DNA of 55,229 nt from Candidatus Omnitrophica bacterium CG08_land_8_20_14_0_20_41_16 (GTDB lineage: Bacteria > Omnitrophota > Gorgyraeia > Gygaellales > Profunditerraquicolaceae), in the NCBI GenBank assembly GCA_002774445.1, contig PEYI01000029.1:1-55229 (forward strand), read 5' to 3'. Under the pieces are notes generated by a model. The model ran no database searches, was not told where the DNA came from, and saw only the letters and a program-made list of their open reading frames with translations. Made by a program: the position numbers and the translations under genes. Every line of letters begins with the position of its first letter. Positions within the stretch are counted from its first letter, which is position 1. Shown here in pieces: positions 1 to 55,229 of the stretch.

Positions 1-103
1 ATTTTCAAAAGTTACATAAAAACAGTTTTTAAAAATAATCGGGAAGAAAAATACTTTTTAACAAAGTAATGAATATATTACCATAGGAGATTGACATAAA
101 ACT

Positions 104-1555
104 ATGTATCTTAGGGTAGTTAAGATAATCCTCGCTACTTTTATCGTATCTTCAATTATCTCTCCTGTTTTCGCTAAAGAAGCGCAAAATCCCAATTCCG
201 AAGAAGTAAAATACAGCCCAAAAAATCTTCAAGATAAAGACGCGATGCAAGCCGAAATGGATTTTTATGCCGGCAATGACCATGAGGCAGAGTTAATCTT
301 TACGGGCTTAAAAGCAAAAAAAGACCATAATATCGCGTTGTGGAACAATCAATTGGGTTCTTTGTATTTGACGCAAGGCAAGCCTAAAGAGGCCAAAGAC
401 GTATTTATGGAATCCTATGTTTTAATGAATGATATTACTGCCTTTAAAAACCTGGAATTAAGCTCGGTGGGGCTAATTAGCTCTGAAATGACCAAAGGAT
501 ATAAAGGGGATCCTTATGAAAAGGTGTTTAACTCTTTTTATGTGGGGATGCTTCTTTACGCCGATAACGATCTTGAAAACGCGTTGGCGGCTTTTAAAAA
601 TGGTATTCTGTGCGATTCTGATGTTACAGGCAAACTTTATAAAAGCGATGTGGCATTAATGTATTTAATGGCCACCCGCCTGGAGTTAATGCAAAAAAAT
701 CAATCTATGGCCGATGATTTTTTTAAACAGGCGACAGAAGCCTATTATCTTTCCCATCCAGATAATCGGCTACTAGTTTCTCAAAAACAGGGATTATTAG
801 ATGATTTAGATAAAAAGCAAAAAGAGCTGTTGGAGAAGGAAGCTAAGGCAAATGTTAAGCTGGAGAAGGTAATTAATACCCTCAAGGCCGATATTGGCAA
901 ACTTGAGACGGATATTAAGTCAGTAGAGGATAAGATAGAAGAAAATAACCGTAAGATCGCTATTAATACCTTAAAAGATTTTATTAATCCTGATAATAAT
1001 ACCTTAATCTGCATTGAAACCGGTAGGGGCCCCCTTAAATATCAAATCGGCACCTATGGGGAAAAAACAATTTTTACTATCAAGCCGTATCCAGCTGTGG
1101 GTTTTAGCATTACAATTGATAATTTTACGCAAATTAAAGCCGGAGGTTTTCTTAGGTATAACGATGTTTTTTATCAAGCCTCTACCCGCGGCGGAAGAGT
1201 TATGGATAGTATCTTAAAAGGCAAAGCGGAATTCAAACAAACTACCGCGGATGTTTCAAATGTGCTTTCTACTATGTCGCAGGTTTATGATCCTTATGGG
1301 GTGTTAAGTATTTTTAGCTTCGCTACAGAGTCAGTTAGTAATGCTACTAATCCTTATGCCGACGCTCGGCATTGGAGCCTGCTGCCTGCGGAGTTGCAAA
1401 TAATCTCTTTGCGTTTAAACCCCGGAACGCATCAGTTACAGATAAACGCCTATGATGCTGCGGGAAAAGCAATTGAAAGCTCCAAGATAAATGTTGAAAT
1501 TATGAATACCTCTAACAATGTCATTTTTAAACGTTTTCGCGGGGTAGAATCTTAA
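104..1555 (+). CDS. Secreted TPR and coiled-coil protein, first gene of an envelope operon
   Basis: The protein has 483 residues and a clear Sec signal peptide (residues 1-24, ending SPVFA). Residues about 50-215 look like degenerate TPR helices, with a stretch reading ALWNNQLGSLYLTQGKPKEA. A charged coiled coil spans about residues 228-290, followed by a beta-rich C-terminal part of about 180 residues. It resembles the uncharacterised COG3014 proteins, which I recall beside LpoB/YcfL-type lipoprotein genes as here; that family link is from memory. It should act in the periplasm or at the outer membrane, possibly as a scaffold for the downstream lipoproteins. The stop codon is one base before the next start. 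The AGGAGA at 85-90 lies rather far (13 nt) from the ATG. Confidence 0.75.
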   Translation: MYLRVVKIILATFIVSSIISPVFAKEAQNPNSEEVKYSPKNLQDKDAMQAEMDFYAGNDHEAELIFTGLKAKKDHNIALWNNQLGSLYLTQGKPKEAKDVFMESYVLMNDITAFKNLELSSVGLISSEMTKGYKGDPYEKVFNSFYVGMLLYADNDLENALAAFKNGILCDSDVTGKLYKSDVALMYLMATRLELMQKNQSMADDFFKQATEAYYLSHPDNRLLVSQKQGLLDDLDKKQKELLEKEAKANVKLEKVINTLKADIGKLETDIKSVEDKIEENNRKIAINTLKDFINPDNNTLICIETGRGPLKYQIGTYGEKTIFTIKPYPAVGFSITIDNFTQIKAGGFLRYNDVFYQASTRGGRVMDSILKGKAEFKQTTADVSNVLSTMSQVYDPYGVLSIFSFATESVSNATNPYADARHWSLLPAELQIISLRLNPGTHQLQINAYDAAGKAIESSKINVEIMNTSNNVIFKRFRGVES

Positions 1556-1556
1556 A

Positions 1557-2123
1557 ATGAAAAAAATACTTTTTATGATATTTTTGGCATTTTCGCTTAC
1601 TGGTTGTGTTAATGTAAACCCTTATATTTTAACCAAAGGGCAAACTTCCCTGGATTTAACCAATAACCGTGGGGTGGCATTGTTTACTTTAAAAGTTGAT
1701 AATTCGGGAGGCGGGCGCCTTTTTTTATCATCTTTTATGGCGCGTGAAGTTAATCAGTATAAACCCTATAATACTTTAGGAGTATTCTCCCTGCCGCTTA
1801 TGCCAGAAAATTATTCTGCCATTGATAATTTATATTTTTGTTCAGTAGTTCTGGGCAGCGGAATCTACCGTCTTGATTCGTTTAATGGAATGGTTAATCC
1901 ATTTTTTGCTATGCCACCGGCGCTTAAAATTGATAAGATTTTTGATATTTATCCTAATAAGATAAACTATCTTGGCCGTTTACATTTTAGTAACTTAAAT
2001 ACTCAGTCAGTTTTTACTTCCTTAAACAGTATCGAGGATACCTCTGAGCAAGATATATTGAAATTTAAAGAAATTTTTCCGGTATTGAAAGACAAGCAAA
2101 TTAGCAGAGATTCATTTTATTAA
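1557..2123 (+). CDS. Predicted lipoprotein of unknown function
   Basis: This is a 188-residue protein with a lipoprotein signal: a hydrophobic stretch and lipobox LTGC with Cys17 as the lipidated residue. The rest is polar and beta-like and I recognise no domain. It starts one base after the preceding stop and is followed after 12 bases by an LpoB-like gene with its own AAAGGAG site, so it belongs to the same envelope operon. The function is unknown. A partner role with the TPR protein or the LpoB/YcfL-like proteins is inferred from position only. Confidence 0.7.
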   Translation: MKKILFMIFLAFSLTGCVNVNPYILTKGQTSLDLTNNRGVALFTLKVDNSGGGRLFLSSFMAREVNQYKPYNTLGVFSLPLMPENYSAIDNLYFCSVVLGSGIYRLDSFNGMVNPFFAMPPALKIDKIFDIYPNKINYLGRLHFSNLNTQSVFTSLNSIEDTSEQDILKFKEIFPVLKDKQISRDSFY

Positions 2124-2135
2124 AAAGGAGTAGTA

Positions 2136-2744
2136 ATGAAAAATCTCATATTTATTTGTATGTTTTGTTTGTGTTTAGCGGGATGCGCTACAGTAGAAAC
2201 TTCTTATACTAAGACGGTGCCTTTAGATGAAGACGATGGGCTCGGAGGAACAGGGATAGAAGCCACGGATATTCGTACTGTTTCCAGAAAAATGGCAGAA
2301 TCGATTTTGAACGTTCCACAAATAATGAATGCCCAGGGGTCGCCAAAAATCGCGCTGCTTCCGGTAAAAAATTCAACGCGTTTTATAATTAATAAAGACA
2401 TCTTTACTAAAAAAATCCGCATTCAGCTTAACCAGAACGCTCAGGGTAAAATGGTATTTCTTGCCCGTGACCGGATAGATGATATTCTGAAAGAACGAAA
2501 GATTAAACGTCCTACCGAATCGGAAGAAGCGGATAATGTTAGTCATAGTAAATTAGTTGATATAATGGGTATTGATTTTTATCTTACCGGTGAGTTGATG
2601 GGGTTAAGCAAAGCTAACCAGGGGGACAGGTCGGATTATATCTCAATGTCCTTTCAGCTGATTGATGCGGAGACTTCAGAAATTATTTGGGAAAATGAAT
2701 ACGAGGTTAAGCGTGTGGGTACATCTGGGGTTGTTTATCAATAA
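2136..2744 (+). CDS. LpoB-like (CsgG-fold) outer-membrane lipoprotein
   Basis: The protein has 202 residues with a lipobox LAGC (Cys17). The mature part reads like penicillin-binding-protein activator LpoB: IALLPVKNSTRFIINKD, FLARDRIDDILKER, DFYLTGELMG and a final strand pattern SMSFQLIDAETSEIIWENEYEVKR. In enterobacteria LpoB is an outer-membrane lipoprotein that stimulates PBP1b, and ycfL lies beside it. The same pairing is seen here with the next gene, which supports the call. The PBP partner is not in the window, so activation of a PBP is an inference. An AAAGGAG ribosome site precedes the ATG. Confidence 0.8.
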   Translation: MKNLIFICMFCLCLAGCATVETSYTKTVPLDEDDGLGGTGIEATDIRTVSRKMAESILNVPQIMNAQGSPKIALLPVKNSTRFIINKDIFTKKIRIQLNQNAQGKMVFLARDRIDDILKERKIKRPTESEEADNVSHSKLVDIMGIDFYLTGELMGLSKANQGDRSDYISMSFQLIDAETSEIIWENEYEVKRVGTSGVVYQ

Positions 2745-2770
2745 TCCTTAAGCCAGAGGAGATGACTAAT

Positions 2771-3178
2771 ATGTTTAAAAAAATATTGTTTCTATTTTTA
2801 GCAGTTATGCTCGCCGGTTGCGCAGGGGTTCCGGCTAAGGGAATTAAGCCGATAAAAGCATCTCAACTTTATGAAGAAACTGAGGCCTTTGTCTATCTGA
2901 GCAAAGGAATGAATAAGCGGCTTCTCTTGGCGGATCAGTTAACATCAGCAACTGAAGATGGGCGACTTGTTGTAAAAGCTAAATTATTTAATAAGTTATC
3001 TGAAAATTTGCGTGTGCAGTTTCAAACTATATTTAAAGATAAGGACGGCTATCCTACCGGGGATGAAACGAATTGGGAGCTGGTTGTTATTCCGCACAAT
3101 GCCTATTATTATTATGAAGTTAAGGCAATGAATACTAAAGCGCAGAAGTATGTTACACGTTGCCGCTATGCTGAATAA
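2771..3178 (+). CDS. YcfL-like (DUF1425) lipoprotein
   Basis: A small lipoprotein of about 135 residues with lipobox LAGC. The mature domain has the YcfL/DUF1425 look: VKAKLFNKLSENLRVQFQTI followed by FKDKDGYPT and a C-terminal YYYEVKAMN stretch, an immunoglobulin-like fold of unknown role. I chose ATG 2771 because the GGAG at 2758-2761 touches the alternative ATG at 2762 but lies 9 bases before 2771. The location next to the LpoB-like gene mirrors the ycfL-lpoB order in enterobacteria. The function is unknown beyond association with the cell envelope. Confidence 0.75.
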   Translation: MFKKILFLFLAVMLAGCAGVPAKGIKPIKASQLYEETEAFVYLSKGMNKRLLLADQLTSATEDGRLVVKAKLFNKLSENLRVQFQTIFKDKDGYPTGDETNWELVVIPHNAYYYYEVKAMNTKAQKYVTRCRYAE

Positions 3179-3190
3179 GGAGAGATAGTT

Positions 3191-4801
3191 ATGATTATGA
3201 AAATTTTTCTTTTTTTGTTAAGTTTTAGTTTCCTGGCCTTAAATAGTTTTGATGCTTTCGCGCAAGATCAAGAGAAGAAAATTTATACTTATGAACAAAC
3301 CAGCAGCAGCAAGGTTATTAAAAAAGACTTAAAAATTACGGCCGCGGTTTTTGTGTCGGAGGGCAACCTTAAGTTTAAAGACAGTCTTTTTAATCCACCG
3401 CAAGAGGAACTGCTTCAGACAAAAACAATTTCTGTTGATAGGGCTGATATTAAGATTGATAACAGCCAGAAACAGCCGGAAAGGAAAACGGATTCAGAAT
3501 TAGTAACCGGCCTTTTAACTGATGCCCTGCGTGAAAGCGGGAAATTCGCTATTATTGAACGGCAGGATATTAATGCTATTTTACGGGAGGCGGAGTTTAG
3601 TAGTTCTAAATGGGTTAATCCTAAGCAGGCGGTTAAAATAGGAAATATCTATGGGGTTAAATATATTATAATCGCGAATTTGCTTAAGAGCGAGGCAGGA
3701 GAAAAAGTTGCCGCAAATAATTACGTTTTAGCTTTGCGCCTGTGCGAAGTGGAAACCGGGAATATATCCGCTACAGGGCAGGGTGATGGTCTGACAGTAA
3801 AAGATGTGGTTACCAATGCCGTAAAGGATTTCTCTTCCAAGATTAGTAGCCAGCCCTGGACTACGCGTATTATTAAGATGGAAGAAGGTTTTGTATATCT
3901 TGGCGCAGGTAGCGATGAGGGGTTAAAAAACAAAAATGTATTGGAAGTTTACAAGGTAAAAAACAAGATTGTTGATCCAGCAACCGGCAAGGTTTTAGGT
4001 ATGGATAAGGCCAAAGTAGGCAGCCTTGAGATTGTTGAAATTTTAAGCTCTGACTTGTCAAAAGCCAAGGTTTTAGAGTCTTCAGAACCCATTACCGTGG
4101 ATTTTATCGTACAGGCAGGCACTACGAGTAAAGCCGGAAGTGATCTAATGTCAAGATGGAAGAAGATTTATGGTGATACCTCTTCGGATAAGCCTAAAAC
4201 TGAAGTATCTGAGAGTTCTGTTCCTGCTTCCAATATGAGTATGTCGATTGAAGGGTTAGTGCAGGTTGCCAGCCCAGCAATAGTTATGATTACTACTGTT
4301 ACTAATAGCGGTGGCGCTTTGGGTAGTGGTTTTCTTATCAGCCCCGATGGGACAATTGTTACCAATTACCATGTTATTAAGGGCGCGGAAGGCTTGGGCG
4401 TAAAATTTGCGCAGGGGAAAGAATTAATTACCAATGTCAGCGTAATAAAAACTGATGCTGTCCGTGATATAGCTTTGATCAAAGTTAATACTCCGGTTAA
4501 TGCCGCTCCTTTGCCTTTGGGAGATTCAGAACAGATAGTTGTAGGCGAGCGCGTGGTTGCTATTGGTAACCCGCAAGGCCTGCAGAATACAGTATCTGAC
4601 GGATTAGTGAGCGCGGTGCGTGATGCCGGCGGCGTAAAGCAAATTCAGATTAGCGTCCCAATCTCCCACGGTTCAAGCGGAGGCGCTTTGATAAATATGC
4701 GCGGACAGGTTATCGGAATTACGACCTCAAGTTATGATCAGGCGCAGAACCTGAATTTTGCTATCCCTATAAATTACGTTAAAGAATACCTGCAGCAGTA
4801 A
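3191..4801 (+). CDS. Secreted CsgG-like / FlgT-C-like / trypsin-like (S1C) serine protease fusion
   Basis: The protein has 536 residues and a signal peptide (1-24, ending DAFA). Residues about 100-200 resemble CsgG/LpoB-type domains (ESGKFAIIERQDINAILREA, then YGVKYIIIANLLKSE). Residues about 228-305 resemble an FlgT C-terminal-like beta domain (GSDEGLKNKNVLEVYKV). After a Ser-rich linker, residues about 352-536 form an HtrA/DegP-type protease with an apparent intact triad: His394 (TNYHVIKG), Asp426 (RDIALIK) and Ser496 (HGSSGGAL). No PDZ domain follows. The gene closes the envelope operon. A role in sensing or trimming envelope proteins linked to the LpoB-like gene is inferred. The domain combination is unusual. 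Confidence 0.85.
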   Translation: MIMKIFLFLLSFSFLALNSFDAFAQDQEKKIYTYEQTSSSKVIKKDLKITAAVFVSEGNLKFKDSLFNPPQEELLQTKTISVDRADIKIDNSQKQPERKTDSELVTGLLTDALRESGKFAIIERQDINAILREAEFSSSKWVNPKQAVKIGNIYGVKYIIIANLLKSEAGEKVAANNYVLALRLCEVETGNISATGQGDGLTVKDVVTNAVKDFSSKISSQPWTTRIIKMEEGFVYLGAGSDEGLKNKNVLEVYKVKNKIVDPATGKVLGMDKAKVGSLEIVEILSSDLSKAKVLESSEPITVDFIVQAGTTSKAGSDLMSRWKKIYGDTSSDKPKTEVSESSVPASNMSMSIEGLVQVASPAIVMITTVTNSGGALGSGFLISPDGTIVTNYHVIKGAEGLGVKFAQGKELITNVSVIKTDAVRDIALIKVNTPVNAAPLPLGDSEQIVVGERVVAIGNPQGLQNTVSDGLVSAVRDAGGVKQIQISVPISHGSSGGALINMRGQVIGITTSSYDQAQNLNFAIPINYVKEYLQQ

Positions 4802-5104
4802 ACCGTTTTTTATTTTCTAGCCCATCCATATATTTAACTGTCCTGATGTTGCCGTTTGCTGCAGCTGTTTTAATACTGCAATCACCGGTAGCAACTAACA
4901 TCGTCAGCTGCTGCTACAGGGGTCAAGATAATCTACTTAGAGTTGTCCTTGATCTCACTTGCGTTCAGGTCCTTGTTGCCTACGGCAACAAGGATTTCGT
5001 TAGATAAAAACTTATGGTGCTCAAATTTCGCACAGCAAGTGCGCACTTGCCAATCCGATTTGGCAAGGTGCGCTTGGACCAAAGCACAAGGTGCCTAAAA
5101 TTCC
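4802..5104. other. Non-coding spacer rich in short palindromes
   Basis: No convincing gene is seen on either strand between the protease fusion and the tRNA promoter. It holds a perfect 11-bp inverted repeat with a 3-base loop (TCCTTGTTGCC, 4970-4980, with 4984-4994), a 16-bp palindrome at 5035-5050, and a TTGCC/GGCAA hairpin just downstream. These are typical of the intergenic repeats in the rest of the window. They could serve as terminators for the upstream operon, but none is followed by a T run. Confidence 0.5.
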
Positions 5105-5133
5105 TTGACGCTCTGGATAAAAACCCGTATAAT
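5105..5133 (+). promoter_or_regulatory. Sigma-70-type promoter of tRNA-Asp
   Basis: TTGACG (5105-5110), a 17-base spacer and a perfect TATAAT (5128-5133). The expected start point near 5140 is about 7 bases before the tRNA, so the primary transcript would have only a short 5' leader. Confidence 0.85.
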
Positions 5134-5146
5134 TGATTTCACTTTA

Positions 5147-5222
5147 GGGGCCGTGGCCTAGCCTGGTTTAGGGCGTCTCCCTGTCACGGAGAAGATCGCG
5201 AGTCCAAATCTCGTCGGCCCCG
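5147..5222 (+). tRNA. tRNA-Asp (anticodon GTC)
   Basis: A full 76-base cloverleaf. The acceptor stem is GGGGCCG (5147-5153) with CGGCCCC (5215-5221) and discriminator G5222, which suits Asp. The anticodon stem is TCTCC/GGAGA with loop CTGTCAC, giving GTC. The T stem is GCGAG/CTCGT. The T loop reads TCCAAAT instead of the usual TTCAAAT, so position 55 is C. CCA is not encoded. A strong promoter lies just upstream and a terminator downstream, so it is probably a single-gene transcript. Confidence 0.95.
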
Positions 5223-5254
5223 TTTAATTTTTCCGACAAGGAAAAATTAAACGG
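5220..5254. repeat. 15-bp perfect inverted repeat starting in the tRNA 3' end
   Basis: Arms 5220-5234 and 5240-5254 are exact reverse complements with a 5-base loop GACAA. The left arm includes the last three bases of tRNA-Asp. It is followed by a wider pair GGCACCA/TGGTGCC (5253-5259 and 5298-5304) enclosing a GCGAGC-rich stretch. The hairpin could guide 3'-end processing of the tRNA or be a relic of a palindromic element. Confidence 0.8.
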
Positions 5255-5312
5255 CACCAAAGCGAGCGTAGCCGAGCGACAAGCGAGGCAGCGAGCGTGG
5301 TGCCTGACTACT

Positions 5313-5342
5313 AATCTCCGTATTTCCTTACGGGGATTTTTT
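5313..5342 (+). terminator. Intrinsic terminator after tRNA-Asp
   Basis: The stem AATCTCCGTA (5313-5322) pairs with TACGGGGATT (5329-5338), with one T-G wobble, and runs into six T residues (5337-5342). The position, about 90 bases after the tRNA and 50 before the next gene, fits the end of the tRNA transcript. Confidence 0.8.
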
Positions 5343-5394
5343 ATGCCTAGTTCTTTATTTTAGTGGTATAATCAATCATAAACAGGGAGGTAAC

Positions 5395-5715
5395 ATGGTT
5401 ACAATTGATGATTTCAGAAAAATAGAGTTAAAAGTGGCTCAGATTAAAGAGGTTAATGAACATCCTAATGCGGATAAACTTCTGGTTTTGATTTTAGATG
5501 TAGGAGACAAAACCAAGCAAGTAGTTGCCGGGATTAAGAATTATTACACTAAAGAAAGCCTTCTTGGCAAATATGTGGTATTAGTGGATAATCTTGAGCC
5601 AGTGGTTTTGCGCGGTGTTGAAAGCCAAGGGATGATTCTGGCCGGGTCTGATGAATCCGGGATAACTATTATCAGCCCGGAGAGGCCATTAAAATTAGGG
5701 AGTATAGTAAAATAG
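5395..5715 (+). CDS. Stand-alone tRNA-binding domain protein (MetG C-terminal / CsaA type)
   Basis: The protein has 106 residues, a single OB-fold tRNA-binding domain as in the C-terminal part of methionyl-tRNA synthetase and in CsaA. Typical motifs are FRKIELKVAQIKEVNEHPNADKL near the N-terminus (given here by key residues Phe7, Lys14, Asn24, Ala25, Asp26, Lys27), VVAGIKNYY in the middle, and LRGVESQGMILA near the end. Such free-standing domains act in trans with a MetG lacking the domain, or as general RNA-binding proteins. A GGGAGG site precedes the ATG. The stop overlaps the next start by one base. No metG catalytic gene is in the window. Confidence 0.85.
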   Translation: MVTIDDFRKIELKVAQIKEVNEHPNADKLLVLILDVGDKTKQVVAGIKNYYTKESLLGKYVVLVDNLEPVVLRGVESQGMILAGSDESGITIISPERPLKLGSIVK

Positions 5716-6224
5716 TGCTCAAACAATTTGTCCCGAGCGAAGTTTGCCTAAAATGCCAGGGATGCTGTCGTTTTAAGGAAGCGGATTCAGTATGGTCTCC
5801 CTGTCTTTTGGACGAAGAGGCGCTGGATTTAATAGACAAAGAAGGGATACCTGCCGTGGCACTTTCTATTAACCGTAGGCTGCAGTTAGTTCCTAATCCT
5901 AAGGGAGAAGGTTTTCTTTGTCCGTTTTTAAAGATAGAAAATACTAAATGCCAGATTTATACTAGGCGGCCTTTTGAATGCCAGCTTTATCCGTTTCTCT
6001 TAAACCTGCGTAATAAAAAAGTCCTGCTTACCGTAGATTTAAACTGTCCCTATGTTAAGGATAAACTAAATACCCCTGAATTTAAGGAATATACCGATTA
6101 CCTGGCTGCGTATCTTAATTCCCCGGCCCAGTTAACAATCCTAAAAGATAATCCTCAAATTCTCCAAGCGTACGAAGGCGCCTTAGATGTGATAGAACTG
6201 GAATGGGAGAATGGAACTAAATAA
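5715..6224 (+). CDS. YkgJ-family cysteine-cluster protein
   Basis: A 169-residue protein starting at GTG, overlapping the previous stop by one base. Cysteines lie in CLKCQGCCRF near the N-terminus, then C-P-F, C-Q-I-Y and RPFECQLYPF, the pattern of the zinc- or iron-sulfur-binding YkgJ family (CxxCxxCC...RPxxCxxYP). The biochemical role of the family is not settled; metal binding is the only safe statement. It overlaps the next gene by 14 bases and is probably co-translated with it. Confidence 0.8.
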   Translation: MLKQFVPSEVCLKCQGCCRFKEADSVWSPCLLDEEALDLIDKEGIPAVALSINRRLQLVPNPKGEGFLCPFLKIENTKCQIYTRRPFECQLYPFLLNLRNKKVLLTVDLNCPYVKDKLNTPEFKEYTDYLAAYLNSPAQLTILKDNPQILQAYEGALDVIELEWENGTK

Positions 6225-7134
6225 GTTATCACTTCAGGATAAGAAAATATTTGATGAATATTTAGGTTTTGACAGGCATGGGTTGTCAGCCTATTCCTTT
6301 GTTAATATTTATATCTGGAAAGAGCTTTTTGATATTAGTTGGGCAATTATAGAAAAAGCCCTCTGCGTTTTTTTTCAGGATAATATTGGCGTTTTTCTAT
6401 ACCTTGCGCCTTTGGCTAAGAAAAATAACCCCGAGGTTGTATTTTCTGTTTTTGAAATATTAGGCAGTTTAAATAGGAATCCGGAATTTTCGCATATAGA
6501 GAACATAGAGGAGAAAGGCCTAAATTTTTACCGTAAATTAGGCTTTGAATGCAGCCTAAAATCACATGATTATATCTGCGGCCGTCAGGGCTTAGCGGGA
6601 TTAAAAGGGAATAAGTTTAAGTCTAAGCGCGCAAGCTATAATTATTTTATCAAGCATTTTGATTATCAATATCAAAAGCTCCTGCCTAAGGATCAAAGAG
6701 AATGCCTTGGGCTTTATTCTCTTTGGGTAAAGCAGCGTAAATCCGGTAACCCTGAGCGTATCTATCAGGGGATGCTTGAAGATAGCCGCAGCTCATTAAA
6801 AGAGGCCTTGGATAATTATTCTAAATTGGGCTTTAGGGGAGCAAAGGTTAAGATTGGTCCTGAGCTAAAAGCTTTTACTTTCGGGTTTGAATTAAATAAG
6901 GATACCTTCTGTATATTATATGAAATAACCGATTTAACTATTAAGGGCCTGGCGCAGTTTATTTTTTCTAAATTTGCTCAGGAACTCAAAAATTATGAAT
7001 ATATAAACATTATGGATGACTCCGGCTTGGATAATTTAAAGAGAGTAAAATTATCCTATCACCCTAATCGTTTGGAACCGGCGTATATTGTCAGAAGAAA
7101 ACATGAGCAAACATATGATAAAGTTAAGCCCTAA
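6211..7134 (+). CDS. DUF2156 (GNAT-like, lysyltransferase-related) protein
   Basis: The 307-residue protein resembles DUF2156/COG4866 proteins, which have two GNAT-like folds and are related to the aminoacyl-tRNA-dependent transferase part of MprF. Supporting stretches are LGFDRHGLSAYSFVNIYIWKE at the N-terminus (key residues His24, Ser30, Phe31, Tyr34, Trp36) and FTFGFELNKDTFCILYE in the second half. The substrate is unknown; modification of a lipid or peptide with an aminoacyl group is a family-based guess. It overlaps the flanking genes on both sides, so translation is likely coupled. Confidence 0.7.
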   Translation: MELNKLSLQDKKIFDEYLGFDRHGLSAYSFVNIYIWKELFDISWAIIEKALCVFFQDNIGVFLYLAPLAKKNNPEVVFSVFEILGSLNRNPEFSHIENIEEKGLNFYRKLGFECSLKSHDYICGRQGLAGLKGNKFKSKRASYNYFIKHFDYQYQKLLPKDQRECLGLYSLWVKQRKSGNPERIYQGMLEDSRSSLKEALDNYSKLGFRGAKVKIGPELKAFTFGFELNKDTFCILYEITDLTIKGLAQFIFSKFAQELKNYEYINIMDDSGLDNLKRVKLSYHPNRLEPAYIVRRKHEQTYDKVKP

Positions 7135-8203
7135 GCTAAGAGATAAAATTATTGAGCTTAATTTTAAAATAAAGAAGCCGGTTCTGGCTTTAGGGCCAGA
7201 GGTTAAAAATACCGTTTGTTTTGCCAGAGGCAATCTTGCTTTTATAAGCCGTGTTCACGCCGATTTGAGTAATCCTATAGGCCTGCTGGATTTTGAACAG
7301 GACGCGGCATATTTTCTTAAAAAGAAACCCAAAGTGATTGCCTGTGACTTGCATCCGGATTATCAATCTTCTAAATATATAGCGTCGGCGTTAGGCATAC
7401 AGCATCATCACGCGCATATTGCTTCTTGCATGGCGGAGAATGGTTTAAAAAACAGAAAGGTAATCGGCGTAGCTTTTGACGGGACGGGTTTAGGAAGCGA
7501 TGGGACTCTTTGGGGAGGAGAATTCTTAGCCTGTGATTATAGAAATTATAAAAGGTTAGCTCATTTAAAAGAGATTCCCTTAGTGGGAGGAGAGAGGGCG
7601 ATATTAGAGCCATGGAGGTTGGTTGCGGCCTGGTTTAATTTTTCTCCTAAACTAGACAAAGGCGGGCTGCTAAAGAAAATTTTTTCTGCCGGGATTAATT
7701 CTCCGTTGGATAGTAGTATGGGCAGGCTTTTTGATGCCGCAGGGAGTTTGATTTTAGGAAGGCGTAAGGCGAATTTTGAGGCAGAGTTGGCCATGGAATT
7801 AGAAAAAAAAGCTCGAGAGTACGGGGGGAAGGGCACAGAGTACGGATTTGAAATCAAGAAAGAAAATGGAATTTATATTATTGATCCTCTAAAAATGTTT
7901 AAACAGATAGTTTTGGATTTAAGACACAAAGAGCAAAAAGAAAAGCTCGCTTTTCGATTTCATCTAACTGCAGCCAATATGATAAAAAAGATATGTGCAG
8001 CCTTAAGAAAAGAAACAGGCATAAATATAACCGCATTATCCGGGGGAGTATTTCAAAATAAGCTTTTACTAAAGTTAAGTTTGGATTTATTATATAAAGA
8101 AGGTTTTAATGTTTTAACACATAGAAAATTATCTTGTAACGATTCCGGTATATCTTTAGGCCAGGCAGTGATCGCCGGGGCGAGGATTAATTCGCGCAAA
8201 TAA
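7103..8203 (+). CDS. HypF C-terminal (Kae1-like) carbamoyltransferase domain, stand-alone
   Basis: About 366 residues matching only the C-terminal half of HypF, the universal Kae1-like fold that carbamoylates HypE during NiFe-hydrogenase cyanide ligand synthesis. Seen are the metal-binding HHHAHIASCMAE, the nucleotide loop GVAFDGTGLGSDGTLWGGE and the late LSGGVFQN motif. The acylphosphatase, zinc-finger and YrdC-like domains of full HypF (about 750 residues) are absent, and the preceding gene encodes something else. I prefer ATG 7103, though TTG 7088 and ATG 7115 are in frame. The last codons and stop are inside a repeated palindromic element (8185-8251). hypC and hypD follow at once. Confidence 0.8.
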   Translation: MSKHMIKLSPKLRDKIIELNFKIKKPVLALGPEVKNTVCFARGNLAFISRVHADLSNPIGLLDFEQDAAYFLKKKPKVIACDLHPDYQSSKYIASALGIQHHHAHIASCMAENGLKNRKVIGVAFDGTGLGSDGTLWGGEFLACDYRNYKRLAHLKEIPLVGGERAILEPWRLVAAWFNFSPKLDKGGLLKKIFSAGINSPLDSSMGRLFDAAGSLILGRRKANFEAELAMELEKKAREYGGKGTEYGFEIKKENGIYIIDPLKMFKQIVLDLRHKEQKEKLAFRFHLTAANMIKKICAALRKETGINITALSGGVFQNKLLLKLSLDLLYKEGFNVLTHRKLSCNDSGISLGQAVIAGARINSRK

Positions 8204-8251
8204 CTTACGTCGTTCCGTTTAACGTAACTCCGTAAGTTATGCGTTCATTAA
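8185..8251. repeat. Palindromic repeat family A, copy 1
   Basis: Arms ATAACTTACG (8200-8209) and CGTAAGTTAT (8231-8240) surround a 21-base loop. The first 25 bases (8185-8209) are identical to 36148-36172, and the right flank GCG(T/C)TCATTAA is also shared. The left part codes for the last residues and stop of the HypF-like protein; the right part lies just upstream of hypC. Confidence 0.8.
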
Positions 8252-8253
8252 GA

Positions 8254-8469
8254 ATGTGTTTGGGTATTCCAATGAAGGTCAGAAAAATAAACGGCGATTT
8301 TGCCGAGGTTGAATCCGGCAGGCTGCTGCGCACGATAAATATTCAGATGCTTTCCGGGTTAAAGACAGGCGATTATGTTTTAGTCCATGTAGGTTTCGCA
8401 ATCCAGAAAGTCGATCCCCAAAGAGCTAAAGAGACTTTAAGGTTGGTTGATGAACCCCGCACCTTCTAA
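8254..8469 (+). CDS. hypC: Hydrogenase maturation chaperone HypC
   Basis: The protein has 71 residues and begins MCLGIPMKV. HypC needs Cys2 at the N-terminus after Met removal, which fixes the start at ATG 8254, not the in-frame ATG 8239 inside the palindromic repeat. The remainder (VESGRLLRTINIQML, GDYVLVHVGFAIQKVD) is typical. With HypD, HypC carries the iron and assembles the Fe(CN)2CO unit before transfer to the hydrogenase large subunit. It lies between the HypF-like gene and hypD. No hydrogenase structural gene is in the window. Confidence 0.95.
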   Translation: MCLGIPMKVRKINGDFAEVESGRLLRTINIQMLSGLKTGDYVLVHVGFAIQKVDPQRAKETLRLVDEPRTF

Positions 8470-8531
8470 ATATTCCGCAAATATTATTTACATGGTGTGG
8501 GGAAAAGCGTGAATTTGAAAGAAGGTGCGGG

Positions 8532-9620
8532 GTGAAATACGTTGATGAATTCCGCAATTCCAAGCGTGTTTTAAAAATTGCTGATAGTATTAAGGCAATT
8601 ACGCCCCATAAGTCCATTAATATTATGGAGGTCTGCGGCACGCATACGCAGAATTTCCATCGTTTTGGCTTAGCTAAGCTCTTGCCTAAAAATATAAGGT
8701 TTATCTCCGGCCCCGGTTGCCCTATCTGTGTCAGCTCGCAAAGATATATTGATACAGCTATAATTTTAAGCCGCCGCAAAGACATAATTATACTTACCTT
8801 TGGAGATATGCTGCGCATACCCGGCAGCAGTTCATCATTAGAAAAGGAGAGGGCGGAAGGCGCTAATGTCAGCATAGTTTATTCTCCGCTTGAGGCCTTA
8901 ACTATAGCTAAAATAAACCCGGATAGAAAAATAATCTTTTTAGGGATAGGTTTTGAGACTACTGCCCCGGCTATTGCCTTAAGTATCATCGCGGCAAAAA
9001 AGGCAAGGATTAAAAACATATTTTTTCTTACTTCTTTAAAATTAGTCCTGCCGGTTATGCGCTATTTGTTGTTAGATAAGAGGCTAAAGTTGGACGCCTT
9101 TTTATGCCCCGGGCACGTATCTGCTATAATCGGGACAAAAGGATATGAATTTATAGCCAAGAAATACAAAATACCTTGTTGTGTCACTGGGTTTGAACCA
9201 TTGGATATATTGGAGGGTATATATTTGATCCTTAAGCAGATAAGGAGCAATAAACCTGAGGTTGCTAACCAATATACGCGCGTAGTTACTAAAACAGGAA
9301 ATCTTAAGGCCAAAAGAATTATTAGCCGTGTTTTTAAAAAAAGCTCAGCGGATTGGCGCGGTTTTGGCAATATTTACAATAGCGGGCTTAAGATACGCAC
9401 GGAGTTTTCTTTATTTGACGCAGAGAAAGTATTTCCTAATAGCCTAGCCGCATTCACCCTTGAGTCAACAAAGGGATGTTTGTGCGGCGATGTGCTTAAG
9501 GGGTTGATTAATCCCGACAACTGCCCTTTATTTGGAAAGGCCTGCACTCCGGATAACCCTGTTGGCCCTTGTATGGTATCTAATGAAGGAGCGTGTAATG
9601 CGTATTTTAGATATAGATAA
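8532..9620 (+). CDS. hypD: Hydrogenase maturation protein HypD
   Basis: The protein has 362 residues, the normal size, from GTG 8532. The hallmark motifs are present: MEVCGTHTQNFHRFG near the N-terminus, SGPGCPICVSS, and the late GFETTAPA. C-terminal cysteines for the [4Fe-4S] cluster follow (KGCLCGDVL, then Cys residues in CPLFGKACTP). HypD is the scaffold where CN and CO are attached to iron, working with HypC and HypE. The next gene starts 23 bases inside its 3' end, in another frame. Confidence 0.95.
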   Translation: MKYVDEFRNSKRVLKIADSIKAITPHKSINIMEVCGTHTQNFHRFGLAKLLPKNIRFISGPGCPICVSSQRYIDTAIILSRRKDIIILTFGDMLRIPGSSSSLEKERAEGANVSIVYSPLEALTIAKINPDRKIIFLGIGFETTAPAIALSIIAAKKARIKNIFFLTSLKLVLPVMRYLLLDKRLKLDAFLCPGHVSAIIGTKGYEFIAKKYKIPCCVTGFEPLDILEGIYLILKQIRSNKPEVANQYTRVVTKTGNLKAKRIISRVFKKSSADWRGFGNIYNSGLKIRTEFSLFDAEKVFPNSLAAFTLESTKGCLCGDVLKGLINPDNCPLFGKACTPDNPVGPCMVSNEGACNAYFRYR

Positions 9621-12045
9621 GAAAACCATAGTTTTCTTTATCCTGATCTTTCTATCCGGATGCGATCAAAAGGCCGTGGTTTGGCCTCCAGTAAGCCAGA
9701 AGAGGGTAATGCTTTGGCCTCCTTTGGCCAAAGCCACAAGCCAAAAGGCATCCGAGATTAGCCCTCAAGAGTATACTCGGAAGTCTGATGTTTACTATAA
9801 AGGCGCAGTAGCTCAATATAAGAGATTGATTATTCAAGGAAAGGATGCGTCCAAATTATCGTTTGAGCTGGGGAGGCTTTATTTTAACCACGGCGAGTAT
9901 AATTTAGCGGTAGAAGCATTTAAGAGATCCGACGCTCATAGTGTTGGGAAAATGCTCGCGTTGGCATATTATCGGATGGGTAATTTTACCGATGCCCTTG
10001 AAATTTTTAACCGGGAGAAATCATTAGATGATGAAGGCCGTTATTATTATGGGTTAACAGCCGAACGTTTAAATCTTTTTGATCAGGCGCTTAAAACTTA
10101 TAAAGAGATAAAGGGGGCTGAATTTAAATCTAAGGCAGCCTTAAGGCTTGAAGAGATTGAAAGACAGACAGGCATAATAAATATTAAGGATGCGGATCCG
10201 CAAGCCGCCAAGATTCTGCTCGCTGCCCCGGATGCTAAGCTTTATCCGCAGGCAGGCGCGCTTATCCTTTTGGCTAGCGAATCCATAGAGATAACCGAGC
10301 GTAATACCCAGGAGTCAAACATGCATTATCTAGTCAAGATATTAAATGAACGCGGCAAAGAGAATTTTGCCGAGGCAGCTATAGAGTACGATTCTACTTT
10401 TGAAAAAATAGAACTTGAATACGCGCGCACTATTAAGCCCGACGGCAAAGTAGTTTATGTAGGCTCCCGCCATATCCGCGACGTAACCAAGTATCTTAAC
10501 TTTCCTCTCTATAGTAACGCTCGCGTATTTATAATTTCTTTCCCGGAGGTAACTATGGGGGCGGCCTTAGAATATAAAATAAAGATTAAGCGCAGCCAGT
10601 TGGTGAATAAAAAAGATTTTTTCTTGAGCTATCCCGTGCAGGCTTATGAGCCGGTTATCGCTGCGGAATTTAGCGTTATCCTCCCTAAAGGGAGGAACTT
10701 AAGGATGAAAGTTATTAATGAAGAATATAATGATTTTGGCGCAAACCTTAATGCGGCTAAAGAAGAAAAAGGGGGAAATTTGATTTATCGCTGGCAGTTT
10801 AAGAATATCCCTCAGATTATTCCTGAACCGAATATGCCTGCGGAGGTAGAGGTTAACCCCACTATGCTTTTATCTACATTCACAGGCTGGCAGGACGTAT
10901 ACAGTTGGTGGTGGAAGTTGGCAAGAGACAAAATAAAAGCAGATAGTTCTATAAAAAAACTAATTAAGCGGCTTATAAGAGGAAAATTTTCTGATTTAGA
11001 TAAGGCGCGCGCAATTTATAATTTTTGCGCTAAGGATATCCGTTATGTAGCCGTAGAATACGGACAGGCAGGATATGAGCCGCATTCGGCCAGCGATATC
11101 TTTAAGAATAAATACGGTGATTGTAAAGATCAGGCCATACTTTTAGTCGCCATGCTAAGGGAGGCAGGCCTTAGCGCTTCCCCGGTCCTTATCGCTACCA
11201 AGGAATATTACAACTTGAATAAAGATTTTCCCTCAGCGCTCTTTAACCATTGTATCGCTGCGCTATCCCTGAAAAACAAAATTATATTTCTTGACCCGAC
11301 TGCCGAAACCTGTTCTTTTGGCGATTTGCCGCTAGGTGATCAGGACCGGAAAGTTTTAGTATTTAAGGAAAGGGGTTATAATATAGAAGAAATCCCCTTT
11401 TATCCTGAAGGGCATAATTTAGTCAGGCAGGAATTGAAGTTAAGGGTGAATGAGGACGAGTCTGTGGCGGGTACTAAGATAAATATTACCCTTGGGACAT
11501 ATAATCAAACACAGAGGTATTGGCTTCTCTATACTCAACCTGAATTAATCGAGGACGCACTTAAGAATGTAATCCAAGATATTTCCATAGGTGCAAAATT
11601 GGATAAGTACAATATTGAGAATCTAGGCGATTTAAACAATCCTGTTGTCTTAAGCTATAGTTTCCATGGCCCGGAGTATTTTACTAAGGCCGGACTTTTA
11701 AGGATTATGCCGCAATTAGCTAGCATTGATACTTCTCTGGTTGTTAAGGAGAGCCGTAGATACCCCATTGACTTTGGATTGTTAGATAGACGGGAGTCTT
11801 GGTTAGAGATTACAATTCCTAAGAATTTTGTGCTAAAATATATGCCGGATAATATAAAAATAGATAACCCTTGGTTTAGCTTTAGCCAGGAGTATTTCTT
11901 TAAAGATAACAAAATATGCCTTAGGCAATTAAATCAGGATAAAACAGATAAGATTACCCAAAAAGAATATGCGAGTTTTAAGAGTCTTATGGAAAATCTT
12001 GCGCGTTTAATTAAACAAAGAATAGTCTTGGAGAAAATAAGATAA
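9598..12045 (+). CDS. Lipoprotein with TPRs, DUF3857 and transglutaminase-like domains
   Basis: About 815 residues from ATG 9598, chosen because it gives a lipoprotein signal (hydrophobic FFILIFLSGC). TPR-like repeats lie near residues 60-190 (LSFELGRLYFNHGEYNLAVE). A DUF3857-like beta domain follows, then a transglutaminase-like core with plausible triad Cys (YGDCKDQAILLVAMLREAG), His (FNHCIAAL) and Asp (FLDPTAE). The C-terminal 250 residues are DUF3858-like. This architecture is widespread in secreted bacterial proteins of unknown substrate; cross-linking or peptidase activity is possible. The start overlaps hypD by 23 bases, although no functional link to hydrogenase maturation is known. 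Confidence 0.8.
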   Translation: MRILDIDKKTIVFFILIFLSGCDQKAVVWPPVSQKRVMLWPPLAKATSQKASEISPQEYTRKSDVYYKGAVAQYKRLIIQGKDASKLSFELGRLYFNHGEYNLAVEAFKRSDAHSVGKMLALAYYRMGNFTDALEIFNREKSLDDEGRYYYGLTAERLNLFDQALKTYKEIKGAEFKSKAALRLEEIERQTGIINIKDADPQAAKILLAAPDAKLYPQAGALILLASESIEITERNTQESNMHYLVKILNERGKENFAEAAIEYDSTFEKIELEYARTIKPDGKVVYVGSRHIRDVTKYLNFPLYSNARVFIISFPEVTMGAALEYKIKIKRSQLVNKKDFFLSYPVQAYEPVIAAEFSVILPKGRNLRMKVINEEYNDFGANLNAAKEEKGGNLIYRWQFKNIPQIIPEPNMPAEVEVNPTMLLSTFTGWQDVYSWWWKLARDKIKADSSIKKLIKRLIRGKFSDLDKARAIYNFCAKDIRYVAVEYGQAGYEPHSASDIFKNKYGDCKDQAILLVAMLREAGLSASPVLIATKEYYNLNKDFPSALFNHCIAALSLKNKIIFLDPTAETCSFGDLPLGDQDRKVLVFKERGYNIEEIPFYPEGHNLVRQELKLRVNEDESVAGTKINITLGTYNQTQRYWLLYTQPELIEDALKNVIQDISIGAKLDKYNIENLGDLNNPVVLSYSFHGPEYFTKAGLLRIMPQLASIDTSLVVKESRRYPIDFGLLDRRESWLEITIPKNFVLKYMPDNIKIDNPWFSFSQEYFFKDNKICLRQLNQDKTDKITQKEYASFKSLMENLARLIKQRIVLEKIR

Positions 12046-12046
12046 T

Positions 12047-13999
12047 ATGCATAGAGACGAATATTTAGCCGAAGAGCATCGTCAATATATACGTTTAGAT
12101 ACGGTTTTCCCCGTAGAGTTTCGCCTGGAGAGTTTAGATGGCGGCTCATTTCTGTCAGCCTGGCTCCAGGGATTTACCAGCAATGTGGGCAGCGGCGGGA
12201 TATGCCTAAGTGTTAATAACCTTGATCCTGCCTTAGCTAAGATTATTGAAGGCCGTAAGGTTAGGTTTTCCTTAGAGATAGAAGTTCGAGTATTTAAGGG
12301 CCCCATAAGCGCAAAAGCCAATGCCGCCTGGATTAAAAATGTATGTGGAATACCGAATAAATACCTGATTGGCTTATGTTACGAAGAGATTAATTCAATC
12401 CAGAATAAAAAGTTTATGCGTTATGCCCGGGCTAAGAAGATTTTCGTTCCAATAGGGATGGGGGTAGTTATCCTTTTGGGGTTAGGCCTTATCGCCAATG
12501 GTTTCATAAATATGAGGTTAGTTCAGAAGAATAGGGCATTGGTTCAGCAGTTGGTTAATATTACCCAGGATTCTAGCATTCTCAAGCAGAAGATACAGGA
12601 TATAATCAGGGGGAAAGAAGGGCTGCAGATAAAAATACAGGAACTAGAGTTACGTATCGCCACGGTAGGGGCTGAGAAATCAAGATTAGAGGATAAGAGT
12701 AAAACAGAGACCGGCGAGTATTCCAAGAAGTTGGAGGAGTTGAATGGGATTATTCATTCTCTTTCTCAGGAAAAGATTATACTTAGGGGCCAGTTAACTA
12801 GCATCCAGCAAAAAGAGGCCGTTTTTAGAGATAACCTTCAGCGTTTAGATGATAAGAGGGCTTCTTTAGAAAAAGCGAATGTGGATAAGATGTATTCTTG
12901 GTTTAAGGTGCATCAGAATCAGCGCATTGGTTTGGTTGGGAGTTTTGAAGGCGATAGTGATATTAAGGGGTGGGCTTTCATATATGATCAATCTTTGGCT
13001 GCCCAGGCCTATACATATTCTTTAGATTTTAAACGGCTGCGCGCGCTATTGGATTTTTTTAATAATTGCGCCAAGAGGAAAGGCGGCCTGTTCTTTAACG
13101 CCTATTATACCGGGGATGGCCAGCCGGCTGAATATGTTGTGCATAGCGGGCCGAATATATGGATTGGCATTGCTATCGCGCAATACACTCATAAGACCCA
13201 AGACAAAAAATACCTTAGGTTAGCCGAAGATATTGCCGGGGCGATTATTGATTTAGAGAATCAGGATCGAGGGGGGGGTATACGCGGCGGACCGGATGTT
13301 GACTGGTATGCTACTGAACATAATCTTGATGCCTATGCCTTTTTTAATATGCTTTATAAGATAACCGGAAAAGTTAAATATGCGGAATCCGCAAATAAGG
13401 TTTTAACTTGGCTGACAGAGCATACTTATGATAAAATGGATATTCCGATTAAGCGCGGTAAGGGGGATTCTACTATCGCCACAGATACTTATGCTTGGTC
13501 AATTGCCGCCATAGGCCCGGAGAAATTAGAGAGGATAGGAATGAATCCGGCGAGCATTATGGAGTTTGCCGAGAAGAATTGCAGCGTTGAAGTATCTTAC
13601 CAGCGTCCTGATGGCCAGATTGTTAAGGTAAGGGGGTTTGATTTTGCGCCTGAAAGGAATCTCAGCCGAGGAGGAGTAGTCTCTTCGGAATGGACTGCCC
13701 AGATGGTTATATCTTTTAAGATAATGGCGGATTTCTATGCAAAAAAAGGCATGCAAAGAAAGGCAGAGGCTTATAAAATTAAAGCCGATGCATATTTAGC
13801 GGAGTTAGGGAAGATGCTCATCTCTAGCTCTTCGCCTTCAGGCCAGGGTGAAGGCTGTCTTCCTTACGCCACGCAGGATTTTGTGGATACCGGACATGGC
13901 TGGTTTACTCCCAAAGGAAAATCTACGGGCTCTCTCGCCGGAACCGCATATACTTTCTTCGCATACTATAATTATAATCCCTTGGAACTTAAAGATTGA
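12047..13999 (+). CDS. PilZ – transmembrane – coiled coil – (alpha/alpha) barrel glycosidase-like protein
   Basis: The protein has 650 residues. Residues about 12-125 look like a PilZ domain (QYIRLDTVFPVEFRLE, later NVGSGGICLSV and YLIGLCYEEI). One membrane helix lies at about 134-152 (VPIGMGVVILLGLGLIANG), followed by a coiled coil at about 158-285. The C-terminal 350 residues resemble a six-hairpin alpha/alpha barrel of glycoside-hydrolase type (FFNAYYTGDGQPAEY, ATEHNLDAYAFFNMLYKITG, TDTYAWSIAAIGPE). The layout suggests a cytoplasmic c-di-GMP-binding input and an extracytoplasmic carbohydrate-active output. It begins one base after the preceding gene. Catalytic acids and substrate cannot be assigned. 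Confidence 0.7.
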   Translation: MHRDEYLAEEHRQYIRLDTVFPVEFRLESLDGGSFLSAWLQGFTSNVGSGGICLSVNNLDPALAKIIEGRKVRFSLEIEVRVFKGPISAKANAAWIKNVCGIPNKYLIGLCYEEINSIQNKKFMRYARAKKIFVPIGMGVVILLGLGLIANGFINMRLVQKNRALVQQLVNITQDSSILKQKIQDIIRGKEGLQIKIQELELRIATVGAEKSRLEDKSKTETGEYSKKLEELNGIIHSLSQEKIILRGQLTSIQQKEAVFRDNLQRLDDKRASLEKANVDKMYSWFKVHQNQRIGLVGSFEGDSDIKGWAFIYDQSLAAQAYTYSLDFKRLRALLDFFNNCAKRKGGLFFNAYYTGDGQPAEYVVHSGPNIWIGIAIAQYTHKTQDKKYLRLAEDIAGAIIDLENQDRGGGIRGGPDVDWYATEHNLDAYAFFNMLYKITGKVKYAESANKVLTWLTEHTYDKMDIPIKRGKGDSTIATDTYAWSIAAIGPEKLERIGMNPASIMEFAEKNCSVEVSYQRPDGQIVKVRGFDFAPERNLSRGGVVSSEWTAQMVISFKIMADFYAKKGMQRKAEAYKIKADAYLAELGKMLISSSSPSGQGEGCLPYATQDFVDTGHGWFTPKGKSTGSLAGTAYTFFAYYNYNPLELKD

Positions 14000-14724
14000 T
14001 GGTTCAACCACGCCCGTTCAATGATTCGACTCCGCTCACCATCGACACTGAGCGAAGTCGAACCAAGTCGAGGGACGAAGCCGCAGGGTTGAAAAGAAAA
14101 TTAAAATTAATTTACCACAAGGCCTTATCTTGTTTAGGCCCACAGCATTGGTGGCCGGGAGATAGCCCTTTTGAGGTTATGGTAGGGGCAATCCTTACGC
14201 AGAATACCAATTGGTTTAATGTTGAGAAGGCGATAAAAAATCTTAAGGACCACAATCTTTTAAATTATAAGAGGCTCTATAATCTTTCTGACGGGAAATT
14301 AGCTAAGCTTATTAGGTCCGCGGGTTATTACAATATAAAGGCTAAACGTCTGAAAAATTTCTTAAAGTTCTTTAGCGAGCGCTGCCAAGGAGACATTAAA
14401 AGAATGTCTCTGGCTGGAACAGAAGCCTTGCGGGAAGATTTATTAAAGGTCAACGGAATCGGCCCTGAGACTGCGGATTCTATTCTGCTTTACGCCTTAA
14501 ATAAGCCTGTGTTTGTGGTGGACGCCTATACTAAAAGGATCTTTTTCCGTCACGGGCTTATTAAAGAAAACGCGGCCTATGAAGAAATACAAGATTTATT
14601 TATGCAATTCCTAAGAAAAGATGTAGAATTATTCAATGAATATCATGCGCTTTTAGTAAGGATAGGTAAGGATTTCTGCCTTAAGCATAAGCCGAGGTGC
14701 CGGCTCTGCCCTTTAGAAGAATAA
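13999..14724 (+). CDS. Endonuclease III-related HhH-GPD DNA glycosylase
   Basis: About 241 residues from ATG 13999 (TGATG overlap with the previous stop). The HhH-GPD core is clear: VGAILTQNTNWFNVEKAI, the hairpin VNGIGPETADSILLYAL and the catalytic Asp region PVFVVDAYTKRIFFRHG. The C-terminal cluster motif shows C-X6-C-X2-C (CLKHKPRCRLC) but the protein stops four residues later, so the usual fourth Cys is missing. The first 30 residues are encoded by a palindromic repeat (14025-14062 and flanks), so translation may really begin at TTG 14090 just before KRKLKL. It most resembles the COG2231 branch. It acts in base-excision repair. Confidence 0.8.
   Translation: MVQPRPFNDSTPLTIDTERSRTKSRDEAAGLKRKLKLIYHKALSCLGPQHWWPGDSPFEVMVGAILTQNTNWFNVEKAIKNLKDHNLLNYKRLYNLSDGKLAKLIRSAGYYNIKAKRLKNFLKFFSERCQGDIKRMSLAGTEALREDLLKVNGIGPETADSILLYALNKPVFVVDAYTKRIFFRHGLIKENAAYEEIQDLFMQFLRKDVELFNEYHALLVRIGKDFCLKHKPRCRLCPLEE
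14025..14062. repeat. Palindromic element at the 5' end of the endonuclease III-like gene
   Basis: Arm TTCGACTCCGCTCA (14025-14038) pairs with TGAGCGAAGTCGAA (14049-14062) with one mismatch and a 10-base loop. It lies in the reading frame (FDSTPLTIDTERSRTKS) before the conserved domain and is likely a mobile or expanding intergenic element captured into the coding region. Confidence 0.75.
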
Positions 14725-15878
14725 TGATAAATCGCAAACGTTTAATAAAACTTACGCAAGATTTAATCCGAATAAATTCCGAGAATCCTCCCGGCGCCGA
14801 ACGCCCGATTGCCTTATTTATTAAGGGCTATCTTAAAAAGTTAGGCCTTGAAGTTAGAATTTACGAATTTAAAAATAGGCGCTCTAATATAGTAGCTTGG
14901 CTTAAAGGCAAGGGCAGGCAATCACTTCTTATCACCCCGCATTTAGACACTATCCCCGCCGGCAAAACCTGGAAGCAAAATCCTTTTGGCGCAGAAATAA
15001 CAAAGGATAGAATTTATGGCCTGGGCGCTACGGACTGTAAATCCAATCTTGCTTGTGCTATGGAGGCGATAAGGAGTATTGTTGAAGAAAGGGTAGTTTT
15101 GTCCTATAATCTTATTTTCGCCGCTACCGCAGATGAGGAGTCCGGTTCCGGTCTTGGTTTAATCCCGCTTTTAGATAAAGGGATATTAAAGCCGGACACA
15201 GCATTGGTATTAGATGCTGACGATTTTGAGATTATCATTACCCAGAAGGGCCTAATGCATCTTAAGGTTAAGATAAAGGGCAAGAAGGCGCATGGTGCAT
15301 ACCCGGACCAGGGGATTAATGCCATAGATATAGCCTTAGAAGTTATACGGGAGATAAAAAATTACAGGTTTTCTTACCGCAAAAATAAATTTCTTAAGCC
15401 GCCTACGGTTAATTTAGGGACTATAAAAGGCGGGGATAAGGTTAATGTAGTAGCTGACTGGTGTGAATTTGAATTAGATTTTAGATTTTTACCAGGGATG
15501 AAAGCAGGGATAATATTAAACAAGCTTAAGGACAGCTTAAAGAAACATGCGAAAAATTTCTCCCGCCTCAGCGGGATCCCGTTAAAAGCGGGAAAGATAG
15601 AAATAGAAGGAATTCAGGAGCCGTACTACATTTCAGAAAAGCATTCTTTAGTCAATTATTTAAAGAAGGCTATGCGCGCCTTAGATATTATTCCTCGGGT
15701 TAAAGGCTCGGAGGGCGCTACGGTAATAACATTCTTTAAGAAAAGAGGTATACCGGCTATCGCCAGTGGTTTTGGCGTAGCAGGTTGCGCGCATATAGCA
15801 GGTGAATATGTTAAAATAAATAACCTCTATAAAGGCACGTTAGTGCTAGAGAAATTCTTAAAAATATATCAACCCTAA
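14724..15878 (+). CDS. M20-family zinc peptidase / deacylase (ArgE/DapE-like)
   Basis: About 384 residues from ATG 14724, which overlaps the preceding TAA (TAATG). Zinc-site motifs are in order: HLDTIPAG (first His and Asp), LGATDCKSNLACAMEAI (bridging Asp), TADEESGSGLG (catalytic and zinc Glu pair), KAHGAYPDQGINAID in the dimerisation lid, and GCAHIAGEYV near the end (last His). These fit the ArgE/DapE/carboxypeptidase family of M20 enzymes, which cleave N-acyl amino acids or small peptides. Which substrate is used cannot be told, and the context gives no biosynthetic partner. Confidence 0.85.
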   Translation: MINRKRLIKLTQDLIRINSENPPGAERPIALFIKGYLKKLGLEVRIYEFKNRRSNIVAWLKGKGRQSLLITPHLDTIPAGKTWKQNPFGAEITKDRIYGLGATDCKSNLACAMEAIRSIVEERVVLSYNLIFAATADEESGSGLGLIPLLDKGILKPDTALVLDADDFEIIITQKGLMHLKVKIKGKKAHGAYPDQGINAIDIALEVIREIKNYRFSYRKNKFLKPPTVNLGTIKGGDKVNVVADWCEFELDFRFLPGMKAGIILNKLKDSLKKHAKNFSRLSGIPLKAGKIEIEGIQEPYYISEKHSLVNYLKKAMRALDIIPRVKGSEGATVITFFKKRGIPAIASGFGVAGCAHIAGEYVKINNLYKGTLVLEKFLKIYQP

Positions 15879-15880
15879 CT

Positions 15881-16855
15881 ATGAATATGGATAAAGTAAA
15901 GATTTCAAAAAGGCCGCGTTTAAGGAATCCCTATCTGATTGTTGCCTGGCCAGGGATGGGAGAGGTGGCTTTCAAGGCGGTAAGTTATTTGATAGAACAG
16001 CTAAAGTTAGAGGAGTTTGCTTTAATTCCGGCGGAAGATTTTTTCTATCTTACCAGTAGTTTAGTTAAACAGGGAATATTAAGTATCCCGGAGTTACCCC
16101 AAAGTAAATTCTATTATTATAAGAATAAGTCCGGAAAGAATGATCTTATTGTTTTTATCAGTAATGCCCAGCCGGATTTGGTGCGCGCGGACGCATATTC
16201 GCGTAAGATTATTCAGGTTGCTAAGAGTTTTAAGGTTGATACGGTGGTAAGTTTCGCTTCAATGCCCCAGGCGATTGACCATACCCAAGAATCCTCAGTC
16301 TGGTTTGCCGCGACATCCGTTGAATTAAGCAATAATCTTAAGAAACGAAACTTAAATGTTTTATCCGAAGGCGCAATTAGCGGGATGAATGGTTTATTCT
16401 TAGGCATAGCTAAAAGGGAAGGGCTAAAAGGATTCTGCCTTCTGGGCGAGATACCGCTTTATACCATTCAGATTGAAAATCCTAAGGCCTCTTATGCGGT
16501 CCTCAAAGCATTATCCGGGATATTGGATCTTAAGGTTGATCTTTCGGGATTAATTAATCAGGCTAAGAATATGGAAGAAGAGATCGGTAAACTTTTGGAT
16601 TACTTAAAGATGGGGAATCAGGTTGCCGGGCCAATCAGCGAAGAAGATATTGAGAGGATTAAGAATTCATTAAGCCAGCTTACCAAGCTCCCTTTGTCTG
16701 TAAAGACCAAGATTGAAGGGCTTTTTTCTTTGGCAAGGTCCGATATCTCTAAGGCGGCTGAACTTAAGGCAGAGTTAGATAAATGGAATGCCTATAAGGA
16801 ATATGAAGATCGGTTCTTGGATTTGTTTAAGAAGAGAGGCGAGAAGAGCAATTGA
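15881..16855 (+). CDS. PAC2-family protein
   Basis: The 324-residue protein matches the PAC2 family (proteasome-assembly-chaperone-like) by NPYLIVAWPGMGEVAFKAV near the N-terminus and by LNVLSEGAISGMNGLFLGIA in the middle. The C-terminal 100 residues are helical (MEEEIGKLLDYLKM and a later charged stretch). Bacterial PAC2 proteins have no established function. It follows the M20 gene after two bases and overlaps hypE by four bases (TTGA), so it is transcribed with it. A role in hydrogenase maturation is only positional. Confidence 0.8.
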   Translation: MNMDKVKISKRPRLRNPYLIVAWPGMGEVAFKAVSYLIEQLKLEEFALIPAEDFFYLTSSLVKQGILSIPELPQSKFYYYKNKSGKNDLIVFISNAQPDLVRADAYSRKIIQVAKSFKVDTVVSFASMPQAIDHTQESSVWFAATSVELSNNLKKRNLNVLSEGAISGMNGLFLGIAKREGLKGFCLLGEIPLYTIQIENPKASYAVLKALSGILDLKVDLSGLINQAKNMEEEIGKLLDYLKMGNQVAGPISEEDIERIKNSLSQLTKLPLSVKTKIEGLFSLARSDISKAAELKAELDKWNAYKEYEDRFLDLFKKRGEKSN

Positions 16856-17880
16856 CGGCTAAAGAAATAAAAATAGCACCTCAGCAGAAAATATTACTGG
16901 CTCATGGAAGCGGGGGCAGGCTTACGCATAAGCTTATCCGGGATGTTTTCCTTAAGAGCTTAAATAATCCTATATTAAGCGAGTTATCAGATAGCGCGAA
17001 AATAGATTATAAAGAAAAAATTGCTTTTACTACGGATTCTTTTGTGGTCAGCCCCTTATTTTTCCCGGGCGGGGATATCGGAAAACTTTCGGTCTGCGGG
17101 ACAATTAACGACTTAGTAATGGTAGGGGCAGTTCCGGAATATCTCTCTTTAGGCCTAATCATAGAGGAAGGTTTGGACAGGGAAGTATTAGAGAAGATTA
17201 TTAATTCCATATCTTTGCATGCTAAGAGGGCGGGCGTTGTGATTGTTACCGGTGATACAAAAGTCGTAGAGAATGGCGCCGCGGATAAGGTATTTATTAA
17301 TACCTCGGGAGTCGGAAGGATTATTAATAAGGGAATTTCAATAAATAATATTAAGTGTGGGGATAAAATTATCCTTACCGGAAATATCGCCGAACACGGC
17401 TTGGCGGTTTTAACTAAAAGGAAAGACCTGGATTTAGGCCTTAGTATTAAAAGCGATTGCGCCGCATTAAATAATTTGATTGTCCCTCTGCTTAGGAGAA
17501 CTAAAGCAATAAAATTTATGCGCGATCCTACCAGGGGCGGGATCGCTACTACCTTGAATGAAATTACAGAATCGTCTGGCCTTGGTATAATTATTGAAGA
17601 AAAAAATATACCGATAACTAGCAAAGTAAGAGTAGTTTCGGAATTACTCGGCATAGACCCTTTATATATCGCTAATGAAGGAATAGCGATAATGATAGTC
17701 GGAAAGGACAGCGCAAAGGGGGTCCTGAATTTTTTAAGGAGACATCCTTTGGGTTGCCATGCGCAGATTGTAGGCGAGGTAGTAAAACAACCCAAGGGTC
17801 GCGTCATCTTAAAAACTACTTTAGGCACCGAGCGCATTGTTGATATGTTAACCGCTGAGTCTTTGCCGAGGATTTGTTAG
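16852..17880 (+). CDS. hypE: Hydrogenase maturation protein HypE (carbamoyl dehydratase)
   Basis: The 342-residue protein starts at TTG 16852, overlapping the previous stop (TTGA). It has the PurM/ThiL-like fold motifs LAHGSGGRLTHKLI, FTTDSFVVSPLFFPGGDIGK and MRDPTRGGIATTLNEI. It ends in PRIC: the C-terminal Cys is carbamoylated by HypF and dehydrated to thiocyanate using ATP. It lies 7 kb from hypC/hypD but on the same strand in a nearly continuous gene string. hypA and hypB are not in the window. Confidence 0.95.
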   Translation: MTAKEIKIAPQQKILLAHGSGGRLTHKLIRDVFLKSLNNPILSELSDSAKIDYKEKIAFTTDSFVVSPLFFPGGDIGKLSVCGTINDLVMVGAVPEYLSLGLIIEEGLDREVLEKIINSISLHAKRAGVVIVTGDTKVVENGAADKVFINTSGVGRIINKGISINNIKCGDKIILTGNIAEHGLAVLTKRKDLDLGLSIKSDCAALNNLIVPLLRRTKAIKFMRDPTRGGIATTLNEITESSGLGIIIEEKNIPITSKVRVVSELLGIDPLYIANEGIAIMIVGKDSAKGVLNFLRRHPLGCHAQIVGEVVKQPKGRVILKTTLGTERIVDMLTAESLPRIC

Positions 17881-17970
17881 GTTTTTGTGGGTGTCGAGTC
17901 TTGTTCTCGCAGCACCGCTCGCATAAACTACATGCTGCTCAAATCAAGCCTCGTCACTCACAAAAAACTT
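17881..17970. repeat. Large imperfect inverted repeat after hypE
   Basis: The outer arms (17881-17893, GTTTTTGTGGGTG) pair with CACTCACAAAAAAC around 17955-17968 apart from a mismatch and a bulge. Inner arms CGAGTCTTG and CAAGCCTCG pair next to them. It starts directly after the hypE stop codon and may act as a transcription end or mRNA-stabilising structure. Confidence 0.6.
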
Positions 17971-18047
17971 CTACCCTCGTCCAATGCAAAAGTTTGATTT
18001 CCTATCCCTTGTGATAAAATATATTGCAGAGATTTTTTAGTAAAAAA

Positions 18048-18218
18048 ATGGGAATAAAAGGATTAGAAGTAATTCAAGTTAACGGTGAGCCAAATGTTGA
18101 CGTTATTAAGGTCAGCGCCGACGGGGTTATTACACCTATAAAGACTGGTCATGCTTTATTAAAGATATCTAATGGTTTAGCTTCAGCTACATATCCTGTA
18201 GAAGTTCACGAGGGATAG
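18048..18218 (+). CDS. Small protein with Ig-like (Big-type) repeat character
   Basis: A 56-residue reading frame from ATG 18048 (an in-frame TTG at 18024 is less likely). The stretch VIKVSADGVITPIKTGHALL then ATYPVEVHEG has the look of half a bacterial Ig-like (Big_2) domain, as found repeated in adhesins. No signal peptide or good ribosome site is seen. It may be a remnant of a larger surface protein or a free small protein. Confidence 0.35.
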   Translation: MGIKGLEVIQVNGEPNVDVIKVSADGVITPIKTGHALLKISNGLASATYPVEVHEG

Positions 18219-18270
18219 ATCTTAGTTTGAAAACAAAACGAATAATGGGGACGGTTCGATTTTTGATAAA

Positions 18271-18352
18271 TGAATCTGGCAGTTTTCGAGCGAATGGAGT
18301 ACTTTTCGCCGCTGCGAAAAGTACGACTTGAGCGAGAAAATTGACAGATTCA
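18271..18352. repeat. Nested palindromic element
   Basis: Outer arms 18271-18287 and 18336-18352 pair with two mismatches in 17. Inside is a perfect 11-bp pair, GTACTTTTCGC (18299-18309) and GCGAAAAGTAC (18314-18324), with a 4-base loop. The region just before it (18246 on) reads GGGGACGG, reminiscent of the GGGACAG-type elements at 25287 and 43651. It ends 10 bases before the next gene. Confidence 0.75.
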
Positions 18353-18362
18353 TTAAACTACA

Positions 18363-19100
18363 ATGAAAACCAGTAAATACCAGAGAAGATTTTATCGGGA
18401 TTGGGTCAAAGATAAAGGGCTGCATATTACGCAGATTATAGCCAAAGAGACGGATCTTAGAATAGCTACTAATAAGGCGGCGGATAAGGGTTTTATTGAA
18501 GAGAAGATACGCTCTTACCGTTGGGATATAGAAAAATATATAAATAAAGACCATCGTTTTCTAACCGCGCTTAAACCCTTGGCCGTTGAATTAAACGCGC
18601 CTTCAATTGTTAAGGCAATGGCAGAAAAAGCAAAAAGTGTTAATCTTGGGCCGATGTCTACGGTTGCCGGCGCAATTGCCGAATTTTTAGGCCGAGATTT
18701 ATTAAAACAGGGATACAAAGATGTTATTATAGAGAATGGCGGGGATATATTCTTAAAAACTCGTCGGGCCCGCTTGATCGGTATTTATTCGGGGCGCTCT
18801 AAACTATGGAATAGCCTTTGCATAAAGATAAAACCTAAAGATACCCCTTTAGGTATCTGTACTTCTTCCGGGACAATCGGTCATTCTCTAAGTTTTGGCT
18901 CCGCGGATAGTGTGGTAATATTATCCAAAAGCGTAAGCCTTGCCGATGCCGTAGCTACGGCTACTTGTAATCGCATAAATTTCAAGCAGGATTTACAGAA
19001 GGCCCTTGACTTCGCGCGCTCAATTAAGGGCGTATCAGGCGTAGTTATTATCTTAAAAAATAATCTGGTCAGTTGGGGCAAGGTGGAGTTTGCTCATTGA
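18363..19100 (+). CDS. UPF0280 (COG2122, ApbE-like) protein
   Basis: The 245-residue protein matches UPF0280, a family related to the ApbE flavin-transferase fold. Motifs are NLGPMSTVAGAIAEFLGRDL, VIIENGGDIFLK and GICTSSGTIGHSLSFGSADS. The family occurs in anaerobes and methanogens; its function is not proven, and FMN transfer or thiamine/cobamide links are speculative. It is preceded by a nested palindrome and followed by a promoter, so it seems to be a single-gene unit. No ribosome site is visible before the ATG. Confidence 0.8.
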   Translation: MKTSKYQRRFYRDWVKDKGLHITQIIAKETDLRIATNKAADKGFIEEKIRSYRWDIEKYINKDHRFLTALKPLAVELNAPSIVKAMAEKAKSVNLGPMSTVAGAIAEFLGRDLLKQGYKDVIIENGGDIFLKTRRARLIGIYSGRSKLWNSLCIKIKPKDTPLGICTSSGTIGHSLSFGSADSVVILSKSVSLADAVATATCNRINFKQDLQKALDFARSIKGVSGVVIILKNNLVSWGKVEFAH

Positions 19101-19107
19101 AATTTCC

Positions 19108-19136
19108 TTGACAAAGACAGTATATTGTGATAAAAA
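19108..19136 (+). promoter_or_regulatory. Probable promoter for the ligase/aminomutase operon
   Basis: TTGACA (19108-19113), a 17-base spacer and TAAAAA (19131-19136). The -35 box is perfect and the -10 box is weak (four of six). A 120-base leader would follow, ending in a terminator-like hairpin just before the gene. Confidence 0.5.
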
Positions 19137-19222
19137 ATACTATAAATACAATATTTGGGTTATCGCGAATCAATTCTCTTGGGAGGCATTAAGTTTAAAT
19201 TGGAAAAATAGACGGTAGTTTT

Positions 19223-19254
19223 AGGGCTCTTGTAATATAAGCGAGAGCCCTTTT
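19223..19254 (+). terminator. Terminator-like hairpin in the leader of the ligase operon (possible attenuator)
   Basis: AGGGCTCT (19223-19230) pairs with AGAGCCC (19244-19250) and runs into TTTTCT. It ends about 10 bases before the ATG at 19264, downstream of the promoter at 19108. This is the geometry of a transcription attenuator, or of a terminator for the upstream gene placed very late. Confidence 0.6.
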
Positions 19255-19263
19255 CTATATCCT

Positions 19264-20253
19264 ATGAAAACTGTCGGATTAACCTACGATTCAAAGACGG
19301 ATTATAAGTTTAAAGAAGGCGACCCTCTAGATGCCAATGCCGAATTTGACCATCCAGATACCATTGGCTTAATTGCCCAAGCCATTACTACCAACGGTTT
19401 TAGGGTAGAGAGGATTGGCAATGTTTCTAACCTCTTAGAGAAGTTGGGCTCTTTAAATGTGGATATTGTTTTTAATATATCTGAGGGGATGTTCGGTCGA
19501 AACAGGGAATCTCAGGTCCCGGCAATCTTAGAAATGGCAGGGATTCCTTTTGTGGGCGCAGATGCTTTAACTCTGGGCTTGACTTTGGATAAGGTTATAG
19601 CCAAGAAGATTTTTATCGCTGATAAAATACCCACCCCAAATTTCTTTGAAGTAAATTCCAAAGAGCAGTTAAATAATACCAACCACTACAAATTTCCCTT
19701 GATTGTAAAACCGCGCTTTGAAGGCTCATCCAAAGGTTTAAGCGAAAATTCCCGGGTCCAAACCAAAGAAGAGTTAGATAAACAGGTTGAATATGTCATC
19801 AATGCTTATAAACAGCCGGCATTAATTGAAGAGTTTATCTCGGGGCAGGAGTTTACTGTGGCTATAATAGGCAATGATGAGCCAGAGATTATGCCTGTGG
19901 TGCAGATAAAAATAGACGGAAAGCTAAAGCTTAACGATAAATTCTATACCTTTGCCCGGATTACTTCGGATAGATTAGAGTATGTCTGTCCTGCTAAAAT
20001 ATCCGTAGAATTGAAGAAGGTTCTCGACGGACTTGCCTTGAGGGTTTACCGTGCGGTTGAGTGCCGGGATTTTGGCCGCGTGGATTTTCGTGTAGACCAA
20101 GAAGGCAGGCCGTATGTTTTAGAGATCAATCCCCTTCCATCTTTATCTAAGGAAGACGTATTTATGCTCTTGGCAAAGGCCGTAGGTATTACTTATGAAC
20201 AGATGATTGGCAAGATTTTAGATAGCGCGCTTAAAAGATACAATTTTGATTAA
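19264..20253 (+). CDS. D-Ala-D-Ala ligase-like ATP-grasp enzyme, paralogue 1
   Basis: The 329-residue protein shows the ATP-grasp ligase pattern: FNISEGMFGRNRESQVPAIL in the N-terminal domain, FPLIVKPRFEGSSKGLSENS as the ATP lid, LIEEFISGQEFTVAI, and the metal site RVDFRVDQEGRPYVLEINPLP. True Ddl enzymes share these, but this one is divergent and is followed by a second copy and a lysine 2,3-aminomutase. A carboxylate-amine ligation in a small peptide or amino acid product is more likely than cell-wall D-Ala-D-Ala. No Shine-Dalgarno site precedes the ATG; a terminator hairpin lies in that place. Confidence 0.8.
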   Translation: MKTVGLTYDSKTDYKFKEGDPLDANAEFDHPDTIGLIAQAITTNGFRVERIGNVSNLLEKLGSLNVDIVFNISEGMFGRNRESQVPAILEMAGIPFVGADALTLGLTLDKVIAKKIFIADKIPTPNFFEVNSKEQLNNTNHYKFPLIVKPRFEGSSKGLSENSRVQTKEELDKQVEYVINAYKQPALIEEFISGQEFTVAIIGNDEPEIMPVVQIKIDGKLKLNDKFYTFARITSDRLEYVCPAKISVELKKVLDGLALRVYRAVECRDFGRVDFRVDQEGRPYVLEINPLPSLSKEDVFMLLAKAVGITYEQMIGKILDSALKRYNFD

Positions 20254-20257
20254 ATGA

Positions 20258-20311
20258 ATCCCGTTACAAACTATTTTGTAACGGGATAAATTCAGAGGTT
20301 TGTAACGGGAT
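20258..20311. repeat. Three-armed NPV-type palindromic repeat between the two ligase genes
   Basis: ATCCCGTTACAAA (20258-20270) pairs with TTTGTAACGGGAT (20275-20287), and that right arm is repeated at 20299-20311, running into the ATG of the second ligase. Frame 20254-20289 would read MNPVTNYFVTG then stop, which recalls the NPVRN...NGV insertions at 39070 and 46860. Confidence 0.85.
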
Positions 20312-21311
20312 GAAAATAGCCCTAACCTATAATCTAAAGAAAAAAGACGAAACTAAGCCCGCGGATTATTTTTCTGAGTACGATTCCGAAGAGACCATCG
20401 GCTCAATTGTCTCTGCCTTGGAGACCAAAGGGCATAGCGTTGAGGCCATTGACGTAGAATATCCCAAGCTCTTTTCTTATTTCAGGAAAAACCGCGTGGA
20501 TATAGTTTTTAATATTGCCGAGGGAAAGCATGGAAAGTTTCGCGAGTCCGAGGTTCCGGCGATATTAGATTATTTAAATATACCTTATACCGGCTCGGAT
20601 ACATTTTCTCTGGCTTTAGCCTTGAATAAGGCGCTTACCAAGAAGATCCTTAAGGCTGAGAACGTCCCTACTCCGAATTTTCAAGTTTTCTCTAAAGGCA
20701 CCGAAGAGTTGGACCCTAGCTTAAGGTTTCCGTTGATAGTAAAGCCGAATTGCGAAGGTTCGGCTAAGGGGATAACCAAGGCCAATGTGGTTAGTAACTA
20801 TAAGGATCTTTTAAAAAAAGTTAAAGAGACCTTGAATTCCTATTATCAGGAGGCCTTAGTTGAGGAATTTATCGACGGAAAGGAGCTTACGGTCGGGATT
20901 TTAGAAAACGGTAAGGCCCGGGCCCTTCCGATCTTAGAAATAGATTTTTCTAATTGCAACAATAGCGGAGAGTATTTTTATTCCTGGCGAATGAAAGAAT
21001 ATCAGGGAAATAGAGAGCTTGGGCTTGTTCCTACTTTTCATTGCCCGGCGAGATTAGACGCGCCAACCGAGGTATTGGTTAAAGAGGCAGCCCTTAAGAC
21101 GCATCGGGCAGTAGGCTGTCTTGATATTTCGCGCACTGACATACGGTTGGATAAAAATAACGTGCCTTATGTCCTAGAGATAAACCCGTTGCCGGGGCTT
21201 GATCCCAAGGAATCCAATTTTCCTATTATGGCTTATGCTGATGGTATGAAATATGAGGATCTCATTGAGGCAATAGTCTTAAGCGCCTCAGAAAGGAGAG
21301 GGTTAAATTGA
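20310..21311 (+). CDS. D-Ala-D-Ala ligase-like ATP-grasp enzyme, paralogue 2
   Basis: The 333-residue protein is clearly homologous to the preceding ligase: FNIAEGKHGKFRESEVPAIL, FPLIVKPNCEGSAKGITKAN, VEEFIDGKELTVGI and DIRLDKNNVPYVLEINPLPG. It carries an extra loop with YFYSWRMKEYQGNR. The two copies probably arose by tandem duplication and may use different amino-acid substrates. The start codon sits in a palindromic repeat arm and has no clear ribosome site. Its stop overlaps the next start (TTGA), so it is translationally coupled to the aminomutase. Confidence 0.8.
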   Translation: MKIALTYNLKKKDETKPADYFSEYDSEETIGSIVSALETKGHSVEAIDVEYPKLFSYFRKNRVDIVFNIAEGKHGKFRESEVPAILDYLNIPYTGSDTFSLALALNKALTKKILKAENVPTPNFQVFSKGTEELDPSLRFPLIVKPNCEGSAKGITKANVVSNYKDLLKKVKETLNSYYQEALVEEFIDGKELTVGILENGKARALPILEIDFSNCNNSGEYFYSWRMKEYQGNRELGLVPTFHCPARLDAPTEVLVKEAALKTHRAVGCLDISRTDIRLDKNNVPYVLEINPLPGLDPKESNFPIMAYADGMKYEDLIEAIVLSASERRGLN

Positions 21312-22495
21312 GCAATCTTCAGGCAACTGAAAATCAAAAACTACAGCAGGAGATAGTATCTATTCCGCGTCCGGCCAGAAGGCCGCGTGACTACCAGCAG
21401 ATTCCTCTTTATAAAGATGTGAATCTCCTTGATTGGGAAGACTGGCATTGGCAGATAAAGAACAGAATTTGCACCAAAGACGCCTTAGCGCAGATTATCA
21501 AACTTACTCCTGAGGAAGAGGAGGGCATAGATAAGGCTAAAGGGAGATTGTCTATGGCGATAACTCCTTATTGGGGGATGTTATTAGACCCGGAAGACCC
21601 GAATTGCCCTATCCGGCGCCAGGCTGTCCCCATGGCCCAAGAGTTTATTGTAACTCCGCATGAAATGATTGATCCTCTCGCTGAAGACAGGGATTCTCCT
21701 GTCCCGTATCTGGTCCACCGTTATCCGGACAGGGTTTTATTATTGGCTACTGATCATTGTGCGATGTATTGCCGGCATTGCACGCGCAGGCGTTTGGTGG
21801 GTGAGCATGAAGAGAAAGAAGCCAATGTTTCAAATAGGTTCGATGCGGCGATAGAATATATTAAGAGTAATCGTAAAGTACGCGATGTGCTTATCTCGGG
21901 CGGAGACCCTTTGACCTTGGAAGATGAGGAATTGGAAGATTTGATTCAGAAAATACGTTCTATCTCCCACGTAGAGTTTTTAAGGATAGGCACGCGCATC
22001 CCCGTGACTTTACCCCAACGCATTACGGAAAAGTTAGTAAATATGCTTAAGAAATATTCTCCTATATGGATGAGCATACATTTTAACCATCCTAAGGAGA
22101 TTACTAAACGTTGTAAGATTGCCTGCGATATGTTAGCCGAGGCGGGTATTCCTTTAGGGTCTCAAACCGTGCTCTTAAAAGAGATAAATGACCGGCCGTA
22201 TATTATGAAAAAGCTCGTGCATGAGTTATTACAGATTAGAGTTCGGCCGTATTATATTTATCAGTGCGATTTGGTAAGGGGCACTCAGCATTTTAGGACT
22301 CCGGTTGCCACAGGAATTAATATTATGGAAAAACTGCGCGGCCATACTTCAGGATATGCGGTTCCTACTTATGTTATTGACGCCCCGGGCGGCGGAGGAA
22401 AAATTCCCATTGCGCCGAATTATATCCTTTCGCAGGCCAAGGGTAAATACGTCCTGCGTAACTATAACGGCAAGATTTACACCTACTTGGAATAA
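21308..22495 (+). CDS. kamA: Lysine 2,3-aminomutase (KamA family radical SAM enzyme)
   Basis: The 395-residue protein starts at TTG 21308, overlapping the ligase stop. The radical SAM motif CX3CX2C is Cys151, Cys155, Cys158 (DHCAMYCRHC). PLP-binding Lys365 is in PGGGGK. Asp321 and Asp358 have the same spacing (37 residues) as the two aspartates that hold the substrate epsilon-amino group in clostridial lysine 2,3-aminomutase (Asp293 and Asp330), favouring lysine over glutamate. It converts L-lysine to beta-lysine, as a compatible-solute precursor, EF-P modification donor or peptide building block. Fusion into an operon with two ATP-grasp ligases points to a beta-lysine-containing product. Confidence 0.85.
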   Translation: MSNLQATENQKLQQEIVSIPRPARRPRDYQQIPLYKDVNLLDWEDWHWQIKNRICTKDALAQIIKLTPEEEEGIDKAKGRLSMAITPYWGMLLDPEDPNCPIRRQAVPMAQEFIVTPHEMIDPLAEDRDSPVPYLVHRYPDRVLLLATDHCAMYCRHCTRRRLVGEHEEKEANVSNRFDAAIEYIKSNRKVRDVLISGGDPLTLEDEELEDLIQKIRSISHVEFLRIGTRIPVTLPQRITEKLVNMLKKYSPIWMSIHFNHPKEITKRCKIACDMLAEAGIPLGSQTVLLKEINDRPYIMKKLVHELLQIRVRPYYIYQCDLVRGTQHFRTPVATGINIMEKLRGHTSGYAVPTYVIDAPGGGGKIPIAPNYILSQAKGKYVLRNYNGKIYTYLE

Positions 22496-22514
22496 TTTCT
22501 AGGAGTAGAAGTTT

Positions 22515-24467
22515 ATGGACTTAAGGCGTAAGCGTAATTTTATCCTCTTAGGCCACGCCCAATCCGGTAAAACCACACTCGCCGAAAGCCTGCTCTATTT
22601 TTGTAAAGCCACTACCCGTAAAGGTTGTATTTCAGACGGGACAACCGTAAGCGATTATAGTTTTGATGAAATTGAGAGGAAGAATTCCATAAACTTAAGT
22701 TTGCTCTTTTGTGATTATCAAGGATCTAGAATCCAGATTGTGGATACCCCGGGTTATGCCGATTTTTCGGGCGAGGTCATTGCGGGAATGCGCGCGGTAG
22801 ATAGCGCGATTATTGTGGTAGACGCCTCTAGCGGCGTTGAAGTGGGCACAGAGAAGGCTTGGGCTGCCTTGGAAGAGGCCAAGCTCCCCTGCATAATTTT
22901 TATTAATAAGGCGGATAAAGAAGGCGTAGATATAAATAATATTTTGGCGGATTTAAAATCTAGCCTTTCTAAGAACTGCATAATTATTGAATCTTTGGAA
23001 GACCCTCTTTTAATGGAAGCGATTGCCGAAAGCGACGATAGCCTCCTAGAGAAATACTTGACGGTTTTACGCCTTTCCGTTGGTGAAATTAAGGGTGGTT
23101 TAGCCCGGGCAGTAAATAAGCGTAAGCTTTTTCCGGTTATCGTAGGTTCTGCCCTAAACGATAAAGGAATTAAAGATCTTTTAGACGGTATCCTGCAATA
23201 TTTGCCTAGCCCGTTAGATAGAAATCCTGTGGTTGCGGTTAATCCTTTAAAGCCCGATGAGCAAAAAGAAGTTGCCTTAAAAGAAGACGCGCCTTTTTCC
23301 GCTTTTGTCTTTAAGAATATCGTCGATCCCTATGTCGGCCAGCTTAGTTTGTTGCGTATTTTTTCCGGGACTCTTGTTTCAAACACAGGTTTTTATAATG
23401 TAACCAAGAAAACAAAAGAAAGGATTGGACAGATTCATATCTTGCAAGGTAAAGAACAGAGGAACATAGAAACCGCTGCCTGCGGGGATATTGTCGCTAT
23501 TGCCAAATTAAAGGATACCGGGGCCTCAGATTCACTCTCTCAAGATAAAGAGCAATTCTTATTTGAACCGATTGTTTTTCCCGAAGCATCTATGGCTGCG
23601 TCAGTGAAACCAAAGTCACGCGAAGATGAAGCGAGGATTTCCGATGCCCTGCATAAGCTTGAGGTAGAGGATCCGACATTTAAGGTCGCCCATGACCCGC
23701 AGACAAAAGAACTGATTATTTCAGGGCCTGGGGATTTGCATCTGGCAATAATGGTCGGCCGGCTTAAAAAAAGGTTTAATGTCTCCGTAGAGTTAGGGAC
23801 GCCGAAAGTATCCTATAAAGAAACGGTTACTAAGAGTGTTAAGGTCCAGGGCAAGTTTAAGAGGCAGTCAGGAGGCCACGGGCAATACGGAGACTGTTGG
23901 ATTGAGGTTTTGCCATTGCCAAGGGGCAAGGGCTTGGAGTTTGTGGATAAAATATTCGGAGGGGCAATCCCGAAGAACTTCATCCCCTCGGTAGAAAAAG
24001 GCGTGCGTTCTGCCGCCTTAGAAGGCGCGGTTGCAGGTTATCCTATAGAAGACATTAGGGTTACGCTTGTAGATGGTTCATACCACGAGGTTGATTCTTC
24101 GGATATGGCTTTTCAGATCGCCGGGGCTATGGCCTTAAGAAAGGCAGTGCTAGAAGCAGGCCCGGTTTTATTGGAGCCAATAATGGATATAGAGATATCT
24201 ATACCTGAAGAATTTCTTGGAGCGATATCCGGGGATGTCAATTCCCGGCGGGGGAGGATTATGGGTGTGGAGGTAAAGGGCAAGCAACAGATAGTTAAGG
24301 CGCAGGTGCCTCTATCTGAGATGTTTAAATATGCAAATGACCTGCGCTCAATTACCGGCGGCAGGGGTATGTATATTATGCGTTTCTCGCATTATGAAGA
24401 GGTGCCGCAAAAGATAGCCTCGCCAATTATCGCGCATTATCAATCCACGAAGAAACAAGAAGAATAG
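22515..24467 (+). CDS. EF-G-like GTPase (elongation factor G paralogue)
   Basis: The 650-residue protein has EF-G domain order with G1 HAQSGKTTLAESLL, G3 DTPGYADFSG, G4 NKAD and the domain IV motif SGGHGQYGDCWIEVLP. It is about 40-50 residues shorter than standard EF-G, and the switch I region (DYSFDEIERKNSINLS) is modified. This matches the FusA2-type paralogues, whose roles include ribosome recycling or none known. A main fusA in an str operon is not in the window. It follows kamA after 19 bases with an AGGAG site, so it may be co-transcribed, although no functional relation is evident. Confidence 0.85.
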   Translation: MDLRRKRNFILLGHAQSGKTTLAESLLYFCKATTRKGCISDGTTVSDYSFDEIERKNSINLSLLFCDYQGSRIQIVDTPGYADFSGEVIAGMRAVDSAIIVVDASSGVEVGTEKAWAALEEAKLPCIIFINKADKEGVDINNILADLKSSLSKNCIIIESLEDPLLMEAIAESDDSLLEKYLTVLRLSVGEIKGGLARAVNKRKLFPVIVGSALNDKGIKDLLDGILQYLPSPLDRNPVVAVNPLKPDEQKEVALKEDAPFSAFVFKNIVDPYVGQLSLLRIFSGTLVSNTGFYNVTKKTKERIGQIHILQGKEQRNIETAACGDIVAIAKLKDTGASDSLSQDKEQFLFEPIVFPEASMAASVKPKSREDEARISDALHKLEVEDPTFKVAHDPQTKELIISGPGDLHLAIMVGRLKKRFNVSVELGTPKVSYKETVTKSVKVQGKFKRQSGGHGQYGDCWIEVLPLPRGKGLEFVDKIFGGAIPKNFIPSVEKGVRSAALEGAVAGYPIEDIRVTLVDGSYHEVDSSDMAFQIAGAMALRKAVLEAGPVLLEPIMDIEISIPEEFLGAISGDVNSRRGRIMGVEVKGKQQIVKAQVPLSEMFKYANDLRSITGGRGMYIMRFSHYEEVPQKIASPIIAHYQSTKKQEE

Positions 24468-24552
24468 CGGGAATAGAAATACAATTCTTCTCTAATCATC
24501 CGGGGAAGCATTTTCTGTTGAGGCATAACTATTTGGAAAGGAGAGTTGATTT

Positions 24553-25254
24553 ATGAAAATCGGTATATTTTCCATTCCCGAGATACCATTGGGCAAACAA
24601 AATATTAAAGACGAACGTTTGGATCAGGTTGATAAGATTACTAAATCCAAGAAAAAAGTTTATATTCAGGTAGAATTAACCGGGCAGGATGGGGTATTGG
24701 ATTCCGATGTGGTCTTGGCCACAAAAGAGGCGCGCACTGATTTGGTATTAGCTGATCTTGAATTCGTGGAGAATCGCTTAGCCAAGGTTCAGGCTGAGCC
24801 GGAGAAAAACCTGCTTCTTAAATTCAAGAATGTTTTAGAAAAAGAAGAGTTTATGTCTAGTATTATTTTAAGCGACGAGGAGAAAAAGATTATTTCCGGT
24901 TACAGGCTTATTACGGTTAAACCGGTGGTATTAGCGGAAAAAGAAGAACTTCAAAATTTAGATAAGCTGTTCTTTAGGGTATTTCAAGAGAGCGGTTTTA
25001 TAAGTTTTTTTACCGCCGGAGAAAAGGATACCCACGCGTGGTTGATTAAAAATGGCGCGACTGCATGGGAGGCATCCGGCGCTATACACTCGGATATACA
25101 AAAAGGTTTTATCCGCGCCGAGATTATAAGCTTTAATGATTTCATCCAATCGGGCGGTGAGAGTGCGGCAAAACAAGCCGGTAAGCTGCGCCTTGAGCAA
25201 AAAGATTATATAATGCGGGATTGCGATTTAGCTAATTTCAGGTTCAATAAATAA
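24553..25254 (+). CDS. YchF-like protein lacking the GTPase domain (TGS/DUF933 protein)
   Basis: The 233-residue protein matches the C-terminal half of the OBG-family ATPase YchF: FTAGEKDTHAWLIKNGATAW, ASGAIHSDIQKGFIRAEIIS and KLRLEQKDYIMRDCDLANF. The N-terminal part keeps the stretch after the G domain (DERLDQVDKITKSKKK, then a helical coiled-coil region), but the Walker A, G3 and NKxE motifs are absent. The reading frame starts normally with a GGAGAG site, so this is a compact gene rather than a broken one. It might bind ribosomes or tRNA through the TGS domain without nucleotide hydrolysis. Confidence 0.75.
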   Translation: MKIGIFSIPEIPLGKQNIKDERLDQVDKITKSKKKVYIQVELTGQDGVLDSDVVLATKEARTDLVLADLEFVENRLAKVQAEPEKNLLLKFKNVLEKEEFMSSIILSDEEKKIISGYRLITVKPVVLAEKEELQNLDKLFFRVFQESGFISFFTAGEKDTHAWLIKNGATAWEASGAIHSDIQKGFIRAEIISFNDFIQSGGESAAKQAGKLRLEQKDYIMRDCDLANFRFNK

Positions 25255-25286
25255 ATACGTAAATAGTAAATAGAATAGTAAATAAG

Positions 25287-25351
25287 TAAATAGGGACAGC
25301 GACCATTTTTCTTGGTCGCATAGATAGAAAAATGGTCGCTGTCCCTATTTA
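25287..25351. repeat. Long hairpin element of the GGGACAGCGACC type before purH
   Basis: Arms 25287-25312 and 25326-25351 are perfect reverse complements (26 bp) with a 13-base loop. The core motif is GGGACAGCGACCATTTTT. It ends a few bases before the GGAGAG site of purH. Shorter GGGACTGTCCC motifs at 43651-43679 and 48237-48249 may belong to the same family. Confidence 0.9.
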
Positions 25352-25366
25352 AAAGGAGAGATTATA

Positions 25367-26923
25367 ATGGTTAAGATTAAACGCGCGTTAATTAGCGTAT
25401 CGGATAAGATAGGCATTTTAGATTTAGCTAAGGAATTAAATAATTTTGGCGTAGAGATTCTTTCTACGGGAGGAACGGCAAAAATATTGCGCGAGAACAA
25501 TATACCCGTTAAAGAGGTATCCGAATATACCGGGTTTCCCGAAATGCTCGACGGCCGCGTAAAAACCCTGCACCCTAAGATTCACGCTGGCCTGCTCGCC
25601 TTAAGGGATAATCAGGGGCACATGCAAACCATAGAAGAACACGGGATCGGGCTTATTGATATGGTTGTAGTTAATCTTTATCCTTTTGAAAAAACCATCC
25701 AAAAGCCGGGAGTAACAATAGAGGAGGTTATTGAAAATATTGATATTGGCGGGCCTTCTATGCTGCGCTCAGCTGCGAAAAATCACCGTTTTGTCGCAGT
25801 GGTTTGTAATCCCGCTCGGTACAGCCAGATTATTGATGAGCTAAGAAGAAATAAGGGGAGTCTTTCTGAAGAAGTGATGCGGGCAATGGCGATTGAGGTA
25901 TATGGCCGCACTAGCGAATACGACGAGGCAATCCATAAATATCTTAGTAATTATTTTGGCGGCAAAAAGATAACGGAAAAATTTCCCAAAGAGATAACTT
26001 CTATTTTCGAGAAGGTCCAGGATTTGCGTTACGGAGAGAATCCGCACCAGGAGGCAGCTTTCTATAAAGAGAAAGGCAAGGCTAAAGGGATAATCAACGC
26101 CAAGCAACTTCAGGGGAAGGAGTTATCTTTTAATAACATTTTAGATTTAAATTCAGCCTGGGAATTAGTGCGTGAATTCAGTAACCCGGCTGCGGTGGTT
26201 GTAAAACACAGTAATCCCTGCGGCGTGGCTGAGGATAAATTATTAGATAGGGCGTTTTTCTGCGCTTGGAAATGCGATACGCTTTCTGCTTTTGGCGGGA
26301 TTGTCGCCTTAAATCGGAAGATGGATTTAAAGACTGCTAAGCGCGTTGCTAAAAGCGGATTTTTAGAGTCCATTATTGCTCCCGGGTTTAATCAGGAGGC
26401 CTTGGAGTTATTTAAGGGAAAGAAGAACCTGCGCATATTAGAATTTTATGATTTAGATCCTATAAGTGAACCGGATATGAAGAGGGTGGCAGGCGGGCTC
26501 CTGCTTCAGGATAAGGATCTGGCAACCTTGGATTTAAATAATTTAAAAGTCGTGACTAAAAAGAAACCGAATAAACAACAGCTGGTTAGCCTTATCTTTG
26601 GCTGGAAAGTGGCTAAACATGTCAAATCCAATGCCATTGTTTTAACTAAAGGTACAAAGACTGTCGGCATCGGTGCGGGGCAAATGTCCCGAGTTGATTC
26701 GGTAATGCTCGCCAAGAAGAAGTCCGGCGTTTTAAGCAAAAAATCCTGCCTTGCCTCCGACGGTTTTTTCCCTAAGCCGGATGCTATCTTTTGGGCGCAT
26801 AAGGCTGGAGTTTCTGCCATAATCCAGCCCGGAGGATCAATTGCCGACGAGAATATCATTAAGGCCTGCAATAAATATAAGATTGCCATGGTTACAACCG
26901 GCATAAGGCACTTCAAACATTAG
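25367..26923 (+). CDS. purH: Bifunctional AICAR formyltransferase / IMP cyclohydrolase
   Basis: The protein has 518 residues, standard for PurH, which performs the last two steps of IMP synthesis. The N-terminal MGS-like cyclohydrolase domain has ILSTGGTAKILRENNIPV and LDGRVKTLHPKIHAGLLALR. The formyltransferase domain has RYGENPHQEAAFY, VVKHSNPCGVA and the late ASDGFFPKPDAIFWAHKAG. It heads a purine/folate group (purH, folC, mnmE, folE); PurH uses 10-formyl-tetrahydrofolate, which suits folC and folE nearby. A GGAGAG site precedes the ATG. Confidence 0.97.
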   Translation: MVKIKRALISVSDKIGILDLAKELNNFGVEILSTGGTAKILRENNIPVKEVSEYTGFPEMLDGRVKTLHPKIHAGLLALRDNQGHMQTIEEHGIGLIDMVVVNLYPFEKTIQKPGVTIEEVIENIDIGGPSMLRSAAKNHRFVAVVCNPARYSQIIDELRRNKGSLSEEVMRAMAIEVYGRTSEYDEAIHKYLSNYFGGKKITEKFPKEITSIFEKVQDLRYGENPHQEAAFYKEKGKAKGIINAKQLQGKELSFNNILDLNSAWELVREFSNPAAVVVKHSNPCGVAEDKLLDRAFFCAWKCDTLSAFGGIVALNRKMDLKTAKRVAKSGFLESIIAPGFNQEALELFKGKKNLRILEFYDLDPISEPDMKRVAGGLLLQDKDLATLDLNNLKVVTKKKPNKQQLVSLIFGWKVAKHVKSNAIVLTKGTKTVGIGAGQMSRVDSVMLAKKKSGVLSKKSCLASDGFFPKPDAIFWAHKAGVSAIIQPGGSIADENIIKACNKYKIAMVTTGIRHFKH

Positions 26924-26927
26924 GTTT

Positions 26928-26961
26928 TAGGTGTTAGGTTTTGGGTTTTACCTAACACCTA
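26928..26961. repeat. Hairpin between purH and folC
   Basis: TAGGTGTTAGGT (26928-26939) and ACCTAACACCTA (26950-26961) are perfect inverted 12-mers with a 10-base loop, followed by a further half-copy (CACCTATTACCTAAT). It starts five bases after the purH stop. Confidence 0.85.
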
Positions 26962-26986
26962 TCACCAAACACCTATTACCTAATAA

Positions 26987-28303
26987 ATGACCTACCCTGA
27001 AACAGTCAAATACTTAGAATCATTTATCAATTACGAAAAAACTACGGCCTACCGCTATAAAGAATCTTTGGGGCTTACGCGTATCAAGGAATTTTTAACT
27101 CTCCTCGGCAATCCGCAGGATGACCTTAAATGCATACATGTCGCGGGGACAAAAGGCAAAGGTTCTATTTGCGCTTTTATTGCCTATATATTAAAAGAAG
27201 CCGGATTTAAGGTAGGCCTTTATACCTCTCCTCACCTCTTAGATTTTAGGGAAAGAATAAGGATTTTAAACCCGCTAAGCGATAAACGACAAGCACTAAG
27301 TGAGTTCGAGGGGATAATCCCTAAGGCCGCGTTAAAGGCCATAGTGGAGAGGTTAAGGCCTAAAATAGAAAAATATGGCCGCAGTTCGCCTTATGGCCCG
27401 CTTACTTTTTTTGAGGCCTACACTGCTTTAGCCTTAGTTTATTTTAAAGAGAAGAAAGTTGACTTTGCCGTCTTAGAGACGGGTTTAGGCGGCAGGCTTG
27501 ACGCTACAAATGTGGTCAATGCCTTGGTCTCTGTGATTACGCCGATAAGTTATGACCATATGGATAAACTTGGGCATACCTTAAAAAAGATCGCGAAGGA
27601 GAAGGCGGGAATTATTAAAACCAAGAAATCAATAGCAATTAGCGCTCCGCAGGAAAAAGAGGCAAGGGAGGTTATACGTGCACGATGCAAGGCGTTTGAT
27701 GTTAAACTATATGAGGTAAATAAATATAAAAAGTTAAAATTAAGGCTCCTTGGCAGGCATCAGTTAATTAACGCGGCAGTAGCCATAAGCGCAGTCAAGG
27801 CTTTAAATGGTTACGGTATTAGGGTGGGGGTTGATTCTCTGATGCGCGGGCTTTATAATACCCTTTGGCCAGGTAGGTGCGAGGTGATTTCACGAAATCC
27901 TTTGGTGGTGCTGGACGGCGCACAGAATGTCGCCTCTGTTAAAGCTTTAAAAGAGGCCATCAGGAAAAATTTTTCCGCCGCAGGCGGATCCGCCTTTGGC
28001 GAAAAATACAAAAAAATGATTTTAGTATTGGGTATTTCCAATGACAAGGATATTAAGGGCATATGCTCAGAGCTTTATGATTTAGCGGATAAGGTTATAT
28101 TAACTAAAGCCAATTCCTTAAGGGCAGCTGATCCTAAAATTCTGGCGGGTTATTTTAACGGCAAGGAAAGATATATCACCGATGGTGTAGGGCCTGCCAA
28201 GAATTTAAGCAGGCGCTTGGCGGAAAGAGGAGATTTAATCTTAGTTACAGGTTCTTTATTTGTGGTAGGTGAATTTAAATATGGCAGGAGACAATTTAAC
28301 TGA
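26987..28303 (+). CDS. folC: Folylpolyglutamate / dihydrofolate synthase
   Basis: The 438-residue protein has the Mur-ligase-like FolC motifs: HVAGTKGKGSICAFIAYILK (P-loop), GLYTSPHLLDFRERI, FEAYTALALVYF and ETGLGGRLDATNVV. It adds glutamate to folates, possibly also making dihydrofolate. At residues about 328-342 the sequence NFSAAGGSAFGEKY is an in-frame palindromic insertion (27969-28006) in the C-terminal domain, between DGAQN...AIRK and KMILVLGISNDKD. It overlaps mnmE by 23 bases. The gene has no obvious ribosome site. Confidence 0.93.
   Translation: MTYPETVKYLESFINYEKTTAYRYKESLGLTRIKEFLTLLGNPQDDLKCIHVAGTKGKGSICAFIAYILKEAGFKVGLYTSPHLLDFRERIRILNPLSDKRQALSEFEGIIPKAALKAIVERLRPKIEKYGRSSPYGPLTFFEAYTALALVYFKEKKVDFAVLETGLGGRLDATNVVNALVSVITPISYDHMDKLGHTLKKIAKEKAGIIKTKKSIAISAPQEKEAREVIRARCKAFDVKLYEVNKYKKLKLRLLGRHQLINAAVAISAVKALNGYGIRVGVDSLMRGLYNTLWPGRCEVISRNPLVVLDGAQNVASVKALKEAIRKNFSAAGGSAFGEKYKKMILVLGISNDKDIKGICSELYDLADKVILTKANSLRAADPKILAGYFNGKERYITDGVGPAKNLSRRLAERGDLILVTGSLFVVGEFKYGRRQFN
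27969..28006 (+). repeat. In-frame palindromic insertion in folC (FSAxGxSAxG family)
   Basis: The element begins TTTTTCCGCC, has a perfect 12-bp palindrome GGCGGATCCGCC (27983-27994) and ends GGCGAAAAA. The comM copy (32566-32601, minus strand) matches it at most positions. Both are read in the same frame as FSA-x-G-x-SA-x-G. Confidence 0.85.
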
Positions 28304-29732
28304 TACAATTGCGGCAATATCCACGCCTGTAGGGGGAGGTGGTATTGGGATTGTGCGGCTTAGCGGCAAAGACGCGCTAAAAATTGCCGAGAAGATTTTT
28401 GTTGCCAAAGACGGTAAAAAAGCATCAGACTTCAAGACTTATACCACGCATTACGGATGGATCATTAATTCGTTCTCGAGTTCTCGAGTTCTCGAGTTCA
28501 ATAAATCAAACCCACGAACTAAAGAACTTACGAACTCGCGAACTGAGGTTATTGATGAAGTAATTTTGACCGTAATGCGCGCGCCAAAATCTTACACCAA
28601 AGAGGATATTGTAGAGATTAACTGCCACGGTGGAATTGTGGCTTTGCGGCGGGTATTGGATTTAGTTTTAGAAAACGGCAGCCGGTTAGCAGAGCCAGGA
28701 GAATTTACTAAACGTGCTTTTTTAAACGGAAGAATTGATTTAGCTCAGGCAGAGGCGGTTTTGGATATCATTCAAGCTAAAACCGATTTCGCGCTAAAGA
28801 TAGGAACCGAGCAATTAAAAGGGGCGCTTTCTCAAAGGATAAATGTTATTAGGGGATCCTTATTGGATATTCTTACTTTATTAGAAGCAAATATTGATTT
28901 TCCCGAAGAAGAAATAATTTCTGTTGAGCTAAGGGGGATGAGAGAAAAATTAGAAAAAATTGACGCTGAGCTTAAAAATCTTTTAGAAACCTCAAGACAT
29001 GGCCGGATCCTACGCGAAGGCATACATGTAGTTATCTGCGGTAAACCCAATGTTGGTAAGTCCTCGCTTTTAAACGCCCTGCTTAAAGAAGAACGTTCCA
29101 TAGTTACTCCTATCGCCGGGACTACCCGCGATACAATAGAAGAGACAATTGACATAAGAGGTATTCCGGTAAAGATTGTGGATACTGCCGGGACCCTAGA
29201 GCCGAGAGATTTAATAGAGAAGAAAGCTCTGATGCGTTCAAGGAAAGAGATTGATGCGGCGGATTTAGTGATTATTTTATTTGACGGCAGCAAGAGGTTG
29301 TCGCAAGAAGATGTATTTCTTATTAAGAAGCTAAAAACAAAACCCGCTATTGCGGTTATAAATAAAATTGACCTTAAGCAGAAGATTGAACGGGAGAAGG
29401 TCTGTGGGTATTTTAAGAATATTGTAGATATTTCGGCTAAGAAGGTTAAGAATATAGAATTATTGGAGAAAATAATCGCAGATTTAATCTATGGCGGATT
29501 AGTTTTAAGTTCTGAATCTATAATGGTGAGTAATCTAAGGCATATACAATTAATCCGCAAGGCGCAAAAAAACATTGCAAAAGCAGGAAAATCATTGGAT
29601 AATAGGTTATCTATAGAATTTATTGCCTGCGATATAAGGGAAGCGTTAGGTTCCTTGGATGATGTTTTGGGTAAAAGATTTTCCGAAGATTTATTAGATA
29701 AAATATTCAGCGAGTTCTGCATAGGAAAATGA
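28281..29732 (+). CDS. mnmE: tRNA modification GTPase MnmE
   Basis: About 483 residues from ATG 28281. The N-terminal folate-binding domain has [21 protein letters not shown]. The G domain has [33 protein letters not shown] and NKID, and the protein ends FCIGK with the catalytic Cys. With MnmG it installs cmnm5U or nm5U at tRNA wobble positions using methylene-THF, which links it to the folate genes here. It is about 25 residues longer than usual because of a repeat-derived insertion after YGWI (residues about 62-88). Confidence 0.95.
28469..28545 (+). repeat. Repeat-derived insertion in mnmE
   Basis: Starting at 28469, TTCTCGAG-type units are repeated three times in tandem, and inverted GAACT-containing units follow at about 28515-28544 (CGAACTCGCGAACT). 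The segment is read in frame as a Ser/Arg/Thr/Asn-rich loop between the conserved YGWI and EVIDEV motifs of MnmE. Confidence 0.75.
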
Positions 29733-29733
29733 C

Positions 29734-30291
29734 ATGGATAAGAAAAAAATAGAAAAAGCAGTCCGGGATATTTTAGAGGCGATAGGCGAAGACCCTAAGA
29801 GGAAAGACCTTTTAGATACCCCTAAGCGCGTAGCTGAAATGTATGAAGAGATTTTTGCCGGAATAAAGCAGAATCCTGAAAAAGAGCTGGAAGTTGTCTT
29901 AGAACAGAAGCACCATGAGATAATCTTGCTTAAAGGCATTCCCTTATACAGTATCTGCGAGCACCATCTCACACCATTTATCGGCAAGGCGAATATCGCT
30001 TATATCCCTAAAAATGGCCGGGTTACCGGTTTAAGCAAGTTAGCGCGGGTGGCGGAAATTTTATCACGCCGGCCGCAAGTGCAGGAACGTTTGACTACGC
30101 AGATCGCCGATATTGTTATGGCAAAATTAAAGCCCTTAGGGGTTATGGTGGTTATTGAGGCAGAGCACCTTTGTCTGTCTATGCGCGGGGTAAGAAAGCC
30201 CGGGACCACGACTGTTACATCGGCAGTGCGTGGCATATTTAAAGATAATGAAAAGACGCGCTCAGAAGCCTTGGCGTTAATTAAACCTTAA
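29734..30291 (+). CDS. folE: GTP cyclohydrolase I
   Basis: The 185-residue protein is a type I GTP cyclohydrolase, making 7,8-dihydroneopterin triphosphate, the first step of folate synthesis. Zinc and active-site motifs are [20 protein letters not shown] (Cys and two His) and [16 protein letters not shown] (second Cys). It follows mnmE by one base. It forms a folate group with folC; folB/folK/folP are not in the window. Confidence 0.97.
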
Positions 30292-30292
30292 A

Positions 30293-30470
30293 ATAACACC
30301 CGGTTTTATCGGCATCTTGGCATAAAGGATTGCCAAGTGCGCCCTTTTTGGGCTGATAGGCCGGTACTTCGACATAGATGAATGTCGAGTATCCCGCTTC
30401 TGCGGGATGTGCACTTACTGTGCAATACCTGGCCCTAAAGGATGGGCCAGTATGCGTTTCTGCGCAAGAA
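30293..30470. repeat. Hairpin-array element, family B copy 1
   Basis: Five successive hairpins: CTTGGCA/TGCCAAG (30316-30337), GCCC/GGGC (30341-30353), ACTTCGACAT/ATGTCGAGT (30366-30390), ATCCCGC/GCGGGAT (30391-30408) and CTGGCCC/GGGCCAG (30429-30450), ending in TGCGTTTCTGCGCA. It shares AATAACACCCGG, TGTGCACTTA(C/T)TGTGC and the TTCTGCGCAA end motif with 35164-35257. No reading frame in it looks coding. Confidence 0.75.
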
Positions 30471-30477
30471 GGAGAGT

Positions 30478-30816
30478 ATGGATGTAAAGGATTTGGGCAA
30501 AACATCCTTAGGGATGGAGGCAAATGTCGCTGCTCTCTTAAGTTACTTGTTAGGTTTTATCACCGGGATTATTTTCTATGTTTTGGAGAAGGAAAATAAA
30601 TTTGTGCGTTTCCACGCCATGCAGTCTATTTTAGTCTTTGGCTCGCTTTTTGTCTTAGCCATAGTTGTAGGTATTATGCCTTTTATGGGCTGGGCATTGG
30701 TAAACATTATTTGGATTCTTGATATAATACTCTGGGTAATACTTATGGTTAAGGCTTATAGGGGGGAATATTTTAAGCTTCCTATTGCCGGGGATATAGC
30801 TGAGGAAAATTCTTAA
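30478..30816 (+). CDS. Small multi-helix membrane protein (DUF4870/Tic20-like)
   Basis: A 112-residue protein from ATG 30478, which has the AAGGAGAG site; an upstream ATG at 30442 lies in the hairpin array. It has three predicted membrane helices (LLSYLLGFITGIIFYVL, ILVFGSLFVLAIVVGIM, LVNIIWILDIILWVILMV), with the conserved KFVRFHAMQS between the first two, typical of DUF4870/COG3296. The function is unknown. The family member is ordinary in bacteria and often stands alone, as here. Confidence 0.8.
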   Translation: MDVKDLGKTSLGMEANVAALLSYLLGFITGIIFYVLEKENKFVRFHAMQSILVFGSLFVLAIVVGIMPFMGWALVNIIWILDIILWVILMVKAYRGEYFKLPIAGDIAEENS

Positions 30817-30852
30817 TAAAAGAAAACGCTTCCTTTAAAGTCGTGAATAAGC

Positions 30853-30882
30853 TTGCAACCGCGTATTAATATGTGGCATACT
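30853..30882 (+). promoter_or_regulatory. Possible promoter for the PilZ gene
   Basis: TTGCAA (30853-30858), an 18-base spacer and CATACT (30877-30882), 37 bases before the ATG at 30919. Both boxes deviate from consensus, so this is tentative. Confidence 0.35.
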
Positions 30883-30918
30883 TATATCAGAAAATTTTAA
30901 AAAAGGAATGCCTAAACA

Positions 30919-31260
30919 ATGCCTAAAGAAGAGTTTTCTGAAAAGAGAAAGTTTGTTCGTTTCTTAATTTCTATTCCTTTAAAATATGCCAAAATAAGTA
31001 TTAAGCAATCCACTGATGCCTCAACTAAGGATATTAGCGCCGAAGGGCTAGGTTTAATTACTGCTGAGGAGCTCCCGGTAAACGCACCCCTAAAGATATG
31101 CCTTACTATACTGGATAACGACGAAGAAATTCCCTTAAATGCCGAGGTTATCTGGTCTAAGGGCAAGAGCATTGGTTGCTATCATTCGGGGCTAAGGCTA
31201 AAAGATACCAAGCTAAAACCAATCTCGCTAGTTTTAAGGACCGTAGACTCTAGATTGTAA
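30919..31260 (+). CDS. PilZ-domain protein
   Basis: The 113-residue single-domain protein has the PilZ pattern: KRKFVRFLISIPLKYA (RxxxR-type motif), DISAEGLGLITAEELP and a final CYHSGLRL. PilZ domains bind cyclic di-GMP and regulate motility or envelope polysaccharide, so this is a candidate c-di-GMP effector. Another PilZ domain is in the large protein at 12047. It has its own possible promoter and is followed by a separate promoter, so it is probably a monocistronic gene. Confidence 0.8.
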   Translation: MPKEEFSEKRKFVRFLISIPLKYAKISIKQSTDASTKDISAEGLGLITAEELPVNAPLKICLTILDNDEEIPLNAEVIWSKGKSIGCYHSGLRLKDTKLKPISLVLRTVDSRL

Positions 31261-31299
31261 AAACCTTACCTTGTCCAATCTTCATCCCGTAATTTAAAA

Positions 31300-31328
31300 T
31301 TGACATCTTAGTCCATAAGGGGTAAAAT
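31300..31328 (+). promoter_or_regulatory. Strong promoter giving a leaderless transcript for the PKD lipoprotein
   Basis: TTGACA (31300-31305), a 17-base spacer and TAAAAT (31323-31328). The GTG start codon is at 31335, at the expected +1 position, so the mRNA would have no 5' leader and no ribosome site. Confidence 0.75.
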
Positions 31329-31334
31329 AACATC

Positions 31335-32315
31335 GTGAAGAAATTTTATATAATATTAGTTTTAAGCATATTATTATCCGGATGCGCTGCTTATAAGATA
31401 CAGCAAGGTAAATCTCCGCATGAGGGGGGTTTTGTTGTTTCAAGGTATAATAAAGTAATACCGGAATATAGTATCGGTGTTAATAATTCCTTCCCGGGCA
31501 AAGAGATCGCTGAGAAACGTTTTAAAAGACGCAGGTCTAAGGTTGAGTATTATTATAAAAAAATCGGCTTTATAGATAATCGTTTTAAGCAAACCTTTGT
31601 AGAACCTCCACTCTTATTCGTTCAGTTTGTTGCCGGTATATTCCGTATGCCTTTTATTGCCGTATCAGATTATAGGTATAATCATAATCCACAATATAAG
31701 GAGAAGATGGATAAGCTTGAGGATGAGCAATACTATGCCGAAAGGGCCCGAGTTAAAGGGTTAAAGGATAGATTAAGTGAATATATACAGGAAGATTTAG
31801 CCAAGGAATCTCCCGCTAAGGTTAACGAGCAGCCTAAACCAAAAGAAGAAGTTAAGATGGCAGAGCTTGCGCAGGAACCTGTCAAAGAAGTTCCTGCGGC
31901 AGCCCCGGTAGAGGTTAAGCCGGTTGAGACAATAAAGCCAGAGGCCCAAGAAAAGGCTATCGCTATTCAGGAAAGCTTGGAGGCAGTGCCTATAGTTGAA
32001 GAACCCAAATCTCAGGATATAAAATTACAGCCTTCTTTATTTAAGCCAACCGCTATAATTATTGCCAAACCGCAAAACGGCCCATCTCCCTTAAGGGTAA
32101 ATTTCTATGGCTACAAATCTTCATCGCCCAATGGGAAAATAGTCTCTTATTTCTGGGATTTCGGCGATGGAGATAAATCTAATAAGCCAAATCCTTTGAA
32201 TACCTACTGGAGCACTACCTACGGCGCAAGGGAATTTACCGTCACCCTTACTGTGACAGATAATAAAGGTATGGCCTCTTCCTCTAACGTCATTATTCAG
32301 GTAATAAATAAATAA
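31335..32315 (+). CDS. PKD-domain lipoprotein
   Basis: The 326-residue protein from GTG has lipobox LSGC (Cys17). A linker rich in Lys, Glu, Pro and Val (residues about 155-235) leads to a C-terminal PKD domain with the characteristic VSYFWDFGDGDKSNKPNPLN and FTVTLTVTDNKG. Such proteins sit on the outer membrane or surface with the PKD fold as a binding module. It appears leaderless (see the promoter). The gene converges with comM; an 18-bp AT-only palindrome (32310-32327) covers both stop codons. Confidence 0.8.
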   Translation: MKKFYIILVLSILLSGCAAYKIQQGKSPHEGGFVVSRYNKVIPEYSIGVNNSFPGKEIAEKRFKRRRSKVEYYYKKIGFIDNRFKQTFVEPPLLFVQFVAGIFRMPFIAVSDYRYNHNPQYKEKMDKLEDEQYYAERARVKGLKDRLSEYIQEDLAKESPAKVNEQPKPKEEVKMAELAQEPVKEVPAAAPVEVKPVETIKPEAQEKAIAIQESLEAVPIVEEPKSQDIKLQPSLFKPTAIIIAKPQNGPSPLRVNFYGYKSSSPNGKIVSYFWDFGDGDKSNKPNPLNTYWSTTYGAREFTVTLTVTDNKGMASSSNVIIQVINK

Positions 32316-32325
32316 TTTAAATTAT

Positions 32326-33876
32326 TTAGCGCCTATCTAAACTCCTATATTGCACTGCTTCCGAGATATGTTCTGCTAGTATCGTCTCACTCCCAGCCAA
32401 ATCTGCGATGGTCCGAGCGATCTTTAAAATTTTATCATAAGCCCTTGCCGATAAGCCCAATTCGGTCAAGGCAAGGCGCAACAAATCTTTTGCCTCGTTT
32501 CCTAAGGCGCAGTATTTCTTAATAAGTTTACCATTCATCTGGGCGTTGTAGAAGATACCCTTGTTTTTTCCGCCATAGGCGGATCTACCTTCGGCGGAAA
32601 AGCGTTCCCTTTGTACGGAGCGGGCTTTTTCGATCCTGGCTTTTATTGCTACGGACGCCTCTGCTTCCTTTATCTCAACCAACTCCTTATATTTAACCCT
32701 CGGCAATTCAATATGAATATCAATCCTGTCTAATAGCGGCCCGGAGATTTTTCCTATATAATTATCTATTTTAGTGGTATTGCAATGGCAGGCCTTCCGG
32801 GGGTCGCCAAGATATCCGCAGGGGCAGGGGTTGAAAGCTACAACAAGAATAAAAGAAGCAGGGAAGGTCAGGCTCTTTTTGATACGGCAGATGTTTATCT
32901 TTCCGTCTTCAAGCGGTTGACGCAGGGCCTCTAAGCTTGCGCGTTGAAATTCCGGGAGCTCGTCTAAAAATAATACGCCTTGGTGCGCAAGGCTGATTTC
33001 TCCGGGGATGGGCAATGGCCCGCCTCCGACTAAGGCCACACTTGATATGCTATGATGTGGAGCGCGGAATGGGCGGGTGGAGATTATACCATTTTGGTTA
33101 GTTAGGTTTCCGGTTACTGAATGTATCTTGGTTACTTCTAGCGCTTCTTCTAAAGTTAGTTCAGGCATAATGGTAGGGATTCTTTTGGCAAGCATGGTCT
33201 TGCCGCTCCCCGGAGGCCCGATCATGGCGATATTATGCCCTCCTGCCACAGCTACTTCAATTGCCCTCTTAGCCAGATATTGTCCTTTTACTTCTGAAAA
33301 GTCAATATTATAGTGGTTACTTTCTTGAAATAAGTTCCCTAAGTCTATTTTAAAAGGGGGCATTTGAGGATTATTCAGGAATTCTACAGTTTCTCTGAGG
33401 GTTTTAACCGGGAATACATTAACCCCGGAAACTATCGCTGCTTCTTTGGCGTTCTCCCAAGGGATAATAATATTTCGCCTGCCGCATTTAGCTATTTCCA
33501 TAGCTATAGGTAAAACTCCCCGCCCCGGCCGTAGTATGCCATCCAAGGAAAGCTCGCCTAAAATGAAATAATCGTTTAGCTTTAAGCCGTTAATTTGCTC
33601 GGTAGCGTAAAGTATGCCTAGGGCTATACCTAGGTCAAAGCAAGCGCCCTCTTTTTTTACCCCCGAAGGAGCTAAGCTTACGGTTATCCTTTCTGTCGGC
33701 CAGTTAAACCCTGAGTTCTTAATCGCGGATTTAACTCTTTCCCGGCTCTCTCTGATTGCTGAATCCGGTAAGCCGACCACGTTTATTGCCGGAAGCCCCC
33801 ATGAAACATCCACCTCTATCTCTATAGGATACGCCTCAATACCCTGCAAGCCAAAACTTAAGACTTTTGCGGTCAT
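32326..33876 (-). CDS. comM: ComM-like Mg-chelatase-family AAA ATPase
   Basis: The 516-residue protein is the only gene on the minus strand. The N-terminal Lon-protease-like domain has GLPDSAIRESRERVKSAIKN. The AAA part has GPPGSGKTMLAKRIPTIMP (Walker A) and VLFLDELPEF (Walker B), and a Mg-chelatase C-terminal domain ends with ADLAGSETILAEHISEAVQ. ComM is a hexameric branch-migration helicase in natural transformation. Residues about 435-448 (FSAEGRSAYGGKN) are an in-frame palindromic insertion shared with folC. A GGGAGGGG site precedes the ATG on the minus strand. Confidence 0.93.
   Translation of the reverse strand: MTAKVLSFGLQGIEAYPIEIEVDVSWGLPAINVVGLPDSAIRESRERVKSAIKNSGFNWPTERITVSLAPSGVKKEGACFDLGIALGILYATEQINGLKLNDYFILGELSLDGILRPGRGVLPIAMEIAKCGRRNIIIPWENAKEAAIVSGVNVFPVKTLRETVEFLNNPQMPPFKIDLGNLFQESNHYNIDFSEVKGQYLAKRAIEVAVAGGHNIAMIGPPGSGKTMLAKRIPTIMPELTLEEALEVTKIHSVTGNLTNQNGIISTRPFRAPHHSISSVALVGGGPLPIPGEISLAHQGVLFLDELPEFQRASLEALRQPLEDGKINICRIKKSLTFPASFILVVAFNPCPCGYLGDPRKACHCNTTKIDNYIGKISGPLLDRIDIHIELPRVKYKELVEIKEAEASVAIKARIEKARSVQRERFSAEGRSAYGGKNKGIFYNAQMNGKLIKKYCALGNEAKDLLRLALTELGLSARAYDKILKIARTIADLAGSETILAEHISEAVQYRSLDRR
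32566..32601 (-). repeat. In-frame palindromic insertion in comM (FSAxGxSAxG family)
   Basis: Arms TTTTCCGCC (32566-32574) and GGCGGAAAA (32593-32601) are perfect inverted repeats. Read on the minus strand, the element lines up with the folC copy in the same frame and the same coding orientation. Confidence 0.85.
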
Positions 33877-34143
33877 TTTTATCCCCTCCCAATGTTCCCG
33901 CCTCTTGCCCCGCAGAATGCGGGGCGGCGGGATTATACTTGCTTACTTCGCAAGCAAGTATTTCACTAAATCAAAACTTAAGGTGTTCAAGTTCGGGCAG
34001 ATAAGTTATGGAATCCCGCCAACGGCGGGACGACATAACTTATGCCCTCACTTAAATAGACGCAGGAGGAGGTAAAATCTAACTAATAAATTTTAGCTAT
34101 AATGCTTAGCTAGGTAAAATCCCTGCAGTAACCAAGAAAAGAC
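33877..34143. other. Divergent non-coding region with several palindromes
   Basis: This lies between comM (minus) and the coiled-coil gene (plus). It contains CCCCGC/GCGGGG at about 33909-33924, ATACTTGCTT/AAGCAAGTAT (33935-33961), and a compound element at about 33999-34042 with ATAAGTTATG/CATAACTTAT outside and CCCGCC/GGCGGG inside, related to repeat family A by its core and by a following CTCACTTAA. A minus-strand TATAAT (33937-33932) may be the comM -10 box but lacks a good -35. I see no gene. Confidence 0.55.
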
Positions 34144-34171
34144 TTGCAATTTAATCCAGGGATTATATAAT
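34144..34171 (+). promoter_or_regulatory. Promoter for the coiled-coil/PAP2-like pair, nearly leaderless
   Basis: TTGCAA (34144-34149), a 16-base spacer and TATAAT (34166-34171). The ATG at 34180 lies only 8 bases after the -10 box, so the transcript has at most a few leader bases and no ribosome site. Confidence 0.7.
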
Positions 34172-34179
34172 ATTTTCCT

Positions 34180-34719
34180 ATGAACAATAGATTTCTTAAG
34201 AACATACTAATTCTCCTCTTGGCTAGCGCTTTGGTCTTTGTGGTATTCAGATATATTTCTTATTTAAGAGAAAATATCAGAAGCCTTGAAGGCCAGAAAC
34301 AAAGCCTTGAATACCAGAAACAAAGCCTATCACAGGAGCTAGAGAAAGAAAAGAATACCGTAGAGCAGCTTAAGCTAAAAAATGACAGCCTGAAAGGTAA
34401 CTTAAAGGCTGCTCATAAAAGATTAAATAAGTCATTTTTAGCCTTAAGCCAATCAGAAAAGAGGGCTGAGGAGTTAAGTTCGCAAGCAGACATATTAAAA
34501 GCAGAAAACAACGCCCTTTCAGAAGAGAAGGCTAGGCTTGTAGGGGATAATGAAGCTTTTAAATCTAGGCTGACTTCTATCCCCGAACTCAAGAAAGCAA
34601 TCCAAGAGTTAAAAAGACAAGCGAGGTTGGAAGGTAATCGGGGTTTCTTGATTAAAAATGGTAAGAGCACATCTGTTGTTAAAGTCAAGATAGAGGTAAC
34701 TCCGGCTTCGGGTAAATAA
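34180..34719 (+). CDS. Membrane-anchored coiled-coil protein
   Basis: The 179-residue protein has one N-terminal membrane helix (residues 8-27, ILILLLASALVFVVF) and then a long heptad-type coiled coil, about residues 30-145, with the duplicated segment GQKQSLEYQKQSL. The C-terminal 35 residues are beta-like. I recognise no family. It is followed one base later by the PAP2-like gene, so both are made from one nearly leaderless message. The most likely role is structural, in the inner membrane and periplasm. Confidence 0.7.
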   Translation: MNNRFLKNILILLLASALVFVVFRYISYLRENIRSLEGQKQSLEYQKQSLSQELEKEKNTVEQLKLKNDSLKGNLKAAHKRLNKSFLALSQSEKRAEELSSQADILKAENNALSEEKARLVGDNEAFKSRLTSIPELKKAIQELKRQARLEGNRGFLIKNGKSTSVVKVKIEVTPASGK

Positions 34720-34720
34720 T

Positions 34721-35167
34721 ATGAAAGAGATATTTGTTCAGACGGTCCAGAATAAGATTTTTATGACTACGCTCTCGGCTTGGCTTATCGCCCAGATAAT
34801 AAAAGTAACCATAGGTATAATCCGCGAAAAAAGGTTTGATTTCCGCTGGTTTATCGGTACCGGTGGTATGCCTTCATCTCATGTCGCAGGCGCTTCCTGT
34901 TTGGCTGCGGCTATGGGTTTTGAATATGGTTTCAGCAGCCCTTATTTTGCCTTAGCCGCGGCATTTGCCATTGTGGTTATGTTTGATGCTCAGGGCGTGC
35001 GCCGGGCAACCGGAAAACAGGCAGGCATTTTAAATAAAATAACCGAAGATATTTATTGGAAAGGTAGAATTCCCGAAGGCCGGCTGCGTGAACTCATTGG
35101 GCATACCCCGGTTGAGGTTATCGCAGGTTTTATAGTTGGGGTTACCATAGCGGTATTAGCAAGATAA
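34721..35167 (+). CDS. Divergent PAP2-family membrane protein (DUF212)
   Basis: The 148-residue protein matches the DUF212 / divergent PAP2 family: FRWFIGTGGMPSSHVAGAS, VVMFDAQGVRRATGKQAGIL, LNKITED and RELIGHTPVEVIAGFIVG. The conserved Ser-His and His residues suggest phosphatase-like chemistry on a lipid phosphate, but no activity is proven for this family. It has about three to four hydrophobic helices. It lies directly downstream of the coiled-coil membrane protein. Its stop codon is next to a hairpin-array element. Confidence 0.85.
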   Translation: MKEIFVQTVQNKIFMTTLSAWLIAQIIKVTIGIIREKRFDFRWFIGTGGMPSSHVAGASCLAAAMGFEYGFSSPYFALAAAFAIVVMFDAQGVRRATGKQAGILNKITEDIYWKGRIPEGRLRELIGHTPVEVIAGFIVGVTIAVLAR

Positions 35168-35257
35168 CACCCGGCCTTATTTGAGAGGCCGGTGTGCGCT
35201 TCTGCGCAACACCCCGCACTTAAAGGAATTGCGCGGGTGTGCACTTATTGTGCTAGG
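35164..35257. repeat. Hairpin-array element, family B copy 2
   Basis: Pairs CGGCCT/AGGCCG (35171-35190), TGCGC/GCGCA (35194-35207), CCCGC/GCGGG and GCAC/GTGC follow one another. The motifs AATAACACCCGG-like start, TTCTGCGCAA and TGTGCACTTA(C/T)TGTGC are shared with 30293-30470. It ends a few bases before the ribosome site AGGAGG of the next gene. Confidence 0.75.
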
Positions 35258-35266
35258 AGGATTTAA

Positions 35267-36085
35267 GTGGTTAAGAAAACTTTAATTATATGGGGCGTTG
35301 TAATATTAACCCTGTTCGTTGCTTTAGCTTTTTTCTTTAAGAAGGATAGCGGTAATAGCGCCTCGCGAAAAGAAGGTAACCCAATTTCTGCTTCAGCGCT
35401 CTTAAATAAAGCAAGGGGCCTAGAGGCCAAGGGAGATTTAGTAAATCTTAAGGATGTATATCAGAAGTTAGTGAATGATTTCCCGAATTCTAATGAGGTA
35501 ATGAATTGGCAGAAAAAAGCCGAGGACATAAATATAAAGCTGCTATTTTCTCCGGCGATAACTGCTAAAAGCGCCCTTTATGAAATTAAACCCGGTGATA
35601 CCCTGGCTAAGATTGCCCGGGAATTTAAAACTACCGTGGATTTAATTAAGAAGAGTAATAATTTAAGCGATGATAGGATTGTTGGGGGTAGGAAGATAAA
35701 GGTTTGGACTGCGCCTTTTAGCATGCTGGTGGATAAATCCCAAAACATATTGATTCTTAAAAGCGATGAAGAGATTATAAGGACTTATATTGTTTCAACG
35801 GGAAAGAATAACTCTACTCCCATAGGTAATTTTAAGATTATCTCTAAGTTGGTCAATCCTGCCTGGTTTAAGTCCGGTACGGTTGTTCCCGCGGGAAGCC
35901 CGGAAAATATTCTGGGGACGCGTTGGATGGGAATTGATTTTCCCGGTTACGGCCTGCACGGAACAACCGATCCCAAGAGCCTTGGTAAACAAGTTACTCA
36001 AGGATGCGTGCGCTTGAGCAATTCTGATGTTGAGGAGCTCTATACTATTGTCCCCATTGGCACAGAAGTAGTTATTGTCGACTAA
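35267..36085 (+). CDS. LysM / L,D-transpeptidase (YkuD) with TPR-like linker
   Basis: The 272-residue protein has an N-terminal membrane anchor (residues 5-24), a short TPR-like helical part (about 43-90), a LysM domain at about 104-147 (YEIKPGDTLAKIAREF) and a YkuD domain at about 153-272. Catalytic residues are His231 (YGLHGTTD) and Cys247 (TQGCVRLSNSD). Such enzymes make 3-3 cross-links or attach proteins to peptidoglycan. Start is GTG with a good AGGAGG site. It stands alone between two repeat elements. Confidence 0.9.
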   Translation: MVKKTLIIWGVVILTLFVALAFFFKKDSGNSASRKEGNPISASALLNKARGLEAKGDLVNLKDVYQKLVNDFPNSNEVMNWQKKAEDINIKLLFSPAITAKSALYEIKPGDTLAKIAREFKTTVDLIKKSNNLSDDRIVGGRKIKVWTAPFSMLVDKSQNILILKSDEEIIRTYIVSTGKNNSTPIGNFKIISKLVNPAWFKSGTVVPAGSPENILGTRWMGIDFPGYGLHGTTDPKSLGKQVTQGCVRLSNSDVEELYTIVPIGTEVVIVD

Positions 36086-36147
36086 GTGAAGCCACAACCC
36101 CCCCATCACTTTCAATATAGCATAGGCTAAATACGAAAGTGATGGGG

Positions 36148-36209
36148 GATTAATTCGCGCAAATAACTTACGCTGCACTTCGTGCTGCCGTAAGTTATGC
36201 GCTCATTAA
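36148..36209. repeat. Palindromic repeat family A, copy 2
   Basis: ATAACTTACG (36163-36172) pairs with CGTAAGTTAT (36189-36198). Its first 25 bases are identical to 8185-8209, and its right end GCGCTCATTAA leads directly into accA. The loop (CTGCACTTCGTGCTGC) differs from copy 1, as expected for a palindrome family with variable loops. Confidence 0.85.
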
Positions 36210-36210
36210 A

Positions 36211-37158
36211 ATGGCCAGACTTGATTTTGAAAAACCCATTGTTGAGCTTGAGAAGAAAATTCAAGAACTCAAGCATTTTATTTCAGATAAGAAGATCGAT
36301 CTTTCTTCCGAGGTTAAAAAGCTGGAAGATAAGCTTGAGGACTTAAAGAAAGACACCTACACTAATCTTACCCCTTGGCAGATGGTTCAACTTGCCCGGC
36401 ATCCTCAAAGGCCATACACATTAGATTACATAAATATTTTGATGACAGATTTTATGGAACTCCACGGAGATAGGCTTTTCTCCGATGATAAGGCTATTGT
36501 TTCAGGGTTAGCAAGGTTAGATAAGCAGAAGGTTGTGGTTATTGGGCATCAAAAAGGCCGGGATACAAAAGAAAATCTTAAGTGTAATTTCGGCTGCGCT
36601 CATCCGGAGGGTTATCGTAAGGCCTTAAGGATGATGCAGCTGGCCGAAGAATTTAATCTCCCGGTTATAATTTTTATTGATACACCCGGGGCTTATCCGG
36701 GGATAGGAGCGGAAGAGCGCGGGCAGTCTCAGGCAATCGCTACCAATTTAAGAGAGATGGTTTCTATAGCTACTCCGATAATCTCTATAGTCATTGGCGA
36801 GGGCGGATCAGGGGGGGCATTGGGGATAGGGGTTGCGGACCGAGTTTATGTATTAGAAAATTCGTATTATTCAGTTATATCTCCTGAAGGTTGCGCCGCT
36901 ATATTATGGAAAGATGGATCAAAGGCTCCTGAGGCAGCGGCAGCTTTGAAACTAACCGGGGAAGATCTTTTAAGGCTTAAGGTTATTGATGCGGTTATCC
37001 CCGAGCCCTTAGGCGGGGCGCATCGCAATCCTGAAAAGACAGCGCAGAATATAAAAGAAGTTTTGGTTAAAGAGATAAAAGAGCTAAAAAATTTTAAGAA
37101 AGAAGACCTCCTTAAGGCTAGGTATAATAAATTTCGCGGTATGGGAGTTGTGGCATGA
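36211..37158 (+). CDS. accA: Acetyl-CoA carboxylase carboxyltransferase subunit alpha
   Basis: The 315-residue protein has the standard AccA length. N-terminal helices (LEKKIQELKHFI) are followed by the crotonase-like core with GCAHPEGYRKALRMMQLAEE, IIFIDTPGAYPGIGAEERGQ and IGEGGSGGALGIGVADRVYVL. With AccD it transfers carboxylate from biotin to acetyl-CoA, giving malonyl-CoA. Its position beside a PadR gene and a polyketide-type cluster suggests it could serve extender supply, but it may be the only AccA of the cell. It overlaps the next gene by four bases (ATGA). Confidence 0.96.
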   Translation: MARLDFEKPIVELEKKIQELKHFISDKKIDLSSEVKKLEDKLEDLKKDTYTNLTPWQMVQLARHPQRPYTLDYINILMTDFMELHGDRLFSDDKAIVSGLARLDKQKVVVIGHQKGRDTKENLKCNFGCAHPEGYRKALRMMQLAEEFNLPVIIFIDTPGAYPGIGAEERGQSQAIATNLREMVSIATPIISIVIGEGGSGGALGIGVADRVYVLENSYYSVISPEGCAAILWKDGSKAPEAAAALKLTGEDLLRLKVIDAVIPEPLGGAHRNPEKTAQNIKEVLVKEIKELKNFKKEDLLKARYNKFRGMGVVA

Positions 37159-37670
37159 TTGAACAAGAGTTATTACTATTGGGGCTTTTACGCGAAGGCC
37201 CTAAGCATGGCTATGAGATAAAAATTAAAGTTAAGCAGATCCTTTTTTTGTTTGCCGGGATTGAGCTTAAATCCGTATACTATCCCTTAAAAGTATTGGA
37301 ACAAAAAGGCTTGATAGCCAAAAGAATAGCTAAGCTTGGCAGAAGGCCACAGCGCATTGTTTATACCTTGACCGTAAAGGGTAGGAGCCGTTTTGACGAT
37401 CTATTAAGTAAGAGCATTCTACAGCTTAAGCGTCCGCAGTTTAGCCTGGACCTAAGCCTATATTTCATGCATTATTTAAAACCTTCCTCTGCCCGGCGCC
37501 GGGTTCGCGCCAGGCTGCGTATTTTGAATAAGATAGCGTTTGGTTTAACGCAGATGTCTAAGTCTAAGGCAGGTAAGAAACCATTTTCTTTAGCCCGGAT
37601 TCTTGAGCATAATCTTAAAATGCTTCAGGCCGAATCCGATTTCCTCTCTAATTTAATTAAAACCCTATAG
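37155..37670 (+). CDS. PadR-family transcriptional regulator
   Basis: The 171-residue protein has a PadR-type winged helix (LLLGLLREGPKHGYEIKIKV, VYYPLKVLEQKGLI, RIVYTLTVKGRSRF) and a C-terminal helical dimerisation part as in Vir/PadR-s1 proteins. It starts in the accA stop (ATGA), so it is co-translated with it. Immediately downstream lie a strong promoter and an 18-bp palindrome, making it the obvious candidate regulator of the polyketide-type cluster. Its ligand is unknown. Confidence 0.85.
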   Translation: MIEQELLLLGLLREGPKHGYEIKIKVKQILFLFAGIELKSVYYPLKVLEQKGLIAKRIAKLGRRPQRIVYTLTVKGRSRFDDLLSKSILQLKRPQFSLDLSLYFMHYLKPSSARRRVRARLRILNKIAFGLTQMSKSKAGKKPFSLARILEHNLKMLQAESDFLSNLIKTL

Positions 37671-37712
37671 AGAACAGTGTATTGTTTGCAATTTCCCATT
37701 GTATTTTTTCTC

Positions 37713-37740
37713 TTGACAAAGGTTGAACTATTTTTATAAT
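37713..37740 (+). promoter_or_regulatory. Strong promoter in front of the polyketide-type gene cluster
   Basis: TTGACA (37713-37718), a 16-base spacer and TATAAT (37735-37740): consensus at both boxes. The expected start point is near 37747, just before the palindrome at 37755-37772. Confidence 0.85.
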
Positions 37741-37754
37741 ATAATTAAATTTAA

Positions 37755-37772
37755 ATAGTAAAATTTTACTAT
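37755..37772. promoter_or_regulatory. 18-bp perfect palindrome, candidate operator
   Basis: ATAGTAAAATTTTACTAT is perfectly symmetrical. It covers about +8 to +25 of the predicted transcript and ends three bases before the first start codon, where a ribosome site would be expected and is absent. The PadR gene immediately upstream makes it a plausible operator; a role as an RNA structure is the alternative. Confidence 0.6.
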
Positions 37773-37775
37773 ATC

Positions 37776-38051
37776 ATGATTATGAATTGGGACTCTGCTA
37801 CAGAAACTAAATTCCGTTTATTTATCTCCAAGATACCGGTTTTCCACCGCCATATTACTGAAGAAGCCGTGGTTAAGAAAGCTGCGGAAAATGCCGGGGC
37901 AAGAGGTTCGGTCCTTGTTGAGGAGCAGGACGTGCTATGCGCATTTTTTTCCGATGTGCCTTCCCCGTTTTACAGTATGATGTGCAGGCTTCTTGAGCAG
38001 ACCGGGTTTGATTATAAGAAATACGGTTTTCCCAAGAATGTAAATAAATGA
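37776..38051 (+). CDS. Small protein with PCP_red-like (protochlorophyllide-reductase-type) domain
   Basis: A 91-residue protein. The N-terminal half (MNWDSATETKFRLFISKIPV then RHITEEAVVKKAAENAGA) resembles the PCP_red domain found at the end of BchB/ChlB and in small free proteins of anaerobes. The C-terminal half is its own (FSDVPSPFYSMM, Cys-containing). It starts the putative cluster operon under the 37713 promoter, without a ribosome site, and overlaps the next gene by four bases (ATGA). The role is unknown; a redox or tetrapyrrole link is a guess from the domain name only. Confidence 0.5.
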   Translation: MIMNWDSATETKFRLFISKIPVFHRHITEEAVVKKAAENAGARGSVLVEEQDVLCAFFSDVPSPFYSMMCRLLEQTGFDYKKYGFPKNVNK

Positions 38052-39055
38052 AAATCGCTGTCATTGGCGCAGGCGCAATAGGCGCCTTAATTGCAGGCTA
38101 CCTTAAGCTAAAGGGCGAAGATGTATCATTAGTCGGCCGGCCTGAGGCAGTTTGTATTATTAATAAAGAAGGACTTAAGATATCGGGGGTAAGGGGGAAT
38201 TTTAAGGTTGATATATTCGCCCATGAAGTCCTAACTTATAAACCTGAGCTCCTGATTTTAGCGACCAAGACACAGGATATTGAGTCTGCGCTAAAGGATA
38301 ACTTAAGCCTGATTAAAGATTCCATTATTGTAACTACGCAAAATGGAGTTCAGGCGGATAATATCGTATCCCGCTATTTACCGCAGGGGAATATTATTTC
38401 GAGCATCGTGATGTTTGGCTCTACTTATTTTTCACCGGGAAAGGTGGTGCATAATTTTGAGGGGAGTTGGGTCTTAGGGGATATTTTCAAGAAAATATCC
38501 GATTCTAGAATACTCTCCGTAAGTTTAACCCTGGATAAAGCATTTACTACAATTATCAGCGAAGATATCTTGGGGATGAAGTATTTAAAGATTTTTGTTA
38601 ATGCTAACAATTGCATTCCTGCGATATTGGGCTTAAGTATGCAGGAGGCTTTTTCTGATCCTGAGGTTAGCCGCGTAAGCATTGGCATCTGGAAAGAGGG
38701 TTTTGATTTACTGTCTCAAGCAGGGATAAAATTGGTTTCTTTACCGGGTTTTCCCGTAGAAAATATAACCAGGCTTATTTCTATCCCTTCAAACGAAGCC
38801 GCGAAGGCATTCTCGGGAATAATGACAAAATTGAGCAAGGATCCTTTATACGGCTCAATCTTGCAGAGTATTAAGCGTGGCCGGAGTTCGGAAATAGATT
38901 ATATTAACGGCGAATTCGTAAGTTTGGCAGAAAGGCATAGATTAACCGCGCCGCTGAATAATAAACTAGTAAGCATGGTGCATGAAGTTGAAGAAACAAA
39001 GAAGTTTTTTAGCAAAGAGGGGCTTTTTAATAGCGTGAAATTATTATTAAACTAA
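38048..39055 (+). CDS. PanE/ApbA-family 2-ketoacid (ketopantoate-type) reductase
   Basis: The 335-residue protein has the N-terminal NAD(P) site IAVIGAGAIGALIAGYLKLKG and the family motifs LILATKTQDIE and TTQNGVQADNIV. The C-terminal domain has GRSSEIDYINGEFVSLAERH, which is diagnostic for PanE-like enzymes. Ketopantoate reductase makes pantoate for CoA, but PanE relatives reduce other 2-keto acids. Here it lies in the polyketide-type cluster, so it may act on a pathway intermediate or support CoA/ACP cofactor supply. No panB is nearby. Confidence 0.85.
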   Translation: MKIAVIGAGAIGALIAGYLKLKGEDVSLVGRPEAVCIINKEGLKISGVRGNFKVDIFAHEVLTYKPELLILATKTQDIESALKDNLSLIKDSIIVTTQNGVQADNIVSRYLPQGNIISSIVMFGSTYFSPGKVVHNFEGSWVLGDIFKKISDSRILSVSLTLDKAFTTIISEDILGMKYLKIFVNANNCIPAILGLSMQEAFSDPEVSRVSIGIWKEGFDLLSQAGIKLVSLPGFPVENITRLISIPSNEAAKAFSGIMTKLSKDPLYGSILQSIKRGRSSEIDYINGEFVSLAERHRLTAPLNNKLVSMVHEVEETKKFFSKEGLFNSVKLLLN

Positions 39056-39056
39056 G

Positions 39057-39698
39057 ATGAGCGAAATAAACCCCGTTAGAAATACCGAAAAGACAGGAAG
39101 AGGAAATGAAATTTCTAACGGGGTAAATACTCCTTTCCCAAGATTAAAACTAACCGTAACCGGAGTTTTCGGCGAATGTTACCATGGATATAAAATCGGC
39201 GATGAGATAATCTTGGAGGATTTTACGCATGCGCCAAAACATTTTTGTTTAGGCCTTGTCCACGCGCTGTTTCCGGTAATTTATGCCTTAAGTTTTGGGG
39301 CAAAATTCGGCTTTCGCGATAACCAACGTTCGCTTTTAATCACTTGCCCTGACGGAGGTAAATTAGAGTTTAAGGCAGAAATCTTGGATAAAAATGGTAT
39401 TGTAGAGAACCTTTCCAGGGACCCCAGCCATAAATTTAATCCTAAAAAAATGGTTATTGAAGTAGTCCAGTCTAAAGGCAAATGTACATTTGGCTATAAG
39501 GTGGGGGATAAATGGGAAACCACCGGGTTAAAATGTATTCCCGGGTTTTGCGGAGCGGCATTTCATACCGCATTTCCGGCTTTATTCGCCTTGAATTTTG
39601 GGGCTAACTTCTTTTTTATGGATAGCCCTAATTCCATAGATACGGTCACTTGCCCTGACGGCGGGAATATTATATTTAAGATTACGAGAGTGGAATGA
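39057..39698 (+). CDS. Duplicated TIGR04076-like protein with N-terminal palindromic-repeat peptide
   Basis: The 213-residue protein contains two copies of a domain of about 80 residues, at about residues 33-110 and 127-212. Each has a Gly/Cys start (GECYHGYKIGDEI; GKCTFGYKVGDKW), an HALFPVIYAL / HTAFPALFAL core and a closing TCPDGG. This is the pattern of the TIGR04076 family, of unknown function, with conserved Cys residues suited to metal or redox chemistry. Residues 4-23 derive from the NPVRN...ISNGVN palindromic element. It lies one base after the PanE-like gene and one before the ketosynthase gene. Confidence 0.75.
   Translation: MSEINPVRNTEKTGRGNEISNGVNTPFPRLKLTVTGVFGECYHGYKIGDEIILEDFTHAPKHFCLGLVHALFPVIYALSFGAKFGFRDNQRSLLITCPDGGKLEFKAEILDKNGIVENLSRDPSHKFNPKKMVIEVVQSKGKCTFGYKVGDKWETTGLKCIPGFCGAAFHTAFPALFALNFGANFFFMDSPNSIDTVTCPDGGNIIFKITRVE
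39070..39124 (+). repeat. 55-bp in-frame palindromic element (NPVRN...ISNGVN family), copy 1
   Basis: Arms ACCCCGTTAGAAAT (39070-39083) and ATTTCTAACGGGGT (39111-39124) are perfect inverted 14-mers around a 27-base loop. They are read as NPVRN and ISNGV near the start of the host protein. Copy 2 at 46860-46914 has identical arms, loop length and frame. Confidence 0.95.
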
Positions 39699-39699
39699 T

Positions 39700-40959
39700 A
39701 TGAAAAGAAGAGTGGTTATCACCGGCATAGGGACTATTTCGCCTAACGGTATAGGTAAAGAAGCTGTTTGGCAGGGGATGTCATCCGGAAAATCGGGGGT
39801 AAAATTAGTCGATGGCTTTGATGTTTCAGTCTTTAATACTAAAATTGCCGCCGAAGTACGTGATTTTAATCCTTTTAAATTAGGGTTAAATCACGAAGAA
39901 GCCATGCGCATGGATAGATATGTGCAGTTTGCTGTAGTCGCGGGGAATATGGCGATTAAAGACAGTAAATTAAATTTTGTAAAAGAGGATCCGCAACATA
40001 TTGGGGTTTCTCTGGCTAATGCCATCTGTGGCACAAAATATATGGAAGAGGAATTTGCCCTCGTAACTGATAGCGGCAAAAAGCCAATTGATCCGTCTTT
40101 AGTCAGGCCGGATCTTTATGATGCGGCAATGTTTAATACGCCTTCAATTGAGTTATCCGCAAAATACGGATTAAAAGGGGTATGCAATACACTTTCCACC
40201 GGCTGTACTGCCGGGACAGATTCTCTCGGGTTTGGCTTAGAGACAATTCAGGACGGCGAACAGGATATTATGATTTGCGGCGCGGCAGAAGCGCCGCTGA
40301 CTCCGATTACTTTCGGCGCATTTGATGTAATTAATGTTTTGTCTGTGCATAACGATGAGCCGCAAAAAGCTTCGCGTCCGTTTGACAATAAACGCGACGG
40401 GTTTGTTTTGGCCGAGGGCGCAGGAATCCTGGTTTTAGAGGAATTAAATCATGCTTTAAAGCGCAATGCCAGAATTTATTGCGAAGTCCTTGGTTTCGGC
40501 ACAAGTTGCAATGCATATCACATGACAGATTTACCTTCAGACGGTAGGGCGATGGAGACTTGTATTTCGCTTGCCTTAAAAGATTCCGGGATAAGCCCTA
40601 AAGAGATAGATTATATTAATGCCCATGGATCATCCACGCGCATGAACGATATCTTCGAGACCAGCGCATATAAGGCGATTTTTGGGGATTACGCCTATAA
40701 GTTGCCTATCAGCTCTTTTAAATCTATGATTGGCCATCCTTTGGCTGCGGCAAATGCCATTGAGCTGACTGTAGTTGCGATGATCTTTGACAAAAACATT
40801 CTTCCTCCCACCATTAATCAGGAAGAAAAAGACCCGCAGTGTGATTTATATTATATCCCCAACGAAGCAATACAAAAAAAAGTAAACACGATTATTAAGA
40901 CCAGCAGCGGTTTTTCAGGGATTCATTCATCTTTGGTTTTAAGGAGATATGATGGATAA
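39700..40959 (+). CDS. Type II polyketide ketosynthase alpha (KS-alpha)
   Basis: The 419-residue protein is a beta-ketoacyl synthase of the type II polyketide kind. The active-site stretch NTLSTGCTAGTDSLGFGLE (Cys169) is closer to actinobacterial KS-alpha (STGCTSGLDSVG) than to FabF. His309 is in DYINAHGSSTRMND, Lys341 and His346 in FKSMIGHPLAAANA. It should condense malonyl-ACP units as a heterodimer with the next gene, which overlaps it by 11 bases. The ACP, cyclases and ketoreductase needed for an aromatic polyketide are downstream. A modified FabF for an unusual fatty acid is the alternative. Confidence 0.9.
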   Translation: MKRRVVITGIGTISPNGIGKEAVWQGMSSGKSGVKLVDGFDVSVFNTKIAAEVRDFNPFKLGLNHEEAMRMDRYVQFAVVAGNMAIKDSKLNFVKEDPQHIGVSLANAICGTKYMEEEFALVTDSGKKPIDPSLVRPDLYDAAMFNTPSIELSAKYGLKGVCNTLSTGCTAGTDSLGFGLETIQDGEQDIMICGAAEAPLTPITFGAFDVINVLSVHNDEPQKASRPFDNKRDGFVLAEGAGILVLEELNHALKRNARIYCEVLGFGTSCNAYHMTDLPSDGRAMETCISLALKDSGISPKEIDYINAHGSSTRMNDIFETSAYKAIFGDYAYKLPISSFKSMIGHPLAAANAIELTVVAMIFDKNILPPTINQEEKDPQCDLYYIPNEAIQKKVNTIIKTSSGFSGIHSSLVLRRYDG

Positions 40960-42181
40960 GATTGCGGTTACGGGTATAGGTGTCGTTGCGCCTTCCGGAA
41001 TTGGCAAGCGTCAGTTCTGGGCGAATATTAAAAGCGGCCGCTCTTTTATTAAAGAAATCACCCGTTTTGATTCCTCTAAATACCCATCGCGTATCGCCGG
41101 CCAGATTGATGACTTAGAAAAATATAGCCACATATCAGAGAGGCTCTTAAAGAAGATTGATGCCTTTTCGCATATGGCGCTGATTGCTTCGGAAATGGCC
41201 TTGCAGGATGCTGGTATTGATATTAAGAATGAGGATCCCAGCCTGATCGGGATTTTCTTAGGCAATGCCATCGGCGGTTGGCTTTATGCCGAGACAGAAT
41301 TAAGGGACCTCTATTTAGAAGGCCGTGAAGGAGTTTCCCCTTATATGGCTTCCGCGTGGTTTCCCGCGGCCCCGCAAGGGCAGGTTTCTATTTATTACGG
41401 GATAAAAGGATTTTCTAAAACTGTAGTCGCGGACAGGGCCAGTTCTTTAATGGCTTTAGGCTATGCCCGGAAAGTTTTAGCTAAAAATAAATTAAATATG
41501 ATTTTAGCCGGAGGCATGGAAGCGCCGGTTACGCCCTACGCTTTATTATGCTGTAATACTTATGGCGCGCTTTCCAAGAATAATAATGACCCGGAACATG
41601 CTTACCGGCCATTTGATAAAAAGCGCGACGGTTTTGTTTTAGGGGAGGGGGCAGGTATCGTGGTTATGGAGAGTGTTAACCGGGCTAAGCAAAGAGGAGC
41701 TAATATTTTAGGCTATATCAGCGGTTACGCCACTACCTGCGACGCGGTGGATAGAATAAATTGTGCTCCGGATGGTAAAGAACTGGCCTGGACAATAAAT
41801 AACGCGTTCTCTGAAGCCAAAGTAAACCCGGGGGAGATTGATTATATCAGTTTAGATGGTTTAGCTATTGATTTATGGGATAATTCTGAAATTAACGCCC
41901 TGAAATTAGTTTTCGGGCATAGGTTAAAAGATATTCCTTTAAGCTGCCCGAAATCAATGTTTGGAAATTTGTTGGGGGCATCAGGGGTAGTGGATATGAT
42001 TACTACTATTTTAGCTATGGAGCATAGCCTTGTTCCGATTACCTTAAACTTGGACGCGCCCAGTGTAAATGGGCTAAATTATGTTACCAAAGAAGCTAAA
42101 GAATACAAAATAGATAAAGCCTTAATTATTTCCCGCGGTCGTGGCGGGATTAACGCGGTACTGGTGGTTGAAAAAGCTTAA
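40949..42181 (+). CDS. Chain-length-factor-like ketosynthase beta (KS-beta/CLF)
   Basis: The 410-residue protein is a KS-fold partner of the preceding gene, but all three catalytic residues are replaced: the nucleophile Cys by Arg163 (VVADRASSLMALGYARK), the first His by Asp303 (YISLDGLAID), the second by Asn340 (MFGNLLGASG). Lys335 remains. Known CLFs have Gln at the Cys position (AEQAGGLDALGHARR-like), so the sequence aligns well yet differs there. Chain-length factors set the length of the polyketide. The start overlaps KS-alpha by 11 bases, as in classic type II pairs, supporting stoichiometric synthesis. Confidence 0.88.
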   Translation: MMDKIAVTGIGVVAPSGIGKRQFWANIKSGRSFIKEITRFDSSKYPSRIAGQIDDLEKYSHISERLLKKIDAFSHMALIASEMALQDAGIDIKNEDPSLIGIFLGNAIGGWLYAETELRDLYLEGREGVSPYMASAWFPAAPQGQVSIYYGIKGFSKTVVADRASSLMALGYARKVLAKNKLNMILAGGMEAPVTPYALLCCNTYGALSKNNNDPEHAYRPFDKKRDGFVLGEGAGIVVMESVNRAKQRGANILGYISGYATTCDAVDRINCAPDGKELAWTINNAFSEAKVNPGEIDYISLDGLAIDLWDNSEINALKLVFGHRLKDIPLSCPKSMFGNLLGASGVVDMITTILAMEHSLVPITLNLDAPSVNGLNYVTKEAKEYKIDKALIISRGRGGINAVLVVEKA

Positions 42182-42191
42182 GGAGGATTTA

Positions 42192-43652
42192 ATGAAGATT
42201 TTATTTGTTATGCCAAAAGTCGGTGCTTGGGCAACGCATGGGATACATCGTTCTCCAAATCAGTTATATGCGCATTGGGCAGCCTATATTCGGGAGAGAG
42301 GTTATACAGATGTGGCGGTAATTGACGGAAAAGCTGATCAGATACCTATGGAGCAACTGGTTGAACAGGTGAAGCTTAAAGCACCTGATATTGTGGTAAT
42401 GGGTGAGCAGTTACACGGTTATGGCGGATACGGGGTTTTACGACATTTTAAAGATGCTGCCATTGGGATTAAAAAAGCGCTGCCTAAGACAAAAATAATT
42501 CTCGGTGGGTTATGGTATTCGGCAATGCCTGTGCCTACATTAGAGGAGAATCCTGCAGTTGACTTTGTGGTTATGGGTGAAGAGGAATCTTTTGGAGATT
42601 TAATCGAAGCAATAGATAAAAACAAGCCCCTTAAAGATGTGGCTGGCGTTACTTCCCGTGTCGATGGGCAGATTGTTATGGGGCCGCATAAGCCGCTGAT
42701 GCAAGATTTAGATAAACTCCCTTTACCGGCTTATGATTTGTTCCCGATGGATAAATATGTAGGTCATACTTATTGGAAACCATTTGTAGATATGGTTACC
42801 TCCAGAGGTTGCCCTTCGGCGTGCACCTTTTGTTATGAGTGGGACCAGTTTGACCCACGCTCTCCTTCAGATTTCTTAAAATGGCGGGCTAAATCTCCGG
42901 AAAGAGTTATGGAAGAGTTGAATCTTTTGCATAAAAAATACGGGGTTAAAGTCGTGGTTATTCAGGATGACAATTTTAATGTCGACCCTAAAAGAGTGCA
43001 GAAGTTCTGCAAACTTAAAAAGGCGTCGAATAATCCGATTAAATGGGTATCTTTAGGACGCGCGATTGACTGGGTTAATTGTGAATCAATCCTGCCGCTG
43101 ATGAAGGAGAATGGTTTATTCATGGGTGTTTTTGGCATTGAGGTTACAACTCAGTCAGAGCTTAAGAAAATCGCTAAAGGCATCACTATTGATCAGATTA
43201 AGAGAACCATAGAGATCTTGCGCAAAAATGATATCGCGATTGTCGCGGATATTATGATGGGTTTTGATTATGACACTGAAGAGATTATCAAGCAGCGTTT
43301 TGAGTTTACTGATCAGGTTGATCCGGATATTTTGTGGGTGGGCTATGTTACTCCTGCCCCGAATTCGCCGATGTGGAGAATTGCTTTAAAGAAAAACTGG
43401 ATTGATCCTAAGAAGGTAGATTTTAGCCAATGGGATTTTCTCCACCCGGTAATCCCTACGGATCATCTTACTACGGAAGATCTCGGTCGGCTTGGCTCAT
43501 GGTGTATGCGCGAATTTTTCTCTAAACCCGGGAGAATCAACCGGATTATGGAGAGCAACTTTGACCCGTTAGCCAAACTTTGCTTTAAGGATGTTATGGA
43601 TGGTATCAATAAATGGGAAGCAGCCGCAACTAAAGGTGAAGTACAAATCTAG
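42192..43652 (+). CDS. B12-binding-type radical SAM enzyme (BchE-like class)
   Basis: The 486-residue protein from ATG 42192 has an ideal AGGAGG site. Residues 1-170 form a cobalamin-binding-type Rossmann domain (MKILFVMPKVGAWATHG, KIILGGLWYSAMP, FVVMGEEESFGDLIEAI). The radical SAM core has CX3CX2C Cys207, Cys211, Cys214 (RGCPSACTFCYEW). Members of this class perform methylations, ring contractions or the BchE oxidative cyclisation. The neighbours suggest tailoring of the polyketide. The substrate is not predictable. The TAG stop lies in a GGGACTGTCCC repeat. Confidence 0.88.
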   Translation: MKILFVMPKVGAWATHGIHRSPNQLYAHWAAYIRERGYTDVAVIDGKADQIPMEQLVEQVKLKAPDIVVMGEQLHGYGGYGVLRHFKDAAIGIKKALPKTKIILGGLWYSAMPVPTLEENPAVDFVVMGEEESFGDLIEAIDKNKPLKDVAGVTSRVDGQIVMGPHKPLMQDLDKLPLPAYDLFPMDKYVGHTYWKPFVDMVTSRGCPSACTFCYEWDQFDPRSPSDFLKWRAKSPERVMEELNLLHKKYGVKVVVIQDDNFNVDPKRVQKFCKLKKASNNPIKWVSLGRAIDWVNCESILPLMKENGLFMGVFGIEVTTQSELKKIAKGITIDQIKRTIEILRKNDIAIVADIMMGFDYDTEEIIKQRFEFTDQVDPDILWVGYVTPAPNSPMWRIALKKNWIDPKKVDFSQWDFLHPVIPTDHLTTEDLGRLGSWCMREFFSKPGRINRIMESNFDPLAKLCFKDVMDGINKWEAAATKGEVQI

Positions 43653-43679
43653 GGACTGTCCCCGGAGGGGACTGTCCCT
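43651..43679. repeat. Tandem GGGACTGTCCC elements at the radical SAM stop codon
   Basis: AGGGACTGTCCCC (43651-43663) and GGGGACTGTCCCT (43667-43679), separated by three bases, pair apart from the central base. The first overlaps the stop codon. A further copy is at 48237-48249. Confidence 0.8.
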
Positions 43680-43696
43680 AAAATAGGGAGGTTGCT

Positions 43697-43933
43697 ATGG
43701 AGGTAAAGACTAAGATCAAAGAAGTGTTAGTCAATTTATTAAAGGTAAAACTTGATGAATTAAAGGATGAGTTGTCTTTGCAGGATTCAATCGGCGTAGA
43801 TTCAACCGAAATGGTAGAGTTGGTTATCGCGCTTGAGAAGGCTTTTAACGTTAAGCTTTTCCCGAAAGAGGTTACCAAATTTTCTGCTATTAACGATATT
43901 GAGAAAGTTATTAATTCTAAATCCGGAAAATAA
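43697..43933 (+). CDS. Acyl carrier protein
   Basis: A 78-residue four-helix ACP. The phosphopantetheine site is Ser in IGVDSTEMVELVIALEKAF (usual DSL, here DST), with the typical acidic helix 2. It is preceded by a GGGAGG site and overlaps the next start (TAATG). Within the cluster it is the natural carrier for the KS-alpha/CLF pair. No phosphopantetheinyl transferase or malonyl transferase is in the window, so these may be shared with fatty-acid synthesis. Confidence 0.92.
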   Translation: MEVKTKIKEVLVNLLKVKLDELKDELSLQDSIGVDSTEMVELVIALEKAFNVKLFPKEVTKFSAINDIEKVINSKSGK

Positions 43934-44736
43934 TGAGAATTATTGATTTAAGTTTGCCAATTGACGAGAAGGCCTTTGAGGTGCATAAGGTTGATATCGA
44001 GCGCGTAACTCACAAGGCCGGTATTGATAAATTTAATCGGATAATAATGGGTAAGACGTTATCAGGTAAGTTAAGCTACCTTTTGGGTAAACGCATACTT
44101 AGGCCTTGTGATGTCCCGGACGGTGAATTCTTATCGCTGGAAATAGTGCATTCGCCTGTCCATGTCGGAACCCACCTGGATTATTCTTTTCATTACGGTT
44201 CTAAGTCAGAAGGCAGGGCTGCAAAAACCGCCGATGAAATCCCGCTTGAATATTGCTATCAGTATGGAGTGCGCTTGGATTTAAGGCATAAAAAACCAGC
44301 AGAGGCGATAACTGCCGCAGATATGGAAGCGGCATTAAAAAGGATTAATTATAATCTGAAGCCGCTGGATATTGTATTACTCTGGACAGGCGCGGATAAA
44401 TTTTACGGGAGGCCCGAATATTTTACTGATTATCCGGGCGTAGATACTTCGGCGATAGATTACCTTTTAGATTGCGGGATCAAGGTTTTCGGCACCGATA
44501 CCATGGGTATAGATCGGCCGTATAAATTTATGCTCAAAGAATTCTTAGATTCCAAAGATCCTCGTAAATTCTATCCAGCGCATTTTTACGGCAGAAAGCG
44601 TGAGTTTATTCACATCGAGAGGCTTGGCAGGTTGGAAAATTTGCCTGCTGCAGCCGGCTTTAAAATTATTTGTTTTCCGGTACGCATTAGGCAGACCGGC
44701 GCCGCCTGGTCGAGAGTGGTTGCTCTTTTAGATTAA
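43933..44736 (+). CDS. Cyclase-family (PF04199, kynurenine-formamidase-like) metal-dependent protein
   Basis: The 267-residue protein has the metal motif HxGTHxDxxxH (His77, His81, Asp83, His87; PVHVGTHLDYSFH). PF04199 includes kynurenine formamidases and the putative cyclases of several polyketide clusters. It overlaps the ACP stop (TAATG). A ring-closing or hydrolytic role on the polyketide is inferred from context. The last 16 bases of the gene reappear inverted at 44817-44832. Confidence 0.85.
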   Translation: MRIIDLSLPIDEKAFEVHKVDIERVTHKAGIDKFNRIIMGKTLSGKLSYLLGKRILRPCDVPDGEFLSLEIVHSPVHVGTHLDYSFHYGSKSEGRAAKTADEIPLEYCYQYGVRLDLRHKKPAEAITAADMEAALKRINYNLKPLDIVLLWTGADKFYGRPEYFTDYPGVDTSAIDYLLDCGIKVFGTDTMGIDRPYKFMLKEFLDSKDPRKFYPAHFYGRKREFIHIERLGRLENLPAAAGFKIICFPVRIRQTGAAWSRVVALLD

Positions 44737-44832
44737 CAGTTTAAGCGCTTCCTGTCACGGGGCGCTTCTTGCGCTCACGCGCTGCGAAGCATCTCCGTGC
44801 CACCCGCTTTAAGATTTTAATCTAAAAGAGCA
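44721..44832. repeat. Inverted copy of the cyclase gene end flanking a palindromic spacer
   Basis: TGCTCTTTTAGATTAA (44721-44736), the last codons and stop of the cyclase gene, recurs exactly inverted at 44817-44832. The 80 bases between contain inner pairs such as TTAAGCG/CGCTTTAA and CACGG/CCGTG. The whole can fold into one long hairpin ending just before the next ribosome site. Confidence 0.85.
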
Positions 44833-44852
44833 TAATATTTAAGGAGGGTTAG

Positions 44853-45293
44853 ATGGGACATACTTGCAATGCAATAGTAATAAACGCGCCTTATGATCTG
44901 GTTTTTGATATTTCTAATGATATACCGCGCTGGACGGAATTGTTCGGCGGTGAATATAAGAAGGCAGAGATTATAAGTAAGGAAGGCGACAAAATAACCT
45001 TTCGCCTTACTGACGACGAGGATAAATCTTGGGTATCCTGGCGGCTGCTTTTTAAGGATAAGTATTTTACTTATTCCGAAAGGCATGAGCCAAAGTTTCC
45101 GTTTAAGTATATGAAAATTATTTGGCTCTATACGCCTAAGCCTGAAGGCATTGAGCTGACCTGGATTCAGCATTTTGCAATGGACGATAAAGCTAAATTT
45201 AGCGATGAACAGGTTGAGGGTTTCATCAATAAACACTCTAAAGAAAATTTACTGGTTTTTAAGCAATTAATTGAGAAACAAGTTAAATTATAA
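44853..45293 (+). CDS. SRPBCC/START-type polyketide aromatase-cyclase-like protein
   Basis: The 146-residue protein has the hydrophobic-cavity SRPBCC fold with typical ends: INAPYDLVFDISNDIPRWTE at the N-terminus and the long C-terminal helix HSKENLLVFKQLIEKQ. The middle strand WLYTPKPEGIELTWIQHFAM resembles TcmN/WhiE aromatase-cyclases. These direct first-ring cyclisation and aromatisation of ACP-bound polyketides. A GGAGGG site precedes the ATG. A coenzyme-Q-binding or lipid-binding role is possible, but the type II cluster makes the cyclase reading much more likely. Confidence 0.85.
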   Translation: MGHTCNAIVINAPYDLVFDISNDIPRWTELFGGEYKKAEIISKEGDKITFRLTDDEDKSWVSWRLLFKDKYFTYSERHEPKFPFKYMKIIWLYTPKPEGIELTWIQHFAMDDKAKFSDEQVEGFINKHSKENLLVFKQLIEKQVKL

Positions 45294-45310
45294 AATAGGG
45301 GAGGTTTATA

Positions 45311-46087
45311 ATGAGCGAAAATTTAAAAGGTAAAGTGGCGATCGTTACTGGTGCCAGCCGCGGAATTGGTAAGGCCTTAGCCTGCACTGCGGCAAGCTTA
45401 GGGATTAATTTAACCATTGCCGCTCGCCAAGAAGGGCCCTTGAAGGAGACCGCAGATGAAATCGCCAAGAAATACAAGGTTGAGGTACTCGCGGTTCCTT
45501 GCGATGTTACAAAATTAGAGGATTTGGAAAATCTGGTGAATAAGACTAAGGGAAAGTTCGGCAAGATTGACATTTTGATTAATAACGCCGGAGTATCCTC
45601 GCAATATCCTTTTCAAGAACAGCCGATGGAGGATTTTGAGAGGTTGGCGTATACGAATTACTTAGGTTACGTGCGTTTAATCCGCCTGGTAATCAATGAT
45701 ATGATTAAAAATAAGTCGGGAGCGATTATCAATATGGTTTCAGGGTCAACGCTTTGCGATCCGCTGCCGAGAAACTTTATTGTTTATAGTTCGCTTAAAG
45801 TAGGCTTACGCGCCTTTTCCAAAGGCCTGTTCTGGGAATTGCGTGACCATGGGATTAAGGTTACCTCAATATTGCCCGGGGTAACCGATACGGACTTAAC
45901 CGGCAAATTAAAAGAGATAACCCAGGATACTTCGCGCCTGATGACTACCGAGGCAATTGAAAACGCGGTCAGATTTGCTTTAACCGTTCCGCAAAATGTC
46001 TGCCCTCTGGAGATCGCCGTGATTAACCAGCAGACGCCGTGGACTGCGCCGGTTATACCGTTTAAACAGCAGCACCCGGGGAGATAA
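45311..46087 (+). CDS. Short-chain dehydrogenase, probable polyketide ketoreductase
   Basis: The 258-residue classical SDR has NAD(P) motif TGASRGIGKA (residues 13-22), NNAG (91-94) and catalytic Ser146, Tyr159 and Lys163 (YSSLK). The TGxxxGIG and cofactor-loop residues (ARQEG) suggest NADPH. As in aromatic type II clusters it would reduce a keto group of the nascent chain. It follows the aromatase after 17 bases with a GGGGAGG site. It closes the recognisable cluster; a palindromic spacer and different genes come next. Confidence 0.9.
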   Translation: MSENLKGKVAIVTGASRGIGKALACTAASLGINLTIAARQEGPLKETADEIAKKYKVEVLAVPCDVTKLEDLENLVNKTKGKFGKIDILINNAGVSSQYPFQEQPMEDFERLAYTNYLGYVRLIRLVINDMIKNKSGAIINMVSGSTLCDPLPRNFIVYSSLKVGLRAFSKGLFWELRDHGIKVTSILPGVTDTDLTGKLKEITQDTSRLMTTEAIENAVRFALTVPQNVCPLEIAVINQQTPWTAPVIPFKQQHPGR

Positions 46088-46165
46088 CGGTAAAGGACTT
46101 AGGAAAGATCCCTCGCTTAACCACTTGAAAATTTCTACGAAATTTTCTGCGTAAGCTCGGGATAA

Positions 46166-46232
46166 ATTCGCAGACGGCCTCGCGGCCTACAACTTACGTC
46201 ACTATCGTTCCGTAAGTTGTCTGCTCATTTAA
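46166..46232. repeat. Palindromic repeat family A, copy 3 (variant)
   Basis: ACAACTTACG (46189-46198) pairs with CGTAAGTTGT (46211-46220), flanked by TTCGCAGAC and GTCTGC. Right end GTCTGCTCATTTAAAGG resembles the GCGCTCATTAA ends of copies 1 and 2. It precedes the next gene's GGAGAG site. Confidence 0.75.
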
Positions 46233-46244
46233 AGGAGAGAATAA

Positions 46245-46856
46245 ATGAAAAAGGCTTTAGTTTTTGCGGCAGTGTTGGTTTTAGGATTAGCCGGAGTTTG
46301 CCTTGCCGCGGAGAATAATTTACTGATCGATGATATGGAGAAAGCTGTGGTTGGCGGGCCGCAAGGAACAGTCGATTTTGGCGCAGGGAATGGTTCAGCG
46401 GTAGATGTATCAAATTCAAGCGATATCAAATATTCCGGAGATAGGGCGATTAAGATTTCCTTTAGCGCTATCCCCGGAGGGTATATGTATGTGGCTAAGG
46501 GCGATAAACTTGATGCCAAAAATGCCGGGTGGCAGGTAAGTCCCGCGGATATCAAGTGGGATGAATATAAGGCTATTTCTTTTTATATGTACGGCTCGGA
46601 TTCTAAGGTAAATATCGCTATTGATATAAAAGACAGCGGCAATGAAATATGGCGCTATATTATTCAGGATAATTTCAAGGGCTGGAAGCAGATAATTTGT
46701 AATTTCAGCGATTTTACTGCCCGTTCAGACTGGCAACCGGATAATGCCGAGAAAGACGCTATACTCGCTTTTCCTTTGACAAGTTTCCAATTTGAGCCTT
46801 TACCTGAATCAAAAGGCACAATTTATATCGACAAAGTGGAGTTGGTCAAGAAATGA
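46245..46856 (+). CDS. Secreted CIA30/CBM-like protein
   Basis: The 203-residue protein has a signal peptide (residues 1-21, ending GVCLAA). The mature part has the jelly-roll pattern of CIA30 or family-11-type carbohydrate-binding modules: LLIDDMEKA, then DIKYSGDRAIKISFS, AISFYMYGSDSKVNIAIDIK, GWKQIICNFSDF and the closing GTIYIDKVELV. It probably binds sugars or lipids outside the cytoplasm. A GGAGAG site precedes the ATG. It overlaps the next start by four bases. Confidence 0.75.
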   Translation: MKKALVFAAVLVLGLAGVCLAAENNLLIDDMEKAVVGGPQGTVDFGAGNGSAVDVSNSSDIKYSGDRAIKISFSAIPGGYMYVAKGDKLDAKNAGWQVSPADIKWDEYKAISFYMYGSDSKVNIAIDIKDSGNEIWRYIIQDNFKGWKQIICNFSDFTARSDWQPDNAEKDAILAFPLTSFQFEPLPESKGTIYIDKVELVKK

Positions 46857-47305
46857 TGAACCCCGTTAGAAATTTTGTTCAAATATTAGATAAGAGTGAT
46901 ATTTCTAACGGGGTGAATAAGAGGGATGTTAAGAATCTAAAGAAGCGCTATCTGATCTGGTTTTATAAGGCAGCCAAAGAAGCACTGGATAAAATTGAAC
47001 GCAAGTTTACTCAAGTTGAGATTGACCGGGTTATTCTTAAAGAATTAAAGAAAGCGGATAAGAAGGTTCCCATTGAAAACTTGGTGCAGCAATTTGAGGA
47101 TTACATAACCAAGAAAGAGCAGGATGGTTTAAGTTTAAAGTATGAAAATAAAAAGTTTAAACCGCATTATGTTTTTTTGATAAAAAAACTTGAGGCAATT
47201 GAGAAGGCCATAACCGTAGAATTAGGCAAGGATGCTTTAAAAGAGATAAAACTTCTCTACGAAATTGAGATGACCGAGCGTATATTAAGGAGCACGGAAC
47301 ATTAA
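46853..47305 (+). CDS. Small basic helical protein with N-terminal palindromic-repeat peptide
   Basis: The 150-residue protein begins with residues from the NPVRN...ISNGVN element (46860-46914), then is highly charged and helical (VKNLKKRYLIWFYKAAKEAL, then LVQQFEDYITKKEQDG). I recognise no family. It overlaps both neighbours (ATGA and TAATG), so it is co-translated with the secreted CBM-like protein and the amidohydrolase. The first 23 residues may be dispensable; translation could begin later at a site I cannot identify. Confidence 0.65.
   Translation: MMNPVRNFVQILDKSDISNGVNKRDVKNLKKRYLIWFYKAAKEALDKIERKFTQVEIDRVILKELKKADKKVPIENLVQQFEDYITKKEQDGLSLKYENKKFKPHYVFLIKKLEAIEKAITVELGKDALKEIKLLYEIEMTERILRSTEH
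46860..46914 (+). repeat. 55-bp in-frame palindromic element (NPVRN...ISNGVN family), copy 2
   Basis: Arms ACCCCGTTAGAAAT (46860-46873) and ATTTCTAACGGGGT (46901-46914) are identical to copy 1, again with a 27-base loop, read as NPVRN and ISNGVN right after the start codon. Loop sequences differ, so the two proteins differ between the arms. Confidence 0.95.
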
Positions 47306-48213
47306 TGATTATTGACGCGCATAGCCATTGGCTGCCGGAGGGAATAATCAACAATGCCCATTTTTATCATAAGGGCTGGGGCGATATTGAAGCGCAACTT
47401 AAGATGATGGATGAGGCAGGAATCGATAAGGCGGTTTTGTCATATCCGACTTCTGATGCGCATTTAAAATTGGGAAGTATCTCCGAAGTTGTGCGTATAT
47501 TTAATGATCACATTGGGAAAATTATCAAAAAATATCCGGATAGATTTATTGGTGCCGCAATTTTGCCTATAGATCATGAGCCGGATATGCTTAAAGAGTT
47601 AAAGCGTTCAACAGAAGAATTAGGTTTTAAGGCAATTTCTCTGGCCTCAAGCTATAACGGGGTTTATCTGGATGATACCAGGTTTCTTGGGATATACAAA
47701 ATTGCGCAAAACAAAAACCTTCCTATTTTTGTACATTCGCAGATTGTAAAGCCCATAGGCAGCGAACGCGTGGAAGACCCCTTGCTTACGCCGGTGATCG
47801 AGTATGTTTTTGATACTACAATATGCATAGGCAAACTTTTGATGTCGGATATTTTGCGTGATTACAAAGCAAAGTTAATTTTTGCTTATTTCGGCGGGGT
47901 AATTCCGTTTTTGGCCAATCGTTTTGACGCTACCTATCAGATGCTGCGCGGGATAAATTTTGTCAAAGACTTAAAAGGTAACCCTACGGATTATCTAAAG
48001 AATATTTATGTGGATACTAGCGGCGATAAAGGCAAGGCAAATTTTCAAGCGGCACTGGAGTTTTTAGGTTCTAAGCATATCTTATGGGGTAGTGACTGGC
48101 CGGCAAAAAAAGATATCGCAGGCAGCATTCAAGCAATCAAAGATTTAGATATATCCGCAGAAGATAAGAATAATATTTTAGGCGGTAATTTACAAGCAAT
48201 ATTAGCTCTTTAA
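47305..48213 (+). CDS. Amidohydrolase-2 family (PF04909) protein with an altered metal site
   Basis: The 302-residue TIM-barrel protein of the amidohydrolase-2/decarboxylase family has the HxH motif DAHSHW (His6, His8), His144 (PIFVHSQ) and Asp264 (WGSDWPAK). The usual second-metal His of the HxGG strand is replaced: IFAYFGG has Tyr195. Family members include decarboxylases and hydrolases of aromatic acids. Activity may be changed or lost. It follows the polyketide-type cluster with only the CBM-like and unknown genes between, so a link to an aromatic product is possible but not shown. Confidence 0.8.
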   Translation: MIIDAHSHWLPEGIINNAHFYHKGWGDIEAQLKMMDEAGIDKAVLSYPTSDAHLKLGSISEVVRIFNDHIGKIIKKYPDRFIGAAILPIDHEPDMLKELKRSTEELGFKAISLASSYNGVYLDDTRFLGIYKIAQNKNLPIFVHSQIVKPIGSERVEDPLLTPVIEYVFDTTICIGKLLMSDILRDYKAKLIFAYFGGVIPFLANRFDATYQMLRGINFVKDLKGNPTDYLKNIYVDTSGDKGKANFQAALEFLGSKHILWGSDWPAKKDIAGSIQAIKDLDISAEDKNNILGGNLQAILAL

Positions 48214-48236
48214 GAATTTTGCGTTTGTGACGTTGC

Positions 48237-48249
48237 AGGGACTGTCCCT
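48237..48249. repeat. GGGACTGTCCC element
   Basis: AGGGACTGTCCCT, a near-palindrome, lies between the amidohydrolase and the phosphorylase gene. It matches the two units at 43651-43679. Confidence 0.65.
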
Positions 48250-48277
48250 AAGGTTTGCTATTACAAAGGAGTAATAA

Positions 48278-49027
48278 ATGCAAATGGTTAAGGATGTGCA
48301 TTTAACAGGAAAAGATTTGACCCAGATGGTGCAGTTAAGGCCGGAAGACGTGGGAAAATATGCGATTGTGCCCGGGCCAAGAGATAGGCTTGACGTTTTA
48401 TTAAAGAAATTTGAGAATCCGGTGAAGAACTTTACCTTTATGGAATATTCTATGTATACCGGGACAGTGGAAGGAATAAAGGTAACTGCGATTAATGGTG
48501 GAAGATTTTCAACCGATACCTCAATTACTACTGAGGTTATGTGTAATGCGCAAATTCAGAATATTATTCGCGTAGGCACTTGTGGTTCGTTAGACGAAAA
48601 TATCAAAATTGGCGATTTGTTTGTGGTTGATGAGGTTATCCGTGGCGACGGAGTTACGCCGTATTATGTAGATAAGAATTTTAAGACCATAGCTGATAAA
48701 AAAATCGCTGATACTTTATATGAAGTTGCTAAAGGCATGGGTTTAACCATTCATCGCGGGAAAGTCTGGACTACGGATGCGCTTTTACGCGAAACAAGAG
48801 AGATTGTAGAAGCCAAGCGTAAAGAAGGTGCCAAGGCAGTAGATATGGTTTCTGCGACCATGTTAACTATTGCGCAGACTTACAATATCAAGGCCGGCTC
48901 AATCTTAGCAGTAAGCGATAATGTTATTACCGGCGAGATGGGCTTTATGAATCCATTATATTATATGGCAGAGTCAAATATTTTAAAAATAGCTTTAGGA
49001 ACAGTGAAAAAGTTGGAAGGAAAATGA
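48278..49027 (+). CDS. Nucleoside phosphorylase, probably for 5'-deoxyadenosine or methylthioadenosine
   Basis: The 249-residue protein is of the PNP/UDP phosphorylase family: IVPGPRDRLDVLLKKF (phosphate loop), IIRVGTCGSL (Arg and Thr of the phosphate/ribose site), GDGVTPYYV and the Asp214 in VSDNVITGE. The ribose-binding Glu that normally follows the M-E motif is Val191 (VDMVSATM). It is the first of four genes linked by ATGA overlaps: isomerase, aldolase, aldehyde dehydrogenase. That context favours phosphorolysis of a 5'-deoxynucleoside for the DHAP shunt rather than general purine salvage. A GGAG site lies 6 bases before the ATG. Confidence 0.82.
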   Translation: MQMVKDVHLTGKDLTQMVQLRPEDVGKYAIVPGPRDRLDVLLKKFENPVKNFTFMEYSMYTGTVEGIKVTAINGGRFSTDTSITTEVMCNAQIQNIIRVGTCGSLDENIKIGDLFVVDEVIRGDGVTPYYVDKNFKTIADKKIADTLYEVAKGMGLTIHRGKVWTTDALLRETREIVEAKRKEGAKAVDMVSATMLTIAQTYNIKAGSILAVSDNVITGEMGFMNPLYYMAESNILKIALGTVKKLEGK

Positions 49028-49950
49028 AATTTTCTCCGTTATTCTGGCCGATTCAGCTAAAAGGAAATATCATTTATATTTTAGATGAGACACTTCTGCC
49101 GCATAAACTTTCCTATATAAAGGTGCGTAATTACAAAGAGGCATGCCGCGCCATTAAAGAGATGAAGACGCGCGCTGTGGGCCAGGTTTTGTTAGTGATG
49201 TATATATTCTTGCAACTAATTAAGCAGAATAAGCAGAGAGATTTGCTTAAGGTTGCTCGTGCCATAAATTCTACCCGGCCCACGCTCTCTTTTAAGTATT
49301 TGACTGATATGGTTATAGGTTGGTCAAAGGGTAAGGCGTCATTAGAAAAGTGTATCTTAGGATTCTTAGAGGGTTTAAAATATAGCCGGATGAAGCAGGC
49401 GGAAGAGGCAAGCAAGCTGTTAAAAGACGGCGATGCCATTCTCACGCATTGTAATGTCAGCGGTCTGATGCCTTTAATCGGAGAATTCGCCAAGAAACAA
49501 GGCAAGAGAATAAGTTTTTTTGCCACCGAAACGCGGCCGTATTTACAAGGCTCGCGCCTGACTGCTTGGGAATTGCAAAGGGCAGGGTTGGGTGTTACCA
49601 TAATTACCGATGGTATGGTTGCGGCAGTGATGTCGCAGCATAAGGTTAATAAAGTTATCGTCGGCGCAGACCATCTTACGCTTAATGGAGATATCGCTAA
49701 TAAAATCGGGACATATCAGATTGCGATTACGGCGAAATATTTCAAGATTCCTTTTTATGTCCTATGTCCTCCTGCGTCAGGCTTAAAGAGAGGAAGGGAT
49801 ATAAAAATTGAGATCCGGCCGGACAAGGAGATGTTAGAATATCAGGGTTTGCGCCTTGCGCCAAAAGTAGCGAAAGGTTATTACCCGGCATTTGATGTGA
49901 CACCGGCAAAATTGATTACTAAACACATTCATTTGGAGATTAAAAGATGA
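49024..49950 (+). CDS. MtnA-like (eIF-2B alpha family) aldose-1-phosphate isomerase
   Basis: The 308-residue protein has the MtnA motifs: YILDETLLP at the N-terminus, THCNVSG (Cys143, the catalytic Cys in MtnA), ETRPYLQGSRLTAWEL, VGADHLTLNGDIANKIGTY (Asp216 catalytic) and FYVLCPP. The usual RGAPAIG segment is changed (KTRAVGQV), so it is a divergent member. In the DHAP shunt it isomerises 5-deoxy- or 5-methylthio-ribose-1-phosphate to the ribulose phosphate. It overlaps both neighbours by ATGA, giving strict coupling with the phosphorylase and aldolase. Confidence 0.85.
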   Translation: MKFSPLFWPIQLKGNIIYILDETLLPHKLSYIKVRNYKEACRAIKEMKTRAVGQVLLVMYIFLQLIKQNKQRDLLKVARAINSTRPTLSFKYLTDMVIGWSKGKASLEKCILGFLEGLKYSRMKQAEEASKLLKDGDAILTHCNVSGLMPLIGEFAKKQGKRISFFATETRPYLQGSRLTAWELQRAGLGVTIITDGMVAAVMSQHKVNKVIVGADHLTLNGDIANKIGTYQIAITAKYFKIPFYVLCPPASGLKRGRDIKIEIRPDKEMLEYQGLRLAPKVAKGYYPAFDVTPAKLITKHIHLEIKR

Positions 49951-50951
49951 TTTTTAGCAAAGAGAGAGCCCTAAAGAATGAAATTATCAAGGTCGGCCTG
50001 CGTCTCTATCAGACTGGTTTGGCTGTGGCTAAGTCCGGGAATATCAGCGCCTGCCTCAACGATAATAAACATATCCTTATTACTGCCAGCGGAACATCTT
50101 TAGGGAGCTTAAAACACAAAGATATAGTGAAAGTGGACCTAGATTCAGGAAAAGCCTTCGGCGATGTTAAGCCAAGTTCAGAGTTACTGCTGCACGTCTT
50201 AGTTTATAAGAATTTTAAAGCCAAAACCGTTATCCATTGTCACCCGCCTTTGATTAACGGATATTTCGCGGTTAGCTCTGATTTAAGAGCCCTAACCTTT
50301 GAGACTAAATTTTATTTAGGAAATGTTCCTGTTGTCGAGCAGGATACCCCGACCGTAACTAAACCGGAATTAGTAATTAGCGCCTTAAAGACTAACAATT
50401 TAGTTGTGCTTGAAAATCACGGCACAATAGCTATAGCGGATAAATTTTCTGATGCCTTAAGTTTAACTGAAGCTTTGGAAGAAGCAGTGCGCACCGCAGC
50501 AGTAGCCAGGATTTTTAAGAAAGAAGTACTGGATGATTTAGATAAGGCGATAAAATCAGACTTAACCGGCAATTTGAGCTTACCTATGTTTTCCCGCGAG
50601 CACATACAGGCAATCGTAGATTTGGTAAATAAAGATGAACTCATTGCCCAAAAAGGTAAAGAGCTGGATTTAACCGTAAAACTGGCCATAAAGCTCGACG
50701 GAAGCGATAAATGCTATAAGTTTAATTTTGAAAAAGGTAAAATCGCGCGTTTAGATTTTGACAGCGACGCGCCTTTTGTTATTTCAGCACCGGCTGAAGT
50801 ATGGGAACAGGTATTTTTAGGCAAGCTCGATTCATTTGTAGCCGTAACGCAGGGTAAGATGAAATTATCCGGACAGCTAGGACTTCTTTCTAAATGGTAT
50901 GTCCCGTTTACCCGTCTGTTTGCCTTATTTAGGGAAGTTAAAATAAAATGA
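49947..50951 (+). CDS. Class II aldolase fused to an SCP2-like domain
   Basis: The 334-residue protein has an N-terminal aldolase/adducin domain (about 1-195) with the L-fuculose-phosphate-aldolase zinc site: Glu79, His97, His99 (VIHCHPP) and His158 (VLENHGTIA). Residues about 222-334 resemble a sterol-carrier-protein-2 fold (LAIKLDGSDKCYKFNFEKGK, PAEVWEQVFLGKLDSFVAVT, GKMKLSGQLGLL). The reaction proposed is cleavage of 5-deoxyribulose- or methylthioribulose-1-phosphate to DHAP and a small aldehyde. The fused SCP2 domain is unexpected for such a soluble substrate. ATGA overlaps on both sides. Confidence 0.82.
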   Translation: MIFSKERALKNEIIKVGLRLYQTGLAVAKSGNISACLNDNKHILITASGTSLGSLKHKDIVKVDLDSGKAFGDVKPSSELLLHVLVYKNFKAKTVIHCHPPLINGYFAVSSDLRALTFETKFYLGNVPVVEQDTPTVTKPELVISALKTNNLVVLENHGTIAIADKFSDALSLTEALEEAVRTAAVARIFKKEVLDDLDKAIKSDLTGNLSLPMFSREHIQAIVDLVNKDELIAQKGKELDLTVKLAIKLDGSDKCYKFNFEKGKIARLDFDSDAPFVISAPAEVWEQVFLGKLDSFVAVTQGKMKLSGQLGLLSKWYVPFTRLFALFREVKIK

Positions 50952-52435
50952 TGCCGCTTTATCCGCTATATATAAACGGAAGATTTATTGAAACTAGCGA
51001 ACGGCAAAATGTGCTTAATCCGTCTACGGGTAAAGTAATCGCTCAAGCTTGCCTGGCTAAGGATTCGGATGTGGATCTGGCTATAGCCAGCGCACGGGAG
51101 GCCTTTGATAAAGGTAGTTGGCCTAAGCTGCCTTTAGATGAGCGCAAGAAATTTATCTTTAAGATTGCTCAAGGAATCCTCAATAAGGCGGGGGATTTAG
51201 CAAAGTTGGAGACGGAAAATGCCGGTAAGCCCATTAAGGAAACCACCTTTATGGATGTGCCTTCAGCTGCCAAGGCTTTTGAGTATGTGGCTAATAATTT
51301 TGAAAGCTATCTGGTTAGTGAAAACTTGAATATTTCAGAAGAGGCCAAGGCAAAGTTATCCCGCGAGCCTATGGGTGTAGTGGTTTTGATTATTCCCTGG
51401 AATTATCCTTTGCTAATTGCTTCTTGGAAACTAGCTTCAGCGCTTGCCGCAGGCAATACTGTAGTCTTAAAGCCGTCCAGCTTGACCTCTTTGACTGCGT
51501 TTGAGTTAGGTAAAATTATCCACCAGGCAGGTTTACCCGCGGGAGTGGTTAATATCGTAAACGCGAGCGGCACAAAGATAGGCGAGAAACTCTGTTCTGA
51601 TAAAAGAGTGGATATGGTTTCTTTTACCGGGAGTAACGAGGTAGGTAAACATATCTTAGAGTATTCTTCCAAGAATGTTAAGAAATTAATTATGGAACTG
51701 GGTGGAAAGTCCGCAAGCTTAATCTTTTCCGATGTTGATATAGATATGGTAGTGAACAGCTCTCTTTGCTCCATATTTTTAAATCAGGGCCAGATGTGTA
51801 CGGCCATGTCGCGCATATTTGTGCAGGATAGCCTGTATAATAAATTTGTAGCTAATTTTGTTGAGAAGGCCCAGCGCATAAAGCTTGGGGTAGCTAGTAA
51901 CCATGAGACTCAGATGGGCCCTTTAATTACCGATAGCCAGCGTAAGAAAGTCATTGTCTACTTAGAGAAAGCCAAGGCGGAAGGGGCAAAGATATTATGC
52001 GGAGGAAAGATTCCTCAGGCCCCGGAATTAAAGAACGGTTATTTCTTTGAGCCTACGGTTATAACCGGGGTAAATCCGCATATGCATATTTTTAAGGAAG
52101 AAGTATTTGGGCCCGTAGCTATAGTCGGTAAATTTTCTAGTGCTGAAGAAGCAGTAGAATTAGCTAATGATTCGGATTTTGCTTTAGCCAGTTGTATCTG
52201 GAGTAGGGATTTAAGCCTAGCCGAGGGTTTAGCTAAAAGAATTAATGCCGGGACTATCTGGATTAATACTTATGGCATGTTTTATAATCGGGCCCCTTAC
52301 GGAGGGTTTAAGCAAAGCGGGTTTGGCAAGGAGCTTGGTAAAGAAGGATTCTTAGAGTATACCCGTCTTAAGAATGTGGTGCTGGATCAATCTCCTGATG
52401 CAAAGCCGCTGGTTAATTATTGGTACGGATTCTAA
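50948..52435 (+). CDS. NAD(P)-dependent aldehyde dehydrogenase
   Basis: The 495-residue ALDH has standard length and motifs: IIPWNYPLLIASWKLASALA (Asn152), the Glu250 in MELGGKSASL and the nucleophile Cys284 in NQGQMCTAMSR, then the late PYGGFKQSGFGKELG. As the last gene of the four-gene operon it would oxidise the aldehyde released by the aldolase (acetaldehyde or a methylthio analogue). Start overlaps the aldolase stop (ATGA). A 6-base gap separates it from the acyltransferase. Confidence 0.9.
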   Translation: MMPLYPLYINGRFIETSERQNVLNPSTGKVIAQACLAKDSDVDLAIASAREAFDKGSWPKLPLDERKKFIFKIAQGILNKAGDLAKLETENAGKPIKETTFMDVPSAAKAFEYVANNFESYLVSENLNISEEAKAKLSREPMGVVVLIIPWNYPLLIASWKLASALAAGNTVVLKPSSLTSLTAFELGKIIHQAGLPAGVVNIVNASGTKIGEKLCSDKRVDMVSFTGSNEVGKHILEYSSKNVKKLIMELGGKSASLIFSDVDIDMVVNSSLCSIFLNQGQMCTAMSRIFVQDSLYNKFVANFVEKAQRIKLGVASNHETQMGPLITDSQRKKVIVYLEKAKAEGAKILCGGKIPQAPELKNGYFFEPTVITGVNPHMHIFKEEVFGPVAIVGKFSSAEEAVELANDSDFALASCIWSRDLSLAEGLAKRINAGTIWINTYGMFYNRAPYGGFKQSGFGKELGKEGFLEYTRLKNVVLDQSPDAKPLVNYWYGF

Positions 52436-52441
52436 ATAATT

Positions 52442-53158
52442 ATGATTAAAACTTTTGTCTCAATAGCCATTTGGGTTTGCAGTGTAATATTAACCATGGC
52501 CGTTTGCTTTGCCATTTTCTTTTTTCGGGTCATTCTTTATCCATTTGATAAAAAGAGAAAAATTGCGCATATGCAGGGTTTTTGGTGGGCGGACTGCATT
52601 ATTCGTTTAAACCCATATTGGAAGTTAAAAGTAAACGGCCTTGAAAATATTGATTACCACAAGACTTATGTGGTAATCGCTAACCATCAGAGCCTGGCGG
52701 ATATAATAATACTTTACAAGACGCGTATGCAGTTTAAATGGATTGCCAAAGAGAGCTTATTTAAAGTACCTTTTATCGGTTGGAGCCTCTCCCTTTCTGA
52801 GCATATAAAATTAGCCCGCGGAGAATATTCTAGCATTAAGAAGGCCTATCGGAAAGCGGCAGAGTGGCTTAGGAAGGATATCTCGGTTTTGATCTTCCCC
52901 GAAGGAACGCGCAGCGATAACGGCGCAATGAATGTTTTCCAAAATGGCGCATTTAAATTAGCGATAAGAGAAAAGAAGCCGATTCTGCCTATCCGCATAA
53001 AAGGGACTCATAATGTTATGCCCAAAGGCAGTTGGATATTTAAATCTAAAGTTTCAATAAGTATTACTGTTTTGCCTGCTATTGATACGGCTGAGTTTAA
53101 CCCAGGTGATTTTGCTAAACTTAGAGATATGGCTTTTGTTAAAATCGCGGGTGCCTGA
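52442..53158 (+). CDS. PlsC-like 1-acylglycerol-3-phosphate acyltransferase
   Basis: The 238-residue protein has one N-terminal membrane helix (residues 4-31) and the acyltransferase motifs HX4D (IANHQSLADIIIL) and FPEGTRSDNG (block III), with block IV LPIRIKGTH. It esterifies lysophosphatidate to make phosphatidate in membrane lipid synthesis, or a related acyl transfer. It lies 6 bases after the ALDH gene, with no clear ribosome site. It is followed by a tandem repeat. Confidence 0.9.
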   Translation: MIKTFVSIAIWVCSVILTMAVCFAIFFFRVILYPFDKKRKIAHMQGFWWADCIIRLNPYWKLKVNGLENIDYHKTYVVIANHQSLADIIILYKTRMQFKWIAKESLFKVPFIGWSLSLSEHIKLARGEYSSIKKAYRKAAEWLRKDISVLIFPEGTRSDNGAMNVFQNGAFKLAIREKKPILPIRIKGTHNVMPKGSWIFKSKVSISITVLPAIDTAEFNPGDFAKLRDMAFVKIAGA

Positions 53159-53183
53159 TTTTCTAACAGCAAACGGCAGGTAA

Positions 53184-53235
53184 GACAACCCAGGACACCC
53201 GTCGGGTGAGACAACCCAGGACACCCGTCGGGTGG
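53184..53235 (+). repeat. Two tandem 26-bp units with internal palindrome
   Basis: Units 53184-53209 and 53210-53235 are identical except for the last base. Each contains CACCCGTCGGGTG, an inverted CACCC/GGGTG with a 3-base loop. It lies between plsC and the AsmA-like gene. Confidence 0.85.
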
Positions 53236-53276
53236 GATGATGGGCCAATAGCCTGAAGATTATACCAGGAGGCAAG

Positions 53277-54353
53277 TTGAAAAAGGTAACCAAGATTATA
53301 ATTTGGGTTATTACCGTCATAGTATGCATATTTGTTATTCTTAATTTAACAGTACCTTTCTTTGTCAAGAAAATAGTAGTTGAGCAGATAGAAGAGAATT
53401 TTAAGGAGAAGGCGAGCTTAGACGGGATAAATATTACCCCTCCATTCTCAATTAATTTAATTAATCTTAAAATCGGTGATTTGTTCCATGTGGATCGAGT
53501 TTCGGTTTCGCCGAATATTTTTGGATTTTTCGCCGGTAAGATTGTCCTTAATGATCTAGCTTTGGTTAATCCGGTCATCACGCTTGAGCAATACAGTGAC
53601 GGTAAACTTAACCTACCGCAATTAGAGCAGAAAGGAAAACAGCCGCCGGTTTACATAACAGGGTTGGTTTTGAGAAACGGCAGAGTTATCTTTAATGATA
53701 AGAGAGTTAACCCGGAAGGTTTTAAGACTATCCTTGGCAGGATAAATGCGGATATCTCCAGGGTCATGTTTCCCTTAACTTCGGTTAAGACAAATTTTAA
53801 AGTTTCGGCAGATTTTCTTAAAACCGATGGCCAAAAAATAGGAAGCATTATCTTCTCCGGTTGGCTTGATTTTAGGCCTAAAGCTATGGATGGAGTTTTA
53901 ACGGTAAAAAATCTGGATATAACTTATTTCTCGCCGTATTATGGAAATTTTATCTCTAGTAAAAAACTTCTTTCGGCCAAGCTTAATACCAGTGCTTCCT
54001 TAAAATCCAGAAATAATAATTTAGATATTCTGACAAATTTAAGGCTATCGGATTTAGTTTACGCCCGGGAAGAGCAAGGAGAGGGAGAACTTCCGGAGTT
54101 AAGCCTAACCAGGAACGCGCTGGATTTCTTTACTGACACTCAAGGCAATCTGAATTTGGAGTTTGATATTAACACTAAGTTAGATAACCCCAATATTGAC
54201 ATTGCGCAACTTAAAAAGATTATTCTTAAGGCAGCGGCTAAGAATCTCGCCAATCAAAATCCGGAAGATTTAATTAAAAAGATTAATGATAATATTGGGC
54301 AGTTTAAGGCATTCGGCAAGGGGCTGGAGAAGATATTCAAGGATAAGAAATAA
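53277..54353 (+). CDS. AsmA-like inner-membrane-anchored protein
   Basis: The 358-residue protein begins at TTG 53277, supported by an AGGAGG site five bases upstream. It has one N-terminal membrane helix (residues about 6-28) and a periplasmic beta-rich part typical of AsmA/DUF748 proteins: LVNPVITLEQYSDGKLNLPQ, GLVLRNGRVIFNDKRVNPEGF, FSGWLDFRPKAMDGVLTVKN. AsmA-like proteins are large beta-taco lipid-transfer or envelope-assembly factors; this one is short. It overlaps the next gene (TAATG). Confidence 0.75.
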   Translation: MKKVTKIIIWVITVIVCIFVILNLTVPFFVKKIVVEQIEENFKEKASLDGINITPPFSINLINLKIGDLFHVDRVSVSPNIFGFFAGKIVLNDLALVNPVITLEQYSDGKLNLPQLEQKGKQPPVYITGLVLRNGRVIFNDKRVNPEGFKTILGRINADISRVMFPLTSVKTNFKVSADFLKTDGQKIGSIIFSGWLDFRPKAMDGVLTVKNLDITYFSPYYGNFISSKKLLSAKLNTSASLKSRNNNLDILTNLRLSDLVYAREEQGEGELPELSLTRNALDFFTDTQGNLNLEFDINTKLDNPNIDIAQLKKIILKAAAKNLANQNPEDLIKKINDNIGQFKAFGKGLEKIFKDKK

Positions 54354-55006
54354 TGGAAGAGCGTAAGACCAAATCCCTTAAAAACATCGAAGATAAGATG
54401 GCTTCTTTAGAAACAGGCTCTTTGCGTTATCATGTCTTGGAGAGCGCTAAGAATTTTAAGTCGTCCTGGATTGAATTGGGCCGTTCGCTTTATTCGGTTT
54501 ACAAAGATAAACTCTATAAAGAATGGGGCTTTGTTACTTTTGACGCTTACACCGCGAAAGAAATCGGCGTTAAGAAGCCGACGGCAATGAAGCTTTTGCG
54601 TTCCTATTATTTTCTGGAGAAGGAAGAGCCGGCGTATCTTGAAAAAGATTATACTAAATCCCTTGATACCGCTAAGCTTCCCAGCTACGACGCCGTGGAT
54701 TTATTGCGCAAGGCCAAAGATAAGAAAACCCTTGATCAGGAAGATTACTCTAAATTAAAGAAAGAAATATTTGAAGATGGCAAAGATACGCAACAGGTAA
54801 AAAGGGATTTGACCGCGTTAATCCGGCAAAGGGAAGAGCTTGAGCCTGAGGAGGCATACAGGAAAAAGCGGGTGGCTATTTTAAAAAGATTCTTAGGGAG
54901 CCTTAAGGCCTCAAAGCAGGAGGCTGAAGCGCTTAAGCTTTTACCTGTTCAGCTTATCAAGGAAGCGGAAGAGCTCATAAAAAAGATAGAGGCGCAGATA
55001 AATTAG
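54353..55006 (+). CDS. Conserved helical protein of unknown function
   Basis: The 217-residue soluble protein is almost all helical, with a stretch ESAKNFKSSWIELGRSLYSV and a helix-turn-helix-like part (DAYTAKEIGVKKPTAMKLLR). The C-terminus is charged (AEALKLLPVQLIKEAEELIK). I do not recognise the family. The HTH-like segment could suggest DNA binding, but this is weak. It overlaps the AsmA-like gene by one base and ends one base before the next gene, so it is in the same operon. Confidence 0.6.
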   Translation: MEERKTKSLKNIEDKMASLETGSLRYHVLESAKNFKSSWIELGRSLYSVYKDKLYKEWGFVTFDAYTAKEIGVKKPTAMKLLRSYYFLEKEEPAYLEKDYTKSLDTAKLPSYDAVDLLRKAKDKKTLDQEDYSKLKKEIFEDGKDTQQVKRDLTALIRQREELEPEEAYRKKRVAILKRFLGSLKASKQEAEALKLLPVQLIKEAEELIKKIEAQIN

Positions 55007-55007
55007 T

Positions 55008-55229
55008 ATGGAGATACTGGAAATATTAAAAAAAAGGGCTAAATCTAGCCCGGATAGACCCGCAATTATATTCAAAGGGCAAGAAATATCTTGGCGTAAA
55101 ATAGAAGAGAACTATCTTCGCCTAGCCAATAGCCTTAAAGAAGCGGGGATTAATAAGGGCGACAAGGTTGCGCTTTATCTTCCTAATTGGCCGGAGTATA
55201 TTTATAGCTATCTGGCATTATGGTCTTTG
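55008..55229 (+). CDS. Acyl-CoA synthetase / AMP-binding enzyme, N-terminal fragment (cut by window end)
   Basis: Seventy-four codons from ATG 55008, open at the window end. The protein starts MEILEILKKRAKSSPDRPAI, then ISWRKIEENYLRLANSL and INKGDKVALYLPNWPEYIYS, which is the start of the ANL (acyl-CoA synthetase) family. The adenylate motifs lie beyond the window. It may activate fatty acids, aryl acids or a starter unit; its distance from the polyketide-type genes (9 kb) makes a link uncertain. Confidence 0.8.
   Translation, partial: MEILEILKKRAKSSPDRPAIIFKGQEISWRKIEENYLRLANSLKEAGINKGDKVALYLPNWPEYIYSYLALWSL

Follow-up and report, generated by a model that had tools for sequence, protein, structure and literature searches.

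A conserved palindrome at the promoter of a ketosynthase cluster as the probable operator of a neighbouring PadR protein in Omnitrophota

Promoter and palindrome between padR and the cluster

In an Omnitrophota genome, a padR gene and a biosynthetic cluster are separated by a region in which a promoter is followed by a perfect palindrome, which raises the question of which factor recognizes this site and how it acts on transcription. The window analyzed here, a stretch of 55,229 nucleotides, carries the -35 hexamer TTGACA (37713–37718) and the -10 hexamer TATAAT (37735–37740) on the forward strand. With their 16-nt spacer they constitute the sole 12/12 match to a σ70 promoter (37713–37740) in a sequence scan of positions 32000–45000, confirming the consensus promoter proposed in an earlier sequence-only reading. 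The perfect 18-bp palindrome ATAGTAAAATTTTACTAT noted there is indeed present at 37755–37772, without strand assignment, and is the only copy both in the window and in the whole genome. Its core, TAGT-N8-ACTA, reads TAGT-AAAATTTT-ACTA when written out. Taking the start site about 7 nt past the -10 hexamer, this putative operator extends from approximately +9 to +26, a recalculation of the +8 to +25 given previously. An extra, imperfect unit (TAATTAAATTTAA; 37742–37754, forward strand) precedes the main unit by 14 bp. A second candidate site in the same genome (C83, two mismatches) was rejected as a chance match because it falls in a pilT-like gene, at the 3′ end.

An 18-bp palindrome by itself proves nothing, since dinucleotide-shuffled windows contained a mean of 0.45 palindromes of at least 18 bp; its significance derives from conservation among relatives. 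The palindrome had also been reported to occupy the ribosome-site position of the first gene. This holds locally with the annotated start at 37776. It does not hold as a conserved feature, because comparison of homologues places the conserved start probably at the third codon (37782) and because the ribosome-site region of the relatives comes after the palindrome.

Elsewhere in the window, a 20-bp perfect palindrome (TAAATAATTTAAATTATTTA, 32309–32328) between convergent genes possibly serves as a bidirectional terminator. A dispersed, MITE/REP-like palindromic repeat (GGATTAATTCGCGCAAATAACTTACG...CGTAAGTTATGCGCTCATT) with about ten copies in the genome is found at 36147–36212 and 8184–8251, and an element similar to it lies upstream of the 91-aa gene at locus L038.

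Conservation of the palindrome and its association with padR

Allowing one mismatch at most, the palindrome was detected in 67 of 117 relatives, in most cases as a single copy per genome. Almost all relatives with a name are Candidatus Omnitrophota MAGs. A reversed control pattern matched in 5 of the 117 and a shorter control palindrome in 2. As the latter comprises 16 bp and the operator 18 bp, it is likelier to occur by chance, and the comparison is therefore conservative. Across the class (Ca. Omnitrophota) the palindrome is present in 100 of 286 genomes, a count made on incomplete MAGs that are related and thus not independent. The first relatives examined displayed the same 18 bp directly past the -10 hexamer of the same operon, even where this operon had left padR. 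Alignment of 76 promoters revealed an information content of about 1.2–1.9 bits per base over the inner 16 bp, while the flanks were near zero except for the extra partial copy. This copy, at an offset of -14, scored a mean of 7.9 matches out of 13 in the 76 promoters as compared to 4.85 (sd 0.19) in shuffled flanks. The inner pairs never change on both sides, save for one T-T at pair 4–15, and the outermost pair varies symmetrically (A-T to C-G). Although shuffled windows yield 0.45 such palindromes on average, near-invariance over the class and a fixed position at promoters rule out a chance palindrome in AT-rich DNA, to which we assign practically no probability.

A PadR profile search identified padR orthologues in 129 of the 286 genomes. 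Leaving out five weak or truncated padR hits, both elements occur together in 94 genomes, the palindrome alone in 6, padR alone in 30 and neither in 156. Among genomes devoid of the cluster headed by orf91, the corresponding numbers are 12, 4, 4 and 154. Counted by hand at the level of families, they are 19, 4, 3 and 27 (p=9e-8), with the reservations that Fisher p-values overstate independence because the genomes are related, and that each of the four palindrome-only families rests on a single 1-mismatch hit. The three padR-only families (f2, f34 and f37) each include genomes with a site of up to two mismatches directly behind padR, and a diverged site was seen at that position in most of the sampled genomes that have padR alone. 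No site was found behind padR in the stretch examined in G070, G268 and G281, all of which possess padR. The six genomes with a palindrome and without padR consist of two fragmented assemblies (G312 and G318) and four single 1-mismatch hits (G202, G205, G245 and G276). The latter are probably chance matches, and no cluster gene was present in the stretch around them. Loci L152 and L153 (G205 and G276), which belong to different families, share a 1-mismatch palindrome together with the same layout of flanking ORFs, suggestive of horizontal transfer or contamination.

The sequence-only reading had proposed a search for the palindrome in front of padR-adjacent operons of relatives, and the outcome was strongly positive. 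Of 98 distinct padR loci, 52 have a site with up to two mismatches no more than 200 bp downstream of the gene, and in many families the distance is 41–244 bp. In several genomes padR and the operator are kilobases apart or on separate contigs. This distance in some genomes, together with the transcription of padR with accA, would be compatible with another, unlinked transcription factor binding the palindrome and padR being a passenger of the accA neighbourhood. Yet the operator tracks padR even in genomes lacking the ketosynthase cluster and stays behind padR in divergent families, and its 4-8-4 dyad geometry is of the PadR type. Moreover, neither operator nor cluster was detected in G020, in which padR is reduced to a fragment of 52–54 residues. 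We therefore regard an unlinked factor as unlikely and consider that the palindrome very probably serves a dedicated local repressor as its operator, namely the PadR protein encoded directly upstream in the accA-padR unit.

The PadR protein and the position of its putative operator

The padR gene (37155–37670, forward strand; PF03551, E=2.7e-12) overlaps by 4 nt with accA for the acetyl-CoA carboxylase carboxyltransferase alpha subunit (36211–37158, forward strand; Pfam PF03255, E=2.7e-153), and the order accA-padR is kept across the family. Its product contains a winged helix-turn-helix domain (PF03551, 46.9 bits at a cutoff of 27) and a C-terminal helical domain. The structural model (pLDDT 85.7) shows helices at residues 100–107, 110–137 and 144–170 and, together with full-length hits to 8jxk, indicates a C-terminal helical dimerisation domain of the subfamily 1 type. 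Within the recognition helix S-I/V-Y-Y-P-L, residues S40, Y42, Y43 and L45 are invariant in 99 homologues, while whole-protein identity of these homologues to the PadR of the window drops to about 28–45%.

The best Foldseek matches of the model were 8jxk and 5x11, the complex of BsPadR with its operator. Among solved proteins, the Rv0047c-type PadR (8jxk) comes closest in both sequence and structure, with a full-length match at E=5.5e-17; as far as compared, neither accA nor an operator of this kind is linked to it. B. subtilis PadR (PDB 5x11-5x14) shares the full-length two-domain fold and an inverted repeat with an 8-bp centre. It represses its neighbouring operon, as would the protein described here. 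The two proteins are only about 24% identical, and their half-sites differ (ATGT in B. subtilis, TAGT here). B. subtilis PadR controls phenolic acid detoxification, whereas the promoter in the window precedes a biosynthetic cluster. LmrR and the PadR-s2 subfamily likewise combine a winged helix-turn-helix with an inverted-repeat operator, but proteins of the LmrR type are without the long C-terminal domain found here and act on a drug exporter. The known PadR motif consists of ATGT and ACAT separated by 8–10 bp (ATGT-N8-ACAT; PMC3506622). TAGT-N8-ACTA conforms to this arrangement of 4-bp half-sites; the half-sites themselves deviate from the canonical ones, only the GT...AC part being in agreement.

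Further evidence came from promoter geometry. Of 76 homologous promoters, 73 have TTGAC ahead of the operator, and the -35 element starts mainly at -43, -32 or -18 relative to the operator start. Accordingly placed past the -10 hexamer (family of the window), over the start site (f49 and its kin) or around the -10 hexamer itself (f17 and f48), the operator always lies on or just past the -10 hexamer and overlaps the core promoter. A protein bound at any of these three placements would block RNA polymerase, and none of them is an activator position. Because the operator shifts its position yet always blocks the promoter, these data argue for repression and not for an RNA element. The latter would be a leader hairpin that masks the ribosome site or causes attenuation, and a 7-bp A/U-rich hairpin can in fact form over the palindrome in the leader. 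However, its fold z-score is only -1.5, changes of inner pairs are one-sided and lack compensation, and the palindromes of f17 and f48, which contain the -10 hexamer, are not transcribed as a whole. The promoter-position data thus largely refute an RNA element, which we consider extremely improbable. Slightly less remote, and still very unlikely, is activation or a dual role of PadR bound at this site, as in AphA, an activator (1yg2) that is also matched by the profile. A site on or downstream of the -10 hexamer is one where a bound protein normally blocks RNA polymerase, and the promoter is already near consensus. Adjacency, co-occurrence with padR orthologues and overlap with the core promoter all support the earlier suggestion that padR encodes the likely repressor.

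Repression by PadR could proceed as follows. A PadR dimer would bind the dyad TAGT-AAAATTTT-ACTA, and the weaker unit 14 bp upstream may hold a second dimer. Bound PadR would cover +9 to +26 of the consensus σ70 promoter and block initiation of transcription or escape into the biosynthetic cluster at 37.8–55 kb. Ligand control, suggested earlier and expected from the behaviour of the PadR family, would mean that a small molecule releases PadR; the probable candidate is an acyl or aromatic compound arising in the pathway, as an intermediate or as its product.

The operons behind the operator

The genes of the cluster given here with coordinates are encoded on the forward strand. The first one, orf91 (37776–38051), codes for a 91-aa protein with weak similarity to DUF2621/PCP_red. 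This family is highly conserved (37782–38039; W5, FHR, VPSPFY and GFDYKKYG) and has a probable paralogue in several families, which is included among distant orf91 hits. It is followed by genes for a ketopantoate-reductase-like (PanE/ApbA) protein (38048–39055), a doubled TIGR04076 family protein (39057–39698), a KSα-like ketosynthase with the Cys present (39700–40959), a second, CLF-like ketosynthase in which the catalytic Cys is replaced (VVADRASSL; 40949–42181) and a B12-binding radical SAM enzyme resembling BchE/HpnJ (42141–43652). Cyclase (PF04199), polyketide-cyclase-like and SDR genes (43933–46087) precede those for a nucleoside phosphorylase, an MtnA-like isomerase, a class II aldolase and an aldehyde dehydrogenase (48278–52435). 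After an acyltransferase gene, the start of an acyl-AMP ligase gene (55014–55229; tblastn with a homologue, 53%) is cut by the contig end. Located beside the radical SAM enzyme, the genes at 48278–52435 resemble a built-in, DHAP-shunt-like salvage of 5′-deoxyadenosine (5′-deoxyadenosine/MTA). In other families, PNP and IF2B genes accompany the cluster.

The combination of KSα and a CLF without catalytic Cys is that of type II PKS, whose KS-CLF clusters have been catalogued in 14 phyla including Ca. Omnitrophica (PMC10132072). The present cluster shares with them KSα, the second KS without catalytic Cys, cyclases and SDR; it differs by its additional B12-radical SAM and 5′-deoxynucleoside-salvage-like genes. 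An acyl carrier protein was not recognised among the scanned cluster proteins, which covered part of the small ORFs. The designation of the operon as polyketide-type is therefore borne out by the KSα/CLF-like pair, the cyclases and the SDR, although the product may instead be a lipid. Titles and abstracts searched yielded no prior description of Omnitrophota with PadR or polyketide, and within the literature searched a single paper naming Omnitrophota and PadR together deals with the lipocone superfamily, another subject.

Across families, one of the transcription units behind the operator is the ketosynthase cluster, which in many cases begins with an acyl-AMP ligase and contains PNP and IF2B genes. 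In genomes without the cluster, the operator precedes an acyl-AMP ligase-MMPL-LolA-DUF1302 operon. Some genomes possess two sites, the second of which, in resolved cases (e.g. G046), precedes an acyl-AMP ligase. The idea of an operator specific to the ketosynthase cluster was rejected, as the site also heads acyl-AMP-ligase/MMPL/LolA/DUF1302 operons in genomes that lack a close KS2 homologue. The operons found behind the operator point to a regulon of acyl activation combined with export or elongation. The operons of an acyl-AMP ligase, MMPL exporter, LolA-like and DUF1302 protein under the operator (L145, L147-L150, L112 and L113) are probably lipid-exporting.

As a tentative extension, one that we do not favour strongly, these elements might form a class-wide, almost frozen PadR regulon of the Omnitrophota with its own operator code, consisting of one dedicated site per genome, TAGT-N8-ACTA with a 14-bp repeat, which the invariant SIYYPL helix would recognise. 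Such a regulon might control an ancient acyl-AMP-ligase-led pathway for a lipid or polyketide central to the cells, with the accA-linked padR sensing malonyl/acyl status.

The operator offers inexpensive access to a conserved biosynthetic pathway in an uncultured class, because it flags the transcription units involved, and expressed PadR could serve as bait for the ligand. Furthermore, the site illustrates how a regulator and its operator can stay nearly unchanged while the placement of the operator relative to the promoter and the genes downstream shift.
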